Below, one piece after another: positions 1-64,000 of a stretch of DNA of 64,000 bases (position 1 is the first letter of the stretch; each line of letters starts with the position of its first letter). Source of the DNA: Streptomyces sp. V1I1 (GTDB lineage: Bacteria > Actinomycetota > Actinomycetes > Streptomycetales > Streptomycetaceae). Below the pieces are notes generated by a model. That model ran no database searches, was not told the origin of the DNA, and was given only the letters and a program-made list of their open reading frames with translations. The stretch is from the NCBI RefSeq assembly GCF_030817355.1, contig NZ_JAUSZH010000001.1, positions 1,550,001 to 1,614,000 on the forward strand, given 5' to 3'. The translations under genes and the position numbers were made by a program.

Positions 1-1898
1 CAGGACGTCGGCTGTACGGAGTCGATCGCACCGCGCCAGACCGTGACATCAACGGTGATGTAGTGACTGGGATCCCCTTCGGGCGACCTCCCCTGGTAGG
101 TCACCAGGCCCACGTTCCCCGTCTCACTCAGCACACAGAACTTCGCGCCCTTCGACAGGTTCTCGATCTTGAGTGTGGTGGCGAACCGGGTCTCGCTCCG
201 GCAGGTCGCCAGGTCGGCGTTCTGGCCGGTGCGCAGCAGGACCAGCTTCGCGTTCTTGGCATCGATCGAGCCGAGGTAGTACTCGTGCTCGAAGTCGATG
301 GTGTTGGCGCTGTCACCCTCAATCGGCTTGACCGGCTCGTCGCCGAGGTTGATGCCGTAGTCGTCCGTCACGTTGAGGCCGTTGTACGTCTTGGGCGTCG
401 GATCCGCGACCGGTTCGGCGGGCTTGGAGGACTGGTCGCCGCCCGGGGTGCCGGGGTCCTGCGTGCCGTCCCCGCTCGCGTCCGGCGAGCTGCCGGCCTT
501 GTCCTGGCCCTGCGACTCGTTGCCCTTGTCCTTGCCCGACAGAGCGAGGTACACGCCGCCGCCGGCCAGCGCACCGATCACCAGGGTGGCGACGACGGCG
601 ATGGCGAGGGTGCTGCCCTTCTTCTTCGGCGCGGCGGGTGCGAGGGGCCCGGAGACCGTTTGGTACGGCTGCGGTTGGTACGGCTGCGGGGGCCGGACGT
701 ACTGGGGTGCCGTCTGCGCGTGCGGGGTGGCATGCGCGTGCGGATAACCGTAGGTCGGCGACTGGGCCGGCGGGCCGAAACCGGGCGGCGGGGTCGCCGG
801 GGTGGACGCCGTCGTGGGCGGCGGAACCGGAGCGGGCGACTGCATCTGGGCCTGGCCGGCGGTCTGGGTGGGCGCGTAGTGGGGCGGCTGCTGGACGGGA
901 GCCTGAGCAGCGGCCTGCGTCGGCGGGTGGGCCGGAGGCTGCACCGGAGCCGGGGCCTGCCCGGCGGGCGGGGTCACCGGCGGCGCGGGCGCCGCCTTGC
1001 GCGTGGTGATCTCGGCGGCGACGGCGCCCGGCAGCCACTCCTCGGGCCGGCGCAGCACCGTTTCCGCATTGGCGGACTGGCAGATGGCGAGGAGGTCGGC
1101 GACAGAAGGCCGGGTCTCGGGGTCCTTCGCCAGGCAGCGGGTCACCAACTCGCTCAGCTGCTCTGGCAGTTCGGTGAGGTCGGGCTCCTCGTGCACGATC
1201 CGGTAGAGCACGCCGTGCGAAGTGCCTTCGCCGAAGGCCGCCTTGCCGGTCGCCGCGTACGCCGCTATCTGGCCGAGCGCGAAGATGTCGGTGGCCGGGG
1301 TGACCTGGCTGCCGGCCGCCTGCTCCGGGGCCATGAAGGAGGGGGTGCCGATGGTGACGCCGCTGCTGGTGAGCGAAGTCGCGTCGGCGGCCCGGGCGAT
1401 ACCGAAGTCGATGACGCGCGGCCCGTCCGATGCGAGCAGGACGTTGGCCGGTTTGAGGTCGCGGTGGACGATGCCCGCGCCGTGGATGACGTGCAGCGCC
1501 TCGGCGATCCCGGCGACCAGCAGCAGCACGGTCTCCACCGGCAGCTTGCCGTGCTGGATGACGGCGTCGGCGAGGGAGGGCCCGGGGACGTAAGCCGTGG
1601 CGAGCCAGGGCTGCTTGGCCTCGGGATCGGCGTCGATGACCGGCGCGGTGTAGAGGCCCTGCACGCGCTGTGCGGCCTGCACCTCCTGCGCGAAGCGGCG
1701 GCGGAATTCGGCGTCTTGGGCGAAGTCCGGCCTGATCACCTTGATGGCGACCGGGCGGCCGCCGGGCGTGTACGACAGGTACACCTTGCCCATGCCACCG
1801 GCACCGAGCCGAGCGGACAGCCGGTATCCGGCGACATTCTGCGGATCTTCTTCGCCCAGCGGCTGGAAGACCGCTCCGTCGTGCGCACGCCCACTCAT
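1..1898 (-). CDS. Serine/threonine protein kinase with membrane anchor (3' end outside window)
   Basis: Reading leftward from ATG 1898 (GGGGGA about 10 nt upstream), this is a Hanks-type kinase. It opens with a glycine-rich loop (GAGGMGKVYLS), the VAIK lysine, HRDLKPANVLL, DFG (VIDFGIA) and the APE segment (SFMAPEQA), so all catalytic residues are present. The kinase domain takes up roughly the first 280 residues. A long Pro/Gln/Ala-rich linker, one transmembrane helix (about residue 440: STLAIAVVATLVIGALAGG) and an extracytoplasmic sensor-like domain follow. No PASTA repeats are visible. It reads open off the left edge, so the C-terminus is unknown. It is probably a membrane receptor kinase; its signal and substrate cannot be told from sequence. 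It is divergent from the MocA-like gene. Confidence 0.93.
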   Translation of the reverse strand, partial: MSGRAHDGAVFQPLGEEDPQNVAGYRLSARLGAGGMGKVYLSYTPGGRPVAIKVIRPDFAQDAEFRRRFAQEVQAAQRVQGLYTAPVIDADPEAKQPWLATAYVPGPSLADAVIQHGKLPVETVLLLVAGIAEALHVIHGAGIVHRDLKPANVLLASDGPRVIDFGIARAADATSLTSSGVTIGTPSFMAPEQAAGSQVTPATDIFALGQIAAYAATGKAAFGEGTSHGVLYRIVHEEPDLTELPEQLSELVTRCLAKDPETRPSVADLLAICQSANAETVLRRPEEWLPGAVAAEITTRKAAPAPPVTPPAGQAPAPVQPPAHPPTQAAAQAPVQQPPHYAPTQTAGQAQMQSPAPVPPPTTASTPATPPPGFGPPAQSPTYGYPHAHATPHAQTAPQYVRPPQPYQPQPYQTVSGPLAPAAPKKKGSTLAIAVVATLVIGALAGGGVYLALSGKDKGNESQGQDKAGSSPDASGDGTQDPGTPGGDQSSKPAEPVADPTPKTYNGLNVTDDYGINLGDEPVKPIEGDSANTIDFEHEYYLGSIDAKNAKLVLLRTGQNADLATCRSETRFATTLKIENLSKGAKFCVLSETGNVGLVTYQGRSPEGDPSHYITVDVTVWRGAIDSVQPTS

Positions 1899-2065
1899 CA
1901 ACTCTTGTCCCCCATGGCCAACTTCAGTATCAGAGGTGCACCTTATCCAAGCGCACGCCTCGCTCTCCACGTCGGACGAGTGGCGTGACCCGGGCGGTTG
2001 CATGCCCTTGCCGACGGACCGCCACCGGCTCGGTACTTCGACCGCATATGAGGTAAGGAGTCCTT

Positions 2066-2671
2066 ATGGCACAACCACCGAAGGAACCGATCGTCGCCGG
2101 ACTGCTGCTCGCGGCGGGCGGCGGGCGACGACTCGGCGGGCGCCCGAAGGCGCTGCTCCGGCACCGGGGCCGGCCGCTGGTCGAGCACGCGGTGCGCATG
2201 CTGCGCGAGGGCGGCTGCGGACCCGTGCATGTGGTGCTGGGCGCGGCGGCCGATCGCGTACGGAAGGAGGCCGACCTCTCCGGCTGCGTACTGGTCGACA
2301 ACCCGGAGTGGGAGGCAGGCATGGGCTCCTCGCTGCGCGCGGGCCTGGAGTCGCTCGACGCCACGGAGGCGGACGCGGCGCTCGTCTCTCTCGTGGACCA
2401 GCCGGGGATCGGTGCGGCGGCAGTGGCCCGCATCCGCGCCGCGTACCGCTCCCGGGATTCGCTCGCGGCCGCCGCGTACGAAGGAGAGCGCGGCCATCCG
2501 GTCCTGTTCGGCGCGCACCACTGGAAGGACATCGCGGCGAGCGCGGTAGGCGACCGCGGCGCACGCGCGTATCTGAAGGCGCACGAGTCCTCGCTCGCGC
2601 TGATCGAGTGCGGCGACATCGCAGAGGCGTACGACATCGACACGGCAGAGGATCTGACGCACCTTGAGTGA
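2066..2671 (+). CDS. MocA-like molybdenum cofactor nucleotidyltransferase
   Basis: 201-aa NTP-transferase (MobA-like fold). The N-terminal nucleotide loop is LLLAAGGGRRLGGRPKALL, the signature of the family that attaches CMP or GMP to molybdopterin. SLVDQPG is the metal/nucleotide motif and GERGHPVLF the MocA-type substrate loop. The start has a clear AAGGAG site. In actinobacteria and proteobacteria, MocA-type proteins build the cytosine-dinucleotide cofactor of xanthine dehydrogenase and related hydroxylases. Location next to aceB and in the same region as the urate genes fits a role in purine oxidation (inference). No xanthine dehydrogenase lies in this window, so partner and nucleotide specificity are not proven. 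Confidence 0.85.
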   Translation: MAQPPKEPIVAGLLLAAGGGRRLGGRPKALLRHRGRPLVEHAVRMLREGGCGPVHVVLGAAADRVRKEADLSGCVLVDNPEWEAGMGSSLRAGLESLDATEADAALVSLVDQPGIGAAAVARIRAAYRSRDSLAAAAYEGERGHPVLFGAHHWKDIAASAVGDRGARAYLKAHESSLALIECGDIAEAYDIDTAEDLTHLE

Positions 2672-2720
2672 ACGGCGTGGCACTCTGCGCCATGGTCTGT
2701 CGACTCAGAGAATCTCGATA

Positions 2721-2760
2721 TCAACAAACCATTGAACTTCCACCATGAGAAAACTACTAT
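2721..2760 (+). promoter_or_regulatory. aceB promoter with overlapping operator
   Basis: An AT-rich island carries TTGAAC at 2732-2737 and TACTAT at 2755-2760, 17 bp apart, a good housekeeping-sigma promoter. TCAACAAACCATTGA (2721-2735) is an imperfect inverted repeat whose right arm is the -35 box. The same motif and placement recur before the OHCU decarboxylase gene at 52727-52741. Overlap with the -35 suggests repression. The leader to aceB is about 120 nt. Confidence 0.6.
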
Positions 2761-2886
2761 CCACTGGTCAGAAGCGCCCGACCCCCAGACGGCGCCCGCG
2801 ACCGCACCTCGGTCATGCGGCACCGAGTGCCGCGTCTGTACGCCCGGCGGCCGCCAGGCACCGCCCGCTGAAGGAAGTGACAGCTC

Positions 2887-4509
2887 ATGTCCGCACCAGC
2901 GCCGTCCCCGCTGGCCATCGTCGAAGCCGAGCCCCTGCCCCGGCAGGAAGAGGTCCTCACCGACGCGGCCCTCGCCTTCGTGGCTGAGCTGCACCAGCGG
3001 TTCACGCCGCGGCGCGACGAGCTTCTCGCCCGTCGCTCCGAGCGCCGCGCCGAGATCGCCCGTACCTCCTCCCTGGACTTCCTCCCGGAGACCGCGGCGA
3101 TCCGTGCGGACGACTCCTGGAAGGTCGCGCCGGCCCCCGCGGCACTCAATGACCGCCGGGTGGAGATCACCGGTCCGACCGACCGCAAGATGACCATCAA
3201 CGCGCTGAACTCCGGCGCCAAGGTCTGGCTCGCAGACTTTGAGGACGCGTCTGCTCCCACGTGGGAGAACGTTGTCCTCGGCCAGCTCAATCTGATCGAC
3301 GCCTACGAGCGGAAGATCGACTTCACCGACCCGAAGTCCGGGAAGTCGTACGCCCTGGGACCGAACGAGGAGCTCGCGACCGTCGTGATGCGCCCGCGCG
3401 GCTGGCACCTCGAGGAGCGCCACCTCCAGTTCGACGGCCGCCCGGTCCCGGGCGCGCTGGTCGACTTCGGCCTGTACTTCTTCCACAACGCCAAGCGCCT
3501 GATCGGCCTCGGCAAGGGCCCGTACTTCTACCTCCCGAAGACGGAGTCGCACCTGGAGGCCCGCCTCTGGAACGACGTCTTCGTCTTTGCCCAGGACTAC
3601 ATCGGCATCCCGCAGGGCACCGTCCGCGCGACCGTCCTGATCGAGACGATCACCGCGGCGTACGAGATGGAGGAGATCCTCTACGAACTCCGCGATCACG
3701 CGGCCGGCCTCAACGCGGGCCGCTGGGACTACCTCTTCTCGATCGTCAAGAACTTCCGTGACGGCGGCGAGAAGTTCGTGCTCCCGGACCGCAACGCGGT
3801 GACGATGACGGCCCCCTTCATGCGCGCGTACACCGAACTCCTCGTCCGTACGTGCCACAAGCGCGGCGCCCACGCCATCGGCGGCATGGCCGCCTTCATC
3901 CCGTCCCGGCGCGACGCCGAGGTCAACAAGGTCGCCTTCGAAAAGGTCAAGGCCGACAAGGACCGCGAGGCGGGCGACGGCTTCGACGGCTCCTGGGTCG
4001 CCCACCCGGACCTGGTCCCGATCGCGATGGCCTCCTTCGACGCGGTACTGGGCTCCAAGCCCAACCAGAAGGACCGCCTGCGCGAGGACGTCTCGGTGGC
4101 GGCCGGCGACCTCATCGCCATCGACTCACTGCACGCCAAGCCGACGTACGAGGGCCTGCGCAACGCCGTCCAGGTCGGCATCCGCTACATCGAGGCGTGG
4201 CTGCGCGGCCTGGGCGCGGTCGCGATCTTCAACCTGATGGAGGACGCGGCCACCGCGGAGATCTCCCGCTCCCAGATCTGGCAGTGGATCAACGCGGGCG
4301 TCGTCTTCGAGAACGGCGAGCTCGCCACCGCGGACCTGGCTCGCAAGGTCGCGGCGGAGGAACTGGCCGCGATCCGCGAGGAGATCGGCGAGGAGGCGTT
4401 CACGGCGGGCAACTGGCAGCAGGCGCACGATCTGCTGCTGAAGGTGGCGCTGGACGAGAACTACGAGGACTTCCTGACGCTGTCGGCGTACGAGCAACTG
4501 CGCGGCTGA
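2887..4509 (+). CDS. aceB: Malate synthase A
   Basis: 540 aa, the usual length of the A-type enzyme. It condenses glyoxylate with acetyl-CoA to malate, the second step of the glyoxylate shunt and the end of glyoxylate-yielding purine catabolism. Visible family features include [14 protein letters not shown] (about 106-119), [13 protein letters not shown] (about 166), the [21 protein letters not shown] substrate-binding stretch (about 200-232), [18 protein letters not shown] (active-site region) and [10 protein letters not shown] near the C-terminus. The ribosome site GAAGGAAG precedes ATG 2887. It has its own promoter and a strong terminator. The last 93 nt and the terminator exist again at 31063-31205. 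In Streptomyces, aceB is known to be co-regulated with the allantoin genes; the operator seen here fits that. Confidence 0.97.
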
Positions 4510-4527
4510 ATCTCTGCAATGCACTGG

Positions 4528-4559
4528 ACGCCCCCGGTACCGCGCAGCACCGGGGGCGT
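4528..4559 (+). terminator. aceB rho-independent-type terminator
   Basis: Perfect 11-bp stem ACGCCCCCGGT / ACCGGGGGCGT with a 10-nt loop, 18 nt after the aceB stop. A diverged copy lies at 31174-31205. Confidence 0.8.
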
Positions 4560-4801
4560 TGTGCTGTCGCGAACTGCGCACGCCGCGTCTCTCGCGTGGA
4601 CGGCGAGGACGTCCTCAAACGGCAGTACGTCCTCGGTCTGCCAGTCCCCCATGATTTCCAGCCCGGCACGCTGCAGCAGCTCCGTGAGCTCGACTCTCCC
4701 ACCCGTCATGGGAGCCCATCCTGCCCGAATCCGGCACCGCTACTTCAGTGGCGGACGATCCCGGCCGCGCGGTCGGCCCCGTAGCCCTGATTCGGAGAGA
4801 A

Positions 4802-5272
4802 CTACGCGGTATTCAATGCGAGTTCCGCCCATACGTCTTTGCCGGGGGCGCCGACACGGGGAGTGACGCCCCAGCGATCGGCAAGCTGGGCGACGAGGTA
4901 CAGGCCGCGGCCCGACTCCTCGTCGAGGGGTGGCGGCGCCTCGAAGGCAGCGGGGGTGGGGCATCGCTCGCTGCGGGTGTCGGCGACCTCGAGGCGGAGG
5001 GTGGCCGCGGCGGTCGCGGTGAGGCGGAGGTGGAAGTCCCGGCCGGGGACGTGTCCGTGGCGCACGGCGTTCGCGGTGAGCTCGGCGGCGATGAGGGTGA
5101 CCGTCTCGTTGGGGGCGGAGTCGCACGGGTAGCCCCAGTCGTCGAGCCGGTGCGATACGAGCCGGCGGCCGAGGCGGGCGCCGCGGGGGGTGGAGGTGAA
5201 CTGCATGGAGAACTCGCGTGTGGGGGTGGGGGGTTGTTGGGGTGTCACGTGAGGGGTAATTGCTCGGTTCAT
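4802..5272 (-). CDS. RsbW-like ATP-binding regulatory protein (WhiJ-type cassette)
   Basis: GHKL-type ATPase of the HATPase_c_2 (anti-sigma/RsbW) class. The N-box is IAAELTANAVRHGHV, LEVADTRSE is a G1-like stretch and EESGRGLYLVAQLAD is the G2 region. Streptomyces carries dozens of such small ATPases beside XRE/DUF5753 and DUF397 genes (WhiJ, AbaA-type systems), as here, where it is divergent from that pair. The start is uncertain. ATG 5272 (MNRAITPH) is chosen, but ATG 5206 (MQFTSTPRG) is where similarity to the broken copy at 11894 begins. Neither has a convincing ribosome site. Probable function is control of a regulator by protein-protein contact; the partner is unknown. Confidence 0.8.
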   Translation of the reverse strand: MNRAITPHVTPQQPPTPTREFSMQFTSTPRGARLGRRLVSHRLDDWGYPCDSAPNETVTLIAAELTANAVRHGHVPGRDFHLRLTATAAATLRLEVADTRSERCPTPAAFEAPPPLDEESGRGLYLVAQLADRWGVTPRVGAPGKDVWAELALNTA

Positions 5273-5457
5273 GGCGAAAACGGTGGCGGTGCGTGCGTAG
5301 CGTTGACCAGGAGAGACTCGCTGACGGGCACGGGCTGTACGCGTCATGGGGCGGCGTGTACGCGGCTGAGAGCGTGACCGGCTCAGGGGTGGTGCGTTGG
5401 CCGCGCAGGTGTGATGCGTGGATGTCTGGGCGGGACGGTACGGGAGGTGCGGGGGTC

Positions 5458-6291
5458 ATGGACGATCAGCAGCAGCCGGAGTACGAGTACGAGGCGGGAT
5501 CGGGCATCCTGCACCTCTTCGGGCAGCAGTTGAAGCTGTGCCGGGTACGGGCGGGGCTGGAACGGCCGGAGTTCGGGTCAATGACGGGGTACTCGGCATC
5601 AACGATCGCCTCGTTCGAGCAGGGGCGCCGGATTCCGCCGCCGAGGTTCATCGACAAGGCGGACGAGGTGCTGGACGCGGGCGGGTTACTGCGGGCGAGC
5701 AAGGAGGAGGTGGCGCGGGCGCAGTACCCGGCGTTCTTCCGGGACGCGGCGCGGTTAGAAGCGCAGGCGGTTGAGCTGCACGTGTACGCAACGCATGCCG
5801 TGCCCGGGCTGTTGCAGAGCGAGGAGTACGCACGGGCGGTATTCGCCATGCGGCGCCCGCTACTGGAGGAGGAAACCGTCGTCCAGCGGGTCGCCGCTCG
5901 CCTCGCCAGACAGGAGATCTTTTCGCGGACGCCCCTGTCTACCATCAGCTTCGTCGTCGAGGAATCCGTGCTGCACCGCCCCTTGGGCGGAAGAAGTGTG
6001 ATGCATGGTCAGTTGGAACAGATGCTGCTCTGCGGACAGCGTCGCAATGTCGAGCTGCAGGTGATGCTGACCGACCGCGAGGAACATGCCTGCTTGGCTG
6101 GTCCGTTCACCTTGATCGAGACGAGGGAAGGGCGGAGGATCGCGTACGTTGAGGCGCACAAGGACAGCCGTCTCTACACGGAGCGACAGCCGGTCCGGGA
6201 GATCGAGGAGCAGTACGGGATTCTCCGGGCGCAGGCGCTCACTCCGCGCGAATCGCTGGCCCTTATCGAGAAGTTGCTTGGAGAGAGATGA
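5458..6291 (+). CDS. XRE-family regulator with DUF5753 domain (WhiJ-like)
   Basis: 277 aa. An N-terminal Cro/C1 helix-turn-helix (about residues 15-75; FGSMTGYSASTIASFEQGRR) is followed by the approximately 170-aa DUF5753 domain (QYPAFFRDAARLEAQAVEL, PGLLQSEEYARAV, RQEIFSRTPLSTISFVVEE). The ATG has GGGAGG upstream. It overlaps the DUF397 gene by the ATGA motif, so the two are translationally coupled. This pair plus the divergent ATPase is the classic Streptomyces developmental/antibiotic regulatory cassette. DNA target unknown. Confidence 0.92.
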   Translation: MDDQQQPEYEYEAGSGILHLFGQQLKLCRVRAGLERPEFGSMTGYSASTIASFEQGRRIPPPRFIDKADEVLDAGGLLRASKEEVARAQYPAFFRDAARLEAQAVELHVYATHAVPGLLQSEEYARAVFAMRRPLLEEETVVQRVAARLARQEIFSRTPLSTISFVVEESVLHRPLGGRSVMHGQLEQMLLCGQRRNVELQVMLTDREEHACLAGPFTLIETREGRRIAYVEAHKDSRLYTERQPVREIEEQYGILRAQALTPRESLALIEKLLGER

Positions 6292-6494
6292 ACGTCGAAG
6301 CGCCTGTGCAGACTGTTCCCGAGGCGGCCTGGTTCAAGAGCAGCTACAGCAGTGGCGAGGGCGGCGAATGCGTCGAGGTCGCGGCCTGCCCCGGCACCAT
6401 CCACGTCCGCGACTCAAAGGACAAGGCAGGGCCAACCCTGCTCGTGGCTTCCGAGGGCTGGACAGCATTCGTGGAGTTCGCCGCGCAGGGCTGA
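6288..6494 (+). CDS. DUF397 small protein
   Basis: 68 aa, with the family core WFKSSYSSGEGGECVEVA, then VRDSKDK and WTAFVEF. Proteins of this family are the small partners of XRE/DUF5753 regulators and are thought to modulate them. The start codon overlaps the stop of the regulator. The terminator at 6511 follows. Confidence 0.92.
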   Translation: MNVEAPVQTVPEAAWFKSSYSSGEGGECVEVAACPGTIHVRDSKDKAGPTLLVASEGWTAFVEFAAQG

Positions 6495-6510
6495 GCCCAC
6501 ACAACGACGA

Positions 6511-6540
6511 CCCCGCCACCGGAAGCGATCGGTGACGGGG
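6511..6540 (+). terminator. Terminator between convergent genes
   Basis: Stem CCCCGCCACCG / CGGTGACGGGG (11 bp, one G-U pair) with an 8-nt loop, 17 nt after the DUF397 stop. It could also serve the lipoprotein gene arriving from the other side. Confidence 0.65.
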
Positions 6541-6577
6541 CACCGTCTTGTACGCACCTGTACGTGACAGCAGCGCC

Positions 6578-7630
6578 CTAGCGGACCACCACCGTGCGTT
6601 GCGCGGAGAAGTCGCCCCACTTCCCGTCGGGCAGTTTTGCGGACAGGGATGGAGGTTCAGGCGACTGCATGCCGGACGCGCCGCCGGTGACCGGCCCATT
6701 CGTCTCGTCCTTCTTCCAGGGGCCGACACCGAGCTTCCCCGTCGTGCCCAGGTCGAGCTCCGGGATCACCATCACCGGGTCGGCACCGGGCTTCGCCCAC
6801 ACCCTCACGTATGGGGCGTTCACGGGATTGCCGACACCGGCTTCGACGGTGTTGCGCCAGACCAGACCTGCGTAGGCGCGCTCGCCGGGCTTCAAGACCA
6901 GCAGCTGGGGCACGCCGTCGGCTCCGGTGCCGGTGGCGACAGCGCTGCCGTCATGGAGGATCTTCACGCTGTTGACGGGCTTGTGGCCCTCGTCGAGGAG
7001 CTGGAGCTGCGGGTAGCCGTTGAGCCGGCTGGTTCCAGTGCCGCAGTTCTCCAGGTGGAGACTCACGACGCGGAGTCCCATGGCGGCATCGCCATCATCG
7101 GCGTACACGCGCACTCCCGAGGGCGGGCAGGGGCCCCCTTCGGAGGGTGCTTCGTCGGCGGGGACGCTCCTCACCTCGGCGATCTGCACGCGTGCCTGGC
7201 CGCGTGCGTCCGACGGAAGCCCGCCCATGGCGACGGTGCGCTTCACGGTCCGACCGGACTTGACGGACGGCACTGTCTGCTTCGTACTTGTCAGCGCCTC
7301 TCCGGAATCCGACAGGAACGTGAAGGTGATCGTGTAGGTGAAGGGTTCGGTCTCGTGGTTGGTGACCTCGAACTCGGCGCAAACACGGTCGCCGCCGCTC
7401 AAGCCGGTGATCTTGACTCCGTCCTTCTCCAGACCGGAAGGATCTTCAGGCAGGGCCGAAGTGCCGGGCGCGGCCGGCGTGTCGGAGGTCTGAGCCCCGC
7501 AGGAGGACTTGCCGGGAAGACCCGGGGAGTCCTCCTGCGTCTGCTTCAAGCCGTCGCTCTGCGATCCGCAAGCCGTGAGCAGCAGGACGCCGGCGACGAC
7601 GATGGGAAGGGTGAGGGAGGCACTACGCAT
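6578..7630 (-). CDS. DUF4232-domain secreted lipoprotein with a borrowed C-terminal tail
   Basis: 350 aa. It has a lipoprotein signal with lipobox LLLTACGS, a Ser/Pro-rich linker, a first beta domain (about 70-180) and a DUF4232-like domain (LRVVSLHLENCGTGTSRLNGY; VWRNTVEAG; PVNAPYVRVW). DUF4232 proteins are exported Streptomyces lipoproteins of unknown role. The last residues, LPDGKWGDFSAQRTVVV, are identical to the end of the FnIII lipoprotein at 32278, where they complete an FnIII domain. Here they follow what looks like a natural end (LDLGTTGKLG) through a Gly/Ser/Pro linker. The tail therefore looks transplanted. Confidence 0.88.
   Translation of the reverse strand: MRSASLTLPIVVAGVLLLTACGSQSDGLKQTQEDSPGLPGKSSCGAQTSDTPAAPGTSALPEDPSGLEKDGVKITGLSGGDRVCAEFEVTNHETEPFTYTITFTFLSDSGEALTSTKQTVPSVKSGRTVKRTVAMGGLPSDARGQARVQIAEVRSVPADEAPSEGGPCPPSGVRVYADDGDAAMGLRVVSLHLENCGTGTSRLNGYPQLQLLDEGHKPVNSVKILHDGSAVATGTGADGVPQLLVLKPGERAYAGLVWRNTVEAGVGNPVNAPYVRVWAKPGADPVMVIPELDLGTTGKLGVGPWKKDETNGPVTGGASGMQSPEPPSLSAKLPDGKWGDFSAQRTVVVR
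6588..6640. repeat. 53-bp direct repeat with 32294-32346 (lipoprotein 3' ends)
   Basis: About 50 of 53 positions match the segment 32294-32346 in the same orientation, by eye. It encodes the shared C-terminal residues of two otherwise unrelated lipoproteins. Confidence 0.85.
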
Positions 7631-7845
7631 TCGCCGAGTCGATCAGGACTAGACCACGTCAGGCCGCGACAGAAGTCACACTTCCGGTAACAAGCCTGTC
7701 ACAGGCAAGTGAGCAGTACGGACGGGAGCTTGCCGATGAGAATCTGTTCGTCGGGAGCTCGGCTGGATCCCGAAAGATCACCCGCTCCCGCTTCAGCGCC
7801 CGGAAGAAGGAGCGCGGCGCGGAATGGAGCCACTTCGCGCGGTCG

Positions 7846-7903
7846 CCGGTCACCGGTCACCGGTCACCGGTCACCGGTCACCGAGGATCGAGGATCGAGG
7901 ATC
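7846..7903. repeat. Two adjoining heptanucleotide tandem arrays
   Basis: CCGGTCA x5 (7846-7880) is followed after 2 nt by GAGGATC x3 (7883-7903). The stop codon of the RING protein gene lies inside the first array, so the repeat number can change the C-terminus of that protein. Confidence 0.95.
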
Positions 7904-10513
7904 GAGAGCCGTGACCATGTCGGCGGCAGCGAGCAGGCGCACCCGCGCAGCGTCCTGGCTGAGCGGATACAGGGCGAACACCTCGCTTCCGTCGGGCAGT
8001 TCCAGGTCTCCTCGGAGCAGGTATGCCAGCCGCGGTCCCGCCGACGGCCCGTCACCATCGTCGCCCTCGCCCGCGTGAGCGTCCGTGTCGGGCGAGCCGA
8101 TCCGGGCAGCGAAGTCCGCCACGTCCTCGCCGTCCCGCCGTCGGTACACGCTCCGCGAACCGTCCGTGTGGCGCACAACGACCGTGGCCGCCCGGGCCGC
8201 GGCCTGCCACACCGCCAGCTCGCCCAGGCCGACGCGCGAGCCCGAGGCGAACAGGTCCGTCAGCCGGTGGGCGAGGGTGGCCAGCGCGTCAGCGTGCCGC
8301 CACACGGCGTGGTGCGTACCGGTGACCCCCTTGACGACGTCGAGCCAGCGCATGGTGCGTGCCTGCACGTCGATGAGCAGCGGCACGCAGGCGCGGCTGC
8401 TCCCGGTGAGGTCGAAGCGCTGCTCGACGGAGCGCGGGTCGAAGACCGGCCCCCGGTTCCCGGGTTGGTCCCGCAGCATGAGCCCGGCGAAGGCTTCCGC
8501 CAGGTCGCCGAAGGGGACGTTGTTGTACGAGTAGACGACCGCGACAACGTATCGGACGCCGGCTGCGCCGAGCCGCTCCAGATCGAGGTCCACGAACTCG
8601 CTCGCGCCGAGCGGAGGCGGCGCGTCCTGGAGGTCGCCGGAGTGCACCGCGGCATGGCTCGCGAACCGCAGGCTGGTGTAGTCGCAGACCCCGACCTGCC
8701 GCCAGTCCGCGTCGAACATCGCGGCCGACAGGTCCAGGTCGGTCCTTCCCGAGGTGGGGCTCTCCATCCAGTGCAGGAACAGGCGCAGCGTCCTGCCGTC
8801 CGGTACGGCGAGTTCGCTGCCGCGCGGAAGGGTCACCAGGGCTCGGGACGCGGTCCGTTCGGTGAACGGCGCGACGACAGCGTCCAGCGCGGCGTCGACG
8901 ACCGCGACCTCTACGGGTGCCGCGTTCCCCGCCCGGCGCAGCATCTCCGCCGTCAGCACGTCGACCACGGTCCGCACGAGGGCGGCGGGCAGCGTCGGCC
9001 TCTCGTCGTCGATCACATGGGTCTTCGCCGCCGCGCCCTTGGGGAAGAACACCCGTGCCACGCGCTCCCGGATCCGGGTGCGGATCGCCCCGAGCGCGGA
9101 CAGCAGGACGGCCGGCGCCACCCGCGGAACCACCCGCTCCAGCGCGGAGACGACGGCGCTGGCGCCGTCCTCGTCCCCCTCGCCGATCAGGCGCAGCAGG
9201 TGGTCGAGGCGGCGGACGAGTTCGCCCGGCCGCCGCTCGAGCAGCGTGAGCGCCCCTGCGATGTCGCGGGCCGCGAGGGCGGCCTCGACCTGGCCGCTCC
9301 AGCTGGAGGCCGTGACGGCCGGGCCGGTGACGTCGATGGCGTCGACGGTCTCCGCGGCCGTGCGCAGAGCGGCGGACAAGGCATCGTCGCCGAGCCGGGT
9401 GCCGCGCAGCGCGGCGAAGGCGAGTGCCGCGCGCGGGAACCGGTCCGTGTGCTCGAAGGGGTGCAGGAGTTCCGCCGCGTGGATCCAGGCCCGCCGGTGC
9501 CGCCGCATGTCCTGGGCGGCCTGTGCCGGGTCCAGTGTGTCGAGGACGGACAGCAGGGCGCGGCGCAGGGGCCGGGGTACGGCGGCGAAACGCGGGATCT
9601 CGACGAGTCCGGCGTCTCCGCCGGAGCGGACCGCGAGCACGCGCAGCACATCGGTGGCGGTGTCGATGAGCCGGGCCATGACGGGAAGGGTGGTCGGCGT
9701 GGCCGCGGGATCGGCGAGCAGCCAGACGACGAGGCGGGCCTTCGTCTCCCGGCCCGGCACGGTGGTCGGCAGTCTGTCGAGGTCGTCGCGGGTCCTGGCG
9801 GCAAGCAGCGCTTCCAGGTCGTCGGTGTCCTGGGGGCTGAGAGCGCCGGTGCGGGAGAGCAGGGTGTCCAGTTCACGGGCCGCGTCGGCCTGACGGGCCG
9901 CGAGGTCGCCGCCGTACGACAGAAGGCGCAGCCGCTCGGGCGGCGCGGCACGGCGGAACAGCTGTCGGCGCGGGCGCTTGGGGCGCAGGAACGGATCGGA
10001 CGGGTCGATGCGGCGCTCGCACACGGGGCACGCCGAGAAGTCCGCGCCGTCGAAGCAGGCGCCGCACACCAGGTGGGCGCACGGCGAGACGGGCACGACG
10101 GATTCCACCGTGCCGCAGAGCACGCACGGCTGCTCGGGGCGCTGGAACAGCACGGTGAGCACGCGGTCGACGTAGTGCGTGTATGTGTCGTGCGGTGTGG
10201 TGTCGGGGAAATCGCGCAGCAGGGGCACATGCTCGCGGTCGGCGCCGAGGGCGCGGTCGATGTCGCCGAGCAGTTCTCGGCCCACCGCGCCGAGGGTGGG
10301 TGCGTCGAGTGCGGCGAACGCGGCGCGCAGCAGCGGTGCCAGCAGGTAGCCGCGGTCGACGAGGTCGGCTTCGAGCAGGGCCACGTCGCCGCCGGCCGGG
10401 ATTGCGGCGGCTGCCGGAGCGGGCGGGTAGACGGCGCCGCGGCGCGACAGAAGCACGGCGGCGAGGCTGCGCGGGCGGGTGGTGGTACGGGTGGTGACCG
10501 TGGTGCTGGACAA
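7871..10513 (-). CDS. Large RING-finger protein with TerD-like C-terminal domain (MXAN_6230/SCO0854 type)
   Basis: About 880 aa from TTG 10513, which has a strong GGGGGAGAAAGAG site. ATG 10579 is in frame but lacks one. A zinc-finger RING motif lies near residues 120-160: CVLCG...CAHLVCGACF...CPVC (C-x2-C, C-x-H-x2-C-x2-C, C-x2-C). A long alpha-helical middle part follows. Near residue 620 onward is a TerD-like beta region (DLDLSAAMFD, HSGDLQDAPPPLGASEF, VVAVVYSYNNVPFGDLAEAFAGLMLR). RING domains in bacteria are rare. This architecture is known as a conserved family in Streptomyces and myxobacteria, without assigned function; a ubiquitin-like ligase or tellurite/stress scaffold role is speculation. 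The extreme C-terminus is encoded by the repeat arrays. Confidence 0.85.
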   Translation of the reverse strand: MSSTTVTTRTTTRPRSLAAVLLSRRGAVYPPAPAAAAIPAGGDVALLEADLVDRGYLLAPLLRAAFAALDAPTLGAVGRELLGDIDRALGADREHVPLLRDFPDTTPHDTYTHYVDRVLTVLFQRPEQPCVLCGTVESVVPVSPCAHLVCGACFDGADFSACPVCERRIDPSDPFLRPKRPRRQLFRRAAPPERLRLLSYGGDLAARQADAARELDTLLSRTGALSPQDTDDLEALLAARTRDDLDRLPTTVPGRETKARLVVWLLADPAATPTTLPVMARLIDTATDVLRVLAVRSGGDAGLVEIPRFAAVPRPLRRALLSVLDTLDPAQAAQDMRRHRRAWIHAAELLHPFEHTDRFPRAALAFAALRGTRLGDDALSAALRTAAETVDAIDVTGPAVTASSWSGQVEAALAARDIAGALTLLERRPGELVRRLDHLLRLIGEGDEDGASAVVSALERVVPRVAPAVLLSALGAIRTRIRERVARVFFPKGAAAKTHVIDDERPTLPAALVRTVVDVLTAEMLRRAGNAAPVEVAVVDAALDAVVAPFTERTASRALVTLPRGSELAVPDGRTLRLFLHWMESPTSGRTDLDLSAAMFDADWRQVGVCDYTSLRFASHAAVHSGDLQDAPPPLGASEFVDLDLERLGAAGVRYVVAVVYSYNNVPFGDLAEAFAGLMLRDQPGNRGPVFDPRSVEQRFDLTGSSRACVPLLIDVQARTMRWLDVVKGVTGTHHAVWRHADALATLAHRLTDLFASGSRVGLGELAVWQAAARAATVVVRHTDGSRSVYRRRDGEDVADFAARIGSPDTDAHAGEGDDGDGPSAGPRLAYLLRGDLELPDGSEVFALYPLSQDAARVRLLAAADMVTALDPRSSILGDR

Positions 10514-10781
10514 GTCTCTTTCTCCCCCTTCCGGATGACCGGGTGTCGCGCGGGGCGGGAAGTGAGCACGCTGATTCATGAGAAGAAGTGAGAAGGAAGC
10601 ACACTCGGGAGCCGCCCCGCGCCCCGTGAACGTAACAGCCGTCGGGCCAGCGGTTCATCCTGTTTTCCGGGCGTGCGTCGCCCCTGGGCGAAAGCCGCCC
10701 GTGACCACAGGGTGCCCTGACGTGGCTCGGAACCGGACGGGCCGCGGCGTCGGCGGTCCCGCCGCGGGCGGCCGGCCCGCG

Positions 10782-11648
10782 TCAGGGGATCCGTGTGCCC
10801 GTCCCCGTCACCCGCACCCGCGGGTCGCCCTCGCGCAGCTCCACGGTCAGCACCCCCGGACGCCCCATGTCCTCGCCCTGGTGGAGAGTGAGCACCGCCG
10901 CCTCGGGGACCAGGCCGAGTTCCCGGGCGTACGCGCCGAACGCGCCGGCCGCCGCGCCCGTCGCCGGGTCCTCCACCACGCCGCCCACCGGGAACGGGTC
11001 GCGCACGTGGAAGACGCTCTCCGACTCCCGCCACACCAACTGCACCGTGGTCAGATCGAGGCGGTGCATCAGGGCTTCGAGGCGTTCGAAGTCGTACGCC
11101 AGATCCGCCAACCGCTCACGGGTCGCGGCCGCGAGCACCAGATGCCGCGCGCCGGCGAAGGCGATACGGGGCGGCAGCGCGGGATCCAGATCGGCGGCCG
11201 GCCAGGCCAGCGCGGCCAGCGCCTCGGCGAGGTCGGCGTCCGCGATGTCCTCGCTGTGCGGCTCGACCGTGGTGAGTGTGGCCCGCAGCGCCCCGCCCTC
11301 TTCGCTCACGGTCACCGGCACCGTCCCCACACACGTCGCGAACACCAGGTCGCCGGTCCCGATGCGCTCGCCGAGGGCGATGGCGGTGGCAACCGTGGCG
11401 TGACCGCAGAACGGCACCTCCGCCTTGGGGCTGAAGTACCGGATGGTGAACGCCCGCCCGGGCTCCCCGCCGAGCCCCGCGGGCGGCGCGGACAGGAACG
11501 CGGACTCGCTGTACCCGAGGTCGGCGGCGATGGAGAGCATGTCGGCGTCGCCGAGTCCTGAGGCATCGAGGACGACCCCGGCGGGGTTGCCTCCCTCGGG
11601 GTCGCCGGAGAAGGCGGTGTAGCGCAGGACTTCGTGCTTGGTGGTCAT
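10782..11648 (-). CDS. PhzF-family isomerase/epimerase
   Basis: 288 aa, with the diaminopimelate-epimerase-like fold of PhzF. N-terminal YTAFSGDPEGGNPAGVV is typical. FTIRYFSPKAEVPFCGHAT contains the usual family acidic/Cys-Gly-His stretch, and EDPATGAAAGAFGAY is the second half-domain glycine loop. The ATG at 11648 follows a long leader. Family members isomerise small metabolites; most outside phenazine clusters have no known substrate and no phenazine genes lie nearby. Single-gene unit. Confidence 0.92.
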   Translation of the reverse strand: MTTKHEVLRYTAFSGDPEGGNPAGVVLDASGLGDADMLSIAADLGYSESAFLSAPPAGLGGEPGRAFTIRYFSPKAEVPFCGHATVATAIALGERIGTGDLVFATCVGTVPVTVSEEGGALRATLTTVEPHSEDIADADLAEALAALAWPAADLDPALPPRIAFAGARHLVLAAATRERLADLAYDFERLEALMHRLDLTTVQLVWRESESVFHVRDPFPVGGVVEDPATGAAAGAFGAYARELGLVPEAAVLTLHQGEDMGRPGVLTVELREGDPRVRVTGTGTRIP

Positions 11649-11893
11649 GACCTGCGGAACTACGGACCGATGTGGTTTGTTCCCGACCAAGGTCAGGGTG
11701 TGTGGTGTGCCGCCACGGACGGGGACGGTGCACCCCACGTACACGAACTGCAAGCCCACGTACACCGCCCACCGGTCAGCGCGTCACTGCTGGTCAATGG
11801 CACGGGAGGGACGGAACCCTTGGCCGCAGGAATCCGGCAACCACCCCGCCCACGGGACTCGTTCACGACCCCGCCACCACCCATGAGTGCACG

Positions 11894-12130
11894 ATGCAGT
11901 TCACCTCGACTCCCCGCGGCGCGCGCCTTGCCCGCCGGCTCGTCTCGCACCGGCTGCACGAATGGGGCCACCCGTACGGCTCCACCGCCAACGAGACGAT
12001 CACGCTGATCGCGGCCGAGCTGGTCGCGAACGCCGTACGTCGGGCACGTACCCGGGCGGGACTTCCACCTCCGCCGTGCCGAGAGCCCGGCCGCGCTACG
12101 CATCGACGTCACCGACACCCGGAAGCCGCG
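11894..12130 (+). pseudogene. Truncated, frameshifted RsbW-like ATPase
   Basis: Starts MQFTSTPRGARLARRL and runs through IAAELVANAV, close to the intact ATPase at 4802-5272. Relative to it, 2 nt are missing near 12036-12045, inside the RHGHV codons. After that the correct reading (RDFHLRR, RIDVTDTRKPR) continues in another frame and stops being similar at about 12128. There it meets the end of an FtsK-type gene. The C-terminal half of the ATPase is absent. Confidence 0.85.
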
Positions 12131-12418
12131 GTGGCCGCGCTGGGCGACGACATCCGCAACTGGCCCGACGCCAGCCCGGTCACCTTGCAGGACCCCGCCT
12201 ACGTCGGCGTCGCGGTGATGGCGATGCAGGGCCGCCCCGGCTACACCCGCATCCGCACCCCATACGTCGCAGACGCCGACGCGGCCCGCGTCGCCGAGGG
12301 CACCTCTGATCTGACCGCCGACCCGGACCTGTGCCTGGACGCCCTCCTCGACTCGACCGGCCGGACGTTCCCCGACGACGAAGGACCGGGCGGCGCGCCT
12401 GTCCCGCTCGTCAAGTAG
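12131..12418 (+). pseudogene. C-terminal remnant of FtsK/SpoIIIE-type conjugal transfer protein
   Basis: Residues LGDDIRNWPD, VTLQDPAYVGVAVMA and RPGYTRIRTPYVADADAARVAEG match the end of the TraB/FtsK-like DNA translocase of actinomycete integrative elements. These move double-stranded DNA between hyphae. The ATP-binding part is missing, so the gene is dead. It shares a reading frame with the start of the ATPase remnant, giving a continuous but meaningless fusion ORF. Confidence 0.75.
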
Positions 12419-12482
12419 ACCGAACGACCCACGCCAGAAAGGAGGTTGAGGATATGGCGGAGGAACGGTTCACCCGGCGCAC

Positions 12483-13154
12483 GTGACCGTGGTCATGGCG
12501 GTCATCGCGGCGCTGGCCTTCGTCTTCTCCTTCGGCAACGTCTGGGCACTCGCCCTGCGGCTCGGTGTGCCCCACCCGATCGCCCCACTGATCGCCCCCA
12601 TGGTCGATCTGTCCGTCGTCGGACTCCTGGTCGCCCTGCGGTTCCTGGCCCTGCGCAGCGTGCCCAAGACGGAGTTGAAGGCCGGTACCCGGCTGCTGCA
12701 CCTGTGCGGCCTGCTCACCCTCGCCCTGAACACCGCCGAACCGCTGCTGACCGGACGCTACGGACGCGCCTGCCTGGACACCGTCGCCCCGCTCCTGCTG
12801 CTCGGCTGGGGCCACGTCGGCCCAGCCTTCCTCGCCCAGTTCCACACTCTCACCCGCCCCACCCCGCACCTGGAGGCCGCCGCCCCCATCTCTGAACCGG
12901 TGACCGCCGAAGTACCCGTACCCGAGCCCCCGACGCCCGCTCCGGCTCCGGCTCCGGCCGCTCTGCCCGTCGCCGTCGCCAAGACGACCCGGCCCGCCTC
13001 CGGCCCGGCCCTGCCGGTCGCCCTGATCGACTCAGCCCGGCGCATCGCGGACACCCACCGCGCCGAGCACGGAACTCCCATCACCGCCGCCCACCTGGGC
13101 ACGCGCATGGGCGTCGCCCTGCCGGTGGCCACCGCCGCACTCGCTCAGCTCTGA
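12483..13154 (+). CDS. DUF2637 membrane protein (SpdB-like)
   Basis: 223 aa from GTG 12483. There are three to four N-terminal hydrophobic helices (VVMAVIAALAFVFSFGNVWALA; PIAPLIAPMVDLSVVGLLVAL; LLHLCGLLTLALNTAEPLL; DTVAPLLLLGWGHVGPAFLAQ). A Pro/Ala linker and a short helix-turn-helix-like end (IADTHRAEHGTPITAAHLGTRMGV) follow. DUF2637 proteins sit between the transfer ATPase and Rep genes of AICEs and help plasmid spread. Upstream, AAGGAGGT at 12437-12444 serves a 10-codon leader ORF whose TGA overlaps this GTG, suggesting coupled translation. Confidence 0.85.
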   Translation: MTVVMAVIAALAFVFSFGNVWALALRLGVPHPIAPLIAPMVDLSVVGLLVALRFLALRSVPKTELKAGTRLLHLCGLLTLALNTAEPLLTGRYGRACLDTVAPLLLLGWGHVGPAFLAQFHTLTRPTPHLEAAAPISEPVTAEVPVPEPPTPAPAPAPAALPVAVAKTTRPASGPALPVALIDSARRIADTHRAEHGTPITAAHLGTRMGVALPVATAALAQL

Positions 13155-13304
13155 GCCCCAGCCGTCCCCGGGCAAATCCCCCTCTCTGAACCCACGCCCG
13201 CCAACGGGTCTGGTTCGCCATGCCCCGAGCAGCACCAACGCGCCTACAGATCCGGCTGGTTGCTGCTCGGGGCCACCCACCCGAACAGAAGGGACACGCC
13301 CCGA

Positions 13305-14750
13305 ATGGTCACCCTGGACCTGCGCCACGTGGCAAGCCCCGCCGTGCGGGACCTGCTCCACCTCGTCAACCACCCCGACTTCGACCGCGCGCAACAGCAG
13401 ATCGAGCGCCTCGGCGGCTGCACCGAACCCGTCCGCCTGACCGGCCACACCACCACCGTCGATTCCGCGACGGGTGAGGTGCTGCGCTCCTACACATCCT
13501 CCGCCGAACCGACGGGCAGCCTGCTCACCACCTGCGGCAACCGCCGCGCCTCCCGCTGCCCAGCCTGCTCCCGCATCTACGCCGCCGACACCTACCACCT
13601 CATCCGCGCCGGCCTCTCCGGCGGCAAGAACGTACCCGACACCGTCCGCACCCACCCCCGCGTCTTCGCCACCCTCACCCCGCCGTCCTTCGGCCCCGTC
13701 CACAACCGCCTCACCACCCCCGGCGGCGATATCCGTCCCTGCCGCTGCCGCAAGCTCCACGACCCCACGGACGCCCAGATCGGGACGCCGCTCAACCCCG
13801 CGACGTACGACTACGCGGGCGCGGTCCTGTTCAACGCCCACGCCTCCGCCCTGTGGGCCCGCTTCACCACCTACCTGCGCCGCGAGATCGCCGCCCGACT
13901 CGGCATGACCCAGAAGGCCGCCCACGCGGTCCTGCGGATCTCCTTCGCCAAGGTCGCCGAGTACCAGCAGCGTGGCCGGGTCCACTTCCACGCCGTCATC
14001 CGGCTCGACGGCCCGGACGGCACCAGCCAGCCCCCGCCGCCGTACGCCACCGTCACCGTGCTCACCGACGCCGTACGTGCCGCCGCCGCACGGGTCCGCG
14101 TCACGGTCGAGTCGGATGCGGTCGGGGAACGCGAACTCGGCTGGGGCGAACAGCTCGACGTACGCGAGATCACGGCCTTCGGCACCGGTGCCGAATTCAC
14201 CGACCAGGCCGTGGCCGCCTACGTGGCGAAGTACGCCACCAAGTCCGCTGATGCCTCCGGCGCCCTCGACCGCGCCCTGTTCTGCCGCCCCTGCCAGGGA
14301 CGCGGCGCCACCCTCCTGCCCCACGGCACCCCGCTCCCGTGCACCGCCTGCGACGGCACCGGGCAGGCCGGGCCGTTGCCCCGGCTCGCCGTCGCCCGGC
14401 ACGTGCGGCAGATGATCCGCACCTGCTGGGAACTGGGCCGCCTGCCGGAGTTCGCCCACCTCAAGCTCCGGAAGTGGGCGCACATGCTCGGCTTCCGGGG
14501 CCACTTCTCCACCAAGTCCCGCCACTACTCCACCACTCTCGGCGCACTGCGCGACGCCCGCCGCGCCTGGCGCACCGAACAGGCCCGCACCCACGCCGGC
14601 ATGCCCGACCTCGACCCGACGACCACGCTCGTCGTCGGCCACTGGGACTACCTCGGCTCGGGCTACAGCGCTGGCGCCGCACTCCTCGCCGCCCGCGTCT
14701 GGCACAGCAAGGAACTGGAACGGCAGTTCGCGGCCGAAGGGGGCTGTTGA
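13305..14750 (+). CDS. RepSA-type replication initiator
   Basis: About 481 aa from ATG 13305; an in-frame TTG at 13260 would add 15 residues. It shows features of the rolling-circle initiator of pSAM2 relatives: a zinc-like cluster CGNRRASRCPACSRIYAADTY, the HUH-like histidine motif GRVHFHAVIRLDG, a second Cys-rich patch (CRPCQGRG, CTACDGTGQ), and the family stretches HLKLRKWAHMLGFRGHFSTK and THAGMPDL. It initiates replication of the excised circle. The stop overlaps the xis start by one nucleotide. It looks intact although transfer genes upstream are broken. Confidence 0.92.
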   Translation: MVTLDLRHVASPAVRDLLHLVNHPDFDRAQQQIERLGGCTEPVRLTGHTTTVDSATGEVLRSYTSSAEPTGSLLTTCGNRRASRCPACSRIYAADTYHLIRAGLSGGKNVPDTVRTHPRVFATLTPPSFGPVHNRLTTPGGDIRPCRCRKLHDPTDAQIGTPLNPATYDYAGAVLFNAHASALWARFTTYLRREIAARLGMTQKAAHAVLRISFAKVAEYQQRGRVHFHAVIRLDGPDGTSQPPPPYATVTVLTDAVRAAAARVRVTVESDAVGERELGWGEQLDVREITAFGTGAEFTDQAVAAYVAKYATKSADASGALDRALFCRPCQGRGATLLPHGTPLPCTACDGTGQAGPLPRLAVARHVRQMIRTCWELGRLPEFAHLKLRKWAHMLGFRGHFSTKSRHYSTTLGALRDARRAWRTEQARTHAGMPDLDPTTTLVVGHWDYLGSGYSAGAALLAARVWHSKELERQFAAEGGC

Positions 14751-14974
14751 TGGCCTCGCCCCCGCTCGCCGTCCTCCACGCGGAGGCGGCACCGGTGCTG
14801 GATCTGCTCGCGGTGCCCCAGTTCATGGCTCATCTCCAGCTCGGCCGCTCCGCCGTCTACGACCTGCTCCGCTCCGGCCAACTCGCCTCGATCACCCTTG
14901 GCCGCGCCCGCCGCATCCCCACGGACTCGCTCACCGACTTCATCCGTACCCGCCTGGAACAGGAAGCCGCCTGA
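14750..14974 (+). CDS. xis: Excisionase (MerR-like winged helix)
   Basis: 74 aa. The helix-turn-helix core LLAVPQFMAHLQLGRSAVYDLLRSGQLASITLG is followed by RRIPTDSLTDFI, the typical excisionase-family pattern. It is coupled to rep and int by 1-nt overlaps. It should direct the integrase toward excision. Confidence 0.9.
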   Translation: MASPPLAVLHAEAAPVLDLLAVPQFMAHLQLGRSAVYDLLRSGQLASITLGRARRIPTDSLTDFIRTRLEQEAA

Positions 14975-16281
14975 TGACCACTGCCCGCCCCGCTTCGTCC
15001 CGCCGCTCCCGCACCCGTGCGAACGGAGACGGGACCGTCTACCAGCGCAAGGACGGACGGTGGGAAGCCGCCGGATACGTGCTGGCCCCCGGCAACACCC
15101 GCAAGCGCGTCCGTGTCTACGGCGCTACCCGTAAAGACGCGCTGACCAAGCTCACCGAAAAGATCGCCGCCAGCAACCGCGGACTCCCCGTCGCGACGGC
15201 CGACAGCACCGTGAGCGCCTACCTCACGTACTGGCTGGACGGCGTCGCCGTTCACCACCTGCGGGAGAACACCCACACCCGCTACGCCACTTCCATCCGC
15301 CTCCACCTCAAGCCCGGCCTCGGTGCCAAGAAGCTCGCCCGGCTCACCACCCGCGACGTCCGCACCTTCCTCGACGGGCTCCGCACCACCTGTCAGTGCT
15401 GCGTTCAGGAACGGGACTCCGTTCAGCGGTCCTGCTGTGCCATCGGCCAGTGCTGCGAGAAGCGGCTCTCGCCGCTGACCGTGACGTACGTCCACGCGGT
15501 CCTCAAGTCCGCCCTGGAACACGCCGTCCGCGAGATCGAACTCCCGCGCAACGTCGCCCGGAACGTCAAAACGACCACGCCCCGCCCCAGGCGCTTCCAG
15601 CCCCTCACCGCCACCGAAGCCCGGCAACTCCTCCAGGCGGCCAACAGCGACCGGCTTCACGCCCTGTATGAACTCGCTCTGCGCACCGGACTCCGCAAAG
15701 GCGAACTCCTCGGCCTCCACTGGGAAGACCTCGACCTCGACGGCGGCACCGCCACCATCCACCGCTCCCTCCAGCGCACCCGCAGCCAAGGGCTGACCAT
15801 CCTGCACACCAAGACCCTGGCCTCCGAGCGACGCATCGCCCTCCCCACCGAATGCATCAACTCCCTCAAGATCCACCAGGAACGGGAGCAGGAAGAGCGC
15901 CGGGCGGCCGGAACAGGATGGACGGACAACGGGCTCGTCTTCACCACCCAGAAGGGCAAGCCGCTCGACCCCACCAACCTCACCCGCCGCTTCCGCCGCC
16001 TCCTCCACAGCGCAGAACTCCGGACGATCCGCTTCCACGACCTCCGCCACTCAACCGCAACCCTCCTCCTGGAACAAGGCGTCGACCTCTTCGTCATCAA
16101 GGAACTCCTCGGCCACGCCCACATCGGCGTCACCGCCGGCGTCTACGCCCACGTACGACTCCGCCTCCAGCGCCAGGCCATCGACACCCTGGGCAGCGCC
16201 CTCGGCCCCTGCGGCTTGCGATCCCCACGGATCTCGAAGTCCATCGCATCCCCTGAGCTGGGGCGTTGCGACGACCGCTAG
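14974..16281 (+). CDS. int: Tyrosine-type site-specific integrase
   Basis: 435 aa. It has an N-terminal AP2-like arm-binding region (GDGTVYQRKDGRWEAAGYV), a SAM-like core-binding domain (YLTYWLDGVAVHHLRENTHTRY) and a catalytic domain. The catalytic domain has RTGLRKGELLGLHW (first Arg), HDLRHSTATLLLEQG (His-x-x-Arg), LLGHAHIGVTAGVYAHV (His and tyrosine nucleophile). A Cys-rich insert (TCQCCVQERDSVQRSCCA) is common in AICE integrases. The final approximately 25 residues (LRSPRISKSIASPELG) are not typical and may come from DNA brought next to the gene. No direct repeat marking attL/attR is obvious downstream. Confidence 0.95.
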   Translation: MTTARPASSRRSRTRANGDGTVYQRKDGRWEAAGYVLAPGNTRKRVRVYGATRKDALTKLTEKIAASNRGLPVATADSTVSAYLTYWLDGVAVHHLRENTHTRYATSIRLHLKPGLGAKKLARLTTRDVRTFLDGLRTTCQCCVQERDSVQRSCCAIGQCCEKRLSPLTVTYVHAVLKSALEHAVREIELPRNVARNVKTTTPRPRRFQPLTATEARQLLQAANSDRLHALYELALRTGLRKGELLGLHWEDLDLDGGTATIHRSLQRTRSQGLTILHTKTLASERRIALPTECINSLKIHQEREQEERRAAGTGWTDNGLVFTTQKGKPLDPTNLTRRFRRLLHSAELRTIRFHDLRHSTATLLLEQGVDLFVIKELLGHAHIGVTAGVYAHVRLRLQRQAIDTLGSALGPCGLRSPRISKSIASPELGRCDDR

Positions 16282-16359
16282 AACCCAAGAAGATCCCGGC
16301 GGGGCTTCCGCCTAAACACCCGCTCGACATTTGCGAGCGAGATTTCTTGCCTATCAGAA

Positions 16360-16695
16360 TTACTCTGCGCCGGTAATGCCGTCGACGAAAGTCAGCGCAC
16401 TCTCAAGCGCACTCCTCAGATACGACCGCGCATCTCCGGTGTCGGCCTTGCTCAAGAGGATCGTCAGAAATTCCGAGTCCGGATACCCCGCAACGCCTGC
16501 CGACTTAGCAACGTCGAGCTGCGACCAGATAGCGATCATCATCTCGTTGCAGGCTCGGGCCTGACTCAGGCTGCCAGGAGTGTCGCTAGCGAAGATCTCG
16601 CGCGCCGAGATCCCAAGTCGATGCCCGAGCGTACGCAGGAACAGCTCCCTCGCATCTGACTCCAAGGCCGACTGGACTTGATCACGAATCTTCAT
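16360..16695 (-). CDS. Candidate immunity protein for the Rhs toxin
   Basis: 111 aa, predicted mostly alpha-helical, cytoplasmic, with no signal peptide. I recognise no family. The start codon overlaps the stop of the Rhs toxin gene (ATGA-type junction, 16692-16695), the usual position of the cognate immunity gene. Base composition is clearly lower in GC than the flanking genes and matches that of the toxin tip just upstream, so both probably arrived together. Function as an antitoxin is inferred from position only. Confidence 0.7.
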   Translation of the reverse strand: MKIRDQVQSALESDARELFLRTLGHRLGISAREIFASDTPGSLSQARACNEMMIAIWSQLDVAKSAGVAGYPDSEFLTILLSKADTGDARSYLRSALESALTFVDGITGAE

Positions 16696-19600
16696 TGATC
16701 CATATCCCAGAAGTCTTCGTCCGTCATTGGCTTACCGCCGTACGGATCACGCGGAAGCGAATCGACGTCGTATCCGCGTGAGCGCAAAACGGCGACCCGG
16801 GTGTTTCCGTTCATGATGGTTCCATCTGGTTTCACCTTCAGCGACTCATCCCTACCGGAACGCAAGGAGAAGACAATGTCTTGGGTGTCTTGCTTGTGCC
16901 AGAAATCCAGCGAGCTTTTATCGAGCGAACTGTCCGGGTGCAGAGATTTCAGCGAAGGGCATCCACCGGAATTGTGAACCAGTACCGGCGTCTCGCCCGC
17001 CAGCACATAGTACGTGTGGAGGTCTTCAACTGTGAGGTTGTACGTACGCGCATGCTTGGTGAACGGGCGGTTGTTCGTCACGGTGACGGTGGCGCCATCG
17101 TCCGTGAGGAGTGTCGCGTTTGGCTGGAGTTGACCGGCTTCGATCCACCGCTTCTCGGAGGGGGACCAGAAGGGGTGCTCATGCGTGGCGATGAGCTTCT
17201 GGGGTCCGTCATCGGTCGCGATCGTCAGTTCATTGAAATACTTGTCGTCTTCGGTGCGAACCAGGCGTGAGACCTTGCGGCTGCCGGACTTTCCCGTCTC
17301 AGGGTCCGTCGCGAGGACTTCGTCTCCGACCTCGATGTCTTCAATGTCCTTCGTGGAACCATCAGCCATGAGGACGTCAGTGCCGGCGAGGAAACAGTTG
17401 CAGCTGCCGAGGAGCCTTCTCAGCGCCGCTGTGTCGCCGGGCGCAGCCTGAGCACTTTCGGCTTCGAGTCTGCCGTACAGGCCTCTCAGTTTGCTGCCGA
17501 ATGCAGCTAGGGTTGCGCCAGCGCCGAGGGATCCTCCCGCGGCGACCTGTATCTCGTTCTCTACGGTCTCGGCAGCGAGGCGGAGGCAGGCCGTCGCTGC
17601 CAGAGCGCAGCCGCCGATAACTGCGATGGCGACTCCGACCCATGGCTGCTTCGGGTCGAGTAGGCCAACTTCGTTCGCCGCCTTACAGAACGCGCCGTTG
17701 TCTTCCGCGGAACTTCCTTGGCAGAGACCGACTGCCCAGATGTGGATGGCGTCTTGGTAGGTGTTCCAAGGTGTCAGGATTCCCCGAGCTGCCATCTCCT
17801 TCGGAGTGAGGATCTTGACACCCCCGATTGTGGGCTGTCCCTGCGCGGGCGGAGCTCCCGGTGGGGCCGAGCCGCCGCCGCCCTTGACGGGAGTGCTGGT
17901 GTCTACGTTCCCGTCGTCGTCGTAGCAGGCGTAGTGCGTGCAGCCGGGGCCATTGCCGGGCGTCCAAACCGTGTCGGGGTTGCCGACGCTGCAGCCGTCG
18001 CAGAACAGACCGCTGGGGTCGGAGGAGGTGACCGGGGTGTTGTTGGCGTACGAGTACCCCTGCATCTGCTGGGGGTTCGTCAGATCCATTACTGGGTCGA
18101 CGCTGATGAAACGGCCGGTCGCTGGATCGTAGTCGCGGGCGCCGATGTGGGTGAAGCCGGTGATGGTGTCGATGTCGCCGCCGACGAAGCCTTTCTGGCC
18201 GGGCCAGAAGGTGGGAGCGGTGCCGCGGGGGGCGCCGTAGGGGAGTTGCTTGCGGCGGTTGGCTGCGAGGGTGGTGGCGCTGACGGACAGTTGGTTGGTG
18301 CCGTGGTGGTCGGCGACCAGGAGGCGGACCTTGCCGTCGCTGCTGGTGCGGATGGCGGAGCCGCCGGGCACGGTGTAGTAGCGGGTGCCGGCCAGGGTGC
18401 CGGTGGACTTGGTGAGGACGAGTTCCTGGCCGCCGGGTAGATACAGGGTGGTGGCGGTTGGTTCCCGCTTGAGGATGCGCGTGCCCTCGGCGTCATAGAG
18501 GAACTTGGTGGTTGCGCCGGAGATGGTGGAGGTGGCGAGTTTGCCTTCCTGGTTCCAGGTGAGGTCTTGGACGGCTCCGGTGGCGGGGGTCTTCTTCGTG
18601 AGGTTGCCGGTGGCGTCGTACTGGTAGGTGTCTGCCCCGGTGGCGCCGCCGTTGGCAGTGATGGTGCGGACGGCGTGCGGCTGGGCGGCGCCGGTGGTGG
18701 TGGGGTAGGTGTAGGTGCGGGTGGTGTCGGCGGTGATGGGGCCGGCTTTGTGCTGGGTTTCGGTGGCGCGGTCGCCGGTATTGGTGAAGGTCCAGCTGGT
18801 CCAGTACGGGTCTACGGTGCCGAGGGCCGGGGTGCCGGTTCCGTTGACCGGTTTGGTTGTGCAGGCATCCGCGGTGGTCCAGGCCTCGGACAGGCGGCGG
18901 GCCCAGTCGTAGGCGAAGCACTGGTCGTCGGCGATAGTGCCGTCGTTCTGGTCGTCGCGGATCCGGGTGACGTTGCCGACGGTGTCGTAGGTGTACTTGA
19001 TGTTCGACAGGGTCTGGGGGTTGGAGGTCTCGCGGTCGACGATTGAAGTGGCGAGGCGGCGGGTGACGGTGTCGTAGCCGAGGGTCTGGATGACGCGGGT
19101 GCCGAGGTTGCCGAGGGAGGCCTGGGCGAGTTCGCCGAACGGGGTGTAGCTGGCGCCGCGCAGGTAGACCTGGGACAGGGTGCCGTCGACGATGCCGAGT
19201 TGGTCTTGAGCGCCGTAGTGGTTGGTGACGGTTTCGGCGGGCAGGGCGGTGGTGGCGTTGGTGTTGCCGGTGCTGTAGGCGGCGGTGGCGGGCAGTCCGC
19301 TGACCGGGGTGAGGGTGGTGGCGATGGTGTAGGTGCCGGCGAGCTTTTCCTCACCGGTCACCGACGGCACCGTCACCGTCGTGCCGGTGGCGTGGCCGGC
19401 GGAGTCGTAGCCTGTCACGGCGGTCTTGTAGGCGGCTGCCGGGGTGAGGGAGGTGTCGTAGCGGGTGGAGGAGGCGGGCAGGCCCTTGCCGCCGGTGGCG
19501 GTGTCATACGTCCACTCGGCCAGCTTGGTGCCGGTGACAGAGCCGGTGCGCAGGCTGGTCCTGCGGCCGAGTTCGTCGTAAGTGGTAGCCAGAGTGCCGC

Positions 19601-22600
19601 GGGGATCCGTAGTGGTTTGGATGCGGCCGTCGGCGCCGTAGGCCATGCTGCTGGCGCCCTTGTCGGGGTCGGTGGTGGCGGTCTGCCGGCCACGCAGATC
19701 GTGGGTGTAAGTCCACGAGTTGCGGCTGGACGCGTCGGTGACCTTCTCGAGGTTGCCGGCCCGGTCGTAGGCGTAGGTGGTCTTCTCGTACTGGCTGGCG
19801 GCTGCGCCGATGAGCGGGTTGCGGTCCTTGTACTGGCGTCCCTCAATAGCGCGGCCGCGGATGTCGTTGATGGCGAGGGTCGCGGTGCCGCCGGCCGGCG
19901 GGACGGTGGAGGTCCAGGTGTCGCCGTAGGCGAAGGTGGTGCGCCACTTCTCCACGTTCAGCGACAGGGTGACCGTGGCCGTGGGACGGCCTCGGCCGTC
20001 GTACTCGGTGAGGACCGAGGTGGGAATCTGGTTCGGGGTGACCGTGAGCAGCGCGGTGGAGACGGCCTGGTCGTTGTAGAAGGGGGCATCGGCCTGGAAG
20101 GCGCGGCCATGGGTGTCGTAGAAGGTGCTGGTGACGGTCCGGCCGGTGGTGCCGATCGCATCCATCTGGGTCTGGCGCTCACGCAGCAGCGAGTCGTAGA
20201 TCGCGACACTGGTACCCCAGGTGCCGTTCTCGTACAGGTTCTTCGTCGTCACCGTGGACGGTGCGGTGGCGGAGATGTTGTACGCAAAGGTGGCATTGGG
20301 GTTGGCGGTGGTGGCGCGGCCTGCGCTCCAGACCTTCGTGAGGCGGCCGAGCGCGTCGTATTCACCGGTGGCGGCGCGCTGGTTGGGGTCAGTGACCTTC
20401 AAGGTGAGCCCGCGAAGCCCGTCTAGGGCGGTGGTGGTGCCGGGTCCCTTGGGGTTGGTGACCGTGACAGTGGTGGGCTGGGCACCGGTGGCGGGGGTGT
20501 AGGCCGTGGTGGCCGGCCGACCATCCTGACCCGCAGCGGAGACTATTCGCCCGTACTGGTCGTAAGCGGTCTGGGTGGTGGTCTCCCACACCAACTGGTC
20601 GTTGATGTCCAGCTTGGATGCCTGCTCAGTCTTCGTCACGTTGGCCTGCCCCGGGTTGGGGGCGACGCCGGATGCCTGACCGTCGTAGGAGGTGCGGGTG
20701 GATCCGGTGACGGCGGGATAGAGGTAGCCGAGCGCGCAGGGTGCCTGGGCGACGGTGGTGACCTGGGAGGGGTAGGAGATCAGCCAGTTGGTGGTGTCGG
20801 GGGTGACGTAGTAGGTGCGGGTGCACTTCGGCTTCACGCCGCGGGCGGTATCGCCGTCGTCGCCCTCGGCGGTCACCAGACCGTAGACCGGGTCGTAGTC
20901 GCGGGTGGTGGTCAGGGTGCGCCAGGTCGTGCCGTCGTCCAGCAGGGTGCTGGCGGCCTCGGTGACCGTGCCCGCATGCCGCGCGATGGCGTCCGGCAGC
21001 ACAGGGCCGGGGGTGCTCGGTTTGTCGGGATCAGTGATGCCGGTGATGTTCTGGGTGGCGGTCGGGTCGGATTCCCACGGGGTGTAAGTGGTCTTGGCGA
21101 CCACCTTGCCGCCGGTCCCGTCCTTGTCGTAGGTGCGGGTCTGCGCGGGTCGGCCGGCAAAGTCGTCGCGGTCGGTGACGCCGTTGATCTTGGCCGCGGG
21201 CCTGGGGCTGCCGTCAGCGAGAGTGTCACCGGCCATGCCGAGGAAGTAGCTGGTCTCGGACCTGGTGCGGTTGGTTGCGCCGGTCAGGGTGCGGACCGTG
21301 CCGTAGCCGCGAAAGACACTCCAGCTGCGATGCTTGTCAACGGCGAACTCGGATGTCTCGCGGCGCCAGTTCGGTCCGTTGTCGTACTCGTAGGTGGTGG
21401 TCTTCGACGGCGAGCCGGTGCCAGCGGTGGTGTCGTCCTCGATGACCTGGGTGACCAGGTACTTGTGGAACCAGTCCTTTACCGGGTCGACCGCGCCGTC
21501 CGGGGTCCACCAGGACGGGTAGCAGCGTTTGGTGTTCTGGTCCGGGGAGGACGGCAGGCTGGTGGACGTGCACTCGGTGGGGCTGTAGGTGACGAGGGTC
21601 TGGCCGCCGGTCTCGCTGGTGATCTGGGTGATGCGGTACTTGTTCAGCGGCGGCCGTCCCTCGGCGGAGTCCACACGGTTCGGCATCGGCGTCCCGCCGA
21701 AGGTGGTCTTCGGCAACGTCAGGTCCGCGAGGGCGCCGGCCTTGCCGGTGTGCTGGATCGACTCCAGCCACAACGCCGGCTTTGAGACGTCACCTGTGGC
21801 CGGGAAGGACTGGGCCAGCGTCCAAGTATCGACCGGCTGCATTGTGCTGCCTTGCAGGGCAAAGGTGTTGATGTCGGTCAGCCGCTTCCGGGACCAGAAC
21901 GACGGCGACGGCTTCAAGCACTGCTTACCCGCGGTGCAGTCCAAGTCGACCGGGACGTCCGGCCAGTTCGTGGCGTGGTCCGCATCGAAAGTGCCGCAGT
22001 TCGCGAGGCACCGCTCCGCCACACCGAACATCACCCGGCCCGCCGGATTGACCGTCGCAGGAACGGCACCGGCGCGCAGGCCATAGTCGATGCGGCTCAA
22101 GTACCCACCACGGATGTATGAGACCGGGTCATCGACCTTCAGGTTCTGCGCGTAGTAACCGGTCTCCTTGGAGTAGTACAAGGCCATGGCGTTGTGGTGC
22201 GGGTCAACGACGTAGTCGAGGTTCCAGCGCCAGCCCTGCGTTGCCGCGGACGAGGCGAAGTCCGATCCGTGGCCGGGCTCGCCGCTGTGGTTGCCGTAGA
22301 CCGGAGCAGTGAAGACGGAGTTCGTCTCCTCCTTGCCGTTGGTCCACCCGGGCAGGCGGTTCTTGCCGAACCAGTACTGGGTGCCGTCCAGCGAGGTGAC
22401 TTTCCAGTACTCGTAGTCCTCGTCACCGTTGACATCGTTCGGGGAGCTGCCGAGGATCCGCTCGACGCGTGAGCCATCGTCGTCGGCGAGCTTCCATACG
22501 CTCTTACCCGCATCCCACACCAGGGCGGTAGACGTGCCGTTCAGGGAGAGTGTTGCGTTCTGCGACTTCCAGCACAGATCGCCGACCTTCTCCGTGTTGT

Positions 22601-23720
22601 TACCGCCCTGCTTGTCGTTCTCACAACCGGCATAGCTGCGCTCGATGAACCCCGGCGAGTAGTCCCATCCCTCACCGATCCACGATGTCTGGTTGTTCGT
22701 CGACGACGTGCGGCCGTCCACCGCAGAAGAGCTGTACGACAGCGCCACCTTCGGCTGCAGACCGCCCGGGACGGACGGCACGCCCAGCGGCGCACTCCAG
22801 CCGAACGCACCGGAGTTCCCGCCGGCCGACCACGACCCGGACGGGGACAGCGAGGTCGCCTTGAACGATCCCTCACCGCCATCCGCGCTGGCCGCGGCCG
22901 CCAGCACCATCATGCTGCTCCCAGCAGTGGTGCCCGCCGCCGCAGACGACTGCTTGCCGCTGCCTTGGGCGGCCGGGAACGCTACGGTCGCGGTGAGCGT
23001 GCGGGCGGCGGTGTTGTTGTTGGTCGCCAGCGGCACGCCCTTGAGGCACTCGGCCTTGCCCGGGGTGGTCAGCGCGCAGGCAGGAAGCTGGACCAGGCGC
23101 AGCCGGGAGGACCAGCCAGCGCCGAAGGCCGACTCGATGCTCGCGTAGTCGACCTGGACGTCGGCCGCACCGGGTGGGGTGGTGGTGGCGGTCGGTTGTA
23201 TCGAGAGCAGCAGGCCCTGGATCCCGGCCCGTTGCGTGGTCTTGCGGTCGGCGAGCCTCACGCGCACGCGGTCCGGGCTCGCCGTACCCGCGGTGCGGGT
23301 GCCGGCTTTGGTTCCGGCAGCGGCGGTGGCCGGCCGACCGACTCGGACTGGCAGTGACCCCGCTTGGACTCGCTGACGGTCGGCGGCCTTCCTGGTCATG
23401 GTGCCCGGGGCGCCGGGCAGCACGACGTCCGCCTGCCCGGCGGCCGGCCAGGCGATCTTCCTCGGCGGATGCCAGCGGTGGCGCTGCGAGGGCGAGCGCA
23501 TCACCGAGCGGTTGACGGTCAGGTCCTTGCCTGGCACCGATGCGGTCTTCTGCACCGGCCGCAGCGAGAACTCGCCACCGGGCTTCGCCCAGGCGGGCGC
23601 GGACAGCAGCGAGAAGATCAGAGCCGTGTAGAGCAGGCCGACCGAGGCGGCCTGCGTACGACGCAACCGCAATAGCGGGTGAATCGAAAACGGCATGCCA
23701 AAGCGACGGCGGAACAGCAT
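16692..23720 (-). CDS. Secreted Rhs/YD-repeat polymorphic toxin with HINT domain and ParB-like tip
   Basis: About 2342 aa from ATG 23720, which follows AGGGGTGGGG; GTG 23795 is an alternative. An N-terminal export signal (VGLLYTALIFSLLSAPAWA) is followed by a spore-coat/SpvB-like beta region (GAFGWSAPLGVPSVPGG; LSYSSSAVDGRTS). Many YD repeats (YDxxGR, TYDTVGN) and the core end GRFISVDPVMD...SDPSGLF come next, at about 18000. A hydrophobic pretoxin segment and a HINT autoprocessing domain (NCFLAGTDVLMADGS ... THEHPFW ... LVHNSG, about 16975-17405) follow. The last approximately 95 residues are the variable tip: DGTIMNGNTRVAVLRSRGYD resembles box II of ParB/sulfiredoxin-fold nucleases. The Rhs shell is thought to encapsulate and release the tip in rival cells. 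The toxin activity is inferred. Confidence 0.9.
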   Translation of the reverse strand: MLFRRRFGMPFSIHPLLRLRRTQAASVGLLYTALIFSLLSAPAWAKPGGEFSLRPVQKTASVPGKDLTVNRSVMRSPSQRHRWHPPRKIAWPAAGQADVVLPGAPGTMTRKAADRQRVQAGSLPVRVGRPATAAAGTKAGTRTAGTASPDRVRVRLADRKTTQRAGIQGLLLSIQPTATTTPPGAADVQVDYASIESAFGAGWSSRLRLVQLPACALTTPGKAECLKGVPLATNNNTAARTLTATVAFPAAQGSGKQSSAAAGTTAGSSMMVLAAAASADGGEGSFKATSLSPSGSWSAGGNSGAFGWSAPLGVPSVPGGLQPKVALSYSSSAVDGRTSSTNNQTSWIGEGWDYSPGFIERSYAGCENDKQGGNNTEKVGDLCWKSQNATLSLNGTSTALVWDAGKSVWKLADDDGSRVERILGSSPNDVNGDEDYEYWKVTSLDGTQYWFGKNRLPGWTNGKEETNSVFTAPVYGNHSGEPGHGSDFASSAATQGWRWNLDYVVDPHHNAMALYYSKETGYYAQNLKVDDPVSYIRGGYLSRIDYGLRAGAVPATVNPAGRVMFGVAERCLANCGTFDADHATNWPDVPVDLDCTAGKQCLKPSPSFWSRKRLTDINTFALQGSTMQPVDTWTLAQSFPATGDVSKPALWLESIQHTGKAGALADLTLPKTTFGGTPMPNRVDSAEGRPPLNKYRITQITSETGGQTLVTYSPTECTSTSLPSSPDQNTKRCYPSWWTPDGAVDPVKDWFHKYLVTQVIEDDTTAGTGSPSKTTTYEYDNGPNWRRETSEFAVDKHRSWSVFRGYGTVRTLTGATNRTRSETSYFLGMAGDTLADGSPRPAAKINGVTDRDDFAGRPAQTRTYDKDGTGGKVVAKTTYTPWESDPTATQNITGITDPDKPSTPGPVLPDAIARHAGTVTEAASTLLDDGTTWRTLTTTRDYDPVYGLVTAEGDDGDTARGVKPKCTRTYYVTPDTTNWLISYPSQVTTVAQAPCALGYLYPAVTGSTRTSYDGQASGVAPNPGQANVTKTEQASKLDINDQLVWETTTQTAYDQYGRIVSAAGQDGRPATTAYTPATGAQPTTVTVTNPKGPGTTTALDGLRGLTLKVTDPNQRAATGEYDALGRLTKVWSAGRATTANPNATFAYNISATAPSTVTTKNLYENGTWGTSVAIYDSLLRERQTQMDAIGTTGRTVTSTFYDTHGRAFQADAPFYNDQAVSTALLTVTPNQIPTSVLTEYDGRGRPTATVTLSLNVEKWRTTFAYGDTWTSTVPPAGGTATLAINDIRGRAIEGRQYKDRNPLIGAAASQYEKTTYAYDRAGNLEKVTDASSRNSWTYTHDLRGRQTATTDPDKGASSMAYGADGRIQTTTDPRGTLATTYDELGRRTSLRTGSVTGTKLAEWTYDTATGGKGLPASSTRYDTSLTPAAAYKTAVTGYDSAGHATGTTVTVPSVTGEEKLAGTYTIATTLTPVSGLPATAAYSTGNTNATTALPAETVTNHYGAQDQLGIVDGTLSQVYLRGASYTPFGELAQASLGNLGTRVIQTLGYDTVTRRLATSIVDRETSNPQTLSNIKYTYDTVGNVTRIRDDQNDGTIADDQCFAYDWARRLSEAWTTADACTTKPVNGTGTPALGTVDPYWTSWTFTNTGDRATETQHKAGPITADTTRTYTYPTTTGAAQPHAVRTITANGGATGADTYQYDATGNLTKKTPATGAVQDLTWNQEGKLATSTISGATTKFLYDAEGTRILKREPTATTLYLPGGQELVLTKSTGTLAGTRYYTVPGGSAIRTSSDGKVRLLVADHHGTNQLSVSATTLAANRRKQLPYGAPRGTAPTFWPGQKGFVGGDIDTITGFTHIGARDYDPATGRFISVDPVMDLTNPQQMQGYSYANNTPVTSSDPSGLFCDGCSVGNPDTVWTPGNGPGCTHYACYDDDGNVDTSTPVKGGGGSAPPGAPPAQGQPTIGGVKILTPKEMAARGILTPWNTYQDAIHIWAVGLCQGSSAEDNGAFCKAANEVGLLDPKQPWVGVAIAVIGGCALAATACLRLAAETVENEIQVAAGGSLGAGATLAAFGSKLRGLYGRLEAESAQAAPGDTAALRRLLGSCNCFLAGTDVLMADGSTKDIEDIEVGDEVLATDPETGKSGSRKVSRLVRTEDDKYFNELTIATDDGPQKLIATHEHPFWSPSEKRWIEAGQLQPNATLLTDDGATVTVTNNRPFTKHARTYNLTVEDLHTYYVLAGETPVLVHNSGGCPSLKSLHPDSSLDKSSLDFWHKQDTQDIVFSLRSGRDESLKVKPDGTIMNGNTRVAVLRSRGYDVDSLPRDPYGGKPMTDEDFWDMDQ

Positions 23721-24033
23721 TAAAAACCCCACCCCTAGGACCCGCATCATGTGCCGAACGCGCAAATAAAACCCGACTCGATGGCACGCACACAAGACCC
23801 TGATCGTTTCGGTACAAGGAAAGTTCTCGAGACGAGATCAAGGTCCTCACCAGGGTGAACATAACGGCAAATAGAAAGTGATCAACTAGGTAGAATTCAG
23901 AATAGAAGGGCAGGAATTCATCGGTCCGCTTGTGTAGACGGCGGCGTCAGCGGCCTCGCTGCGAAATACGGCACAGGTGTGAGTAATCTGCGGGTCTCAG
24001 CCATCCTGCGCGTGCGCTCCAGAAAGGCGCCCC
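23721..24033. promoter_or_regulatory. Divergent intergenic region between Rhs toxin and FG-GAP protein genes
   Basis: AT-rich stretch (about 23858-23930) between two divergent secreted-protein genes; it must hold both promoters. TCACC-AG-GGTGA (23848-23859) is a small inverted repeat and GAATTC occurs twice (23892-23897, 23912-23917). No confident -10/-35 pair was assigned. Confidence 0.4.
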
Positions 24034-27000
24034 ATGACAAACCCGTACACGACGGGCTGCAGAAGAAAACGCTCTATAGCGTTTCTTCTCGCCCTCGGAC
24101 TCCCGTTGACGGCCGTCACCACGCTGGTCCTTCCTTCCCCCGGAGCCGCCGCCGCCAGCGCGCCGCCGAAGGCGTCCGCCTCCGAGGTGGAGGCGTTCGA
24201 TGTCGCCGCGAAGACCGGGCAACGCGTGGAGATCCTCGACCGGCGGGAGGAGACCGCGGAGGTCTTCGCCAATCCCGACGGCACCACCACCCGCCGCCAG
24301 CACTCCACCCCGGTTTGGTCCCGTTACGAAGGCGTGTGGAAGAAGGCGGACGCCACGATCGTCCGGCACGGCGACGGCACGATCGGCCCCGCCTCACCGG
24401 CCTTCGGCATCACCTTCTCCGGCGGCGGTACCGGCCCGCTGGCGACCATGACCAAGGGCGGCAAGAGCCTGTCGCTGTCCTGGCCGACCGCGCTTCCGCA
24501 GCCGGTCCTGGACGGCAACACCGCTCTGTACAAGTCGGTTCTGCCGGACATAGACCTGAAGGTCATCGCCGAAGTCGACGGCTTCGCCGAACACCTGATC
24601 ATCAACACCCGGCAGGCCGCCGCGAACCCCGCAGTCAAGAGCATCAAGCTCGGTATCGCCACCATGGGTGTCACCCTTACCGACGACGCCGGGGACAACC
24701 TGACTGCCAAGGACGCCGACGGCAATGTCGTCTTCAGCGCCCCCCGCCCGAAGATGTGGGAGCAGCCGGCCGCCACCGATGAGCAGCCAAGGGTCAGCGG
24801 GGCGCGCCTGGCCACTGCGGACACCGCCGACCAGCCGCAGACCGCGCCGGTGAGCGCCGATGTCTCCGGCAACACGCTGACGCTGACCCCGGACCCCACG
24901 CTGCTAGCCACCGCGGACCAGTTCCCGCTGGTGGTGGATCCGCCGTTCACCGGTGGGTACCGGGAGAAGTGGGCGGTCGTGTATTCGGCGACACCAGGTG
25001 AGGCGTACCCGAACGGGTCCGGCTGGCACTCCGGCACGCCCAGCGACGAGCCGCGGGTCGGCTACAACGGCACTGGCGCCACACGGTCGTTCTTCGCGAT
25101 GAACACCAACGGCCTGGAGCAGGCCGACATCCTCGACGCGACCTTCGCCGTGGTCGAGACACACTCCTGGGGCTGCAACGCCACTGCCGCCGGGCCGACA
25201 GAGCTGTGGTCAACCGGCGGCATCACCACCACACCCACCTGGAGTAATCAGCCGAGCTGGGCCACCAAGCTCGCCTCCGACTCCTACGCCCACGGCAACC
25301 CCACCTTCTGCCCGGGGAACCTGGGGCACGATTACAGCTCCACCGCGTTGACGAACTACATCCAGCAGGCGGCCGACAGCGGCTGGGGAAGCGTGGCCTT
25401 CGGCATGCGCGCCGCCAGTGGCTACGAGTACAACACTGAGAGTTTCAAGCGGTTCACCAACAGCCCTGCTCTGGAAGTTACCTACAACTACAAGCCCACC
25501 GTCAGCAGCGCCAAGGCCTATGAGGGGTCCTGGAGTCCGGGTGGCGACGGCAACAAGCCGGTTCCGTGCGGTGACGTGATCGGCAACAGCGGGCTGGCTC
25601 TGACGGCACTACTCAAGGACCAGGACGGCGGAACGGTCACCGGCGAGTTCTCCGTGACCACCTCCGGCGGCAGCGCGGTGTCCTTCAGTCCCTCCACCGA
25701 CACCGTGTCCACCGGGCAGACGGCCTCGGTCTCCGTGCCCTACTCCAAGCTGGCCAACGGGTCATACACCTGGAAGGTCCGCGCCAAGGACCAAGAGGGA
25801 ACCACCAGCAGCTACTCGGCCCCTTGCGCCTTCACCGTGGACCGGGTCGGCCCCGCCGAAGCCGTGACCGTGACGAACACCGACGGCACAGCGGCCAATG
25901 AAGCCACCGACAAGTACCCGGCCCGCAAGAGCGTCCAGCTGAAGCTCTACAACTCCGCCAACGACATTGCAGGCTTCTGCTGGTCAATGGACGGATATCT
26001 GTCCGCCTCCAGCGTCCGCTGCCACAACGGTACCTGGGTGAACGTCGGAGCGGACCGCCACACCGCCACCATCGACGTGATCCCCACCGGCTGGCCGAAC
26101 AGCACCCTGCACGTGGTTGCCTACGACACTGCCGACAACCACTCCCCCCTCGACAACATCAAGGACGCGGTCACCCTCAGCACGACCAAGTCCGAGTTCG
26201 TCTACGCCCCGGGGAAGGACCCGGGCACCGGCTTTGCCCGCACGGACCTGCCCGGGGACCTGAACGGCGACGGCTACGGCGACATGGTCGCCACCGACGA
26301 CACCAACAAGTTGCGTCTGTACGCCGGGGACGGCACCGGCAAGGTCGCCCCCGCCCAAACGGTCGGAATCGGCGGCTGGGGCGGCGCTCTCATCGCGCAC
26401 CGCGGCGACCTCGTCGGTTTCGCCAGCCCGACCGCGGAGCCCGACGGCTACGAGGACTTCGTGGTGCGTCTGAGCGACAACAAGCTCTACATCTACGGCG
26501 GCACCGGCCTCGGCACCCCCGCCTTCGACACCCGCACCGAACTGCCCCACCCGAGCGTGGACGACGCCACAGACTGGAGACGCCTCCGGCAGATCATCGC
26601 TCCCGGCGACATCGACGGCAACACGACGGCCGGCCACGTCGGCGGCAACGACCTCATCACCATCGAATGCAAAGACGATGGCTGCACCAACGCTGCCCTG
26701 TGGCTCTACACCGGCAACACGATCGGCGACGCACAGAACAATTCGCAGGACCAGACCGAGCCGTTCGACCTGTACAACCGTGTCAACCTCGGCCTCGCCG
26801 GCTGGAAGGACTACACCAACCTCGCTGTCGGTGACCAGAACGGCGACGGCGTCAAGGACCTCGTCGCCCGCGACCCCGGCACCGGCCAGCTCTACCTCTA
26901 CCCCGGCCAGATCACCAGCGGAGTCTTCTCCCTGGGCACACGGTCCACATACGGAAACGCCGGCTGGCAGCAGCGCCCCCACCTGGCCTCCCCCGGCAAC

Positions 27001-27288
27001 GCCCAGGGAACGGTCAGCACCGCCACCTACAGCGACCCGGACGCCGGCACGGACATCACCTACCGTCAGTTCCAGCCTACGAGCGGGGAGACGTATGGCG
27101 ATGTGTGGGCCACCACACCGGCCGACCCCACCCTGACCGTCCCCTACGTCGACGACGTCGGCGCAGCCAAGACGACCACCTGCCCCACCGGCTGCCTCCT
27201 GTTCTACCCCGGCGGACCCACCACGCACCGAAGCCCCCGCCTGGTGGGCCTCGGCTCATGGGACACCAGCATCACTGGCATCTTCTAG
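24034..27288 (+). CDS. Secreted DNRLRE/FG-GAP repeat protein, divergent partner of the Rhs toxin
   Basis: 1084 aa with a signal peptide (RSIAFLLALGLPLTAVTTLVLPS). The N-terminal DNRLRE-type region (PVWSRYEGVWKKADATIV, YKSVLPDIDLKVIAE, FPLVVDPPFTG, SFFAMNTNGLEQADILDATF) is the arrangement often found in front of Streptomyces Rhs shells. A beta-sandwich part follows, then FG-GAP/VCBS calcium-binding repeats (DLNGDGYGDMVATD, DIDGNTTAGHVGG, DQNGDGVKDLVARD). GAAAGG precedes the ATG. It is divergent from the Rhs gene across about 310 bp, so the two are likely co-expressed. It may be a wall-bound adhesin or carrier for the toxin (inference). Confidence 0.85.
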   Translation: MTNPYTTGCRRKRSIAFLLALGLPLTAVTTLVLPSPGAAAASAPPKASASEVEAFDVAAKTGQRVEILDRREETAEVFANPDGTTTRRQHSTPVWSRYEGVWKKADATIVRHGDGTIGPASPAFGITFSGGGTGPLATMTKGGKSLSLSWPTALPQPVLDGNTALYKSVLPDIDLKVIAEVDGFAEHLIINTRQAAANPAVKSIKLGIATMGVTLTDDAGDNLTAKDADGNVVFSAPRPKMWEQPAATDEQPRVSGARLATADTADQPQTAPVSADVSGNTLTLTPDPTLLATADQFPLVVDPPFTGGYREKWAVVYSATPGEAYPNGSGWHSGTPSDEPRVGYNGTGATRSFFAMNTNGLEQADILDATFAVVETHSWGCNATAAGPTELWSTGGITTTPTWSNQPSWATKLASDSYAHGNPTFCPGNLGHDYSSTALTNYIQQAADSGWGSVAFGMRAASGYEYNTESFKRFTNSPALEVTYNYKPTVSSAKAYEGSWSPGGDGNKPVPCGDVIGNSGLALTALLKDQDGGTVTGEFSVTTSGGSAVSFSPSTDTVSTGQTASVSVPYSKLANGSYTWKVRAKDQEGTTSSYSAPCAFTVDRVGPAEAVTVTNTDGTAANEATDKYPARKSVQLKLYNSANDIAGFCWSMDGYLSASSVRCHNGTWVNVGADRHTATIDVIPTGWPNSTLHVVAYDTADNHSPLDNIKDAVTLSTTKSEFVYAPGKDPGTGFARTDLPGDLNGDGYGDMVATDDTNKLRLYAGDGTGKVAPAQTVGIGGWGGALIAHRGDLVGFASPTAEPDGYEDFVVRLSDNKLYIYGGTGLGTPAFDTRTELPHPSVDDATDWRRLRQIIAPGDIDGNTTAGHVGGNDLITIECKDDGCTNAALWLYTGNTIGDAQNNSQDQTEPFDLYNRVNLGLAGWKDYTNLAVGDQNGDGVKDLVARDPGTGQLYLYPGQITSGVFSLGTRSTYGNAGWQQRPHLASPGNAQGTVSTATYSDPDAGTDITYRQFQPTSGETYGDVWATTPADPTLTVPYVDDVGAAKTTTCPTGCLLFYPGGPTTHRSPRLVGLGSWDTSITGIF

Positions 27289-27298
27289 ATGAGCTCCA

Positions 27299-27340
27299 GC
27301 CGCGGTGCGAGGGGGGCGTACGTCCACGTCGCACCGCGGC
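27299..27340 (+). terminator. Terminator after the FG-GAP protein gene
   Basis: Perfect 12-bp inverted repeat GCCGCGGTGCGA / TCGCACCGCGGC, 10 nt after the stop codon. The 250 nt from here to 27590 hold no gene. Confidence 0.75.
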
Positions 27341-27589
27341 GCCACCGGCCACCGCAGGCCATGACACGCGACGGGGTGGCTCCTGGTCCGGCCAGGAGTT
27401 CCCCCGGCCGACGAACCGAACCGCCCCCGCCGGGCGTTGTGCCCGAGCCCCATGTCTCGGGCACCTGACAATGCATCGGCCCACAGCGCCGCTGTCTTGC
27501 AGACACCCGCTGGCCGGACGACACGCCTGATCACCGATACTGCCTCATCGCGGCAGCACACCTGCCGCCCCATTCACCCGAGGACACAC

Positions 27590-29293
27590 ATGCTCAGACG
27601 TAAGCGACTTGGCCGCATAGCGGCCGTCGGAGGATCCCTTGGAGCACTGGTCGCAGCCGCGGCCGGCACAGCTGGACCGGCCTCCGCTCAGGACTTCGAC
27701 GCCGTTCACGTGAACGACGTCGTCCTGCGGCCGTCGGGGGGATCCTGGGCGGCCAACGCTGCCAGCACCCTGCCGTCCCTGGACGGCACCGTGGTCTACG
27801 CCTTCGCCACCAAGCCGCTGACCGGTCCTGCCGGTGACGGCGCCGGCCTGCCCGCAGGTCTCACCTTCGGGACACAGGACGGCTGCAAGCCCGCCCCGCA
27901 GACCACGGCCGTCTACCTGTGCAGGGTCGCCGGCACCGGCATCCATGCCGCACCGATCCTCGCGATTTCACCCGAGACGTCCAACAACACCATGGGCTAC
28001 TACGGCGCGGTCTACGCACCAGCCGGCTCCGACCTCACCGCCGCCGTTCAGGCCGCCCAGACCGCCGGGGCCACACCCGCGGACAGTACCCACGGCGCGG
28101 GCACGTTCACGGTCAAGACGCCTGAGCACGTCGCCCAGAACACCCTGGCGTTCAACACCCCCGACATCGAGGCCGGCAAGACCTCGCCTCAGACGCTGCA
28201 CGTCCACGCGGTGGACGGCGGGCACTTGGACCTGTGGTTCGGCCCCGCGCCGGACCAGTACGGCTGGAGCAGTCACGACGTCGACATCCGCGTCACCGCG
28301 GTGACGGCCGGCGAGTCCGCCCAGTGCACGCACAAGACCGAGTCGCTCACCATGGGAATCGTCCTGATCCAGTGCGATCTGACGCCCGGTGACACCGACA
28401 TCACCTACACCCTCACCTCGGCGCCCGACACCGAAAGCTGGCACATCAACGCCCACGCCCGCTACAAGGTCTACTCCTACGGCAGCGACTACCTGACCGC
28501 AGACGCAGCCTTCGCCGTCGACGGACTTCCCGTGCGTGAGCGTCACACGCTCCTGGGCCGCGACAGTGCTGGCCGACTGTGGCTCTACCACCCCACGGGC
28601 AACGCCACCGCCCCCTTCCGCACCCGCAGCCTGATCAGCAGCGGCTGGCAGGGCTACAACGCACTGACCAAACTGTCACCGCTGTCCGCAGACAAGCCCG
28701 CCGGGGGCCTCGTCACCCGCGACTCCTCCGGCGTCCTGTGGTACCACCGCCACGTAGACGGCGGCCCGTTCGCACCCCGCGCCCGCGTCGGCGCTGGCTG
28801 GAACAGCTACAACACCCTCACCGGCGCTGGTGAGCTCACCGGCGACGGCAAGCCCGACCTGATCGCCCGCGACACCACCGGCACCCTCTGGCTCTACCGC
28901 GGCACCGGCAATACCACCGCCCCCTTCGCCACCCGCACCAAAATCGGCAGCGGCTGGAACAGCTACAACCAGCTCGCCGGAACCGCCGACCTCACCGGCG
29001 ACAACAAGCCCGACCTGATCGCCCGCGACAGCGCCGGAACGCTCTGGCTCTACCGCGGCACCGGCAGTGCGGCGGCGCCCTTCGCCAGTCGCACCAAGAT
29101 CGGCGCAGGCTGGAACATCTACGACCAACTGGTAGCCACCGGCGATCTCACCGCAGACAACAAGCCCGACCTGATCGCCCGCGACACCACCGGCACCCTC
29201 TGGCTCTACCGCGGCACCAGCAGTACCACCGCCCCCTTCGCCAGTCGCACCAAAATCGGCGCAGGCTGGAACATCTACAACACCCTGATCTGA
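27590..29293 (+). CDS. Secreted FG-GAP/VCBS repeat protein
   Basis: 567 aa from ATG 27590 (CGAGGAC upstream), signal peptide RIAAVGGSLGALVAAAAGTAGPASA. The N-terminal approximately 300 residues form an unassigned extracytoplasmic beta domain. The C-terminal half consists of five propeller-like repeats of about 52 aa. Each has the pattern DLTGDNKPDLIARD, GTLWLYRGTG, APFASRTKIG and GWNxY; the last three are near-identical. Such blades bind calcium and sugars in other exported proteins. Its place directly after the 1084-aa FG-GAP protein suggests it belongs to the same surface system, though each has its own terminator. Confidence 0.88.
   Translation: MLRRKRLGRIAAVGGSLGALVAAAAGTAGPASAQDFDAVHVNDVVLRPSGGSWAANAASTLPSLDGTVVYAFATKPLTGPAGDGAGLPAGLTFGTQDGCKPAPQTTAVYLCRVAGTGIHAAPILAISPETSNNTMGYYGAVYAPAGSDLTAAVQAAQTAGATPADSTHGAGTFTVKTPEHVAQNTLAFNTPDIEAGKTSPQTLHVHAVDGGHLDLWFGPAPDQYGWSSHDVDIRVTAVTAGESAQCTHKTESLTMGIVLIQCDLTPGDTDITYTLTSAPDTESWHINAHARYKVYSYGSDYLTADAAFAVDGLPVRERHTLLGRDSAGRLWLYHPTGNATAPFRTRSLISSGWQGYNALTKLSPLSADKPAGGLVTRDSSGVLWYHRHVDGGPFAPRARVGAGWNSYNTLTGAGELTGDGKPDLIARDTTGTLWLYRGTGNTTAPFATRTKIGSGWNSYNQLAGTADLTGDNKPDLIARDSAGTLWLYRGTGSAAAPFASRTKIGAGWNIYDQLVATGDLTADNKPDLIARDTTGTLWLYRGTSSTTAPFASRTKIGAGWNIYNTLI
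28544..29290 (+). repeat. Five in-frame approximately 156-bp tandem repeats
   Basis: Encodes the FG-GAP blades of the preceding protein. Units 3-5 (from about 28832) are so alike at DNA level that copy number could change by slippage or recombination. Confidence 0.85.
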
Positions 29294-29381
29294 CCGCTCG
29301 ACCGCCGGCCCGGACTCCCGGTTCCTCAAGACGCCGCGTACTGTCACCCGACACCGTCGGTGGCTCCGGGCGCACAGCGTG

Positions 29382-29424
29382 ACGTCGGCCTTCACGCCCC
29401 CATTGAGGCTGTGAAGGCCGACGT
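29382..29424 (+). terminator. Strong terminator after the second FG-GAP gene
   Basis: Perfect 14-bp stem ACGTCGGCCTTCAC / GTGAAGGCCGACGT followed by TTT, 88 nt after the stop. The largely gene-free stretch 29294-30009 starts here. Confidence 0.85.
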
Positions 29425-29705
29425 TTCGTATCTCGCTGAGCGACTCATCGAGGGGCCTCCAGGGGCCGATCGGCGCGTCCAGGGCTCTTGAATGGCCAGC
29501 GATTCCTCGTGTCCACACATCACGGCGTCCGGGCCTCCGGAGTTGGAATCGGCGGGATCGGTGCCTTCATCGCAGGTCACGCGCACCTCGCCTACCGAGG
29601 ACATGCCAGGCGCCGAAGTCGTGAGCAGCGGATTCTCTCAGTTGAAGGAAAGTTCCCGGCCCCGACCTGCGAAGGATCGTTTCTTCAGGTCAAGGCCGTT
29701 TCCAG

Positions 29706-29740
29706 CGGGGCGGGTGGGACTCGAACCCACGGCCGGTCGC
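29706..29740 (-). pseudogene. tRNA 3'-end fragment (probable att-site remnant)
   Basis: On the minus strand GTGGG-TTCGAGT-CCCAC (29714-29730) is a perfect T arm, followed by CCGCCCC plus G, the 3' acceptor strand and discriminator. The expected partner GGGGCGG and an anticodon arm are not found upstream; the 7-bp repeat array is there instead. Integrative elements duplicate exactly this part of a tRNA gene. The amino acid cannot be assigned. Confidence 0.6.
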
Positions 29741-29756
29741 CCTCGTCCTCGGGCGC

Positions 29757-29812
29757 GGCTGTCGGCTGTCGGCTGTCGGCTGTCGGCTGTCGGCTGTCGG
29801 CTGTCGGCTGTT
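29757..29812. repeat. Heptanucleotide tandem array GGCTGTC x7 (+1 imperfect)
   Basis: Seven perfect copies (29757-29805) and an eighth ending in T. It sits exactly between the tRNA fragment and a gene fragment. The period is the same as that of the arrays at 7846-7903. Confidence 0.97.
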
Positions 29813-29905
29813 CGAGGACGCGACCGAGGCCCCGAAGCTGTGCCTCGTGGAGACCCGGCCGTTCCACTCGGGGATCGTCCTCCTGCGCTACCGGACGGCG
29901 TAGCG
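29813..29905 (+). pseudogene. 3' end of an unidentified gene
   Basis: An open frame reading FEDATEAPKLCLVETRPF then HSGIVLLRYRTA and a TAG stop. It has normal Streptomyces codon use but begins directly at the end of the repeat array. It looks like the last 30 codons of a lost gene. I do not recognise the family. Confidence 0.4.
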
Positions 29906-30009
29906 GGCGACATCAGGCCGACGTTCGACGGCCGGGGAGTCGCCCTGACCTCCGGCAAAACACCGCTTAATCTGCCGGAGCTGACGCCTCATCACGAAAG
30001 GAACATCCC

Positions 30010-30426
30010 GTGCCTTCTCGACTCAACCCGTACATCAGCTTCGACGGCGACGCCCGGCAAGCCATGGAATTCTACAAGGGGATCTTCGGCGGCACCCTGA
30101 CGGTGAACACATTCGGTGACTTCGGCGAGAAGGAGGCCGGAGACGCCGCCGACAAGATCATGCACAGTATGCTCGAGACTGACAGCGGCTTCACGCTCAT
30201 GGGCGCCGACACCCCGCCGGGGATGGAGCACAAGCCCGGGAACAACATCTCCGTGAGCGTGAGCGGGGATGACGCCGACGAACTGCGCGGCTACTGGGAC
30301 AAACTCTCCGGCGACGGCACGGTCTCGGTCCCGCTGGAGAAGCAGATGTGGGGCGACGTCTTCGGCATGTGTACGGACCGCTTCGGCATCACCTGGCTGG
30401 TCAACATCAGCGAGCAGCAGGCCTGA
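30010..30426 (+). CDS. VOC-family (PhnB-like) protein
   Basis: 138 aa from GTG 30010 (GAAAGGAAC upstream). It is a glyoxalase/dioxygenase-fold protein of the PhnB/YjdN type: YISFDGDARQAMEFYKGIFGG, MHSMLETDSGFTLMGAD and WGDVFGMCTDRFGITWLVNI. Members lack a fixed activity, and many are of unknown substrate. It is an isolated gene among remnants but intact. Confidence 0.92.
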   Translation: MPSRLNPYISFDGDARQAMEFYKGIFGGTLTVNTFGDFGEKEAGDAADKIMHSMLETDSGFTLMGADTPPGMEHKPGNNISVSVSGDDADELRGYWDKLSGDGTVSVPLEKQMWGDVFGMCTDRFGITWLVNISEQQA

Positions 30427-30480
30427 ACGGACAGCGGCGCGCCGGCCCCTCCCCCATGGCGGCCGGCGCGTCAGGTACGG

Positions 30481-30603
30481 GGACCGCGCTATGAGAAGGA
30501 GACCGACTACCCGCGCGTCCACCTCGCCAACCTCCGCCGCAAACCCGAATCCGACCCCTCCCGCCCGCGCTACCTCATCACCGAGCCCGACATCGGCTAC
30601 CGC
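30481..30603 (+). pseudogene. C-terminal fragment of KdpE-type response regulator
   Basis: One frame reads YEKETDYPRVHLANLRRKPE then RPRYLITEPDIGYR. This is the recognition helix and wing of the OmpR-type domain of KdpE, the regulator of potassium transport. The receiver domain, start and upstream sequence are missing. Confidence 0.75.
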
Positions 30604-30817
30604 AGCCCAAGCCAGCCTGTCGCGACTGCCCGCAATCCTCAAAGAACCATGGCGGGCTCAAGCAGTCAGCGCATCACCGCTGTTCAGGAGGCCGGCGTAG
30701 ACCTCTGCCAGCGTGCGGTAGCCGTGGACCTACCCAGCCAACACCGTTGATAGCGTGCATGGTTGGAGATGATCAGGCCAGGGTCCGCGATGACGTTTCA
30801 GGACCGAGTGGACGCAG

Positions 30818-31060
30818 ATGGTGTCGGAAGCACGACAGCAGCAAGCCACGCAGATGCGGCTCAACCAGGCAGGGCCTACCGGCCAAAGCCGCGGGCCGGC
30901 GAGCAACGCCGACCTCGTCGTCCATCAGGACGATCTGGGTGCGGTCGGTAATGAGGCGTTCCGTCTGCACAGTGAGCTGCAGGCTGAGGGCCGGACGGCC
31001 AACTGGCGAGTAGCGAGGAGGCGCCCCGCGTACGCTCCGGCCCGACGCGAGGGACCACCG
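30818..31060 (+). pseudogene. Fragment resembling a WXG100-like protein N-terminus
   Basis: The frame from ATG 30818 contains ADLVVHQDDLGAVGNEAFRL and HSELQAEG (about 30905-31003). This resembles the first helix of Streptomyces type VII-associated WXG-like proteins. After 31003 it loses similarity and runs out of frame into the aceB copy. Confidence 0.4.
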
Positions 31061-31062
31061 TC

Positions 31063-31155
31063 CAGCAAGCGCACGACCTGCTGCTGAAGGTGGCGCTCGA
31101 CGAGAACTACGAGGACTTTCTGACGCTGTCTGCGTACGAGCAACTGGTCGGCTGA
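31063..31155 (+). pseudogene. Duplicated 3' end of malate synthase aceB
   Basis: 93 nt encoding the last 30 residues and stop of malate synthase ([24 protein letters not shown]). It matches 4417-4509 with no gap and about seven substitutions, mostly silent. The downstream 50 nt including the terminator are duplicated too. There is no promoter or start. Confidence 0.95.
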
Positions 31156-31173
31156 GTCTCTTCAACGCACTGG

Positions 31174-31205
31174 ACGCCCCCGGTACCGCACGGCACCTGG
31201 GGCGT
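31174..31205 (+). terminator. Diverged copy of the aceB terminator
   Basis: Same arms as at 4528-4559, now with one mismatch (ACGCCCCCGGT / ACCTGGGGCGT). Confidence 0.7.
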
Positions 31206-31317
31206 CTTCATGCTCCGTCAACACAAACAGTTCGCTCACCGAAGTACTCTGACCTACCCTGCGACGATCACCACGCATCGGCGTGTCCGCGACGGATCTT
31301 CGAAAGGTTCAACGCTC

Positions 31318-32256
31318 ATGAGGATCCTGGTCGTCGGCGCCGGAGCCACGGGAGGCTACTTCGGCGCCCGCCTCGCCCAGGCCGGACGGGATGTCACCTT
31401 CCTGGTCCGCCCGCGCCGCGCCGCGACGCTGCGTGAGCGGGGTCTGCGCATCACCGGTCTGGGCGAGGATGAGGTGATCACACCCCGGCTGGTCACCGCC
31501 GTCGAACTCTCCTCCCCCTACGACCTGGTGCTGCTGTCGGTGAAGGCGACCACCCTCAAGCAGGCCATCGACGATGTCGCCCCGGCGATCGGCCCGCAGA
31601 CCGCCATCGTGCCCTTCCTCAACGGCATGGCCCATCTCGAAGAGCTCAACGCACGCTTCGGCGCCCGACCGGTTCTTGGCGGCGTGGCCAAGGTCGTCAC
31701 CACCGTGAACGACGACGGCGACATCGTCCGCCTCGCCCCACTGGCGACCCTGACCATCGGCGAACAGGACGGCCGACCCTCACCACGAGTGGACTCCATC
31801 CACGCCCTCCTGGACGACGCGGGCATCGACGCGAGTGTGTCGACGGACATCGTCGCGGCGATGTGGCACAAGTGGGTCTTCATCACCACCGTGAGTGCCC
31901 TGACCTGCCTGATGCGCGGCACGGTCGGCGATGTCAGCGCGGTCCCCGGTGGCTCCGGCCTCGGCCCCGCCATCCTGGCCGAGGCCGCCGCGGTATCGGC
32001 GGCGGCGGGCTTCCCCGTCCCGGATGCCGAACTCGCCGCCACCACCTCGACCGTGACCCGGGCCGAATCACCGTTCGCGCCCTCCATGTACCGCGACGTC
32101 GTGGCCGGTCGTCCCACTGAGGTCGAGCACGTGTTCGGCGACCTCGTGAGGCGCGCCCGCGCCCTGTCGGTCGCGACCCCGCTGCTCGATCTGGCCACCC
32201 TGCACCTGCGCGTCCACCAACACCGTGTCGAGCGGGCGGCACTTGAGCAGGCGTGA
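31318..32256 (+). CDS. Ketopantoate reductase-family (PanE/ApbA) oxidoreductase
   Basis: 312 aa from ATG 31318 (GAAAGG upstream). The NADPH-binding Rossmann loop is ILVVGAGATGGYFGARLAQAG. LVLLSVKATTLKQAI and VPFLNGMAHLE (with the family Asn) come next, then the C-terminal helical domain (MWHKWVFIT, FAPSMYRDVVAGRPTEVEHVFGDLV), with the family lysine and glutamate. PanE reduces 2-dehydropantoate to pantoate in CoA synthesis. Streptomyces encodes several paralogs, so the substrate here is uncertain. It starts 113 nt after the duplicated aceB terminator. Confidence 0.9.
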   Translation: MRILVVGAGATGGYFGARLAQAGRDVTFLVRPRRAATLRERGLRITGLGEDEVITPRLVTAVELSSPYDLVLLSVKATTLKQAIDDVAPAIGPQTAIVPFLNGMAHLEELNARFGARPVLGGVAKVVTTVNDDGDIVRLAPLATLTIGEQDGRPSPRVDSIHALLDDAGIDASVSTDIVAAMWHKWVFITTVSALTCLMRGTVGDVSAVPGGSGLGPAILAEAAAVSAAAGFPVPDAELAATTSTVTRAESPFAPSMYRDVVAGRPTEVEHVFGDLVRRARALSVATPLLDLATLHLRVHQHRVERAALEQA

Positions 32257-32277
32257 ACGCTCACACCGGAGGGGCGC

Positions 32278-33246
32278 TCACCGCCCGCCGACGACCACCG
32301 TGCGCTGCGCGGAGAAGTCGCCCCACTTCCCGTCGGGCAGCTTCGCCCGGAGCTTGACGCTGTAACGGGTGCCGGGCTTGTCCGTGACCATGAAGGTGTA
32401 CGTCGCCGTCCCAGTCGGCGGCGCGGCGCCCCAGACGATCGTGGTGGCCAACTTCCCGTTCAGGTACAGCTGATGCTCCTTGACCGGCGCGCCAGTCTGC
32501 GGCGGCGTCCAGGTGAGATCGACGTTTCCCTTGCGGGCCGTCGCTTTGAGATCGGTCGGCGCGGTGCTGGGGCCCTTGCCCGGTGCCGAAGCCGTCGTGA
32601 GATCCACGGAGTTGCTGTCCGGCGACGAGTTCTCGGCGGCGTCCCGCGCCCGCACCGTGAAGGTGTAGACGGTGCCGGGCCGCAGGCCGGTGACGCGGGC
32701 GGTGGTCTCGGTCCCGGGCACACTGTGGATACGGGAGTCCTCCTGGTAGATGTCGTACGAGGTGACCCCGATGTTGTCGGTGGCCTTCGCCCAGGACAGG
32801 GTGACCGCCCGGCCTCCGTCGACCTTGCCCAGCAGCTTGGCCGGCGCCGTGGGCGCCTTCTTGTCCTCCGGCGTGGGGGCCGGGGTGGTGACGGCTGTCG
32901 CGGGGCTGGGCTTCGAGAGGTTCCCGGCGGCGTCCCGCGCGCGGACGGTGAAGCTGTACGCCGTCGACGGGAACAGCCGGTCGATGTCGACCATGTGCTT
33001 GGTGCCTGGCAGCGTCTTGACCTTGGCGCCCTGCTGGAACACCTCGTACCCGGTAACCGCCTTGTTGTCGGTGGCCTGCTCCCACATGACATGCACGGAG
33101 GTGGCACTGCCTGCCTGGGCCGTCACGCCGACGGGGGGTGACGGGTTCTCGGTGTCTTTGCCCTCGCCTCCGCAGGCGGTCAGCAGGAGAGCGGCGGCGC
33201 AGGCCAACGCAGGCAGTGTGGGGGGCAGGGTGGGGGGACTTTGCAC
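32278..33246 (-). CDS. Lipoprotein with three fibronectin type III domains
   Basis: 322 aa from GTG 33246 (GGAGGTCC upstream). The lipobox is LLLTACGG, so it is anchored outside the membrane. Three FnIII domains start near residues 36, 132 and 225 (SVHVMWEQATDNKAVTGYEV; VTLSWAKATDNIGVTSYDIY; VDLTWTPPQTGAPVKEHQLY), each with the domain-end pattern YSFTVRARDAAGN. FnIII domains are usual in actinomycete polysaccharide-acting secreted proteins, but no catalytic module is present. The last 53 bp of code are shared with the DUF4232 lipoprotein at 6578; here they complete the third FnIII strand, so this is the likely donor. Confidence 0.9.
   Translation of the reverse strand: MQSPPTLPPTLPALACAAALLLTACGGEGKDTENPSPPVGVTAQAGSATSVHVMWEQATDNKAVTGYEVFQQGAKVKTLPGTKHMVDIDRLFPSTAYSFTVRARDAAGNLSKPSPATAVTTPAPTPEDKKAPTAPAKLLGKVDGGRAVTLSWAKATDNIGVTSYDIYQEDSRIHSVPGTETTARVTGLRPGTVYTFTVRARDAAENSSPDSNSVDLTTASAPGKGPSTAPTDLKATARKGNVDLTWTPPQTGAPVKEHQLYLNGKLATTIVWGAAPPTGTATYTFMVTDKPGTRYSVKLRAKLPDGKWGDFSAQRTVVVGGR
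32294..32346. repeat. 53-bp direct repeat with 6588-6640
   Basis: Second copy of the lipoprotein tail, same orientation, about three substitutions. Confidence 0.85.
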
Positions 33247-33529
33247 GGTCGGACCTCCGCGGCGGACGGCAATGGTCCAGACCTGTATGCCACAAGCTGT
33301 GTTGGCTCACAAGGGGTGCACCCGTACATAGCCCCGCGGCTCTGCCCGGCGTACCTTGCCGGAGCCTGATGGCTTTCTTATGGCTTCTTGAAGAAGCGCT
33401 TCCTCGGGGTCTTTCGACGCATGGACCGGCTTACGCTCTCGTCAACCCCCCACCGTGATCCCGGTGGGCGCGGCTGCGTCTGCCGGGATCTCGCTTGCTC
33501 AGCCGTCTTCCTTCCGAGGTGTTGCACGT

Positions 33530-34384
33530 ATGGGTTCCCGACGAGCCGCTGGCCCGAACTCCCGTTCTCACGCCCGTCCCAAGGGCGGGCTGCGGGCGCG
33601 CAGCGCCGTGCTGGCCCTGGGCGTGATCACCGTAACCGCGGGTGTCGGAGCCACCCTCGCCACAGTCGGCGGGAACGATGGCGGAACGGCCGGCCGGGTG
33701 GAGACGAACGCCGCCGGTGACGTGGCCGGGCCGGGCGAGGACGATGCCGCGGCGGACAGCGCGTCGCCGCTTGCCTCGCCTTCGGGGAGCCCGAACGCGA
33801 CGGCATCGACGAGCCCGTCCGCCTCCCTCCCGGCCTCCGCCAAGCCGAAGCAGACGGCGAGTCCCAAGGCCGCGCCGAAACCCAGGATCCAGACGAGGAG
33901 CGGGAGCGGAACGGGTGGGTCCGGAGGTGGTGGCGGATCTGCCTCGTCCTCCGGCAGTTCCGGGTCCGGTTCCGGGTCGGGGTCCGGCTCGGGGTCCTCG
34001 AACGGTGCCGAGGCCCAGGTCCTCTCGCTCGTCAACAAGGAGCGCGCGTCGGCCGGTTGCTCGCCGCTCACCTCGAACGCGAAGCTGACCGAGGCCGCGG
34101 ACGACTACAGCGATGTCATGGCCCGCAGTGGCGTGATGTCCCACACCGGGCCCGACGGGTCCACGATGAGCAGCCGCGTCGACGCCGCCGGGTATCTCTG
34201 GTCCACGCTGGGCGAGAACATAGCCCGCGGGCAGTCCGATGCGGCCGCCGTCATGGACGCCTGGATGAACAGTCCCGGCCACCGCGCCAACATCCTCAAC
34301 TGCTCCTTCAAGGAGATAGGCATCGGCGTGCACTTCGGGGACGGCGGCCCCTGGTGGACGCAGAACTTCGGCGCAAGCCGGTAG
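33530..34384 (+). CDS. CAP/SCP-domain exported protein
   Basis: 284 aa from ATG 33530 (GAGGTG upstream). A membrane/signal helix (RSAVLALGVITVTAGVGATLA) is followed by a long low-complexity Ser/Pro then Gly/Ser linker (about 60-160). The CAP domain (QVLSLVNKERASAGCSPL, LTEAADDYSDVMARSGVMSH, GENIARGQSDAAAVMDAWMN, PGHRANILNCSFKEIGIG) retains the conserved His and Glu residues. CAP proteins are exported; biochemical roles in bacteria are mostly unknown. The 280 nt upstream contain no gene. I looked for a c-di-AMP riboswitch there and found none. Confidence 0.93.
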   Translation: MGSRRAAGPNSRSHARPKGGLRARSAVLALGVITVTAGVGATLATVGGNDGGTAGRVETNAAGDVAGPGEDDAAADSASPLASPSGSPNATASTSPSASLPASAKPKQTASPKAAPKPRIQTRSGSGTGGSGGGGGSASSSGSSGSGSGSGSGSGSSNGAEAQVLSLVNKERASAGCSPLTSNAKLTEAADDYSDVMARSGVMSHTGPDGSTMSSRVDAAGYLWSTLGENIARGQSDAAAVMDAWMNSPGHRANILNCSFKEIGIGVHFGDGGPWWTQNFGASR

Positions 34385-34390
34385 GACCCG

Positions 34391-35695
34391 CTACCGCTCG
34401 TCGCCCGCCAGTCCGAACGACACCCGCACCCGAGCCCCGCCCATCGGCGCGCCGCTGATCTCCAGCTCCCCGCCCGCCGCGCGGGCCGCACGAGCCACGA
34501 TGTCCAGGCCGAGGCCCGTGGAGCCGCCGACGCTTACACCCCGGGTGAGTGCGGCGTCCGGGTCGGCAACGCCGGGACCCGCGTCCTCCACCGTCAGCAG
34601 CACATGGCGGTCGGTGCGCTCCACGCGTACGGCGAAGGCAGTGCCCTGCGGAGTGTGCCGGAAGACGTTTCCGATCAGCGCGTCCACGACCGCGGCGAGA
34701 TCGTCCTCGGGGAACCGTACGGGCGTCGGGCGCGGTGTGAAAGAGCGTTCGTACAGCCGGTCCTGCTGGGTGGCGAGCACCGACCAGAAGTCGAGCCGCA
34801 TCGCCACCACTTCGGTCACCTCGCTCGGGCGTGCCGGAATCGTCCCGTTCGCCGGGCCGGCGGCCAGCGGGGTGCGGGCTGCGGTGATGATCGAGTCCAG
34901 TTCGCTCTCCAGCTGCGCGACGGCCTCCGTGATCCGCCGGGCGCCCGGTGAACCGCCCAGCAGGTCCGCCTCCAGGTACAGCGCGGTCAGCGGGGTCCTG
35001 AGCCGGTGCGAGAGGTCCGCGACCATCTCCCGCTCGATGGCGAGCAGTTCCACGACCCGGTCGGCCATGGTGTTGAACGCGGCCCCTGCCTCCTGCAACT
35101 CCGGCGGACCGTCCGGTTCCACCCGTACGTCGAGGTCCCCCGACCCCAGGGCCAGGGAGGCACGCTTCAGGCTCCTGGTGGAGCGGACGACCCGGGCGCC
35201 CAGCCGGTCGGCGACCAGCACCGAGCCGCCCACCAGACCGAGCGCGAGCAGCGACATGACGCCCCACGAGGCCCACACGCCCCGGGTCAAATACCCGGCG
35301 GGTACGTATGCCTCGACGACCGCCACCCGGTTCCGGTCGAGGACGACGGGCTGGAGATAGCTCCATCCCTCGGCGGTGTCGAGCGCCAGCGTCTCCCGTT
35401 TGCGCACCGCGCGGTCCAGCGCCTCCGGCGGCGCATGCAGAGTGCCGACGAGCCGACCGTCCGGGAGCCGTACGGCGAGCTGGTCGTCCGAGCCCAGGCC
35501 CGCGACGGCCTGCTGTACATCGGCGGGTCTGGTGGTCAGGGCAAGTACCGGCGCGAGGGCGGCCGCACGCTGTTCGGCGGCGGTGGTCACCCGGTCCCGG
35601 GCCTGTTCGCGTACGAGCAGGGCGAGCGGGATGAGGAAGGACAGCGCGACCATCAGCGTCGCGGCGAGGGAGATACCTGCGAGGGCGCGTCTCAT
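34391..35695 (-). CDS. Two-component sensor histidine kinase
   Basis: 434 aa. There are two membrane helices (about 8-28 and 150-170) around an extracytoplasmic loop, then HAMP, and the dimerisation box VADLSHRLRTPLTAL (His). The ATP-binding boxes are ALIGNVFRHTP (N), VEDAGPGVAD (G1) and STGLGLDIVARAARAAGG (G2). The start overlaps the stop of the response regulator gene (ATGA), forming one operon. The signal is unknown. It is convergent with the CAP-domain gene, 6 nt apart. Confidence 0.95.
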   Translation of the reverse strand: MRRALAGISLAATLMVALSFLIPLALLVREQARDRVTTAAEQRAAALAPVLALTTRPADVQQAVAGLGSDDQLAVRLPDGRLVGTLHAPPEALDRAVRKRETLALDTAEGWSYLQPVVLDRNRVAVVEAYVPAGYLTRGVWASWGVMSLLALGLVGGSVLVADRLGARVVRSTRSLKRASLALGSGDLDVRVEPDGPPELQEAGAAFNTMADRVVELLAIEREMVADLSHRLRTPLTALYLEADLLGGSPGARRITEAVAQLESELDSIITAARTPLAAGPANGTIPARPSEVTEVVAMRLDFWSVLATQQDRLYERSFTPRPTPVRFPEDDLAAVVDALIGNVFRHTPQGTAFAVRVERTDRHVLLTVEDAGPGVADPDAALTRGVSVGGSTGLGLDIVARAARAAGGELEISGAPMGGARVRVSFGLAGDER

Positions 35696-36384
35696 GACGG
35701 CGAGGCGACCAGCTTGATCCCGATACCGCGCACAGTGTGCAAATAGCGCGGATCCGCGGCCTTTTCGCCCAGCTTCCTGCGCAGTGCCGAGAGGTGGACA
35801 TCGACCGTCTGGTCCTCAAGATACGGCTGCTGCCAGACCTCGGCGAGTATGCGCTGCCGGGATATGACCTGGTCGGCGTTGCGCGCAAGGTAGGCGAGCA
35901 GGTCGAACTCCCGCCGGGTCAGGGAGAGTTCGTCGCCGTCGAGGTGCGCGGTCCGGGCGAGCGGGTCGATCCTGAGACCGGCGACCTGCAGGACCGGCTG
36001 ACGGTCGCCGTCGTCCGCGCCAGGCCCGGACCGCCGCAGTACGGCGGCGATCCGGGCGGCGAGCTGGCCGCCTGAGAAGGGCTTGACCATGTAGTCGTCG
36101 GCTCCGGCGTTGAGGAGTCTGATGATCTCCGTGTCGTCGTCGCGGGCCGTGGCGACCAGTACGGGTACGCGTGAGATACCGCGGATCATCCGCAGCACGT
36201 CGAGACCATCCAGGTCCGGCAGTCCGAGGTCGAGCACGACGATGTCGGGCGGGCCCTGGGTGATCTGCCGCAGCGCCTCGAAACCCTGGTGAGCGGTCTT
36301 CACCGCGTACCCGTGTCCGGTGAGGACCTCGATCAGCGCGGCCCGGATGACTGGGTCGTCCTCGACGACAAGTACGGAGGCCAT
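35692..36384 (-). CDS. OmpR-family response regulator
   Basis: 230 aa from ATG 36384. The receiver domain has acidic pocket VEDD, phospho-Asp in IVVLDLGLPDLDG, Thr in VLVATARDD and Lys in DYMVKPFSG. The winged-helix domain is LSLTRREFDLLAYLARNA, RQRILAEVW, TVDVHLSALRRKLG. It precedes its kinase in the operon. It is divergent from the exported protein at 36421 with only 36 nt between, so the promoters overlap and this gene may control its neighbour. Confidence 0.95.
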   Translation of the reverse strand: MASVLVVEDDPVIRAALIEVLTGHGYAVKTAHQGFEALRQITQGPPDIVVLDLGLPDLDGLDVLRMIRGISRVPVLVATARDDDTEIIRLLNAGADDYMVKPFSGGQLAARIAAVLRRSGPGADDGDRQPVLQVAGLRIDPLARTAHLDGDELSLTRREFDLLAYLARNADQVISRQRILAEVWQQPYLEDQTVDVHLSALRRKLGEKAADPRYLHTVRGIGIKLVASPS

Positions 36385-36420
36385 GAGCAGGCACGTTAGC
36401 GGGTCCGCCAAGATGGTGTC

Positions 36421-37005
36421 GTGCCCCGGTACCTGCGTTACGTGCTCATCTGGCTGTCCTGCACGGCGGCCAGCGTTACGGCCGTCATGATCACGGTCCA
36501 TTTTGTGGTGGGCTCGACCCGGCCGACGGCGCCGGTCGCGCAGTCGGCGCCGAAGGATTTCGCGGCCGCCTCACCGCAGGCCTCGGTGACACCGCGCCCG
36601 AGCGCCTCCCCGAGCCCCGAGCCCACCCCGAGCCCGTCCGCGACCGGGCGGACGCCGCCCCGGAAGACCGACAGACCCCGTACGGCGTCGCCAACCCCCG
36701 CGGCCCGCACGACTCCTCGGCCTCCCGAGGAGCCGTCCGGAGCGAACTCGGATGGCGAGGGCTGCGAACAGGGCGGCTCGGGTGTGCACACCATCTCGTC
36801 CCAGGGTGGGAAGGCCACCGTGCGCTACGGAAGCGGCGGGGTGTGCCTCATCTCGGCGGTGCCGAACCAGGGCTTCACGGCGAGCACCACACAGAGCGCG
36901 CCCGACACCCTGACGCTGACATTCGCGGGTGACCGGCACCGCTCGGAGATCACGGCGACGACCGTTCCCTCGGACCGGGCCAGTGTGCGGGAGACGTCTT
37001 TCTGA
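36421..37005 (+). CDS. Small exported hypothetical protein with Pro/Ser/Thr linker
   Basis: 194 aa from GTG 36421. An N-terminal membrane helix (YVLIWLSCTAASVTAVMITVHFVVG) is followed by about 80 residues of Pro/Ser/Thr-rich linker. A compact beta-rich C-terminal domain (GVHTISSQGGKATVRYGSGG; CLISAVPNQGF; DTLTLTFAGDRHRSEI) with two cysteines completes it. I do not recognise the family. It is probably membrane-anchored outside the cell and a possible target or accessory of the divergent two-component system. Confidence 0.75.
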   Translation: MPRYLRYVLIWLSCTAASVTAVMITVHFVVGSTRPTAPVAQSAPKDFAAASPQASVTPRPSASPSPEPTPSPSATGRTPPRKTDRPRTASPTPAARTTPRPPEEPSGANSDGEGCEQGGSGVHTISSQGGKATVRYGSGGVCLISAVPNQGFTASTTQSAPDTLTLTFAGDRHRSEITATTVPSDRASVRETSF

Positions 37006-37115
37006 CGACGTCCCGACGTCGGCAGCGCGGTTGCGACCCTCAACTTCACCCCTCCGACGAGGAGTCGGGCCGCGGCATGGCCTTCGTCGACGCACTGGCC
37101 ACTCAGTGGCACCGT

Positions 37116-38018
37116 TCAATCAACCGCGTCGTGCAGCAGATCCCGCAACTTCAGTGCCGCCGGCAGCGGGGCGGCGGGCAGCGCGACATGTACGGTCCGG
37201 CGCAGGGCGAGGTCGCCGAGTCGGCAAAGGACGAGTTCGGCCGGGACCGCCCAGGCGGCCAGCGAGGGGACAAGCGCCACCCCCAGCCCGGCGGCTGCAT
37301 AGCCGAACTTCCCGGTCCACTCCGCGATCTTGATGATCTTCTTGGGCCCGAAGCCCGCCCGGGCGCAGGCATCGGTGAGCAGCGTGGGAGAGCCCCCCGC
37401 AGGCGCGTCCTGGAGCCAGGCCTCGTCGCGCAGTTCGCGCATGTCGATCGTCCCGGCTCCCGCCAGGGGATGCTCGCGGTGGAGGGCGACGAACAACTCG
37501 TCCTCCAGCAGAACGGCCGTTGTGACACCGTCGGCCGAGGGTAGACCGGACGGATAGTCGCTGACCACGGCGAGGTCGAGTGCCCCATCCGCAAGGCGCT
37601 GCATCAACGTACCGCTCCGGCCCTCGACCGCGATGACCTCGACATCCGGCCTGGCCTGCTTGAATGCCCGCAAGGCAGCGGGCACCAAGGAGACGTTCGC
37701 GGTCCCGAACGCCCCTACGCGCAGTGTCCCGCCGTGACCCGCGTGGATCACGGCCAGCTCCTGCTCCGCCCTCGACAGACGCTCAAGCACGTCCACGGCG
37801 TGACGATGCAGCGCACGACCAGCGGGATTCAGCCGTACGCCCCGGGGGAGCCGTTCGAACAGCGGCCCACCCGCCTGCTGCTCCAGCGAGGCAATCCGCC
37901 GAGAGACCGCCGACTGCGTGTAGTTGAGCCGAACCGCCGCTTTGGTGAACGACCCGGTGTCGGCCACGGTCACCAGCAGGCGCAGCGCGTCGATGTCAAA
38001 CACATTCCTCCAAGGCAT
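37116..38018 (-). CDS. LysR-family transcriptional regulator
   Basis: 300 aa from ATG 38018. GTG 38003 with GGAGGAA immediately upstream is an alternative start. The N-terminal winged helix is DIDALRLLVTVADTGSFTKA, RLNYTQSAVSRRIASLEQQA. The periplasmic-binding-like effector domain (LRVGAFGTANVSLVPAALRAF, LDLAVVSDYPSGLP, GLGVALVPSLAAW) follows. It is divergent from the M20 peptidase gene with a 127-bp gap, the usual LysR arrangement, so it likely controls that gene. The ligand is unknown. Confidence 0.92.
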   Translation of the reverse strand: MPWRNVFDIDALRLLVTVADTGSFTKAAVRLNYTQSAVSRRIASLEQQAGGPLFERLPRGVRLNPAGRALHRHAVDVLERLSRAEQELAVIHAGHGGTLRVGAFGTANVSLVPAALRAFKQARPDVEVIAVEGRSGTLMQRLADGALDLAVVSDYPSGLPSADGVTTAVLLEDELFVALHREHPLAGAGTIDMRELRDEAWLQDAPAGGSPTLLTDACARAGFGPKKIIKIAEWTGKFGYAAAGLGVALVPSLAAWAVPAELVLCRLGDLALRRTVHVALPAAPLPAALKLRDLLHDAVD

Positions 38019-38145
38019 GGCTCCGATGCAATCTAGTCGCTGGTGGAATGTCTTGTCGGCTCCTAACGTCGCACACATGGTCCGAGAAGGAGATCCAAGG
38101 AGGAGATGTGCCGGCTTTACAGCAGGTTGAGATGGGACGGGGCCG

Positions 38146-39381
38146 GTGACTGCGGGGGCCACGATCGCGTTGCCGGCGATGCTGGCCGATCTGGAGGAAC
38201 TCGTGGTCTGTGAGTCCTTCTCGGCCGACCACGCGGCACTGGCCCGCAGCGCCGAGGTTGTCGGCGCCCTCGGCGCGAGACTGCTGGGCGCCGTGCCGGA
38301 GACGATCGTGATCGACGGTGTGACCCACCTGCGGTGGACCTTCGGCACGCCGCGGGTGCTGCTGGTGGGACACCACGACACGGTGTGGCCCGTGGGCTCG
38401 CTTCAGACCCACCCCTGGTCGGTGGCCGACGGGATCGCCCGCGGCCCCGGGGTCTTGGACATGAAGGCGGGGCTGGTGCAGATGTTCCACGCGCTGGCCT
38501 CCCTGCCGTCCCCGGACGGCGTGTGCGTGCTGATCAACGGGGACGAGGAAGTCGGCTCCCCGACCTCCCGGGAGCTGATCGAGGAGTCCGCGCGCGGTTG
38601 CGCGGCCGCCTTCGTATTGGAGGCGGCAGCGAACGAAGAGGGCGCACTCAAGACCGCCCGTATGGGGACCTCACGGTATGAGGTCGTGGTGTACGGCAAG
38701 GCCGCCCACGCGGGTCTGGAGCCGGAGAAGGGGGTCAACGCCGCGATCGAGGCCGCTCACCAGGTGCTGGCCATCGCCGGTCTCGCAGCCTCGATGGGTG
38801 CCACCGGTGCAACTGGTACCACCGGTGCAACTGGTACCACCGGTGCAACTGGTACCACCGGTGCAACTGGTACCACCGGTGCCATCTGTAGCACCGATAC
38901 AACCGGTACCACCTGCTCCGTCCTGGGAGCCCCGACCATCACACCCACCCTGCTGTCGGCCGGCAGCACTCTCAACACAGTGCCCGCGCTGGCGAAAGTA
39001 TCGGTGGACGTGCGGGTGCCGACCCTGGCGACGCAGGACCGGATTGACAATCTCATGCGGGGGCTGACCGCCCGGACGCACGGAGCCCGGCTGAAGGTGC
39101 TGGGCGGCAAGCAACGGCCGCCAATGGAACCGGAGTCCTCCGCCGAACTGTTCAGCCTCGCCTCCCAAATCGCCTCGGAGCTGGGCCAGGAGCCGCTGCT
39201 GGGGGCCGCCGTCGGCGGCGCCTCGGACGGTAACTACACCGCGGGCGCAGGCTGCCCAACGCTGGACGGCCTGGGTGCCGTCGGCAGCGGCGCCCACGCA
39301 GATACCGAGTACGTCGAGGTCGCACAGATGACACCCCGCACCCACCTGCTCGCTCAACTCATCACGCAGACACGGCGCTGA
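38146..39381 (+). CDS. M20-family metallopeptidase with a collagen-like repeat insert
   Basis: 411 aa from GTG 38146; no good ribosome site, but upstream frame is closed. It is a carboxypeptidase G2/ArgE-type di-zinc hydrolase. Metal motifs are GHHDTVWPVGSLQTHPW, GPGVLDMKAG, INGDEEVGSPTSR (catalytic Glu-Glu) and the C-terminal GSGAHADTEYVEV histidine. The dimerisation (lid) domain starts at SRYEVVVYGKAAHAGLEPEKG. Inside the lid is a tandem GATGTT insert from four 18-bp repeats followed by degenerate units. Intact homologs have a short loop there. It probably removes an acyl or amino acid group from a small molecule. Confidence 0.9.
   Translation: MTAGATIALPAMLADLEELVVCESFSADHAALARSAEVVGALGARLLGAVPETIVIDGVTHLRWTFGTPRVLLVGHHDTVWPVGSLQTHPWSVADGIARGPGVLDMKAGLVQMFHALASLPSPDGVCVLINGDEEVGSPTSRELIEESARGCAAAFVLEAAANEEGALKTARMGTSRYEVVVYGKAAHAGLEPEKGVNAAIEAAHQVLAIAGLAASMGATGATGTTGATGTTGATGTTGATGTTGAICSTDTTGTTCSVLGAPTITPTLLSAGSTLNTVPALAKVSVDVRVPTLATQDRIDNLMRGLTARTHGARLKVLGGKQRPPMEPESSAELFSLASQIASELGQEPLLGAAVGGASDGNYTAGAGCPTLDGLGAVGSGAHADTEYVEVAQMTPRTHLLAQLITQTRR
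38803..38874 (+). repeat. Four perfect 18-bp tandem repeats inside the M20 gene
   Basis: Unit ACCGGTGCAACTGGTACC, four identical copies plus diverged flanks. Because 18 is a multiple of three, copy changes add or remove six residues without frameshift. Confidence 0.97.
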
Positions 39382-39457
39382 CCTGACCGACGTACGCGAA
39401 CTCCAGCGCCCCGAACGGCCCGACACCCGTCACTCCAGCGTGAAGCAGAGGCTGCTC

Positions 39458-40186
39458 ATGACAGCAACGACATCCCTTTCACCCGAGGTCGCCGAACTGG
39501 CCGCCCGTCACCGCCTGGGCGCACTTGAGGGCACGTTCGCCCCCAAGCGTCTAGGCAAACTGATCTTCGCCCTCTACATCTTTACGCTCGTCAATCTGCT
39601 GGTGGCCTTCGTGATCCCCGCTCTGGTGTTCTTCTGGTGGCTGCGCCGGACCCCGAACTTCAGCCGGAAGCAGGCCGCCAAGCGCCTCTACCTGTTCGAG
39701 AACGGAATGATCGTGCACCGGCAGTTCGGCGACGGAATGATCGCCGTCCGCTGGGATTCCATAAGGCTCTACCAGGAGATCACCCAGGTGATCATCAATG
39801 ATGTCCCCGGCCCCGTCAGATACGCCTACTCAGTCGTCGCCCCGGGCGTCACCGGCACAACGATCACGGAATTCTACGATGGTCCCGAAACCTGGGGACC
39901 CTGGATGCAGGAGGCCATCGTCCGCGCCCAGGGCCCGGCGGTCCTGGAATCCATCCTGGAGGGTCAGACGACCAACTTCGGTGGCTTCTCGGTCTCCCGC
40001 ACCGGCATGGCCACCACCGGGAAAAGCCAACTCCCCTGGCCCGACGTCCAGGAGATCCACGTCAAGGCAGGCAGGGTCTACGTCATGAAGACCGGCGAGT
40101 CCAGCCCCTGGTTCAGTGCCACGGTCAGCGACATCGCGAACTACTACGTCTTCCTGACCATCGCCACGAACCTCTGCCGGCAATAA
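39458..40186 (+). CDS. DUF6585-like membrane-associated protein
   Basis: 242 aa from ATG 39458 (AGAGG upstream); GTG 39440 is an alternative. There is one hydrophobic region (FALYIFTLVNLLVAFVIPALVFFWWL). A cytoplasmic PH-like domain (KRLYLFENGMIVHRQFGDGM, AVRWDSIRLYQEITQ) and a C-terminal second copy (ISRTGMATTG-like SVSRTGMA, LPWPDVQEIHVKAGRVYV) follow. This pattern matches a Streptomyces family of unknown function. It lies 76 nt after the M20 gene, on the same strand. Confidence 0.8.
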   Translation: MTATTSLSPEVAELAARHRLGALEGTFAPKRLGKLIFALYIFTLVNLLVAFVIPALVFFWWLRRTPNFSRKQAAKRLYLFENGMIVHRQFGDGMIAVRWDSIRLYQEITQVIINDVPGPVRYAYSVVAPGVTGTTITEFYDGPETWGPWMQEAIVRAQGPAVLESILEGQTTNFGGFSVSRTGMATTGKSQLPWPDVQEIHVKAGRVYVMKTGESSPWFSATVSDIANYYVFLTIATNLCRQ

Positions 40187-40199
40187 AGGACAGTGCCGT

Positions 40200-40634
40200 T
40201 CAGGCGCCTTCCGACGGCCAGGCCTTCCGAACCTGGTCCAGGCGGTGGTAGGCGTCGTCGAACCAGGCGTCGGCCAGAGCGACAGTGACCGTCACGGTCG
40301 TAAGCGACATCGAACGGTCCGCGATGGTGACGTGGGCCCGCTCACCGTCCGGGTCGCGGCTGATGAGCACCTCGGTCGTGCGCTCGTCCTCACGCCATAC
40401 GACGTCCGCCCCGCAATCGAGCGCGTCCAGGGCTTCCTGCCACTCCGTCAGGTCCTCCGGGAAGATCCATGTTGCGATGCTTCCACGTACGAAAGCGGTG
40501 TCGACGAGGATTTCTCCGACCAGCGCGTCGGTGCGGGGCGGGTCCTGGGCGGACCGCCTCCCGGTGATCCGTACGATCACGCTGTTGCCCTCGCCCTCCA
40601 GACTGATCAGGTCGATCGGACCCTCGGACGCCAT
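40200..40634 (-). CDS. DUF5959-like small protein
   Basis: 144 aa from ATG 40634 (GGGAG upstream; GTG 40646 possible). Beta-rich, with SVIVRITGR, LVGEILVDTAFVRGSIATWI and AHVTIADRSMSLTTVTVTV, resembling small Streptomyces proteins grouped as DUF5959. No signal peptide or membrane segment. Function unknown. It is convergent with the DUF6585-like gene. Confidence 0.7.
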   Translation of the reverse strand: MASEGPIDLISLEGEGNSVIVRITGRRSAQDPPRTDALVGEILVDTAFVRGSIATWIFPEDLTEWQEALDALDCGADVVWREDERTTEVLISRDPDGERAHVTIADRSMSLTTVTVTVALADAWFDDAYHRLDQVRKAWPSEGA

Positions 40635-40744
40635 CGCCACTCCCACCCTCCCCGGTGCTTGTGCCCGGCACCATAGCCGACGGCGCCCACCCCACCTCGG
40701 CGGGGGCTTGAGTCTCCCGTAGGGGGAGATGTGAGGGTGGGTGC

Positions 40745-41117
40745 ATGGACGGCGACACGCTCTATTCGATCGGCGATCTGGCCCGGCGGACCGGGCTGAC
40801 GGTCAAGACCATTCGGTTCTACTCCGACTCGGGGATCGTGGCGCCGACCGGCCGCAGCCCGGCCGGCTACCGCCAGTACGACATCGACGCCGTCGCACGT
40901 CTGGACCTTGTACGGACCCTGCGCGGCTGCACTGGTTCTGGCCGAACTCGTCGCCCCCGGGCTGACTGCGGCCGACCGGGACCGGCTGTGCTCCACCCTG
41001 GCGAGCCAGCTGGCGGCCGGCGGCCGGCTGACCCGGTCCTCCAGCCGCCGGCACGTGGCGGAGCGCGTCCTCGGGCTGCTCCAGGACCGGTCGGACAGTG
41101 GCGGGGGAACTGCGTAA
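40745..41117 (+). pseudogene. Broken MerR-family regulator
   Basis: ATG 40745 opens a clear MerR DNA-binding domain (LYSIGDLARRTGLTVKTIRF, GYRQYDIDAVARLDLVRTLR). At about 40925 the frame changes. The matching continuation (LVLAELVAPGLTAADRDRL, HVAERVLGLLQD) is in the frame that ends at 41117. The dimerisation helix between is also missing, so deletion and frameshift combine. The original frame runs on without meaning to 42031. Confidence 0.8.
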
Positions 41118-41167
41118 GCCCGAGGCCGAAGACTCCCGCCACCAGCGAGAACCCTGTGCATGAGGCC

Positions 41168-43345
41168 TCAGGGCTTCGCCTTCGCCGCCTTCGCCGCCTT
41201 CGCGGTGCGGGACGCCAGTGCCGCCACCCGGGGGTCCGGGTGGCCACCACCCAGTTGCTCCAGCACCCTTACCGATGTGGGGGGATGGGCTTCCGCGAGA
41301 GCCGGGATGAGGGAGAGCGCTCCGCCCGGCCAGGTCGACGCGGCCGCGTCGAAGGCGTCGGGGAGGGCCCAGGGTACGGCGGTCAGGTCCGGTTCTTCCT
41401 CCTCCGTCATGGCCCGCGCGTACATACGCAGATCCTCGGTCCAGCGAGCCTCCAGTTCTTCGAGGATCAGCACCGCACGGGCGCTCTGCGGGACGCGTTC
41501 GGCGTCCGAGGGAGCGGCCTCGCCGCGGCTGTGCAGCAGGCGGTGTGCGTAGGCGCCGGTCACGGGGTGGGTGAGGGCGGAGCGGAGGGCCTCGGCGGGG
41601 ACGGCGGCGAGGTCGAGGTACGTGAAGAGGGTCGATGTACGGACGTCGGTGAAGTCCGTGCGCTTCGCGATGTCGAGGGCGTTCAGCAGGTCGCTCCAGG
41701 ATCCGCCGCCGTGGCCGGCCGTCCACTGCGCGAGTGTGCGGGCCGCTGTCTTCGGCGGCCAGTTCTGGACGGCGGTGATGACCTCGGCGGCATCCCAGGC
41801 TGCGACGGTTTCCTCGTCCGGCGCGGCGACCTGGCCCGCGGCCAGTACGTGACGCAGGACAGCGTTGCCGAGCGGGGTGAGGCCGTAGGAGTCGCCGGCG
41901 CGGAAGACGCAGCCCGTCTCGGCCAGTTGATCGACCACGTCCGACAGTGCGCGGGCAGGGCCGTCGAGTTCGGCCCGTTCCTCCTCGCCCAGGCCGGGGA
42001 TGCCGAGCAGGACGGACAGCTCGTCCGGTGACGGCGTCACGTAGTCGGCGGGGGCGGTGTCGGGGACCGGTACGGGCGCGTCCTCGAGCGACGGGTCGAC
42101 CTGCCAGGAGCCGTGTTCGGCGGCCTTCCGTGCCACGGAGTCGGCGGTGCCGCCGCGCTCGTACAGCGAGTAGAGGAGATGCGCCGCGTCCAGGGCGTAG
42201 TCCTGGACGTCATCGTGGACGCCGCGGCGGGCGTCGTCGCGGGCGGGCTCCTTGTCCGTGTCAGGCGCGGCGGCCGCGATGCGCTCCACGACCGCCGTCA
42301 GGATGTCCGCGCCCAGTTCGGTCAGCTCTTGCGGGGTTCCCCGGGTCCAGACATCGGCGGCGGGCCCGGGAAATCCGCACCGTTCCGCGAGGTCGCGCAG
42401 GTCGTCGGAGCCTGCCGCGAGAGCCGCCGGGAGCGGTGCGCGATGCAGCAGTCCGCGGATGCCCTCGGGGGCGGGGAGGGCAGGCGGCGGTGGCAGCGGG
42501 GTGCCCGAATCGCCGTAGTAGTCGAGGTGTTCGTCCAGCAGGCGGTCAGCGAGGGCAACGTGCGGCAGCGACTCCGGCCCGGGCGCGAGGCCGGCGTACG
42601 GTCCTGCGAGTGCGTCGCTCAGGCCCGCGGCCGTCCAGCGGTCGATCAGCGCGCCCGCGATCCGCTCCAGCTCCTCCCCCAGCGCCTCGTCCGGGCGGTC
42701 GGCGTCCAGCGGCGGAGGGGGCAGGAGCGGTCCGGCCGGTGAGGGACCTTCGACGTCGTGGGCGAAGGCGGCGAGCAGTGTCTCGGTGAGCTGGACGCGG
42801 ACGGCGAAGGTGCGGGCCGCGACGTCGGACCGGTGCAGTGGCGCGGGGAGGGCGGGCCGGTCGGCGTGGGGTGCGCGTTCATGAGCGGCGAGCCATGCCC
42901 GTACGGCGGCGGGGTCGTCGGGATCGACACCGTCGGCGCGCAGCAGCGACGCGTACCAACCCGGCCAGGTCAGGTTCCGGGGATCGGCGATCGCCCGCCG
43001 GAACTCCGGCATGGCGTCGTCGATCGCGGCGACCAGACGCGTGTGGCGCTTGGCGTTCAGTCTTCCCGCGGCCCGGACGCAGTCGGCGAGAGCGGTGAGT
43101 ACGCCGGGCACGGCGGCGAGTTCCGTCGGGGTGGCGCAGAGCAGTGGGGGCAGGTCCTCGTGCAGTACGCGGCGCAGGAGCTGCGGGGTCGGCTCGGGCA
43201 CGCCCGCCCTGCGGTCCGCGCCGCGCACGGCCAGAAGCGTCAGTACGGCGTCCGCGACGCGCACGGGCACCGGGGCCCCGCGTTCTTTTTCTGCCCAGGC
43301 GAGGAAGTCGTCAAGTCCAGTGTTCAGGTCAGTGGCACGGGTCAC
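41168..43345 (-). CDS. Large conserved hypothetical protein (725 aa)
   Basis: 725 aa from GTG 43345, soluble, predicted mostly alpha-helical, Ala/Leu/Asp-rich. The last third contains short repeated helical pairs (ALRSALTHPVTGAYAHRLL; RVLEQLGGGHPDPRVAALAS) ending in an Ala/Lys tail, suggesting a HEAT-like scaffold. DYVTPSPDELSVLLGIPGLG and GCVFRAGDSYGLTPLGNAVL look like a winged-helix segment. I recognise no named family and no catalytic motif. Codon use is normal for the host, so it is a resident gene. Confidence 0.8.
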   Translation of the reverse strand: MTRATDLNTGLDDFLAWAEKERGAPVPVRVADAVLTLLAVRGADRRAGVPEPTPQLLRRVLHEDLPPLLCATPTELAAVPGVLTALADCVRAAGRLNAKRHTRLVAAIDDAMPEFRRAIADPRNLTWPGWYASLLRADGVDPDDPAAVRAWLAAHERAPHADRPALPAPLHRSDVAARTFAVRVQLTETLLAAFAHDVEGPSPAGPLLPPPPLDADRPDEALGEELERIAGALIDRWTAAGLSDALAGPYAGLAPGPESLPHVALADRLLDEHLDYYGDSGTPLPPPPALPAPEGIRGLLHRAPLPAALAAGSDDLRDLAERCGFPGPAADVWTRGTPQELTELGADILTAVVERIAAAAPDTDKEPARDDARRGVHDDVQDYALDAAHLLYSLYERGGTADSVARKAAEHGSWQVDPSLEDAPVPVPDTAPADYVTPSPDELSVLLGIPGLGEEERAELDGPARALSDVVDQLAETGCVFRAGDSYGLTPLGNAVLRHVLAAGQVAAPDEETVAAWDAAEVITAVQNWPPKTAARTLAQWTAGHGGGSWSDLLNALDIAKRTDFTDVRTSTLFTYLDLAAVPAEALRSALTHPVTGAYAHRLLHSRGEAAPSDAERVPQSARAVLILEELEARWTEDLRMYARAMTEEEEPDLTAVPWALPDAFDAAASTWPGGALSLIPALAEAHPPTSVRVLEQLGGGHPDPRVAALASRTAKAAKAAKAKP

Positions 43346-43439
43346 TCGGGGAGCGTATGGGCCCCGGGGCGGCTCGGGCGGTCCGGCCGCGTGCGGATGC
43401 CCCGATCAGGCGATCATTCCTGTGTCTGGGCGGGGAGCG

Positions 43440-44075
43440 ATGAGTTTTGGCTACCGGTCCGGTCCTGTGTGTATGGATTCCAATACGCAGACCTCCTCCC
43501 CCGACCTCCACCCGGCTGCCCGCGCCGTGGCGCAGCTGCTCGAAGCCATCGGCGACGAACGGCTCGCGGACCCGACGCCCTGCCCGAAGTACGCCGTACG
43601 GGAGCTGCTGGGCCATCTCGTCGGGCTGTCCACCGCGTTCCGGGACGCCGCGCGGAAGGATTTCGGGCCGAGTACCAGTACCGACCCGGGGTCGGTGCTG
43701 CCGGTCCTCGACGACGACTGGCGTGCTGTGCTTCCGCAGCGGCTGAACGAGCTGGCGGAGGCCTGGCAGAAGCCCGGGGCGTGGGACGGCGACACCCAGG
43801 CGGGCGGCATCACCTTCCCGGCCGCGGTCGCCGGACGGGTCGCCCTGAACGAACTCGTGATTCACGGCTGGGATTTGGCCCGGGCGACGGGTCAGGGGTA
43901 CGCCCCTGGCGACGCGAGCCTGCGGGTGTCGTACGACCTGCTGAAGCCGGCCGGTGACGACCCGAGCCGGGACGGGATGTTCGGCCCGGTGGTGAAGGTG
44001 GCTGAGGACGCGCCGCTGATTGACCGGGTGGTGGGCCTGAGCGGGCGCCGGCCCGACTGGCAGCCAGGCGACTGA
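43440..44075 (+). CDS. TIGR03086-type DinB/maleylpyruvate isomerase-like protein
   Basis: 211 aa from ATG 43440 (GGGGAG just upstream); ATG 43473 is an alternative. The four-helix metal-binding fold shows LADPTPCPKYAVRELLGHLV with the first His, and LNELVIHGWDLARATGQ with the second His-x3-Asp motif. This is the mycothiol-dependent isomerase superfamily, TIGR03086 branch. Members are thought to use mycothiol in detoxification; substrate unknown. It is divergent from the 725-aa protein gene. Confidence 0.85.
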   Translation: MSFGYRSGPVCMDSNTQTSSPDLHPAARAVAQLLEAIGDERLADPTPCPKYAVRELLGHLVGLSTAFRDAARKDFGPSTSTDPGSVLPVLDDDWRAVLPQRLNELAEAWQKPGAWDGDTQAGGITFPAAVAGRVALNELVIHGWDLARATGQGYAPGDASLRVSYDLLKPAGDDPSRDGMFGPVVKVAEDAPLIDRVVGLSGRRPDWQPGD

Positions 44076-44250
44076 GACCCGGGGGCCGCCGGCGCGGGAC
44101 GGAAGACGTTCGGCGCGGGCTGCCGGTGCGGGGGTGCCAGCCCGGTCGAGCATATGGCCGACCGCCAGTAGGGCGGGAACCGCGACCGGCGCGGCCTCGC
44201 GCTCAGGCCACCCCGCGCTTTTCGTCGTACTCGGCCCGCGCCTCCGCGAT

Positions 44251-44607
44251 ATGCACGCGGTTACGGTCGGCCCACTCGATGAGCGTGAGCAGCGCGCGGG
44301 GGTCGCGTCGGGTCTGTTCAACACGACGCAGGTGATGGGCGGCGCGCTCGGCCTCGCGGTCCTGTCGACGCTCGCCTCTGGGCGTACGGAAGATCTGTTG
44401 CGGGCGGGCGATTCCGCCACCCCCGCACTCAACGGCGGCTACCAGCTCGCCTTCTTCACGGCGTCGGCGGTGGCGACGGCTGCTCTGGCGCCGGCCGCGG
44501 GGCTGCTGCGGACGCCCCGCCGGGCGGCCATCCGTGAGGCCCCGGCCTCCGCCCCGCCCGTGGCCCCCGCCACCGCCCCTGCCACCGCCCAGCCGGACCG
44601 GGCGTGA
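44251..44607 (+). pseudogene. C-terminal remnant of DHA2-type MFS drug exporter
   Basis: Only the last two helices remain. GVASGLFNTTQVMGGALGLAVLST matches the conserved helix-13 motif of EmrB/QacA exporters, and YQLAFFTASAVATAALAPAAG is the final helix. An Ala/Pro-rich tail ends at 44607. The preceding twelve helices are missing, and the upstream sequence has no matching frame. Confidence 0.8.
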
Positions 44608-44665
44608 GCGGACCGCTCATCAAATCCGGATGTGCCGGGGGCAGCGCCGATGCGATGCTCCCGGT

Positions 44666-45262
44666 ATGGCACGTCGTGTGAAACCCAGCCTCTGCATCTC
44701 CGTCGACATCGAGGCCGACGGCCCGATCCCCGGCCCGTACTCGATGATCAGCTTCGGTGCGGCCGTGGCCGGCCGCCAGGATGCGGACGGCTATGCGCCG
44801 GCCGCCCCCGAGGCGTACACCTTCTACCGTGAACTGCGGCCCATCAGCGAGGACTTCGTGCCCGAGGCGCTGGCCGTCAGCGGACTCGACCGGGACAGGC
44901 TGATCGCCGAGGGCAGTGAACCGGCCGCCGCGATGGCGGAGTTCAGCACCTGGGTGCGCGAGGTGAGCGCGGGCGCCCAGCCGGTGATGTGCGGCTACCC
45001 CGCCTCGTACGACTGGACCTTCCTGTACTGGTATCTGATCCGGTTCACCGGGGCGAGCCCCTTCGGGCACTCCGGATGCCTGGACATGAAGACGTTGTAC
45101 GCGACGAAGGCACGGCTCCCGCTGCGCGCCGTCGCCAAGGGCACGATGCCGCGCGAGCTGCTCTCCAGGCGGCGGCACACCCACCACGCTCTGGACGACG
45201 CGATCGAGCAGGCGGAGCTGTTCAGCAACCTCATGGCGTGGGACCCCACGTCGTCTGCGTAG
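44666..45262 (+). CDS. DnaQ-like 3'-5' exonuclease
   Basis: 198 aa from ATG 44666. RNase-H-fold exonuclease of the DEDD group. DIEADGPIPGPYSMISFG holds the first Asp and Glu, GYPASYDWTFLYWYL the third acidic residue, and HHALDDAIEQAELF the His/Asp pair of motif III, so the active site appears complete. It is similar to small stand-alone oligoribonuclease/proofreading-like enzymes in actinobacteria. The substrate (RNA or DNA) cannot be told. Confidence 0.88.
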   Translation: MARRVKPSLCISVDIEADGPIPGPYSMISFGAAVAGRQDADGYAPAAPEAYTFYRELRPISEDFVPEALAVSGLDRDRLIAEGSEPAAAMAEFSTWVREVSAGAQPVMCGYPASYDWTFLYWYLIRFTGASPFGHSGCLDMKTLYATKARLPLRAVAKGTMPRELLSRRRHTHHALDDAIEQAELFSNLMAWDPTSSA

Positions 45263-45347
45263 CAGCAGGAGCACCGGGCGCAGCGGCCGCTCGAGGCCGA
45301 GCGCAACGGTAGGCATCCCACAGTGGGGACCGTCACAGGCGGTTATG

Positions 45348-45357
45348 TTGTGCACAA
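45348..45357. promoter_or_regulatory. Palindromic operator candidate before the catalase-like gene
   Basis: TTGTGCACAA, a perfect 10-bp palindrome in an AT-rich stretch 68 nt before the start codon. It is a likely repressor site, type unknown. Confidence 0.4.
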
Positions 45358-45424
45358 TTTAATAGCGGGCTACTTTTCTCGTAGGACACAGGCCACGCAG
45401 GACGCGCCAGAGGAGAACCCCGCC

Positions 45425-46525
45425 ATGGATTTCGTCAGGTACGAGACATACACCCCCGCCGAGCGGCCCACCTACCAGCAGGAGCTGGACGAGGTCGTCC
45501 GTAATGTCGCCCGGCGCACCCGGGAGTCCGTCGAGCGGCAGGGGGTCGGGCGCTCGGTCAGGACGGCTCACGGCAAGACGTACGGACTGGTCAAGGCAAC
45601 GGTTACGGTCGGTGAGGTGCCGGAGCCCTACGACCAGGGGATCTTCGCCGGGCCCGGCACCTATGACGCGGTCGTCCGGTACTCCAACGGACTCGGCCAT
45701 CTGCGGGCCGACTCGTTGCTCGGCGCGGCATGCGGCATGGGGATCAAGATGTTCGGGGTGCCCGGCGACTCCCTGCTCGCCGACGAGGCCACGGAGACGA
45801 CCTTCGACCTCAACCTGATCAACAACCGGGTCTTCTTCGCCAACACGGCCTACGACTACATGGTCATCGAGGAGCTGTTCAGTGAGCTGCCCGACGCGCT
45901 GGTGAACCCGGCGCGGCGGAAGTCCTGGATGGGTGAATTCCTCACCAGGCGGGGGACCTTGAATACCTCGGACGAGTGGCTGTGGGACGAGCTGTTCGCG
46001 ATGCTGTCCTTCACTCAGGTCCCGCGGCAGAACCTCTTCTCATACACGTACAACAGCATGGGCGCCTTCCGGTACGGCGACCACATCGCGAAGGTGCGCA
46101 CGGTGCCCACCTCCCCAGTCACGCATCTGACCGTCAACGTCCGGGCGGATGGCGAGGCGTTCCGCAACACGCTGGTGGCGGAGGCCGCCGAGCGGGACCA
46201 CGTCTTCGAGTTGCAGGTGCAGCTCAATGCCGATCTGGCACGGATGCCGGTGGACAACACCTCGGTGGAGTGGCCCGAGCCGCTGTCTCCGTGGGTGACG
46301 GTCGCGACGATCGCCATCCCGCGGCAGGACATCGGCGGCGAGGAGAACCTGGCCGCCGCCGACGGCACGTCGATCACGCCCTGGCGCACTCGTGAGGAGC
46401 ACCGGCCGATCGGCGAGATCCAGCGGGTCCGCGAGGAGGTGTATCGCCGCTCATCCATCGAGCGGCACCGCCTCAACGGGCAGCCGCGGGTGGAGCCGGC
46501 GAGCAGCGCGGAACTCCTGGGCTGA
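45425..46525 (+). CDS. Catalase-related heme-fold protein
   Basis: 366 aa from ATG 45425 (GAGGAG upstream). It belongs to the catalase-like superfamily of short, KatE-related proteins. RTAHGKTYGLVKATVTV, GIFAGPGTYDAVVRYSNGLG (equivalent of the catalase RFS motif region), GMGIKMFGVPGD and TTFDLNLINNRVFF follow that barrel. The classical clade-defining distal His segment (VxHAKG) and proximal Tyr (RxFSYxDTQ) are not evident in canonical form; NLFSYTYNSMGAFRYGD may stand for it. Likely a peroxide- or lipid-hydroperoxide-related enzyme rather than true catalase. An inverted repeat upstream suggests regulated expression. Confidence 0.82.
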   Translation: MDFVRYETYTPAERPTYQQELDEVVRNVARRTRESVERQGVGRSVRTAHGKTYGLVKATVTVGEVPEPYDQGIFAGPGTYDAVVRYSNGLGHLRADSLLGAACGMGIKMFGVPGDSLLADEATETTFDLNLINNRVFFANTAYDYMVIEELFSELPDALVNPARRKSWMGEFLTRRGTLNTSDEWLWDELFAMLSFTQVPRQNLFSYTYNSMGAFRYGDHIAKVRTVPTSPVTHLTVNVRADGEAFRNTLVAEAAERDHVFELQVQLNADLARMPVDNTSVEWPEPLSPWVTVATIAIPRQDIGGEENLAAADGTSITPWRTREEHRPIGEIQRVREEVYRRSSIERHRLNGQPRVEPASSAELLG

Positions 46526-46595
46526 GACTCGCGTCGCAGGAGCGCGCCCGAACTCCGGCATGGAGAAGGGGTGTACGTCTCCGTGGGCACTCTGA

Positions 46596-46610
46596 TAGGA
46601 AAGCTTCCTA
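46596..46610. promoter_or_regulatory. Operator of the chitosanase gene
   Basis: TAGGAA-AGC-TTCCTA, perfect 6-bp arms 38 nt before the start codon. Streptomyces GH46 chitosanase genes are known to be repressed by the ROK-family protein CsnR through a palindrome of this type. Confidence 0.65.
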
Positions 46611-46648
46611 ACAGACCACCGGAACGTCGAACTCCCTCTGGAGGACAG

Positions 46649-47527
46649 GTGCCCACCCCCCATGCACGCACCACACGACCGCTGAAGTTCCTTCCCCGTG
46701 TCCTGCTCGGCGTGACCCTGCTCGCGGTACCGGCCACCGCCTTCGCAGCCACATCCTCCGAGCACACCGGCCAGGCCCCGGCCGCCGCGGCACCCGCCCC
46801 GGCACCTGCCCCGGCCGCCATCGGCCTTGACGACCCGGCGAAGAAGGAGATCGCCATGAAGCTCGTGTCCAGCGCGGAGAACTCATCGCTGGACTGGAAG
46901 GCGCAGTACAAGTACATCGAGGACATCGGCGACGGCCGCGGCTACACCGCCGGCATCATCGGCTTCTGTTCCGGCACCGGCGACATGCTGGATCTGGTCG
47001 AGCTCTACACCGAGCGCAAGCCCGGCAACGTACTCGCCAGGTACCTGCCCGCGCTGCGAAACGTCGACGGCAGCGACTCGCACTCGGGCCTCGACCCGAA
47101 CTTCACCAAGGACTGGAAGAAGGCGGCCCAGGACGCGGAGTTCAAGAAGGCGCAGAACGACGAGCGCGACCGGGTCTACTTCAACCCGGCCGTCAAGCGC
47201 GGCAAGAGTGACGGCATAGGTGTCCTCGGCCAGTTCATCTACTACGACGCCATCGTGATGCACGGCGACGGTGGCGACTCGACCAGCTTCAGCAACATCC
47301 GCAAGAAGGCCCTCGCAAAGGCCAAGACGCCGGCGCAGGGCGGCGACGAGAAGACGTATCTCAATGCCTTCCTCGACGCCCGGGTCTGGGCGATGAAGCA
47401 AGAAGAGGCGCACGAGGACACCAGCCGGGTCGACACCGCCCAGCGGGTCTTCGTCAAGAAGAACAACTTCAACCTCAACACGCCGCTGGACTGGAAGGTC
47501 TACGGCGACAGCTTCCACATCGACTGA
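46649..47527 (+). CDS. csnA: Secreted GH46 chitosanase
   Basis: 292 aa from GTG 46649 (GGAGGACAG upstream). A Tat/Sec-type signal peptide (FLPRVLLGVTLLAVPATAFA) is followed by a short Ala/Pro linker. The GH46 domain then begins MKLVSSAENSSLDWKAQY, containing the catalytic acid Glu, and GRGYTAGIIGFCSGTGDML, containing the catalytic Asp of the family. The rest (FNPAVKRGKSDGIGVLGQFIYYD; HGDGGDSTSFSNIR) fits the family to the end. It hydrolyses chitosan outside the cell. The palindrome upstream suggests induction by chitosan oligosaccharides. Confidence 0.95.
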   Translation: MPTPHARTTRPLKFLPRVLLGVTLLAVPATAFAATSSEHTGQAPAAAAPAPAPAPAAIGLDDPAKKEIAMKLVSSAENSSLDWKAQYKYIEDIGDGRGYTAGIIGFCSGTGDMLDLVELYTERKPGNVLARYLPALRNVDGSDSHSGLDPNFTKDWKKAAQDAEFKKAQNDERDRVYFNPAVKRGKSDGIGVLGQFIYYDAIVMHGDGGDSTSFSNIRKKALAKAKTPAQGGDEKTYLNAFLDARVWAMKQEEAHEDTSRVDTAQRVFVKKNNFNLNTPLDWKVYGDSFHID

Positions 47528-47554
47528 GCAGAGCCGGCACAGCCCACGGCCCCC

Positions 47555-47592
47555 AGGGCCGGGTGTTCCCGCAGCCGCGGACACCCGGCCCT
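47555..47592. terminator. Bidirectional terminator, chitosanase / permease
   Basis: Perfect 12-bp stem AGGGCCGGGTGT / ACACCCGGCCCT with a 14-nt loop between two convergent genes. Confidence 0.8.
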
Positions 47593-47647
47593 CCGCCGTT
47601 GTTCAGATGCTGCGCATACCGCAGAAGACGGCGCCGATGCGCACGGA

Positions 47648-49051
47648 TCAGTGGACCGCGACCGTCTCCGAGCCGGTCGCGGTAACCACCGAAGGCTCCG
47701 AACTCCGCTTCTTCCCCAGGTGGTTGAAGGCCAGGTTCAGGACGATCGCCACGATGCAGCCGGTGGAGATGCCCGAGTCGAGGACGACGAGCGCGTCCTT
47801 CGGGAAGGCGTGGTAGAACTCCGGCGCGGCGATCGGGATCAGCCCGATGCCGACGGCGGCCGCGACGATCAGCGCGTTCTCGCCCTTCTCCAGGGCGGCG
47901 GTGGCCAGCGTCTGGATGCCGCTGGCGGCGACCGAGCCGAAGAGCACGATGCCCGCGCCACCGAGAACCGGCAGCGGTACGAGTGCGATCACCGAGGCCG
48001 CGACCGGACACAGCCCCAACAGGATCAGGATGCCGCCGCCCGCGGCGACGACGAACCGGCTGCGCACCTTCGTCATCGCGACCAGGCCGATGTTCTGGGC
48101 GAAGGCGCTGCACATGAAGCCGTTGAAGAGCGGGCTGATCGCGCTGCCGAGGGTGTCGGCGCGCAGTCCGCCCTCGATGATCCGCCGGTCCGCGGGCCGG
48201 TCGACGATCCTGCCGAGAGCGAGCATGTCGGCGGTGGACTCGGTCATGCAGACCAGCATCACGATGCACATCGAGACGATCGCGGCGATCTCGAACTGCG
48301 GGGCGCCGAAGTGGAAAGGCGTCGGGAAGCCGACCACGTCGGCGTTCTTCATGGCGTCGAAGCTGGTCATCCCCATCGGGACGGCGATGACGGTGCCGAC
48401 GACGAGACCGAGCAGGATCGCGATCTGCTGGAGGAAGCCGCGCAGCAGTTTGCGCAGGGCGAGCACGATCACAAGGGCGAGGGCCGCCATGCCGATGTTC
48501 TTCATCGAACCGTAGTCGGCGGCGGCGGAGTTGCCGCCCTGCGACCAGTTGAAGGCGACCGGCAACAGCGAGACACCGATCAGCGTGATGACGGTGCCGG
48601 TGACCACGGGCGGAAAGAAGCGGACGAGTTTCGAGAAGTACGGCGTGAGGACGAACCCCAGCACGCTGGCGACGATGATCGCGCCGAAGATGACGGTGAT
48701 GCCGTCGGCACCGCGGTCCTTGCCAATGGCGATCATCGGGGTCACACCGGCGAAGGAGACTCCGTTGACGAACGGGAGCCGGGCGCCGACCTTCCAGAAG
48801 CCGAGGGTCTGCAGCAGGGTGGCTATGCCGGCCGTGAAGAGGCTCGCCCCCATCAGGAAGGCGGTCTCCTTGGCGCTCAGACCCACGGCGGGACCCACGA
48901 TCATGGGCGGGGCCACCACGCCCGCGTACATCGCGGCCACATGCTGAAGGCCGCTGGTGAACATCTTGACTGGCGGAAGCGTCTCGTCGACCGGGTGCTT
49001 CCGGTCGGGTGCGGCGCCTGCATCGTTGTGAAACCTGGGCTGTTCGGCCAC
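47648..49051 (-). CDS. NCS2 purine (xanthine/urate) permease
   Basis: 467 aa from GTG 49051 (GGAGGAA upstream). It has 12-14 hydrophobic helices. Family motifs include GLQHVAAMYAGVVAPPMIVG near the start, FGVGLSAKE-type GPAVGLSAKETAFLM, the substrate helix MTESTADMLALGRIVDRP and the second NCS2 motif around SPLFNGFMCSAFAQNIGLVA. Members of this branch use proton symport to import xanthine or uric acid. Its place at the end of the urate gene cluster supports urate/xanthine. Probably transcribed separately, since a terminator and a 226-nt gap precede it. Confidence 0.93.
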   Translation of the reverse strand: MAEQPRFHNDAGAAPDRKHPVDETLPPVKMFTSGLQHVAAMYAGVVAPPMIVGPAVGLSAKETAFLMGASLFTAGIATLLQTLGFWKVGARLPFVNGVSFAGVTPMIAIGKDRGADGITVIFGAIIVASVLGFVLTPYFSKLVRFFPPVVTGTVITLIGVSLLPVAFNWSQGGNSAAADYGSMKNIGMAALALVIVLALRKLLRGFLQQIAILLGLVVGTVIAVPMGMTSFDAMKNADVVGFPTPFHFGAPQFEIAAIVSMCIVMLVCMTESTADMLALGRIVDRPADRRIIEGGLRADTLGSAISPLFNGFMCSAFAQNIGLVAMTKVRSRFVVAAGGGILILLGLCPVAASVIALVPLPVLGGAGIVLFGSVAASGIQTLATAALEKGENALIVAAAVGIGLIPIAAPEFYHAFPKDALVVLDSGISTGCIVAIVLNLAFNHLGKKRSSEPSVVTATGSETVAVH

Positions 49052-49167
49052 TGCGGTTCCTCCGGTCGGTTACACGTCGGCGGTGACGCGAGGGTCAGGG
49101 AGGTGGTGCGAACGCGAGGTGTGCAGGCCTTCCGGGGTGGTGAAGACACGAGTCACCGTCCCGGGGA

Positions 49168-49192
49168 GTGCGCACCGATTTGCGGTGCGCAC
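49168..49192. promoter_or_regulatory. Inverted repeat upstream of the permease gene
   Basis: Perfect 10-bp arms GTGCGCACCG / CGGTGCGCAC around a 5-nt loop. It could be a second terminator for the deaminase gene or an operator for the permease; the sequence does not decide. Confidence 0.45.
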
Positions 49193-49237
49193 CCCGCCGG
49201 GACCGGCTGCCATGGACCCCGCTCGGGTCCACGGCCG

Positions 49238-49265
49238 CCGGTCGAGGGCCGTCCCCCTCGACCGG
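49238..49265 (-). terminator. Terminator after the 8-oxoguanine deaminase gene
   Basis: Perfect 11-bp stem CCGGTCGAGGG / CCCTCGACCGG, starting 12 nt past the stop codon on the minus strand. Confidence 0.7.
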
Positions 49266-49277
49266 ACTTCCTTCGGG

Positions 49278-50654
49278 TCAGGCCTGCGCGGCGATGCGCG
49301 CGAGGCGCTGTGCCTCGTCCCGCGCGGAGCGGGCGATGGCGTCCTCGTCCACCGTGGTGAGGTGGCCCGCCTCGACGACGGTCTTGCCGTTGACGAGGGA
49401 GAGCGTGACGGGGGCGGCCGCGCCGAAGACGAGCGCGATCACCGGGTCGGCGATGGAGGAGTGGGCGAGCGTGTCCATCTTCCAGAGCACCAGGTCGGCG
49501 AGCTTGCCGGCCTCGATGGAGCCGATCTGGTCGGCGCGGCCGAGGACTTGGGCGCCGCCGTACGTACCGAGGCGCAGCGCCTGCCGTGCGTTCAGGGCGG
49601 CTTCGCGGTGTGCCCCGAGCCGGTTGATGAGGAGCGCGTTGCGCAGTTCGGTGTGCAGCTCGCCCGACTCGTTGGAGGCGGTGCCGTCGACGCCGAGGCC
49701 GACCGGGACGCCCGCCTTCAGCATGTCGGGGACCCGGGCGATACCGGCGGCGAGGCGGGCGTTGGACGACGGGCAGTGCGCGACGCCCGTGCCCGTACGG
49801 GCGAAGGCGGCGATGTCCGAGTCGTTCATGTGGACGCAGTGGGCCATCCACACGTCCTGGCCGAGCCAGCCGGTCGACTCGAAGTAGTCGGTCGGGCCCA
49901 TCCCGAAGAGCTCCTTGCAGAACTCCTCCTCCTCGACGGTTTCCGAGCCGTGGGTGTGCAGCCGGACGCCCTTGCGGCGGGCCAGCTCGGCGCCCTGGCG
50001 CAGCAGTTCGGTGGAGACGGAGAAGGGTGAGCAGGGTGCGACGGCGATCTGCGTCATCGCGTCGAAGGAGGCGTCGTGGTGCTTGTCGATGGTCGCCTCG
50101 GTGGCGGCGAGCGCGCCTTCGAGGGACTCGACGGCGAAGTCCGGCGGCAGGCCGCCGTCCGACTTGCCGCGGTCCATGGAGCCGCGGGCGAGGGTGAACC
50201 GCACACCCATGTCCGAAGCCGCGCCGATGATCGCGCCGGACAGGTCGCCGGAGCCCTGCGGGTAGACGTAGTGGTGGTCCATCGCGGTGGTGACACCGCC
50301 GCGGGCCATCATCGCGAGGGAGCCCCGTGCCGCCGCGCGCACCATCGGCTCGTCGATGCGCGCCCACGTCGGGTAGAGCGCCACCAGCCAGTTGAAGAGG
50401 TTGTGGTCGGTGGCCAGACCCCGGGTGATCCACTGGTAGAAGTGGTGGTGGGTGTTGACCAGGCCGGGCGTGACGAGATGCCCGGTGCCGTCGATGCGGC
50501 GGGCCACGTTCTCCAGGTCTGCGGGAGCCTTGCCCCCTCCTACCGATTCGATCCGGTTGTCCGCGACGACGACGTAGCCGGAGGCGTACTCGGTGTCGTT
50601 CGCGTCCACGGTCGCGATGGCACAGTTTTCGATGACGATGCGCGAAGCCGCCAT
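49278..50654 (-). CDS. 8-oxoguanine deaminase
   Basis: 458 aa from ATG 50654 (GAGGAC upstream). Amidohydrolase of the ATZ/TRZ group. Metal ligands are visible in TPGLVNTHHHFYQWITRGLA (His-x-His), the substrate/metal His in VRLHTHGSETVEEEEF and MAHCVHM, and the Asp in GLGVDGTASNESGE. This group converts 8-oxoguanine to uric acid. Placement immediately downstream of uricase supports that over other ATZ/TRZ reactions, as the product feeds the neighbouring enzyme. It lies 148 nt after the uricase gene, so it may have its own promoter. Confidence 0.9.
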   Translation of the reverse strand: MAASRIVIENCAIATVDANDTEYASGYVVVADNRIESVGGGKAPADLENVARRIDGTGHLVTPGLVNTHHHFYQWITRGLATDHNLFNWLVALYPTWARIDEPMVRAAARGSLAMMARGGVTTAMDHHYVYPQGSGDLSGAIIGAASDMGVRFTLARGSMDRGKSDGGLPPDFAVESLEGALAATEATIDKHHDASFDAMTQIAVAPCSPFSVSTELLRQGAELARRKGVRLHTHGSETVEEEEFCKELFGMGPTDYFESTGWLGQDVWMAHCVHMNDSDIAAFARTGTGVAHCPSSNARLAAGIARVPDMLKAGVPVGLGVDGTASNESGELHTELRNALLINRLGAHREAALNARQALRLGTYGGAQVLGRADQIGSIEAGKLADLVLWKMDTLAHSSIADPVIALVFGAAAPVTLSLVNGKTVVEAGHLTTVDEDAIARSARDEAQRLARIAAQA

Positions 50655-50802
50655 GGCGGGTCCTCGTTCTTCCCATTGATGGAACGGACCCGGGGGTCGA
50701 GCGGGGTGACGACCGGGTCCGCGGTGCTGTTGTTGCGCAGATGCCCCCGCTCTCCCCCTGGGACCTGACGCCGGCGCACGCGTCGGGGATACAGCAGGAC
50801 TA

Positions 50803-51735
50803 CTACAGGTTGGTCATGTCGACCGGGATCTGCGGTTCGACGCCGTCCCGCAGGATGGTGGCCTCGATCAGGCCGTAGGGGCGGTCCGCCGCGAAGTAGA
50901 CAGCTCCGTCGGCGGTATCGTTCTTGAGGCCGAACGGCTCGAGGTCGACCAGGAAGTGGTGCTTGTTCGGCAGCGAGAAGCGGATCTCGTCGATCTCGCT
51001 GCGGCTGTTGATGATGCGCGAACCCATTTGGTACAGGGTCTGCTGGAGCGAGAGGGAGTACGTCTCCGCGAAGGCCTGGAGCATGTGCTTCTTCGCCTGC
51101 TCGTACGACTTCTCCCAGCTCGGCATCCGCTCCTCGTCGGACGACCAGCTGTAGCGCCACTTGGCGGACACCTCGGTCGCGAGGATGCGGTCGTACGCCT
51201 CCGGGAGCGTCGTGTACTTGTCCTTGACGTAGCCCCAGAACTCGGAGTTCGTCGAGTTCATCACCGTGAGGTCCTTCAGACCGGAGATGACCTGCCACTT
51301 CTCACCGTCGAAGGTGATCTGGGTGACGCGGGTCTCCTGGCCCTTGCGGACGAAGGAGTGCTTGACCTCGTCGGCTCCGATGAACTTGGAGTTGTTGTCC
51401 GAGGTCTCGATGCGCTCCCAGGCGTACTCCTCGATGCGGATGCGCGCCTGATGGATCGGCTCCTGGCTGGTCACGAAGTGACGGGCCAGGTGGATGCCGA
51501 ACTGCTCGGCGGACTCGATGCCGTACTCCTTGGCGAACGCGTACACCGTGTTCTTGGTGGTGTCGGTCGGCAGGACGTTGGCGTTGGAGCCGGAGTAGTG
51601 GACGTCGTCCATGTCACCGGAGAGGGCGACCGAGACGTTCAGGTCCTTGATGTGGTGGGTGTCGCCGTCCCGCGTGATCTTGACGACGCGGTTCTCTGCT
51701 TTGCCGTACTGGTTCTGGCCGAGAATCGTGGGCAT
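50803..51735 (-). CDS. Urate oxidase (uricase)
   Basis: 310 aa from ATG 51735 (GAGGGAG upstream). Cofactor-free T-fold enzyme oxidising uric acid to 5-hydroxyisourate. Visible are LGQNQYGKAENRVVKI, the catalytic Lys/Thr stretch (VLPTDTTKNTVYAFAKEYG), HFVTSQEPIHQARIRIEEYAW, STNSEFWGYVKDKYTTLPE and FSLPNKHHFLVDLEPFGL (family His and Phe). It starts 5 nt after the hydroxyisourate hydrolase stop, hence the same operon. Product goes to that enzyme. Confidence 0.97.
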   Translation of the reverse strand: MPTILGQNQYGKAENRVVKITRDGDTHHIKDLNVSVALSGDMDDVHYSGSNANVLPTDTTKNTVYAFAKEYGIESAEQFGIHLARHFVTSQEPIHQARIRIEEYAWERIETSDNNSKFIGADEVKHSFVRKGQETRVTQITFDGEKWQVISGLKDLTVMNSTNSEFWGYVKDKYTTLPEAYDRILATEVSAKWRYSWSSDEERMPSWEKSYEQAKKHMLQAFAETYSLSLQQTLYQMGSRIINSRSEIDEIRFSLPNKHHFLVDLEPFGLKNDTADGAVYFAADRPYGLIEATILRDGVEPQIPVDMTNL

Positions 51736-51740
51736 GTCTG

Positions 51741-52139
51741 CTAGCTCCCTCGGTAAACGGAGTAGCCGAACGGGTTGAGCAGCAGCGGTACGTGGTAGTG
51801 CTCGCCCGGCCTGACGGCGAAAGTGATCGCCACCTCCGGGAAGAACGCACCGCTGTCCCTTACGCGGGGGGCGTCCTGCTGCGCCTCGGCTTGCTTGGTG
51901 GGCTGGTTGGCGAAGTACGCCTCGGTCTCGAAGTCGAGACGTACGTGGGTCGTTGTCTCCGGCAGCGCCGGCAGGTCCTTGCAGCGCCCGTCCGCGTCGG
52001 TCTTCGATCCGCCGAGCGCCACCCACTCCGCGTCGAGGCCGCTGCGGGCCGCGAGGGAGATGGCGACGCCCTCGGCGGCGCGTCCGACGCTGGTGTCCAG
52101 GATGTGCGTGGACACCGATGCGGTGGTCTCGGTGCTCAA
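51741..52139 (-). CDS. 5-hydroxyisourate hydrolase
   Basis: 132 aa, transthyretin-related. N-terminal THILDTSVGRAAEGV (first active-site His), central TTHVRLDFETEAYF with Arg, HYHVPLLLNPFGYSVYRGS with the family C-terminal YRGS that completes the active site. It opens the hydroxyisourate ring to OHCU. It sits between OHCU decarboxylase and uricase with 4-5 nt gaps. Confidence 0.97.
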   Translation of the reverse strand: MSTETTASVSTHILDTSVGRAAEGVAISLAARSGLDAEWVALGGSKTDADGRCKDLPALPETTTHVRLDFETEAYFANQPTKQAEAQQDAPRVRDSGAFFPEVAITFAVRPGEHYHVPLLLNPFGYSVYRGS

Positions 52140-52143
52140 GACG

Positions 52144-52653
52144 TCACTCTCCTTCTGCTACGAGGCGGGTCAGCCGGATGCGGTTGATCTTGCCCAGCTC
52201 GGTGCGGACGATTTCCCGCTCCTGCTCGGGCGAGTTACTCATCCGCTCGCGGACCGCGTCACGCATCTGCTCACCGGTGCGGCCGGTGGCGCAGATAAGA
52301 AAGACATGTCCGAACCTCTCCTGGTAGGCGAGGTTCAGTTCGAGCATTTCAGCCTTGAGCGCCTCAGCGGCCCCGGCCATCCCGCTCTGTTCGCGGGATG
52401 AGGTGGGGTCCCCGGGCTTCGGCCGGCCGATCGGCGGGTGCCCCGCCATCGCCTCGGCCAGGTCCTCGGCACTCAGCTCGGCCATGGCGGCGTCGCTTGC
52501 GTCGAAGAGGGCCTCCACGGTGGCGTACGGGCGCTGGGCGAGTAGCTTGCTCCCCCACGCCGAACTGGCGCACACCTCGTGCAGGGCGGCCAGGGCCGCG
52601 CTGTCCTGTGAGGTGTTGAACCGGGCGAGACCCGGCAGCGGACTCGAAGTCAC
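52144..52653 (-). CDS. OHCU decarboxylase
   Basis: 169 aa from GTG 52653 (GGAGGCTCCC upstream). All-helical family. LPGLARFNTSQDSAALAALHEVC, AWGSKLLAQRPYATVEALF, MAGHPPIGRPK (catalytic His of the HPxIG motif, with the usual Glu-x2-Gly around SREQSGM) and YQERFGHVFLICATGRTGEQM fit it well. It makes S-allantoin, the third step after uricase. First gene of the urate operon; longer N-terminal frame to 52791 exists but covers the promoter. Confidence 0.95.
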   Translation of the reverse strand: MTSSPLPGLARFNTSQDSAALAALHEVCASSAWGSKLLAQRPYATVEALFDASDAAMAELSAEDLAEAMAGHPPIGRPKPGDPTSSREQSGMAGAAEALKAEMLELNLAYQERFGHVFLICATGRTGEQMRDAVRERMSNSPEQEREIVRTELGKINRIRLTRLVAEGE

Positions 52654-52724
52654 GGGAGCCTCCGTGGCTGTTTTTCGCTGTGCATGGAAGGGCTGCGGAC
52701 AGCTAACGCCCTCGGGCAACATAA

Positions 52725-52741
52725 CGTCAACACTTTGTTGA
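52725..52741 (-). promoter_or_regulatory. Urate operon promoter/operator
   Basis: On the minus strand TCAACA-AAG-TGTTGA (52727-52741) is a perfect inverted repeat, its right arm forming the TTGACG -35 box. The same element precedes aceB (2721-2735): TCAACAAA and TTGA are identical and equally spaced. Confidence 0.6.
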
Positions 52742-52758
52742 AAACTCGGCGACACGGA

Positions 52759-52788
52759 AGCCGCCGTCCGGACATCCGGACGGCGGCT
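52759..52788 (-). terminator. Terminator after the HTH regulator gene
   Basis: Perfect 14-bp stem AGCCGCCGTCCGGA / TCCGGACGGCGGCT with a 2-nt loop, 15 nt past the stop. It separates the regulator from the urate operon promoter. Confidence 0.8.
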
Positions 52789-52803
52789 CACGACTGCGGG
52801 CTC

Positions 52804-53181
52804 TCAGCCGTTCTTCGCGGCGTTTTCCCTGTTCAGGTAGTTGTAGACGGTGAAGCGGCTGACGCCCAGGGCGCCCGCCACCGTCTCCACTCCGTGCCGT
52901 ACGGAGAAGGCGCCGCGCGCCTCCAGTGTCCGTACGACCAGCTGCTTCGTCTTCCGGTCCAGCTCGGACAGCGGCATCCCGTGCCGGCGCTCCATGGCGG
53001 CCAGGATGTGGTCGAGGGAGTCCGACAGCTGCGGCAGCCGCACGGCGAGCACGTCCTCGCCCTCCCAAGCGAGCACCACATCGTCGGGACTGGCCTGCTC
53101 GGGGCTCAATATCTCGGCGCCCATCGCATCGACGAGCGGCTTCACGGCGCTGAAGAGGGGGTGATCTCCCGGCTGGGTCAC
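52804..53181 (-). CDS. Small helix-turn-helix regulator in the urate cluster
   Basis: 125 aa. The N-terminal half is helical (DVVLAWEGEDVLAVRLPQLS) and the C-terminal Fis/PucR-type helix-turn-helix is RHGVETVAGALGVSRFTVYN. No PucR acid-rich N-domain is visible. It is coupled to the next gene upstream by an ATGA overlap and ends at a strong terminator just before the urate promoter. A role in regulating that operon is a position-based guess. Confidence 0.8.
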   Translation of the reverse strand: MTQPGDHPLFSAVKPLVDAMGAEILSPEQASPDDVVLAWEGEDVLAVRLPQLSDSLDHILAAMERRHGMPLSELDRKTKQLVVRTLEARGAFSVRHGVETVAGALGVSRFTVYNYLNRENAAKNG

Positions 53182-53432
53182 TTCTCCCCCTCCCCGATCA
53201 CATTGATCTGCAACGAGACACGAGTGGCGCCGGCCTCCAGAGCCCGGCGCAGCAGCGCGTCGACCGCGCTCAGCACCACGTCGGCGCCGCCCTCCGCCGT
53301 ATTGCCGAACGGGCCGACATCCACGGCGTCCAGCTCGGCCGCCTGGATGACCTCGCGGGCGACCACCGCATGGGCCGGCGCTTCATCGAGGTCGAAGGGT
53401 TCGGTGGTGAACTCCACCCGCAATCGCTCCAT
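53178..53432 (-). CDS. Thiamine-binding-like protein (MTH1187 family)
   Basis: 84 aa. Ferredoxin-like fold pattern of the family: VEFTTEPFDLDEAPAHAVVA, ELDAVDVGPFGNTAEG (ligand loop), RRALEAGATRVSLQINVI. Members bind thiamine and often lie with transport or purine genes. It overlaps the HTH gene start, so the two form an operon. Its link to urate catabolism is unexplained. Confidence 0.8.
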   Translation of the reverse strand: MERLRVEFTTEPFDLDEAPAHAVVAREVIQAAELDAVDVGPFGNTAEGGADVVLSAVDALLRRALEAGATRVSLQINVIGEGEK

Positions 53433-53632
53433 GCGCCCACGTTAGCGGTGCCCTTCCACGCCGTCGGCGCCGTCCCGGACCGGGAAGGCGCCGGCCCGAC
53501 CGGGACACGTCGCCGTCCGACCGGGAAAAGGCGCAGCTGTGCGCGACGGACCCGCTATGTCCCCGCGTAGAGCAGGTGACGGAAGCCGCGCCGGCCCTCA
53601 TCTCCGGCTCGGCGGCACTGGGAGGGGTCTGC

Positions 53633-54691
53633 ATGATGACTGGGCGCAAGATGACCGGGCGCAAGCGCAGGGGTGTCAAGGCAACAGCGGTCGCGACGGC
53701 GGCCATGGCGGCGCTGACCGCCTCACGGGCGTCGGGGTCGGCGGCACACGCCTCGGCCCCGGCTCAGCGTCCGACGCCCCCGCCGGGGCAGAGCGTGACC
53801 GGCGACACCCCGTACCGCACCGAGCTTCCGCCGCTGCGGGCCCGCGAGAGGGGACGGGACACGGACGACGGCTCCGCCGCACTGGTCGGCGGCGCTCTGC
53901 CTGCCACGGTCCTGGCCGCATACCGGCAGGCCGAGTCGGACCTCGCGGGCAGCGCGCCCGGCTGCCGTCTGCGCTGGCAGCTGCTGGCCGCGATCGGCCA
54001 GGTGGAGTCCGGGCAGGCGCGTGGCGGCCGGGTGACCGCGGACGGCACGACCGTCGCACCGATTCTCGGCCCGCGGCTGGACGGCAACGGGTTCGCCCTC
54101 ATCAGGGACACCGACGGCGGGGTGCACGACGGGGACACGGCGTACGACCGCGCCGTCGGTCCGATGCAGTTCATCCCCTCCACGTGGGCCACCTGGGGCT
54201 CCGACGGCAACGGCGACGGACGTAGCGATCCGGGCAACGTCTACGACGCGGCCCTCTCGGCCGGCCGCTACCTGTGCGCGGGCGGGCGGGATCTCTCCGA
54301 CCCGCACGACCTGGACCTCGCGATCCTCGGCTACAACCACTCCGCCGAGTATCTGCGCACGGTCAAGGCATGGTTCGGGTACTTCCTCGAAGGGCACCGG
54401 ATGGTGCCGGACCTCGGCGGATCCGCCACCCGCCCGGCCCCGGAGCCGTCCCGTCCGGCTCGGCCGCGGCCGTCGGCCTCCACGGCTCCCGCACGCCCGG
54501 CCGCCCCGCATGACGCCTCCCCCGGGCCGTCCTCGCCCACGCCCTCACCCTCACCGTCGAAGACCGCGCCGGGCGGTGGCCCCAAGCCCGCGGAGCCCGT
54601 GATTCCCGTCCCCACAAGCGGTGTCGAGCTGCCCGGCGACAGTGTCCTGCCCGGCGCAGGTTCGCTGGCCGGCAACGGACAGGTTGGCTGA
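53633..54691 (+). CDS. Exported lytic transglycosylase-like protein
   Basis: 352 aa from ATG 53633 (GGGAGGGG upstream). Signal sequence (KATAVATAAMAALTAS), linker, then an SLT-type lysozyme-fold domain: WQLLAAIGQVESGQARGG (catalytic Glu), YDRAVGPMQFIPSTWATWG (the GPMQF motif), NVYDAALSAGRYLCAGGRDL and LAILGYNHSAEYLRTVKAW. A Pro/Ser/Ala-rich tail follows. Cleaves peptidoglycan glycan strands. Followed closely by the sigma-factor gene and the mce operon, on the same strand. Confidence 0.92.
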   Translation: MMTGRKMTGRKRRGVKATAVATAAMAALTASRASGSAAHASAPAQRPTPPPGQSVTGDTPYRTELPPLRARERGRDTDDGSAALVGGALPATVLAAYRQAESDLAGSAPGCRLRWQLLAAIGQVESGQARGGRVTADGTTVAPILGPRLDGNGFALIRDTDGGVHDGDTAYDRAVGPMQFIPSTWATWGSDGNGDGRSDPGNVYDAALSAGRYLCAGGRDLSDPHDLDLAILGYNHSAEYLRTVKAWFGYFLEGHRMVPDLGGSATRPAPEPSRPARPRPSASTAPARPAAPHDASPGPSSPTPSPSPSKTAPGGGPKPAEPVIPVPTSGVELPGDSVLPGAGSLAGNGQVG

Positions 54692-54806
54692 CCAGCAACG
54701 GTAAGGACTCGATGAGCGCCACCCCCTCCCCAACTCCGGATACCCGGCGGTAATGTCGCCATCCGCCGGACAGCACCGAACCGGCGGTGAGCGCAAAGGG
54801 GCCCTC

Positions 54807-55874
54807 ATGGCGACGGACATGCCTGCGTACTCGGGCGGGCCGGCGGACACGGCTGCCCACGAGCGGTGGCAGCGCGCGTGGAGCCACCGCGAGCAGCTGC
54901 TCAAGGTGGCCCGCCGCCGCTCCATGAGCATGGAGGACGCCGAGGACGCGGTACACGAGGCCATGCTGCGCGCTGCCGAGAACCCGCATCTGGACGACGA
55001 GCGGCTCGGCGCGTGGCTGACGACAGTGACCATGCGGCTGTGCGTCGACCGTTACCGGCAGGTCAACCGCGAGGCCGAGGTGCGCGGCAGCGCGACTCTC
55101 GTACCGACGGGCCCGGTGCCCGTCGACGAGGCGGTCTGTGACCGGGCCGAGGCCAAGTGGCTTGCCGTGCGCACCGACGAACTGCCCGCCCGGCAGGCGC
55201 AGGCGATCCGGCTGAAGTCCGAGGACCTCGATGTCGGCCAGGTCGCCCACGAGATGGGGCTGAGCTACCGGACGGTCGAGTCGCTGCTGGCGCGAGCCCG
55301 GCGGACGCTGCGCAATACGCTGGCCGGCACGCTGGCGCTGGCCCTGTGGCTGTGCGGTCGAAACCGGCCCCGGACGGGCGTGAACGCGCAGGCGGTGGCA
55401 GTGGCCTCGACGGCGGCGACGCTGGTCGTCGCCGGGTTCATCCTGCCGTACGCCCACGACTGGGACGGGCCTGGTGCCGGGCCCGCCCCGTCGAAGGCCT
55501 CGGACGTGCGGACACCGGACCACGGCCGAGCGGAGCCGTCGGCCGCCGGCACCCCCGCAGAGGCGGCGTCGGGGACCACCACGAGCGGGACGGACGCGCC
55601 CGGAGGCACACTGCCCGCGCTGCCGTCCCTGCCGGAGGTCACCTTGCCACCGCTGCCGCCGCTCTCCACCCCGGACGTCCCTGAAGTGCCGAACGTCCCC
55701 GACATACCTGACGTGCCCGAAGTGCCGGATGTGCTCGAAGCGCCGGACGTGCCCCTTATGACGGTCGCGCCCGAGGTGACCGTGCCCTCCGTGCCGGAGG
55801 TGCCCGTGACCACGCCGTCGGCCTCGGTGCCCCTGGCCACGCCGTCCGCCCCGGTGTCCCTGCCGCGCCCGTAG
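54807..55874 (+). CDS. ECF-like sigma factor with membrane anchor and exported repeat tail
   Basis: 355 aa from ATG 54807 (AAAGGGG upstream). Sigma region 2 (RRSMSMEDAEDAVHEAML, WLTTVTMRLCVDRYRQ) and region 4 (PARQAQAIRLKSEDLDVGQV, HEMGLSYRTVESLLARARRT) are intact. They are followed by a transmembrane helix at about 195-215 (AVASTAATLVVAGFILPYA). The outer part is a Pro/Val-rich low-complexity tail with repeats of the PDVPEVP type. It is unlike a free sigma factor and may be released by proteolysis or sense the wall. It lies 140 nt before mceG. Confidence 0.85.
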   Translation: MATDMPAYSGGPADTAAHERWQRAWSHREQLLKVARRRSMSMEDAEDAVHEAMLRAAENPHLDDERLGAWLTTVTMRLCVDRYRQVNREAEVRGSATLVPTGPVPVDEAVCDRAEAKWLAVRTDELPARQAQAIRLKSEDLDVGQVAHEMGLSYRTVESLLARARRTLRNTLAGTLALALWLCGRNRPRTGVNAQAVAVASTAATLVVAGFILPYAHDWDGPGAGPAPSKASDVRTPDHGRAEPSAAGTPAEAASGTTTSGTDAPGGTLPALPSLPEVTLPPLPPLSTPDVPEVPNVPDIPDVPEVPDVLEAPDVPLMTVAPEVTVPSVPEVPVTTPSASVPLATPSAPVSLPRP

Positions 55875-56014
55875 CTGCCCGCGGCCACCTGGCACGCCGA
55901 AGTTCACTCCTGATTTCGCGCCCGTAAAAAATTTCGTGCTTCGGCGCGACGGACGGGCCGCCCTTCCCCGTAGAGCAGATGTCGGAGCTGCTCCACTGCT
56001 GAAGGGTGAACCGG

Positions 56015-56959
56015 ATGGGTGTCGAGATCTGTGTGGAAGGGCTGACCAAGTCCTTCGGCCACCAGGTCATCTGGCAGGACGTTTCGCTGACGCTGCCCGC
56101 CGGCGAGGTTTCGGTCATGCTCGGCCCTTCGGGCACGGGCAAGTCCGTATTCCTTAAGACGCTGGTCGGCCTGCTGAAGCCGGAGGCGGGCGCGATCCGG
56201 ATCGCGGGCACGGACATCACCAAGCTGCGTGAACACGACCTGTACGAGGTGCGGAAGCAGTTCGGCGTGCTGTTCCAGGACGGCGCGCTGTTCGGGTCGA
56301 TGAACCTCTACGACAACATCGCCTTCCCGCTGCGTGAACACACCCGCAAGACGGAGAGCGCGATCCGGCAGATCGTCCTGGAAAAGATGGACATGGTCGG
56401 ACTGATCGGCGCCGAGGAGAAGCTGCCCGGCGAGATATCCGGCGGCATGCGCAAACGGGCCGGGCTGGCGCGGGCCCTGGTGCTCGATCCGGAGATCATC
56501 CTCTTCGACGAGCCGGACTCGGGTCTCGACCCGGTTCGCGTGGCGTATCTCAATCAGCTGATCGTCGATCTCAACGCGCAGATCGACGCGACCTTCCTGA
56601 TCGTCACGCACGACATCGCATCGGCCCGGCAGGTCCCGGACAACATCGGACTGCTCTTCCGTCGCGAGCTGGTGATGTTCGGCCCCCGGGAACAGCTGCT
56701 TACCAGCGACCAGCCGGTCGTGCGGCAGTTCCTGAACGGCCGGATGCAGGGGCCGATCGGCATGGCGGAGGAGAAGGACGCCGCCCAGGTCGAGCAGGAG
56801 CTGGCGCGGCTCGGCGACAGGGACCTGCGCGCTCCCAAGGGCGCCGACGAGATGACGCCCCGCCTGCTGCCGAGCCCCGGGATCACCCGGCCGCCCCGCT
56901 GGGAGGCGATCGCCCGCCGTGAGGCGGCGCTGCACAAGGTGGAGGTGGCGGACGCATGA
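56015..56959 (+). CDS. mceG: Mce system ATPase (MceG/Mkl)
   Basis: 314 aa from ATG 56015 (AAGGG upstream; GTG 56006 alternative). ABC ATPase of the MlaF/Mkl type. Walker A GPSGTGKS, Q-loop VLFQDGALFGSMN, signature EISGGMRKRAGLARAL, Walker B IILFDEPDSGLDPVR, and H-loop VTHDIASA. The C-terminal approximately 60 residues are a family-typical extension. It powers lipid import by the Mce complex. It overlaps yrbE4A by ATGA. AT-rich spots in 55900-55950 may hold the promoter. Confidence 0.95.
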   Translation: MGVEICVEGLTKSFGHQVIWQDVSLTLPAGEVSVMLGPSGTGKSVFLKTLVGLLKPEAGAIRIAGTDITKLREHDLYEVRKQFGVLFQDGALFGSMNLYDNIAFPLREHTRKTESAIRQIVLEKMDMVGLIGAEEKLPGEISGGMRKRAGLARALVLDPEIILFDEPDSGLDPVRVAYLNQLIVDLNAQIDATFLIVTHDIASARQVPDNIGLLFRRELVMFGPREQLLTSDQPVVRQFLNGRMQGPIGMAEEKDAAQVEQELARLGDRDLRAPKGADEMTPRLLPSPGITRPPRWEAIARREAALHKVEVADA

Positions 56960-57726
56960 GCCTTTCCCCCACAGGCGCCCTGCGACATTCCGGCAGCCTG
57001 TTCGCGATGGCCCTGGACGTCGTACGGACCTTCCCCAGGCGTCCGTTCCAAGTGCGGGAGTTCATCCAGCAGGCCTGGTTCATCGCGAGCGTCACCATCC
57101 TGCCCACCGCTCTGGTCTCCATCCCCTTCGGGGCGGTCATCGCCCTGCAGATCGGCAGTCTGACCCGCCAGCTCGGCGCCCAGTCGTTCTCCGGCGCGGC
57201 CTCGGTGCTGGCGGTGCTGCGGGAGGCCTCGCCGATCGTCACCGCGCTGCTGATCGCGGGAGCGGGCGGCACCGCGATCTGCGCGGACCTCGGGGCGCGC
57301 AAGATCCGTGAGGAGATCGACGCGATGCAAGTGCTGGGCATCGACCCGATCCACCGCCTGGTCGTGCCGCGGGTGCTGGCCTCGATGGTGGTGGCCGTGC
57401 TCCTCAACGGCCTTGTGTCGGTGGTCGGAGTGGCCGGCGGCTACTTCTTCAACGTGATCCTGCAAAACGGTACGCCCGGCGCGTATCTCGCCTCCTTCAC
57501 CACCCTCGCCCAGCTGTCCGACCTATGGGCGGCCGAGCTTAAGGCCCTGGTGTTCGGCGCCATCGCGGCGATCGTCGCCTCGTACAAGGGACTGACCGCG
57601 AAGGGCGGGTCGAAGGGCGTTGGCGACGCCGTGAACCAGTCGGTGGTGATCACTTTCATGCTGCTTTTCGTGACGAACTTCGTGATGACCGCGGTGTACT
57701 TCCAGGTCGTTCCGCAGAGGGGTTGA
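56956..57726 (+). CDS. yrbE4A: Mce permease subunit YrbE4A (MlaE family)
   Basis: 256 aa, about five membrane helices, MlaE fold. FIQQAWFIASVTILPTALVS, GARKIREEIDAMQVLGIDP (the conserved EExDAL-type coupling loop contacting the ATPase), PRVLASMVVAVLLNGLVSVV, NVILQNGTPG. Start overlaps mceG. Pairs with the next gene as a heterodimer. Confidence 0.95.
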   Translation: MSLSPTGALRHSGSLFAMALDVVRTFPRRPFQVREFIQQAWFIASVTILPTALVSIPFGAVIALQIGSLTRQLGAQSFSGAASVLAVLREASPIVTALLIAGAGGTAICADLGARKIREEIDAMQVLGIDPIHRLVVPRVLASMVVAVLLNGLVSVVGVAGGYFFNVILQNGTPGAYLASFTTLAQLSDLWAAELKALVFGAIAAIVASYKGLTAKGGSKGVGDAVNQSVVITFMLLFVTNFVMTAVYFQVVPQRG

Positions 57727-57729
57727 CCG

Positions 57730-58548
57730 ATGCCGCTGATGAATCGTCTGCTGCTGGACCGGCTCGAGGAGCTGGGCGGCCAACTGTCCTTCTACGGACG
57801 CTCGCTGGCCTGGACCGGCCGCACCCTGCGCCGCTACAAGAAGGAGATCCTGCGTCTGCTCGCCGAGGTGAGCTTCGGTCGCGGGGCGCTGGCAGTCGTC
57901 GGCGGGACGGTCGGCGTCATCGCCTTCCTGTCCTTCTTCACCGGCACCGAGGTCGGCCTGCAGGGATACGCCGCGCTCAACCAGCTGGGCACCTCCAACT
58001 TCGTGGCGTTCCTGTCCGCGTACTTCAACACCCGTGAGATCGCCCCGCTGGTGGCCGGTCTCGCCCTGTCGGCGACGGTCGGGGCCGGGTTCACCGCCCA
58101 GCTCGGGGCCATGCGGATCAGCGAGGAGACCGACGCGCTGGAGGTGATGGGCGTCCCCTCGCTGCCGTTCCTGGTGACCACGCGCATGATCGCCGGCTTT
58201 GTCGCCGTCATCCCGCTGTATGTGATCGGGCTGCTGTCCTCGTACTTCGCGGCACGCACCATCACGACCGGCTACTACGGGCAGTCCGCGGGCACCTACG
58301 ACCACTACTTCCAGCAGTATCTGCCGCCGGTCGACGTCCTGTGGTCCTTCGGCAAGGTGATCGTCTTCGCCGTCGTGATCATCCTCGTCCACTGCTACTA
58401 CGGCTACTACGCGAGCGGCGGCCCGGCCGGCGTCGGCGTCGCGGTCGGCCGTGCCGTGCGGACCTCCATCGTCGCCATCAACATCCTGGACTTCTTCCTC
58501 AGCCTGGCGATCTGGGGCGCCAACACGACCGTACGGATAGCGGGGTAG
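57730..58548 (+). CDS. yrbE4B: Mce permease subunit YrbE4B (MlaE family)
   Basis: 272 aa. Same fold; RYKKEILRLLAEVSFGRGAL, TAQLGAMRISEETDALEVMG coupling loop, PFLVTTRMIAGFVAVIPLYV, CYYGYYASGGPAGVGVAVG. Three nucleotides separate it from yrbE4A; an amphipathic N-terminal helix precedes the first membrane segment. Confidence 0.95.
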   Translation: MPLMNRLLLDRLEELGGQLSFYGRSLAWTGRTLRRYKKEILRLLAEVSFGRGALAVVGGTVGVIAFLSFFTGTEVGLQGYAALNQLGTSNFVAFLSAYFNTREIAPLVAGLALSATVGAGFTAQLGAMRISEETDALEVMGVPSLPFLVTTRMIAGFVAVIPLYVIGLLSSYFAARTITTGYYGQSAGTYDHYFQQYLPPVDVLWSFGKVIVFAVVIILVHCYYGYYASGGPAGVGVAVGRAVRTSIVAINILDFFLSLAIWGANTTVRIAG

Positions 58549-58555
58549 ACGATCC

Positions 58556-59821
58556 ATGCGCATTCCCATTCCCGTCCCGACACGCGGCGCACGACTGCGG
58601 CTGTACGGCATCGTCTTCATCGCGGTCATCGCGCTTCTGCTGTCGCTGTCGGTCGCCGTCTACCAGCAGATGTTCGTCTCCGTCGTACGGATCACGCTGG
58701 AGGCCGACACCCTGGGCAACCAGCTGGACCCGCGGGCCGACGTCAAGCTGCGCGGGCTGCTGGTCGGCGAGGTACGCGAGGTCCGGGCCGACGGCGAGAA
58801 GGCGACGCTCGACATCGCTCTCAAGCCGGAGCACGTCTCCCGCATCCCTGCCGATGTGCACGCGCGGCTGCTGCCCAAGACGCTGTTCGGCGAGAAGTAC
58901 GTCGATCTGGTCGCCCCGCGCGGCTCCGCGGGGCGGCACATCCGCGCCGGGGACGTCATCACCCAGGACCGCACCGAGGCCGGCATCGAGCTCCAGCATC
59001 TGATGAACGACCTGCTGCCGCTGCTGCGGACCGTTCGGCCCGCCGAACTCAATGCCACGCTGTCGGCGTTCGCCACCGCGCTCGACGGGCGCGGCGACCA
59101 AATCGGCGCCAACCTCACCCGTTTCGAGCGCTATCTCAGCCGGCTCAACCCGCACATGCCGTCCATCAAGGAAAACATCTCGCGGTTCGCCGATGTGACC
59201 GCGGTGTACGGGGACGCGGCACCCGATCTGCTGAGGATCCTGCGGAACACCGTCACCACCAGCCGCACTGTCGTCGAGCAGCGGGACCAACTGGCCTCCG
59301 CGCTCACCGCGACCGCCGACGCCGCCGGCACCGCGGACGGGTTCTTCACCGAGAACGAAGGACGGCTGATCACCCTCGGCCGCGTCTCGCGCCCCACGCT
59401 GGCCCTGTTCGCCCGCTACTCGCCGGTCTACCCCTGCCTCCTGGACGGCCTGGTGAAGCAGGACGCGGCGGCCGAAGAGACCTTCAGGGGCGGAGAGATG
59501 CGCATCACCCTCGAATTCGTCCGCCCTCGGCCCGCGTACAAACCCGGTGAGGAACCGCGCTATGCAGAACGTTCAGGACCCGACTGCAGGGGGCTGCCCA
59601 ACCCCCGGGTGCCCGCACCGGACACAAAGCTCAATGACGGTACGTCGGCGCACGGCTCGGGAGGCGGCACCAATAGTGCTGTGTCCGCCACCGAGGCCGA
59701 GCAGCGTGCGGTCGGCTCACTCGTGGCGCCCGTCATGGGAGTTCCGGCCGACCGGGTGCCGGCCGTCGCGACACTGCTCTTCGGCCCGATGGCCCGCGGA
59801 ACGGCGGTGAGCGTCGCATGA
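58556..59821 (+). CDS. mceA: Mce protein A (MlaD domain)
   Basis: 421 aa. N-terminal membrane anchor (YGIVFIAVIALLLSLSVAVY), then the MCE/MlaD beta domain (QLDPRADVKLRGLLVGEVRE, GEKYVDLVAPRG), a helical tunnel-forming domain and a Pro-rich, disordered C-terminus (RYAERSGPDCRGLPNPRVPA). One of six hetero-hexamer subunits of the lipid channel. Overlaps mceB. Confidence 0.94.
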   Translation: MRIPIPVPTRGARLRLYGIVFIAVIALLLSLSVAVYQQMFVSVVRITLEADTLGNQLDPRADVKLRGLLVGEVREVRADGEKATLDIALKPEHVSRIPADVHARLLPKTLFGEKYVDLVAPRGSAGRHIRAGDVITQDRTEAGIELQHLMNDLLPLLRTVRPAELNATLSAFATALDGRGDQIGANLTRFERYLSRLNPHMPSIKENISRFADVTAVYGDAAPDLLRILRNTVTTSRTVVEQRDQLASALTATADAAGTADGFFTENEGRLITLGRVSRPTLALFARYSPVYPCLLDGLVKQDAAAEETFRGGEMRITLEFVRPRPAYKPGEEPRYAERSGPDCRGLPNPRVPAPDTKLNDGTSAHGSGGGTNSAVSATEAEQRAVGSLVAPVMGVPADRVPAVATLLFGPMARGTAVSVA

Positions 59822-60870
59822 CGAAGTCAGGAGCCATCCAGACCACGGCCCCGCTGATCAAGTTCATTCTCTTCGCCGTGGTGACGGTGCTGGTGACGGC
59901 GATGCTCGCGGCCACCATCGTCAACCTCTCCTTCACCCCGCAGGAGACGTACCGCGCGGTGTTCAGCGACGTCACCAGCCTGGAGGAGGGCGACGACATC
60001 AGGGTCGCCGGAGTGCGGGTCGGTGAGGTCGAGGACATCAGGATCAAGGGCGGCAGCATCAAGGACCGCACGCTGGCGGAAGTCACCTTCACGGTCGACC
60101 AGAACCGTCCGCTGTTCTCCAGCACCGGCGCCGTCATCCGCTACCGGAATCTGGTCGGACAGCGGTACATCGCGCTGACGGAGGGCGCCGGTAACGGCAC
60201 GCCGCTGCCGCCCGGCGCCCGGATCCCGCTGGCCAGGACCCAGCCGGCGCTCGATCTCAACGCGCTGCTGAACGGATTCAAGCCGCTCTTCGCCGCACTG
60301 AGCCCCGACGACATGAACCAGCTCGCCACCGAGATCATCAAGACCCTGCAGGGAGAGGGCGGGACGGTGAAGAGCCTGCTCGCCCACACCGCCTCCCTGA
60401 CCACCACACTCGCCGACCGCGACAAGCTCGTCGGGTCCGTGATCGACAACCTCAACGAGGTGCTGAAGACGCTGGACAAGCGCGGCGCCCGCTTCTCCGG
60501 ACTGCTCAAGCAGTTGCAGCGGCTGATCTCCGGGCTGTCCGCCGACCGCAAGCCCATCGGCGAGTCGCTGACCAGCATCGGCCAACTGACCGAGGCAACT
60601 TCGGGCCTGATCGAGGACGCCCGCCCGCCGCTGAAGGACGACATCGCCGAGCTGACCGACCTCACCGGAACGCTGAACAAGAACGAGAAGACCGTGGAGG
60701 GCGTGCTGAAACGGCTGCCGAACAAGCTGAACAAGTTGACGGGGACGGCGTCGTACGGCTCCTGGTTCAACTTCTACCTCTGTGACTTCGACGGCCGGAT
60801 CGTGCTGCCGAAGACCAGGCAGGTGCTCACCCCTGAGCTCCATGTCGCGAGGGCGAGGTGCGGCCAGTGA
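59818..60870 (+). CDS. mceB: Mce protein B
   Basis: 350 aa. Membrane anchor (LIKFILFAVVTVLVTAMLAA), MCE domain (DVTSLEEGDDIRVAGVRVGE; RYRNLVGQRYIALTEG), helical domain, conserved MceB end with WFNFYLCDFDGRIVLP. Start overlaps mceA (ATGA). Confidence 0.94.
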   Translation: MTKSGAIQTTAPLIKFILFAVVTVLVTAMLAATIVNLSFTPQETYRAVFSDVTSLEEGDDIRVAGVRVGEVEDIRIKGGSIKDRTLAEVTFTVDQNRPLFSSTGAVIRYRNLVGQRYIALTEGAGNGTPLPPGARIPLARTQPALDLNALLNGFKPLFAALSPDDMNQLATEIIKTLQGEGGTVKSLLAHTASLTTTLADRDKLVGSVIDNLNEVLKTLDKRGARFSGLLKQLQRLISGLSADRKPIGESLTSIGQLTEATSGLIEDARPPLKDDIAELTDLTGTLNKNEKTVEGVLKRLPNKLNKLTGTASYGSWFNFYLCDFDGRIVLPKTRQVLTPELHVARARCGQ

Positions 60871-61847
60871 TCCCCTTCCGTGAGCGCAACCCCGTGGTGA
60901 TCGGGGCGGTCGGCATCTCCACGCTCGCGCTGCTGGCCGTCGCGGCGTTCAACGCCGACAGCCTCCCGCTGATCGGCAACGGCGAGACGTACAGCGCGGC
61001 GTTCTCGGAAGCGGGCGGCCTCAAACCCGGCGACGAGGTGCGCATCGCCGGGGTCAAGGTCGGCAAGGTCGACGAGGTCGATCTGGACGGCGACCATGTG
61101 AAGGTGACCTTCAAGGTCAAGGGGGACCCGGAGTTCGGCACGAGGACCGGCGCGGCCATCCGGATCAAGACGATCCTGGGCTCCAAGTACCTCGCGCTGC
61201 AGCCGAAGGGGGCAGGGCAGCTACCGCCGGGCAGCGAGATCCCGCTGAACCGTACGGTTCCGGCGTACGACGTCGTGACGGCGTTCAGTGATCTGACCAC
61301 CACGACGGAGAAGGTCGACATGGACCAGCTGGCGAAGGCCATGGACACCATCTCCGCCACCTTCAAGGACTCGCCGGCCGACGTGCAGGCATCCATCAAG
61401 GGGCTTTCGAGGATCTCCCGTACGGTGGCGTCCCGCGACGAAGCCCTGCGTGAACTTCTCAAGCACGCCAACGGGGTCACGGGCGTTCTCTCCGAACGTT
61501 CCGGCGACTTCTCCCGGGTGGTCAAGGACGGCGACAAGCTGTTCCGGGAGATCACCAGGCGGCGTGCGGCGATCCATACGCTGCTCAAGAGTTCGGCCGC
61601 GATGGGCATCCAGCTCTCCGGCCTCGTCGAGGACAACCGCAAGGAGATCGGCCCGGCGCTCAAGGGCCTGAACACGGTGGTCACCATGCTCGAACGCAAT
61701 CAGGCCTCCCTCGACCGCAGTGTCAAGCTGCTCGCCCCCTATGTACGGGTGTTCACCAACACTCTCGGCAACGGCCGCTGGTTCGACAGCTACATCCAGA
61801 ACATGGTCGCCGCTCCGGTGGAGCCGCGGACGGGAGGCTCACGATGA
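60867..61847 (+). CDS. mceC: Mce protein C
   Basis: About 326 aa from GTG 60867, overlapping the mceB TGA (GTGA); GTG 60858 alternative. Anchor (VVIGAVGISTLALLAVAAF), MCE domain (EAGGLKPGDEVRIAGVKVGK; KTILGSKYLALQPKG), helical part, and the family end GNGRWFDSYIQNM. Confidence 0.93.
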   Translation: MIPFRERNPVVIGAVGISTLALLAVAAFNADSLPLIGNGETYSAAFSEAGGLKPGDEVRIAGVKVGKVDEVDLDGDHVKVTFKVKGDPEFGTRTGAAIRIKTILGSKYLALQPKGAGQLPPGSEIPLNRTVPAYDVVTAFSDLTTTTEKVDMDQLAKAMDTISATFKDSPADVQASIKGLSRISRTVASRDEALRELLKHANGVTGVLSERSGDFSRVVKDGDKLFREITRRRAAIHTLLKSSAAMGIQLSGLVEDNRKEIGPALKGLNTVVTMLERNQASLDRSVKLLAPYVRVFTNTLGNGRWFDSYIQNMVAAPVEPRTGGSR

Positions 61848-63106
61848 ACGTCCGCCTGAGAGGGCGTGTGCCCGGGCACGTGCACCGGATCGAGCCGCCC
61901 GCGTCACGCCTGCGCCGGATCCGGGAGTCGGCGAGGGTCCGGCTGTCGGCGGGGCGCCTGCGCAGGGTCCGGCTGCCCGAGTCACGCCTGCGCCGGGTCG
62001 CGCTGCTCGTCGCGCTGGTACTGGTGGCCGCCTCGGTCGTCGCGCTCTGGCCGCGTCCGGAGAAGGTCCAGGTCACGGCGTACTTCCCGCGCACGGTGGG
62101 CATCTACCCCGGCTCGGACGTACGCGTCCTCGGTGTCCGGATCGGCGAGGTCAAGAAGATCACGCCGAGCGGCAACCGGGTGCGGGTGGAGCTGGAGTAC
62201 GAGGCCGGGCGCAAGGTCCCCGCCGACGCCAAGGCCGCGATCATCAACTCCTCGGTGGTCAGCGACCGTTACGTACAGCTGCTGCCGGTGTACCGGAGCG
62301 GGCCGGCGCTGAAGGACGGTGCCGTCATCCCCGAGGACCGGACGGCCGTCCCGGTCGAGCTGGACCGCGTCTTCGACAGCCTCCACACGACGGCCGAGGC
62401 GCTCGGTCCGCGCGGGGCCAACACGGACGGTTCGCTGTCCCGGCTCCTCGGGGTGAGCGCGGACAACCTCCAGGGCCAGGGGAAGCAGATGCACCAGACG
62501 GTGGAGGATCTGTCGCTGGCGGTCGGCACGCTGTCCGACGGCCGGAAGGACCTGTTCGGCACCGTACGGAATCTTCAGGTGTTCACGGCTGTTCTGGCGG
62601 CCGACGACGACAGTGTCCGTTCCTTCAACGACAGCCTCGCCAAGGTGGCCGACCAGCTGGCCGGGGAGCGCAAGGACCTCGCGGCGGCGCTGCGGCACCT
62701 GGGCGTGGCGCTGCGCGATGTGACGGAGTTCGTCAAGGCGAACAAGAAGTCGCTGACGGCCGATGTGAAGGGCCTGAGCAAGGTCACCAAGGTGCTCGTC
62801 ACCCAGCGGGCGGCGCTGGCCGAACTGCTGGAGGTCGCCCCCACCGGGCTGTCCAATCTGCAGAACGCCTACAACCCGTCCTCCGGCACCCTCGACACCC
62901 GTAACAACCCGGACCACCCCCAGGACCCGGCCGCGCTGCTGTGCTCGGTCCTGAAGACGACCGGCGACTCCGGTGGGAAGAACCCCGACTGCCGGGATCT
63001 GGAGAAGCTGTTCGACTCCCTTCCGAAGCTGTCGCCGAACGTGCCGACCGCGGGCACGGGACCGGTGGACAAGACCCTCGGCGGAATCCTGGAGGCCCGT
63101 GCATGA
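61844..63106 (+). CDS. mceD: Mce protein D
   Basis: 420 aa. An unusually Arg-rich N-terminus of about 40 residues built from imperfect RLRRxR-type repeats precedes the anchor (VALLVALVLVAASVVALW). Then MCE domain (GIYPGSDVRVLGVRIGEVKK; INSSVVSDRYVQLLPVY) and a long helical domain. Overlaps mceC and mceE. Confidence 0.93.
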   Translation: MNVRLRGRVPGHVHRIEPPASRLRRIRESARVRLSAGRLRRVRLPESRLRRVALLVALVLVAASVVALWPRPEKVQVTAYFPRTVGIYPGSDVRVLGVRIGEVKKITPSGNRVRVELEYEAGRKVPADAKAAIINSSVVSDRYVQLLPVYRSGPALKDGAVIPEDRTAVPVELDRVFDSLHTTAEALGPRGANTDGSLSRLLGVSADNLQGQGKQMHQTVEDLSLAVGTLSDGRKDLFGTVRNLQVFTAVLAADDDSVRSFNDSLAKVADQLAGERKDLAAALRHLGVALRDVTEFVKANKKSLTADVKGLSKVTKVLVTQRAALAELLEVAPTGLSNLQNAYNPSSGTLDTRNNPDHPQDPAALLCSVLKTTGDSGGKNPDCRDLEKLFDSLPKLSPNVPTAGTGPVDKTLGGILEARA

Positions 63107-64000
63107 GCGCGCTGCGCAAGGGGAGGGCAGCCGCCTGGGCGGCCGTCGGCTCGCTGTTGATTTCCGGCTGCGACATCAACGGGTGGTACGACGTCGACCT
63201 GCCCGGCGGCGCCGCCTCGGACGGCAATGCCTTCAAGGTCACCGTGGAGTTCAGGGACGTCCTCGATCTGGTTCCGCAGTCGTCCGTGAAGGTCAACAAC
63301 GTCACGGTGGGCGCCGTCGAGAAGGTGGAACTGGCCGGCTGGCACGCCAGGGTGCGGCTGCGGGTCGCCGATTCGGTGAAACTGCCCGCCAACGCGGTGG
63401 CCGAGCTGCGGCAGACCAGCATGCTCGGTGAGAAGTACGTGGCGCTGTCCGCCCCGGCGGGTACCGCGCCGGTCGGCAAGCTCGCCGACGGCGCCCGGAT
63501 CCCGCTGTCCCGCAGCGGCCGCAACCCGGAGATCGAAGAGGTGCTGGCCGCGTTGTCGGCTCTGCTCAACGGCGGCGGAGTGGCGCAGCTCAAAACCATC
63601 ACCGTGGAGCTGAACGAGGCCCTGGCGGGCCGGGAGAACCGGGTCAAGTCCCTGCTCACCGAGCTGGACACCTTCCTCGGCGGTCTCGACAGCCAGCGCG
63701 CGGAGATCATCCGCGCGCTGAACGGCATCGACCGGCTGTCCAAGCGACTCGCCAAGGAGAAGACGACGGTCGCCCAGGCCGTCGACACCATGCCGCCCGC
63801 GCTGAAGGTGCTGGCCGACCAGCGCAAGAACCTGACACGGATGCTCACGTCCCTGTCGAAGCTGGGCACGACGGGCACCCGGGTGATCAAGGCCTCGCGG
63901 GACGATGTGGTCGCGAATCTGACGAGCCTGCGGCCGATCCTGGAGCAGTTGAACAAGGCGGGCAACGACCTGCCCAACGCCCTGGAACTCATGACGACGT
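63103..64000 (+). CDS. mceE: Mce protein E lipoprotein (3' end outside window)
   Basis: First approximately 299 residues. Lipoprotein signal with box LLISGCD instead of a membrane helix, as in LprK/MceE. MCE domain (DLVPQSSVKVNNVTVGAVEK; LRQTSMLGEKYVALSAP), then the helical domain. Continues past the right edge; an mceF gene is expected next. Confidence 0.95.
   Translation, partial: MSALRKGRAAAWAAVGSLLISGCDINGWYDVDLPGGAASDGNAFKVTVEFRDVLDLVPQSSVKVNNVTVGAVEKVELAGWHARVRLRVADSVKLPANAVAELRQTSMLGEKYVALSAPAGTAPVGKLADGARIPLSRSGRNPEIEEVLAALSALLNGGGVAQLKTITVELNEALAGRENRVKSLLTELDTFLGGLDSQRAEIIRALNGIDRLSKRLAKEKTTVAQAVDTMPPALKVLADQRKNLTRMLTSLSKLGTTGTRVIKASRDDVVANLTSLRPILEQLNKAGNDLPNALELMTT

Follow-up and report, generated by a model that had tools for sequence, protein, structure and literature searches.

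Organization of the Rhs locus

The window that we analyzed is a stretch of 64,000 nucleotides (64 kb) from the soil bacterium Streptomyces sp. V1I1. On its minus strand, an Rhs carrier gene with a TTG start (16692..23795) encodes a giant protein of 2367 aa, probably at the cell surface, that consists of an RHS-repeat shell (RHS_repeat, PF05593), a HINT domain (PT-HINT, PF07591) and a C-terminal tip. The N-terminus (23586..23696, minus strand) looks by eye like a signal peptide (MPFSIHPLLRLRR...LLSAPAWA^K), and the Rhs protein is probably Sec-exported. The HINT pretoxin domain (16968..17402, minus strand) has a cysteine at its start, an ATHEH motif and a C-terminal VHN/S, and the PT-HINT model of Pfam matched residues 2143-2276 of the Rhs protein with E 2.8e-22 (E 1e-23 in a separate scan). 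The domain passed the cut-off of the intein C-terminal splicing region model (28.8 bits; cut-off 15.6) and scored below that of the N-terminal splicing model (21.3 against 24.5); HINT is predicted to release the tip by self-cleavage. Because PT-HINT ends at residue 2276 of 2367, 91 residues remain as the tip. This agrees well with the sequence-only reading of this DNA, which had described an Rhs protein of about 2.3 kaa ending in a HINT domain and about 95 residues unlike the shell. With its RHS repeats, its HINT release domain and a conserved carrier whose C-terminal tip is exchanged, the protein has the makeup of an Rhs/HINT polymorphic toxin.

The tip, a putative toxin (16695..16967, minus strand), is directly followed on the same strand by a small gene of 111 aa (16360..16695), which we predict to be its immunity gene from its homologues, its adjacency to the tip and its co-inheritance with it. 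The ATG of the small gene and the TGA of the Rhs gene overlap by 4 nt in the sequence ATGA (16692..16695, minus strand). An ATGA or GTGA overlap was present at 23 of the 26 unique tip loci that we collected (see below), and the ATGA overlap suggests translational coupling.

The next gene beyond the small gene encodes the tyrosine integrase of a RepSA-type element; it lies on the plus strand and ends 78 bp before the 3' end of the small gene. It belongs to an integrative-element block (12483-16281, plus strand) with genes for a DUF2637 protein, RepSA (a pSAM2-type initiator, E 1e-152), a small HTH_17 protein and the integrase. We considered this element as the mover of the tip and rejected it; between 16150-16700 and the rest of the window, exact direct repeats did not exceed 14 bp, so that an attachment site was not found. 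No tRNA or other RNA family was detected in the 64-kb window. Two further genes were read by eye: a 902-aa ORF (7871-10579, minus strand) whose cysteines form a RING-like pattern (CVLCGTVESVVPVSPCAHLVCGACF...CPVCERR) that is unusual in bacteria, and a divergent gene about 240 bp from the Rhs start (24034-27288, plus strand) for a secreted-looking protein of 1084 aa with FG-GAP-like repeats.

The tip and the small gene look like genuine coding sequence and are low in GC

The 64-kb window as a whole has a GC content of 69.0% and the shell one of 67.7%; the HINT domain (59.5%), the small gene (59.2%) and the tip (54.6%) lie lower. Tip and small gene together have 57.2% GC, and among 634 windows of 600 bp across the 64 kb a single one, overlapping the module itself, was at or below this value. 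The shared low GC content noted in the sequence-only reading was thus borne out in that both genes lie below the shell; the HINT domain is also GC-poor, which means that the drop does not start exactly at the tip boundary. Among the relatives, the tip was GC-poorer than its carrier in 18 of 18 measurable rows and the small gene in 16 of 18 (in both counts two rows are duplicates, and minus-strand loci were skipped). Since the tip is GC-poorer in all 18 rows, its low GC content is in part inherent to the tip and by itself no proof of recent arrival.

Of 11 pairs of homologues, ten gave tip dN/dS values of 0.03-0.38 and nine gave small-gene values of 0.13-0.45; a single pair of near-identical sequences reached 0.91 (tip) and 0.79 (small gene), and dS was saturated for the small gene in one pair of the 11. 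Homologues for each frame and mostly low dN/dS values argue that both frames are real genes. A chance ORF in place of the small gene was ruled out by 38 homologues (E <= 0.01) and mostly purifying selection. The small-protein alignment (A2) contains the query and 37 of these sequences, the 67-aa fragment P0039 being omitted.

The tip resembles a minimal ParB/sulfiredoxin-fold domain

The tip carries a box-II-type motif, DGTIMNGNTR (D48-R57; 16797..16826, minus strand), in which conservation over 139 sequences was 98% for D48, 100% for G49, 99% for G54, 99% for N or H at position 55 and 99% for R57. G54 and R57 correspond to the phosphate-binding G-x-x-R loop (box II) of the ParB/Srx superfamily; N occupies position 55 in 84% of the wider family and H in 15%. 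A near-invariant His10 (16938..16940, minus strand; 99% of 134 sequences) is a candidate catalytic residue. In our judgement the near-invariant polar residues as a set (H10, D48, R57, R64, D67 and R73) look catalytic.

Structure prediction, which the sequence-only reading had proposed as a check, returned a ParB/Srx-type model with a pLDDT of 85.7, and the likeness to ParB/sulfiredoxin box II claimed there now stands on a model of the matching fold. The best structural matches include the free serine kinase SerK, sulfiredoxin, ParB and Noc, with 61 residues aligned at 2.2 A for 5x0g and 69 residues at 4.4 A for 3hy2; the assignment to the ParB/Srx fold comes with Z under 8 throughout, and a Foldseek search with the model gave no match better than E 0.36. 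From the range offsets of the structural alignment, His10 would lie opposite residue 30 of SerK.

In hhalign the tip family aligned weakly with canonical ParB (PF02195; probability 1.5%, p 0.035), box II being collinear with the GERR of ParB in this weak alignment; the controls against the same ParB set came close to this, with p 0.055 for the immunity alignment and p 0.11 for the GGHHR tips described below. Pfam searches with 46 tip-family members returned nothing better than E 0.013, with ddrB-ParB matched weakly in 5 of the 46. In the HMM searches proposed earlier, ddrB-ParB was thus the best ParB-like match of the tip family (E 0.013), and neither Pfam nor NCBIfam had a model matching the small protein. 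Sequence searches of the PDB with the tip did not match SerK or sulfiredoxin; the five matches of the tip profile, all designed trefoil-type proteins aligned on the DGT stretch only, were rejected. The net charge was -2 to -6 in seven tips with C-terminal tails, with medians of -1 for the cores of 19 tips and +2 for 120 small relatives (among the matches listed). The charge evidence is mixed and does not decide between a nuclease and an NTP enzyme.

A small gene of no listed family follows the tip

The small protein matched no family in Pfam, NCBIfam, PADLOC or PHROGs, in line with the earlier statement that its family was not recognized, and sequence searches of the PDB gave nothing convincing. 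Its occurrence behind tips was followed at 26 unique tip loci: the locus of the window's own genome, 21 from genome contigs and four from further family genomes (two further family matches, on contigs equal in length to those of L007 and L016, were taken as their duplicates). Directly downstream of the tip, 22 loci had a homologue of the small gene scoring above 100 bits and L018 one of 48 bits, some of these sequences being themselves part of the profile. The small proteins of L019 and L020 joined after stepwise extension of the profile (E 7.6e-5 and 8e-4 in a set of 5752 ORFs, where the best unrelated frame after them had E 2.2). At L022, where the tip matches only in part, the downstream candidate ORF was not a significant homologue (8.7 bits, E 0.47).

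In the family of the host, taken to be Streptomycetaceae, the small-gene profile was found in 7 of 394 genomes, identical to the seven with the tip, and each time directly behind it, one of these tips (in G036) being damaged. At L015, L021 and L029 a full-length small gene lies behind a damaged tip. According to the sequence-only reading, relatives of the Rhs gene lacking the small ORF would count against a toxin-immunity pair; among the 26 unique loci, no undamaged close-family tip lacked it. The small gene lies immediately downstream and travels with the tip, as is expected in polymorphic toxins, and is most likely an immunity (antidote) gene, judging from these sequence comparisons.

Tip and small gene are exchanged together between carriers

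In 21 full-length homologues, the tip was 73-95% identical to that of the window, whereas the shell was 28-61% identical over the aligned part. This comparison used the shell and tip identities only, as the HINT pattern misses many PF07591 proteins; three of the 21 (P0046, P0048 and P0061) are DUF6531 carriers for which HINT is not listed. Conversely, RHS cores like that of the window (E <= 1e-60) occur in 177 of 249 family genomes. Of 10 such sister loci that were read, eight had a clear C-terminus (L074, L075, L076, L079, L080, L085, L086 and L098; L077 and L078 were left out as frames probably without a true C-terminus), and none of the eight carries this tip, with RHS cores 47-82% identical to that of the window. 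The close tip profile reached a maximum of 5.2 bits in 29 sister-shell loci, where flanks of 1500 bases may miss some tips.

The divergence of the tip correlated with that of the small protein (rho 0.73, n = 19, Mantel test, 0 of 5000 permutations); for tip and shell, rho was 0.33 (n = 15). The 19 rows were drawn from the 26 loci without the damaged L015, L021 and L029 and the distant L018, L019, L020 and L022, the duplicates L023, L025 and L027 not being counted. These data show that the tip and the small gene are inherited and exchanged as a unit between unrelated carriers. The claim that the tip had been swapped together with its immunity gene is thus upheld by the contrast of tip and shell identities, the correlation of tip and small protein and the sister shells that lack this tip.

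In four more distant pairs, dN of the small protein was 2.8 to 5.5 times that of the tip, a rough ratio because dS is above 1 in these pairs; the dS ratio was comparable or lower than saturation predicts. In L005 versus L006 and similar pairs, the tip is 92% identical and the immunity protein only 62%. The antidote diversifies faster than the toxin; separate kin groups may have the toxin in common without the protection.

A related tip family has other small genes

A second ParB-type tip family, with GGHHR or NGHHR in box II, is found on carriers of the window's family (L103, L104, L105, L106 and L108), and the C-terminus of the L086 sister shell is a GGHHR tip distantly related to that of the window. 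The tip family of the window is homologous to the GGHHR tips (hhalign probability 95.9%, p 5.5e-9; their alignment, A8, was made without L107, which has an internal stop, and the fragment L109). When the A5 tip profile was run against 1701 control ORFs, seven GGHHR-tip ORFs (six genes) came out on top with 17.9-9.1 bits, the next ORF scoring 4.9. The immunity profiles reached a maximum of 5.4 bits in 36 control loci, and the GGHHR tips do not have the window's immunity gene; L103-L106 have their own conserved small gene behind the GGHHR-type tip (MSLIHSTDPDFRVCQ... in L103). Pfam had no match for the L103 tip or for residues 1-100 of the small protein behind it.

Distribution of the tip

The tip was present in 7 of 394 family genomes; 14 matched in all, and the other seven hold longer ParB-like proteins. 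Matches in seven genomes at E 0.001-0.009 (L030-L036) were not accepted as tips, being frames of 439-546 aa without the small gene; these are same-genus proteins with a ParB-like box such as DGILVNGNTRVAAL, and the three that were scanned had no Pfam match above cut-off. Weak tip matches at L038 (the second match in the window's own genome), L046 and L047 were also set aside. Beyond the family the tip is rare: in the class sample it occurred in 2 of 296 genomes, both of the window's own genus, and a second class sample, taken around the Bradyrhizobium genome G662, had it in 2 of 289, which are G662 itself and the weak L047.

Its carriers are diverse: HINT-Rhs proteins, a DUF6531-Rhs protein (L006), ALF-repeat proteins with HINT (L003) and without it (L016), an RHS-repeat protein of Bradyrhizobium (L019) and a filamentous haemagglutinin of Rhizobium freirei (L022). 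Streptomyces sp. NBC_01727 has a plasmid copy, in which the small gene overlaps the toxin gene by four bases. At four loci (L008, L009, L011 and L012) the frame encoding the tip is only 110-230 aa long, and there the carrier must be broken, absent or cut by the assembly. On a viral contig (L039:1634-5825) a phage portal protein (Phage_portal_3) ends in the tip, and a 108-aa ORF behind this fusion matched the immunity profile with E 0.0066 after extension (0.28 before). A second stretch follows, which by eye repeats the C-terminal part of the portal but closes with a different end and a small ORF of its own, and resembles the displaced orphan tips of Rhs and CDI loci.

A search of small proteins with the tip profile found at least 302 homologues at E <= 0.001. 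Among the 120 small homologues listed, 99 were no longer than 100 aa, and 67 of those 99 begin with Met; some listed are clearly cut-off ends of larger proteins, and the rest are standalone-looking candidates only.

Proposed mechanism and alternative readings

In polymorphic toxins of this class, a carrier is secreted, HINT releases the tip, the tip enters a neighbouring cell and an immunity protein protects the kin (PMC3482391). By this scheme, the Rhs protein would be secreted and would contact another bacterium, and HINT, as family knowledge suggests, would cleave the C-terminal tip free after export and contact. The freed 91-aa tip would act as a minimal ParB/sulfiredoxin-fold enzyme whose G-N-T-R loop binds a nucleotide or phosphate, and may poison the target cell by phosphoryl transfer. 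The 111-aa protein, dedicated to this tip, would bind and block it in the cytosol of the producer and of its kin. Taken together, with either chemistry of the tip allowed, we regard a toxin-immunity pair with a ParB/Srx-fold tip of the broad phosphotransfer class as a well-founded and likely reading. Within it, an NTP-consuming kinase or NTPase seems slightly more likely than a nuclease; we put NTP chemistry slightly ahead because the minimal domain resembles SerK and sulfiredoxin, and because the nuclease label of ParB toxins rests on analogy (PMC3482391). The same pair with a DNase or RNase tip of the Tox-ParB type, its active site blocked by the small protein, is a strong competitor to which we give a somewhat less than even chance: nuclease activity was proposed for ParB toxins by Zhang et al. 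2012 (PMC3482391), ParB-like DNases and NTPases are reviewed in PMC5512222, and the tip family is homologous to the GGHHR tips.

It is improbable that the tip is a non-enzymatic nucleotide-binding switch or decoy, like the ParB CTPase, and toxic by binding DNA or a partner. The ParB fold is a versatile NTP-binding module, as described in PMC12704722, but a domain of 91 residues leaves no room for the DNA-binding and dimerisation domains that canonical ParB has, and the near-invariant H10, D48, R57, R64, D67 and R73 look catalytic in our judgement. More improbable still is that the small gene encodes a chaperone, or cargo with no link to the tip it travels with. Although the immunity role of the small protein is predicted only, its gene follows the tip and not the carrier, keeps its full length at L015, L021 and L029 despite their damaged tips, and its profile is blank behind the GGHHR tips. 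Behind four of those lies a different conserved small gene. An immunity gene would be expected to behave in this way. Returning to the toxin-immunity pair, we offer a broader and rather doubtful proposal, that the pair is a carrier-independent two-gene module, comprising a 75-90-aa NTP-consuming toxin of the ParB/Srx fold (for example a kinase or phosphotransferase, not a nuclease) and an immunity superfamily of its own. The module would move among actinobacterial Rhs and ALF proteins, proteobacterial Rhs proteins and haemagglutinins, and a phage portal protein, and would also occur as standalone genes, maybe as toxin-antitoxin pairs.

Relation to known systems and significance

SerK and sulfiredoxin, which are structurally like the tip, are examples of small ParB-fold domains that work as enzymes on ATP or ADP. 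Neither is known as a secreted toxin. ParB-fold tips of polymorphic toxins, Tox-ParB and Tox-ParBL1, were described by Zhang et al. 2012 (PMC3482391), and that paper lists Imm20, Imm27 and Imm-SuFu as immunity proteins of Tox-ParB. As described there, Tox-ParB shares with the pair of the window a ParB-fold C-terminus on Rhs/HINT or filamentous-haemagglutinin carriers, the G-x-x-R loop and a downstream immunity gene. The two differ in that the Tox-ParB motif is DGHHR whereas the window's tip has NGNTR, and in the near-invariant N-terminal His10 of the window's tip family. The small protein, for which Pfam and NCBIfam gave no matching model, may also be unlike Imm20, Imm27 and Imm-SuFu. Because of the NGNTR motif, with N in 84% and H in 15% at position 55, we regard the tip as related to Tox-ParB and do not file it as a member. 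Tox-ParBL1 likewise has a predicted ParB fold and an Arg motif and occurs in polymorphic toxins; it is set apart by its definition in the same paper, a conserved N-terminal Ser and an [NT][RT][RT] motif, compared with NGNTRV here. The fusion at L039 is like the MuF polymorphic toxins of temperate phages (PMC5576092) in having a phage-head-associated carrier, a toxic C-terminus and a small downstream ORF, and differs in that its carrier is the portal protein itself (Phage_portal_3).

The word 'toxin' is absent from the main text of PMC12704722, and titles and abstract openings of the open-licence literature, subscription papers being outside this scope, held no description of the pair of tip and small gene. 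Since ParB-fold tips are already described (PMC3482391), the toxin half is a variant and not a new class; new here are the NGNTR motif, the conserved His10 and an immunity family for which Pfam, NCBIfam, PADLOC and PHROGs gave no match. The locus thus provides a compact pair (91 + 111 aa) for a ParB-fold toxin class whose chemistry is inferred by analogy in PMC3482391, and it defines an immunity family absent from all four libraries. The near-invariant H10, D48, R57, R64, D67 and R73 make the question of nuclease versus NTP enzyme testable. The small tip homologues, numbering at least 302, and the portal-protein fusion suggest one and the same module at work in bacteria and in phages.
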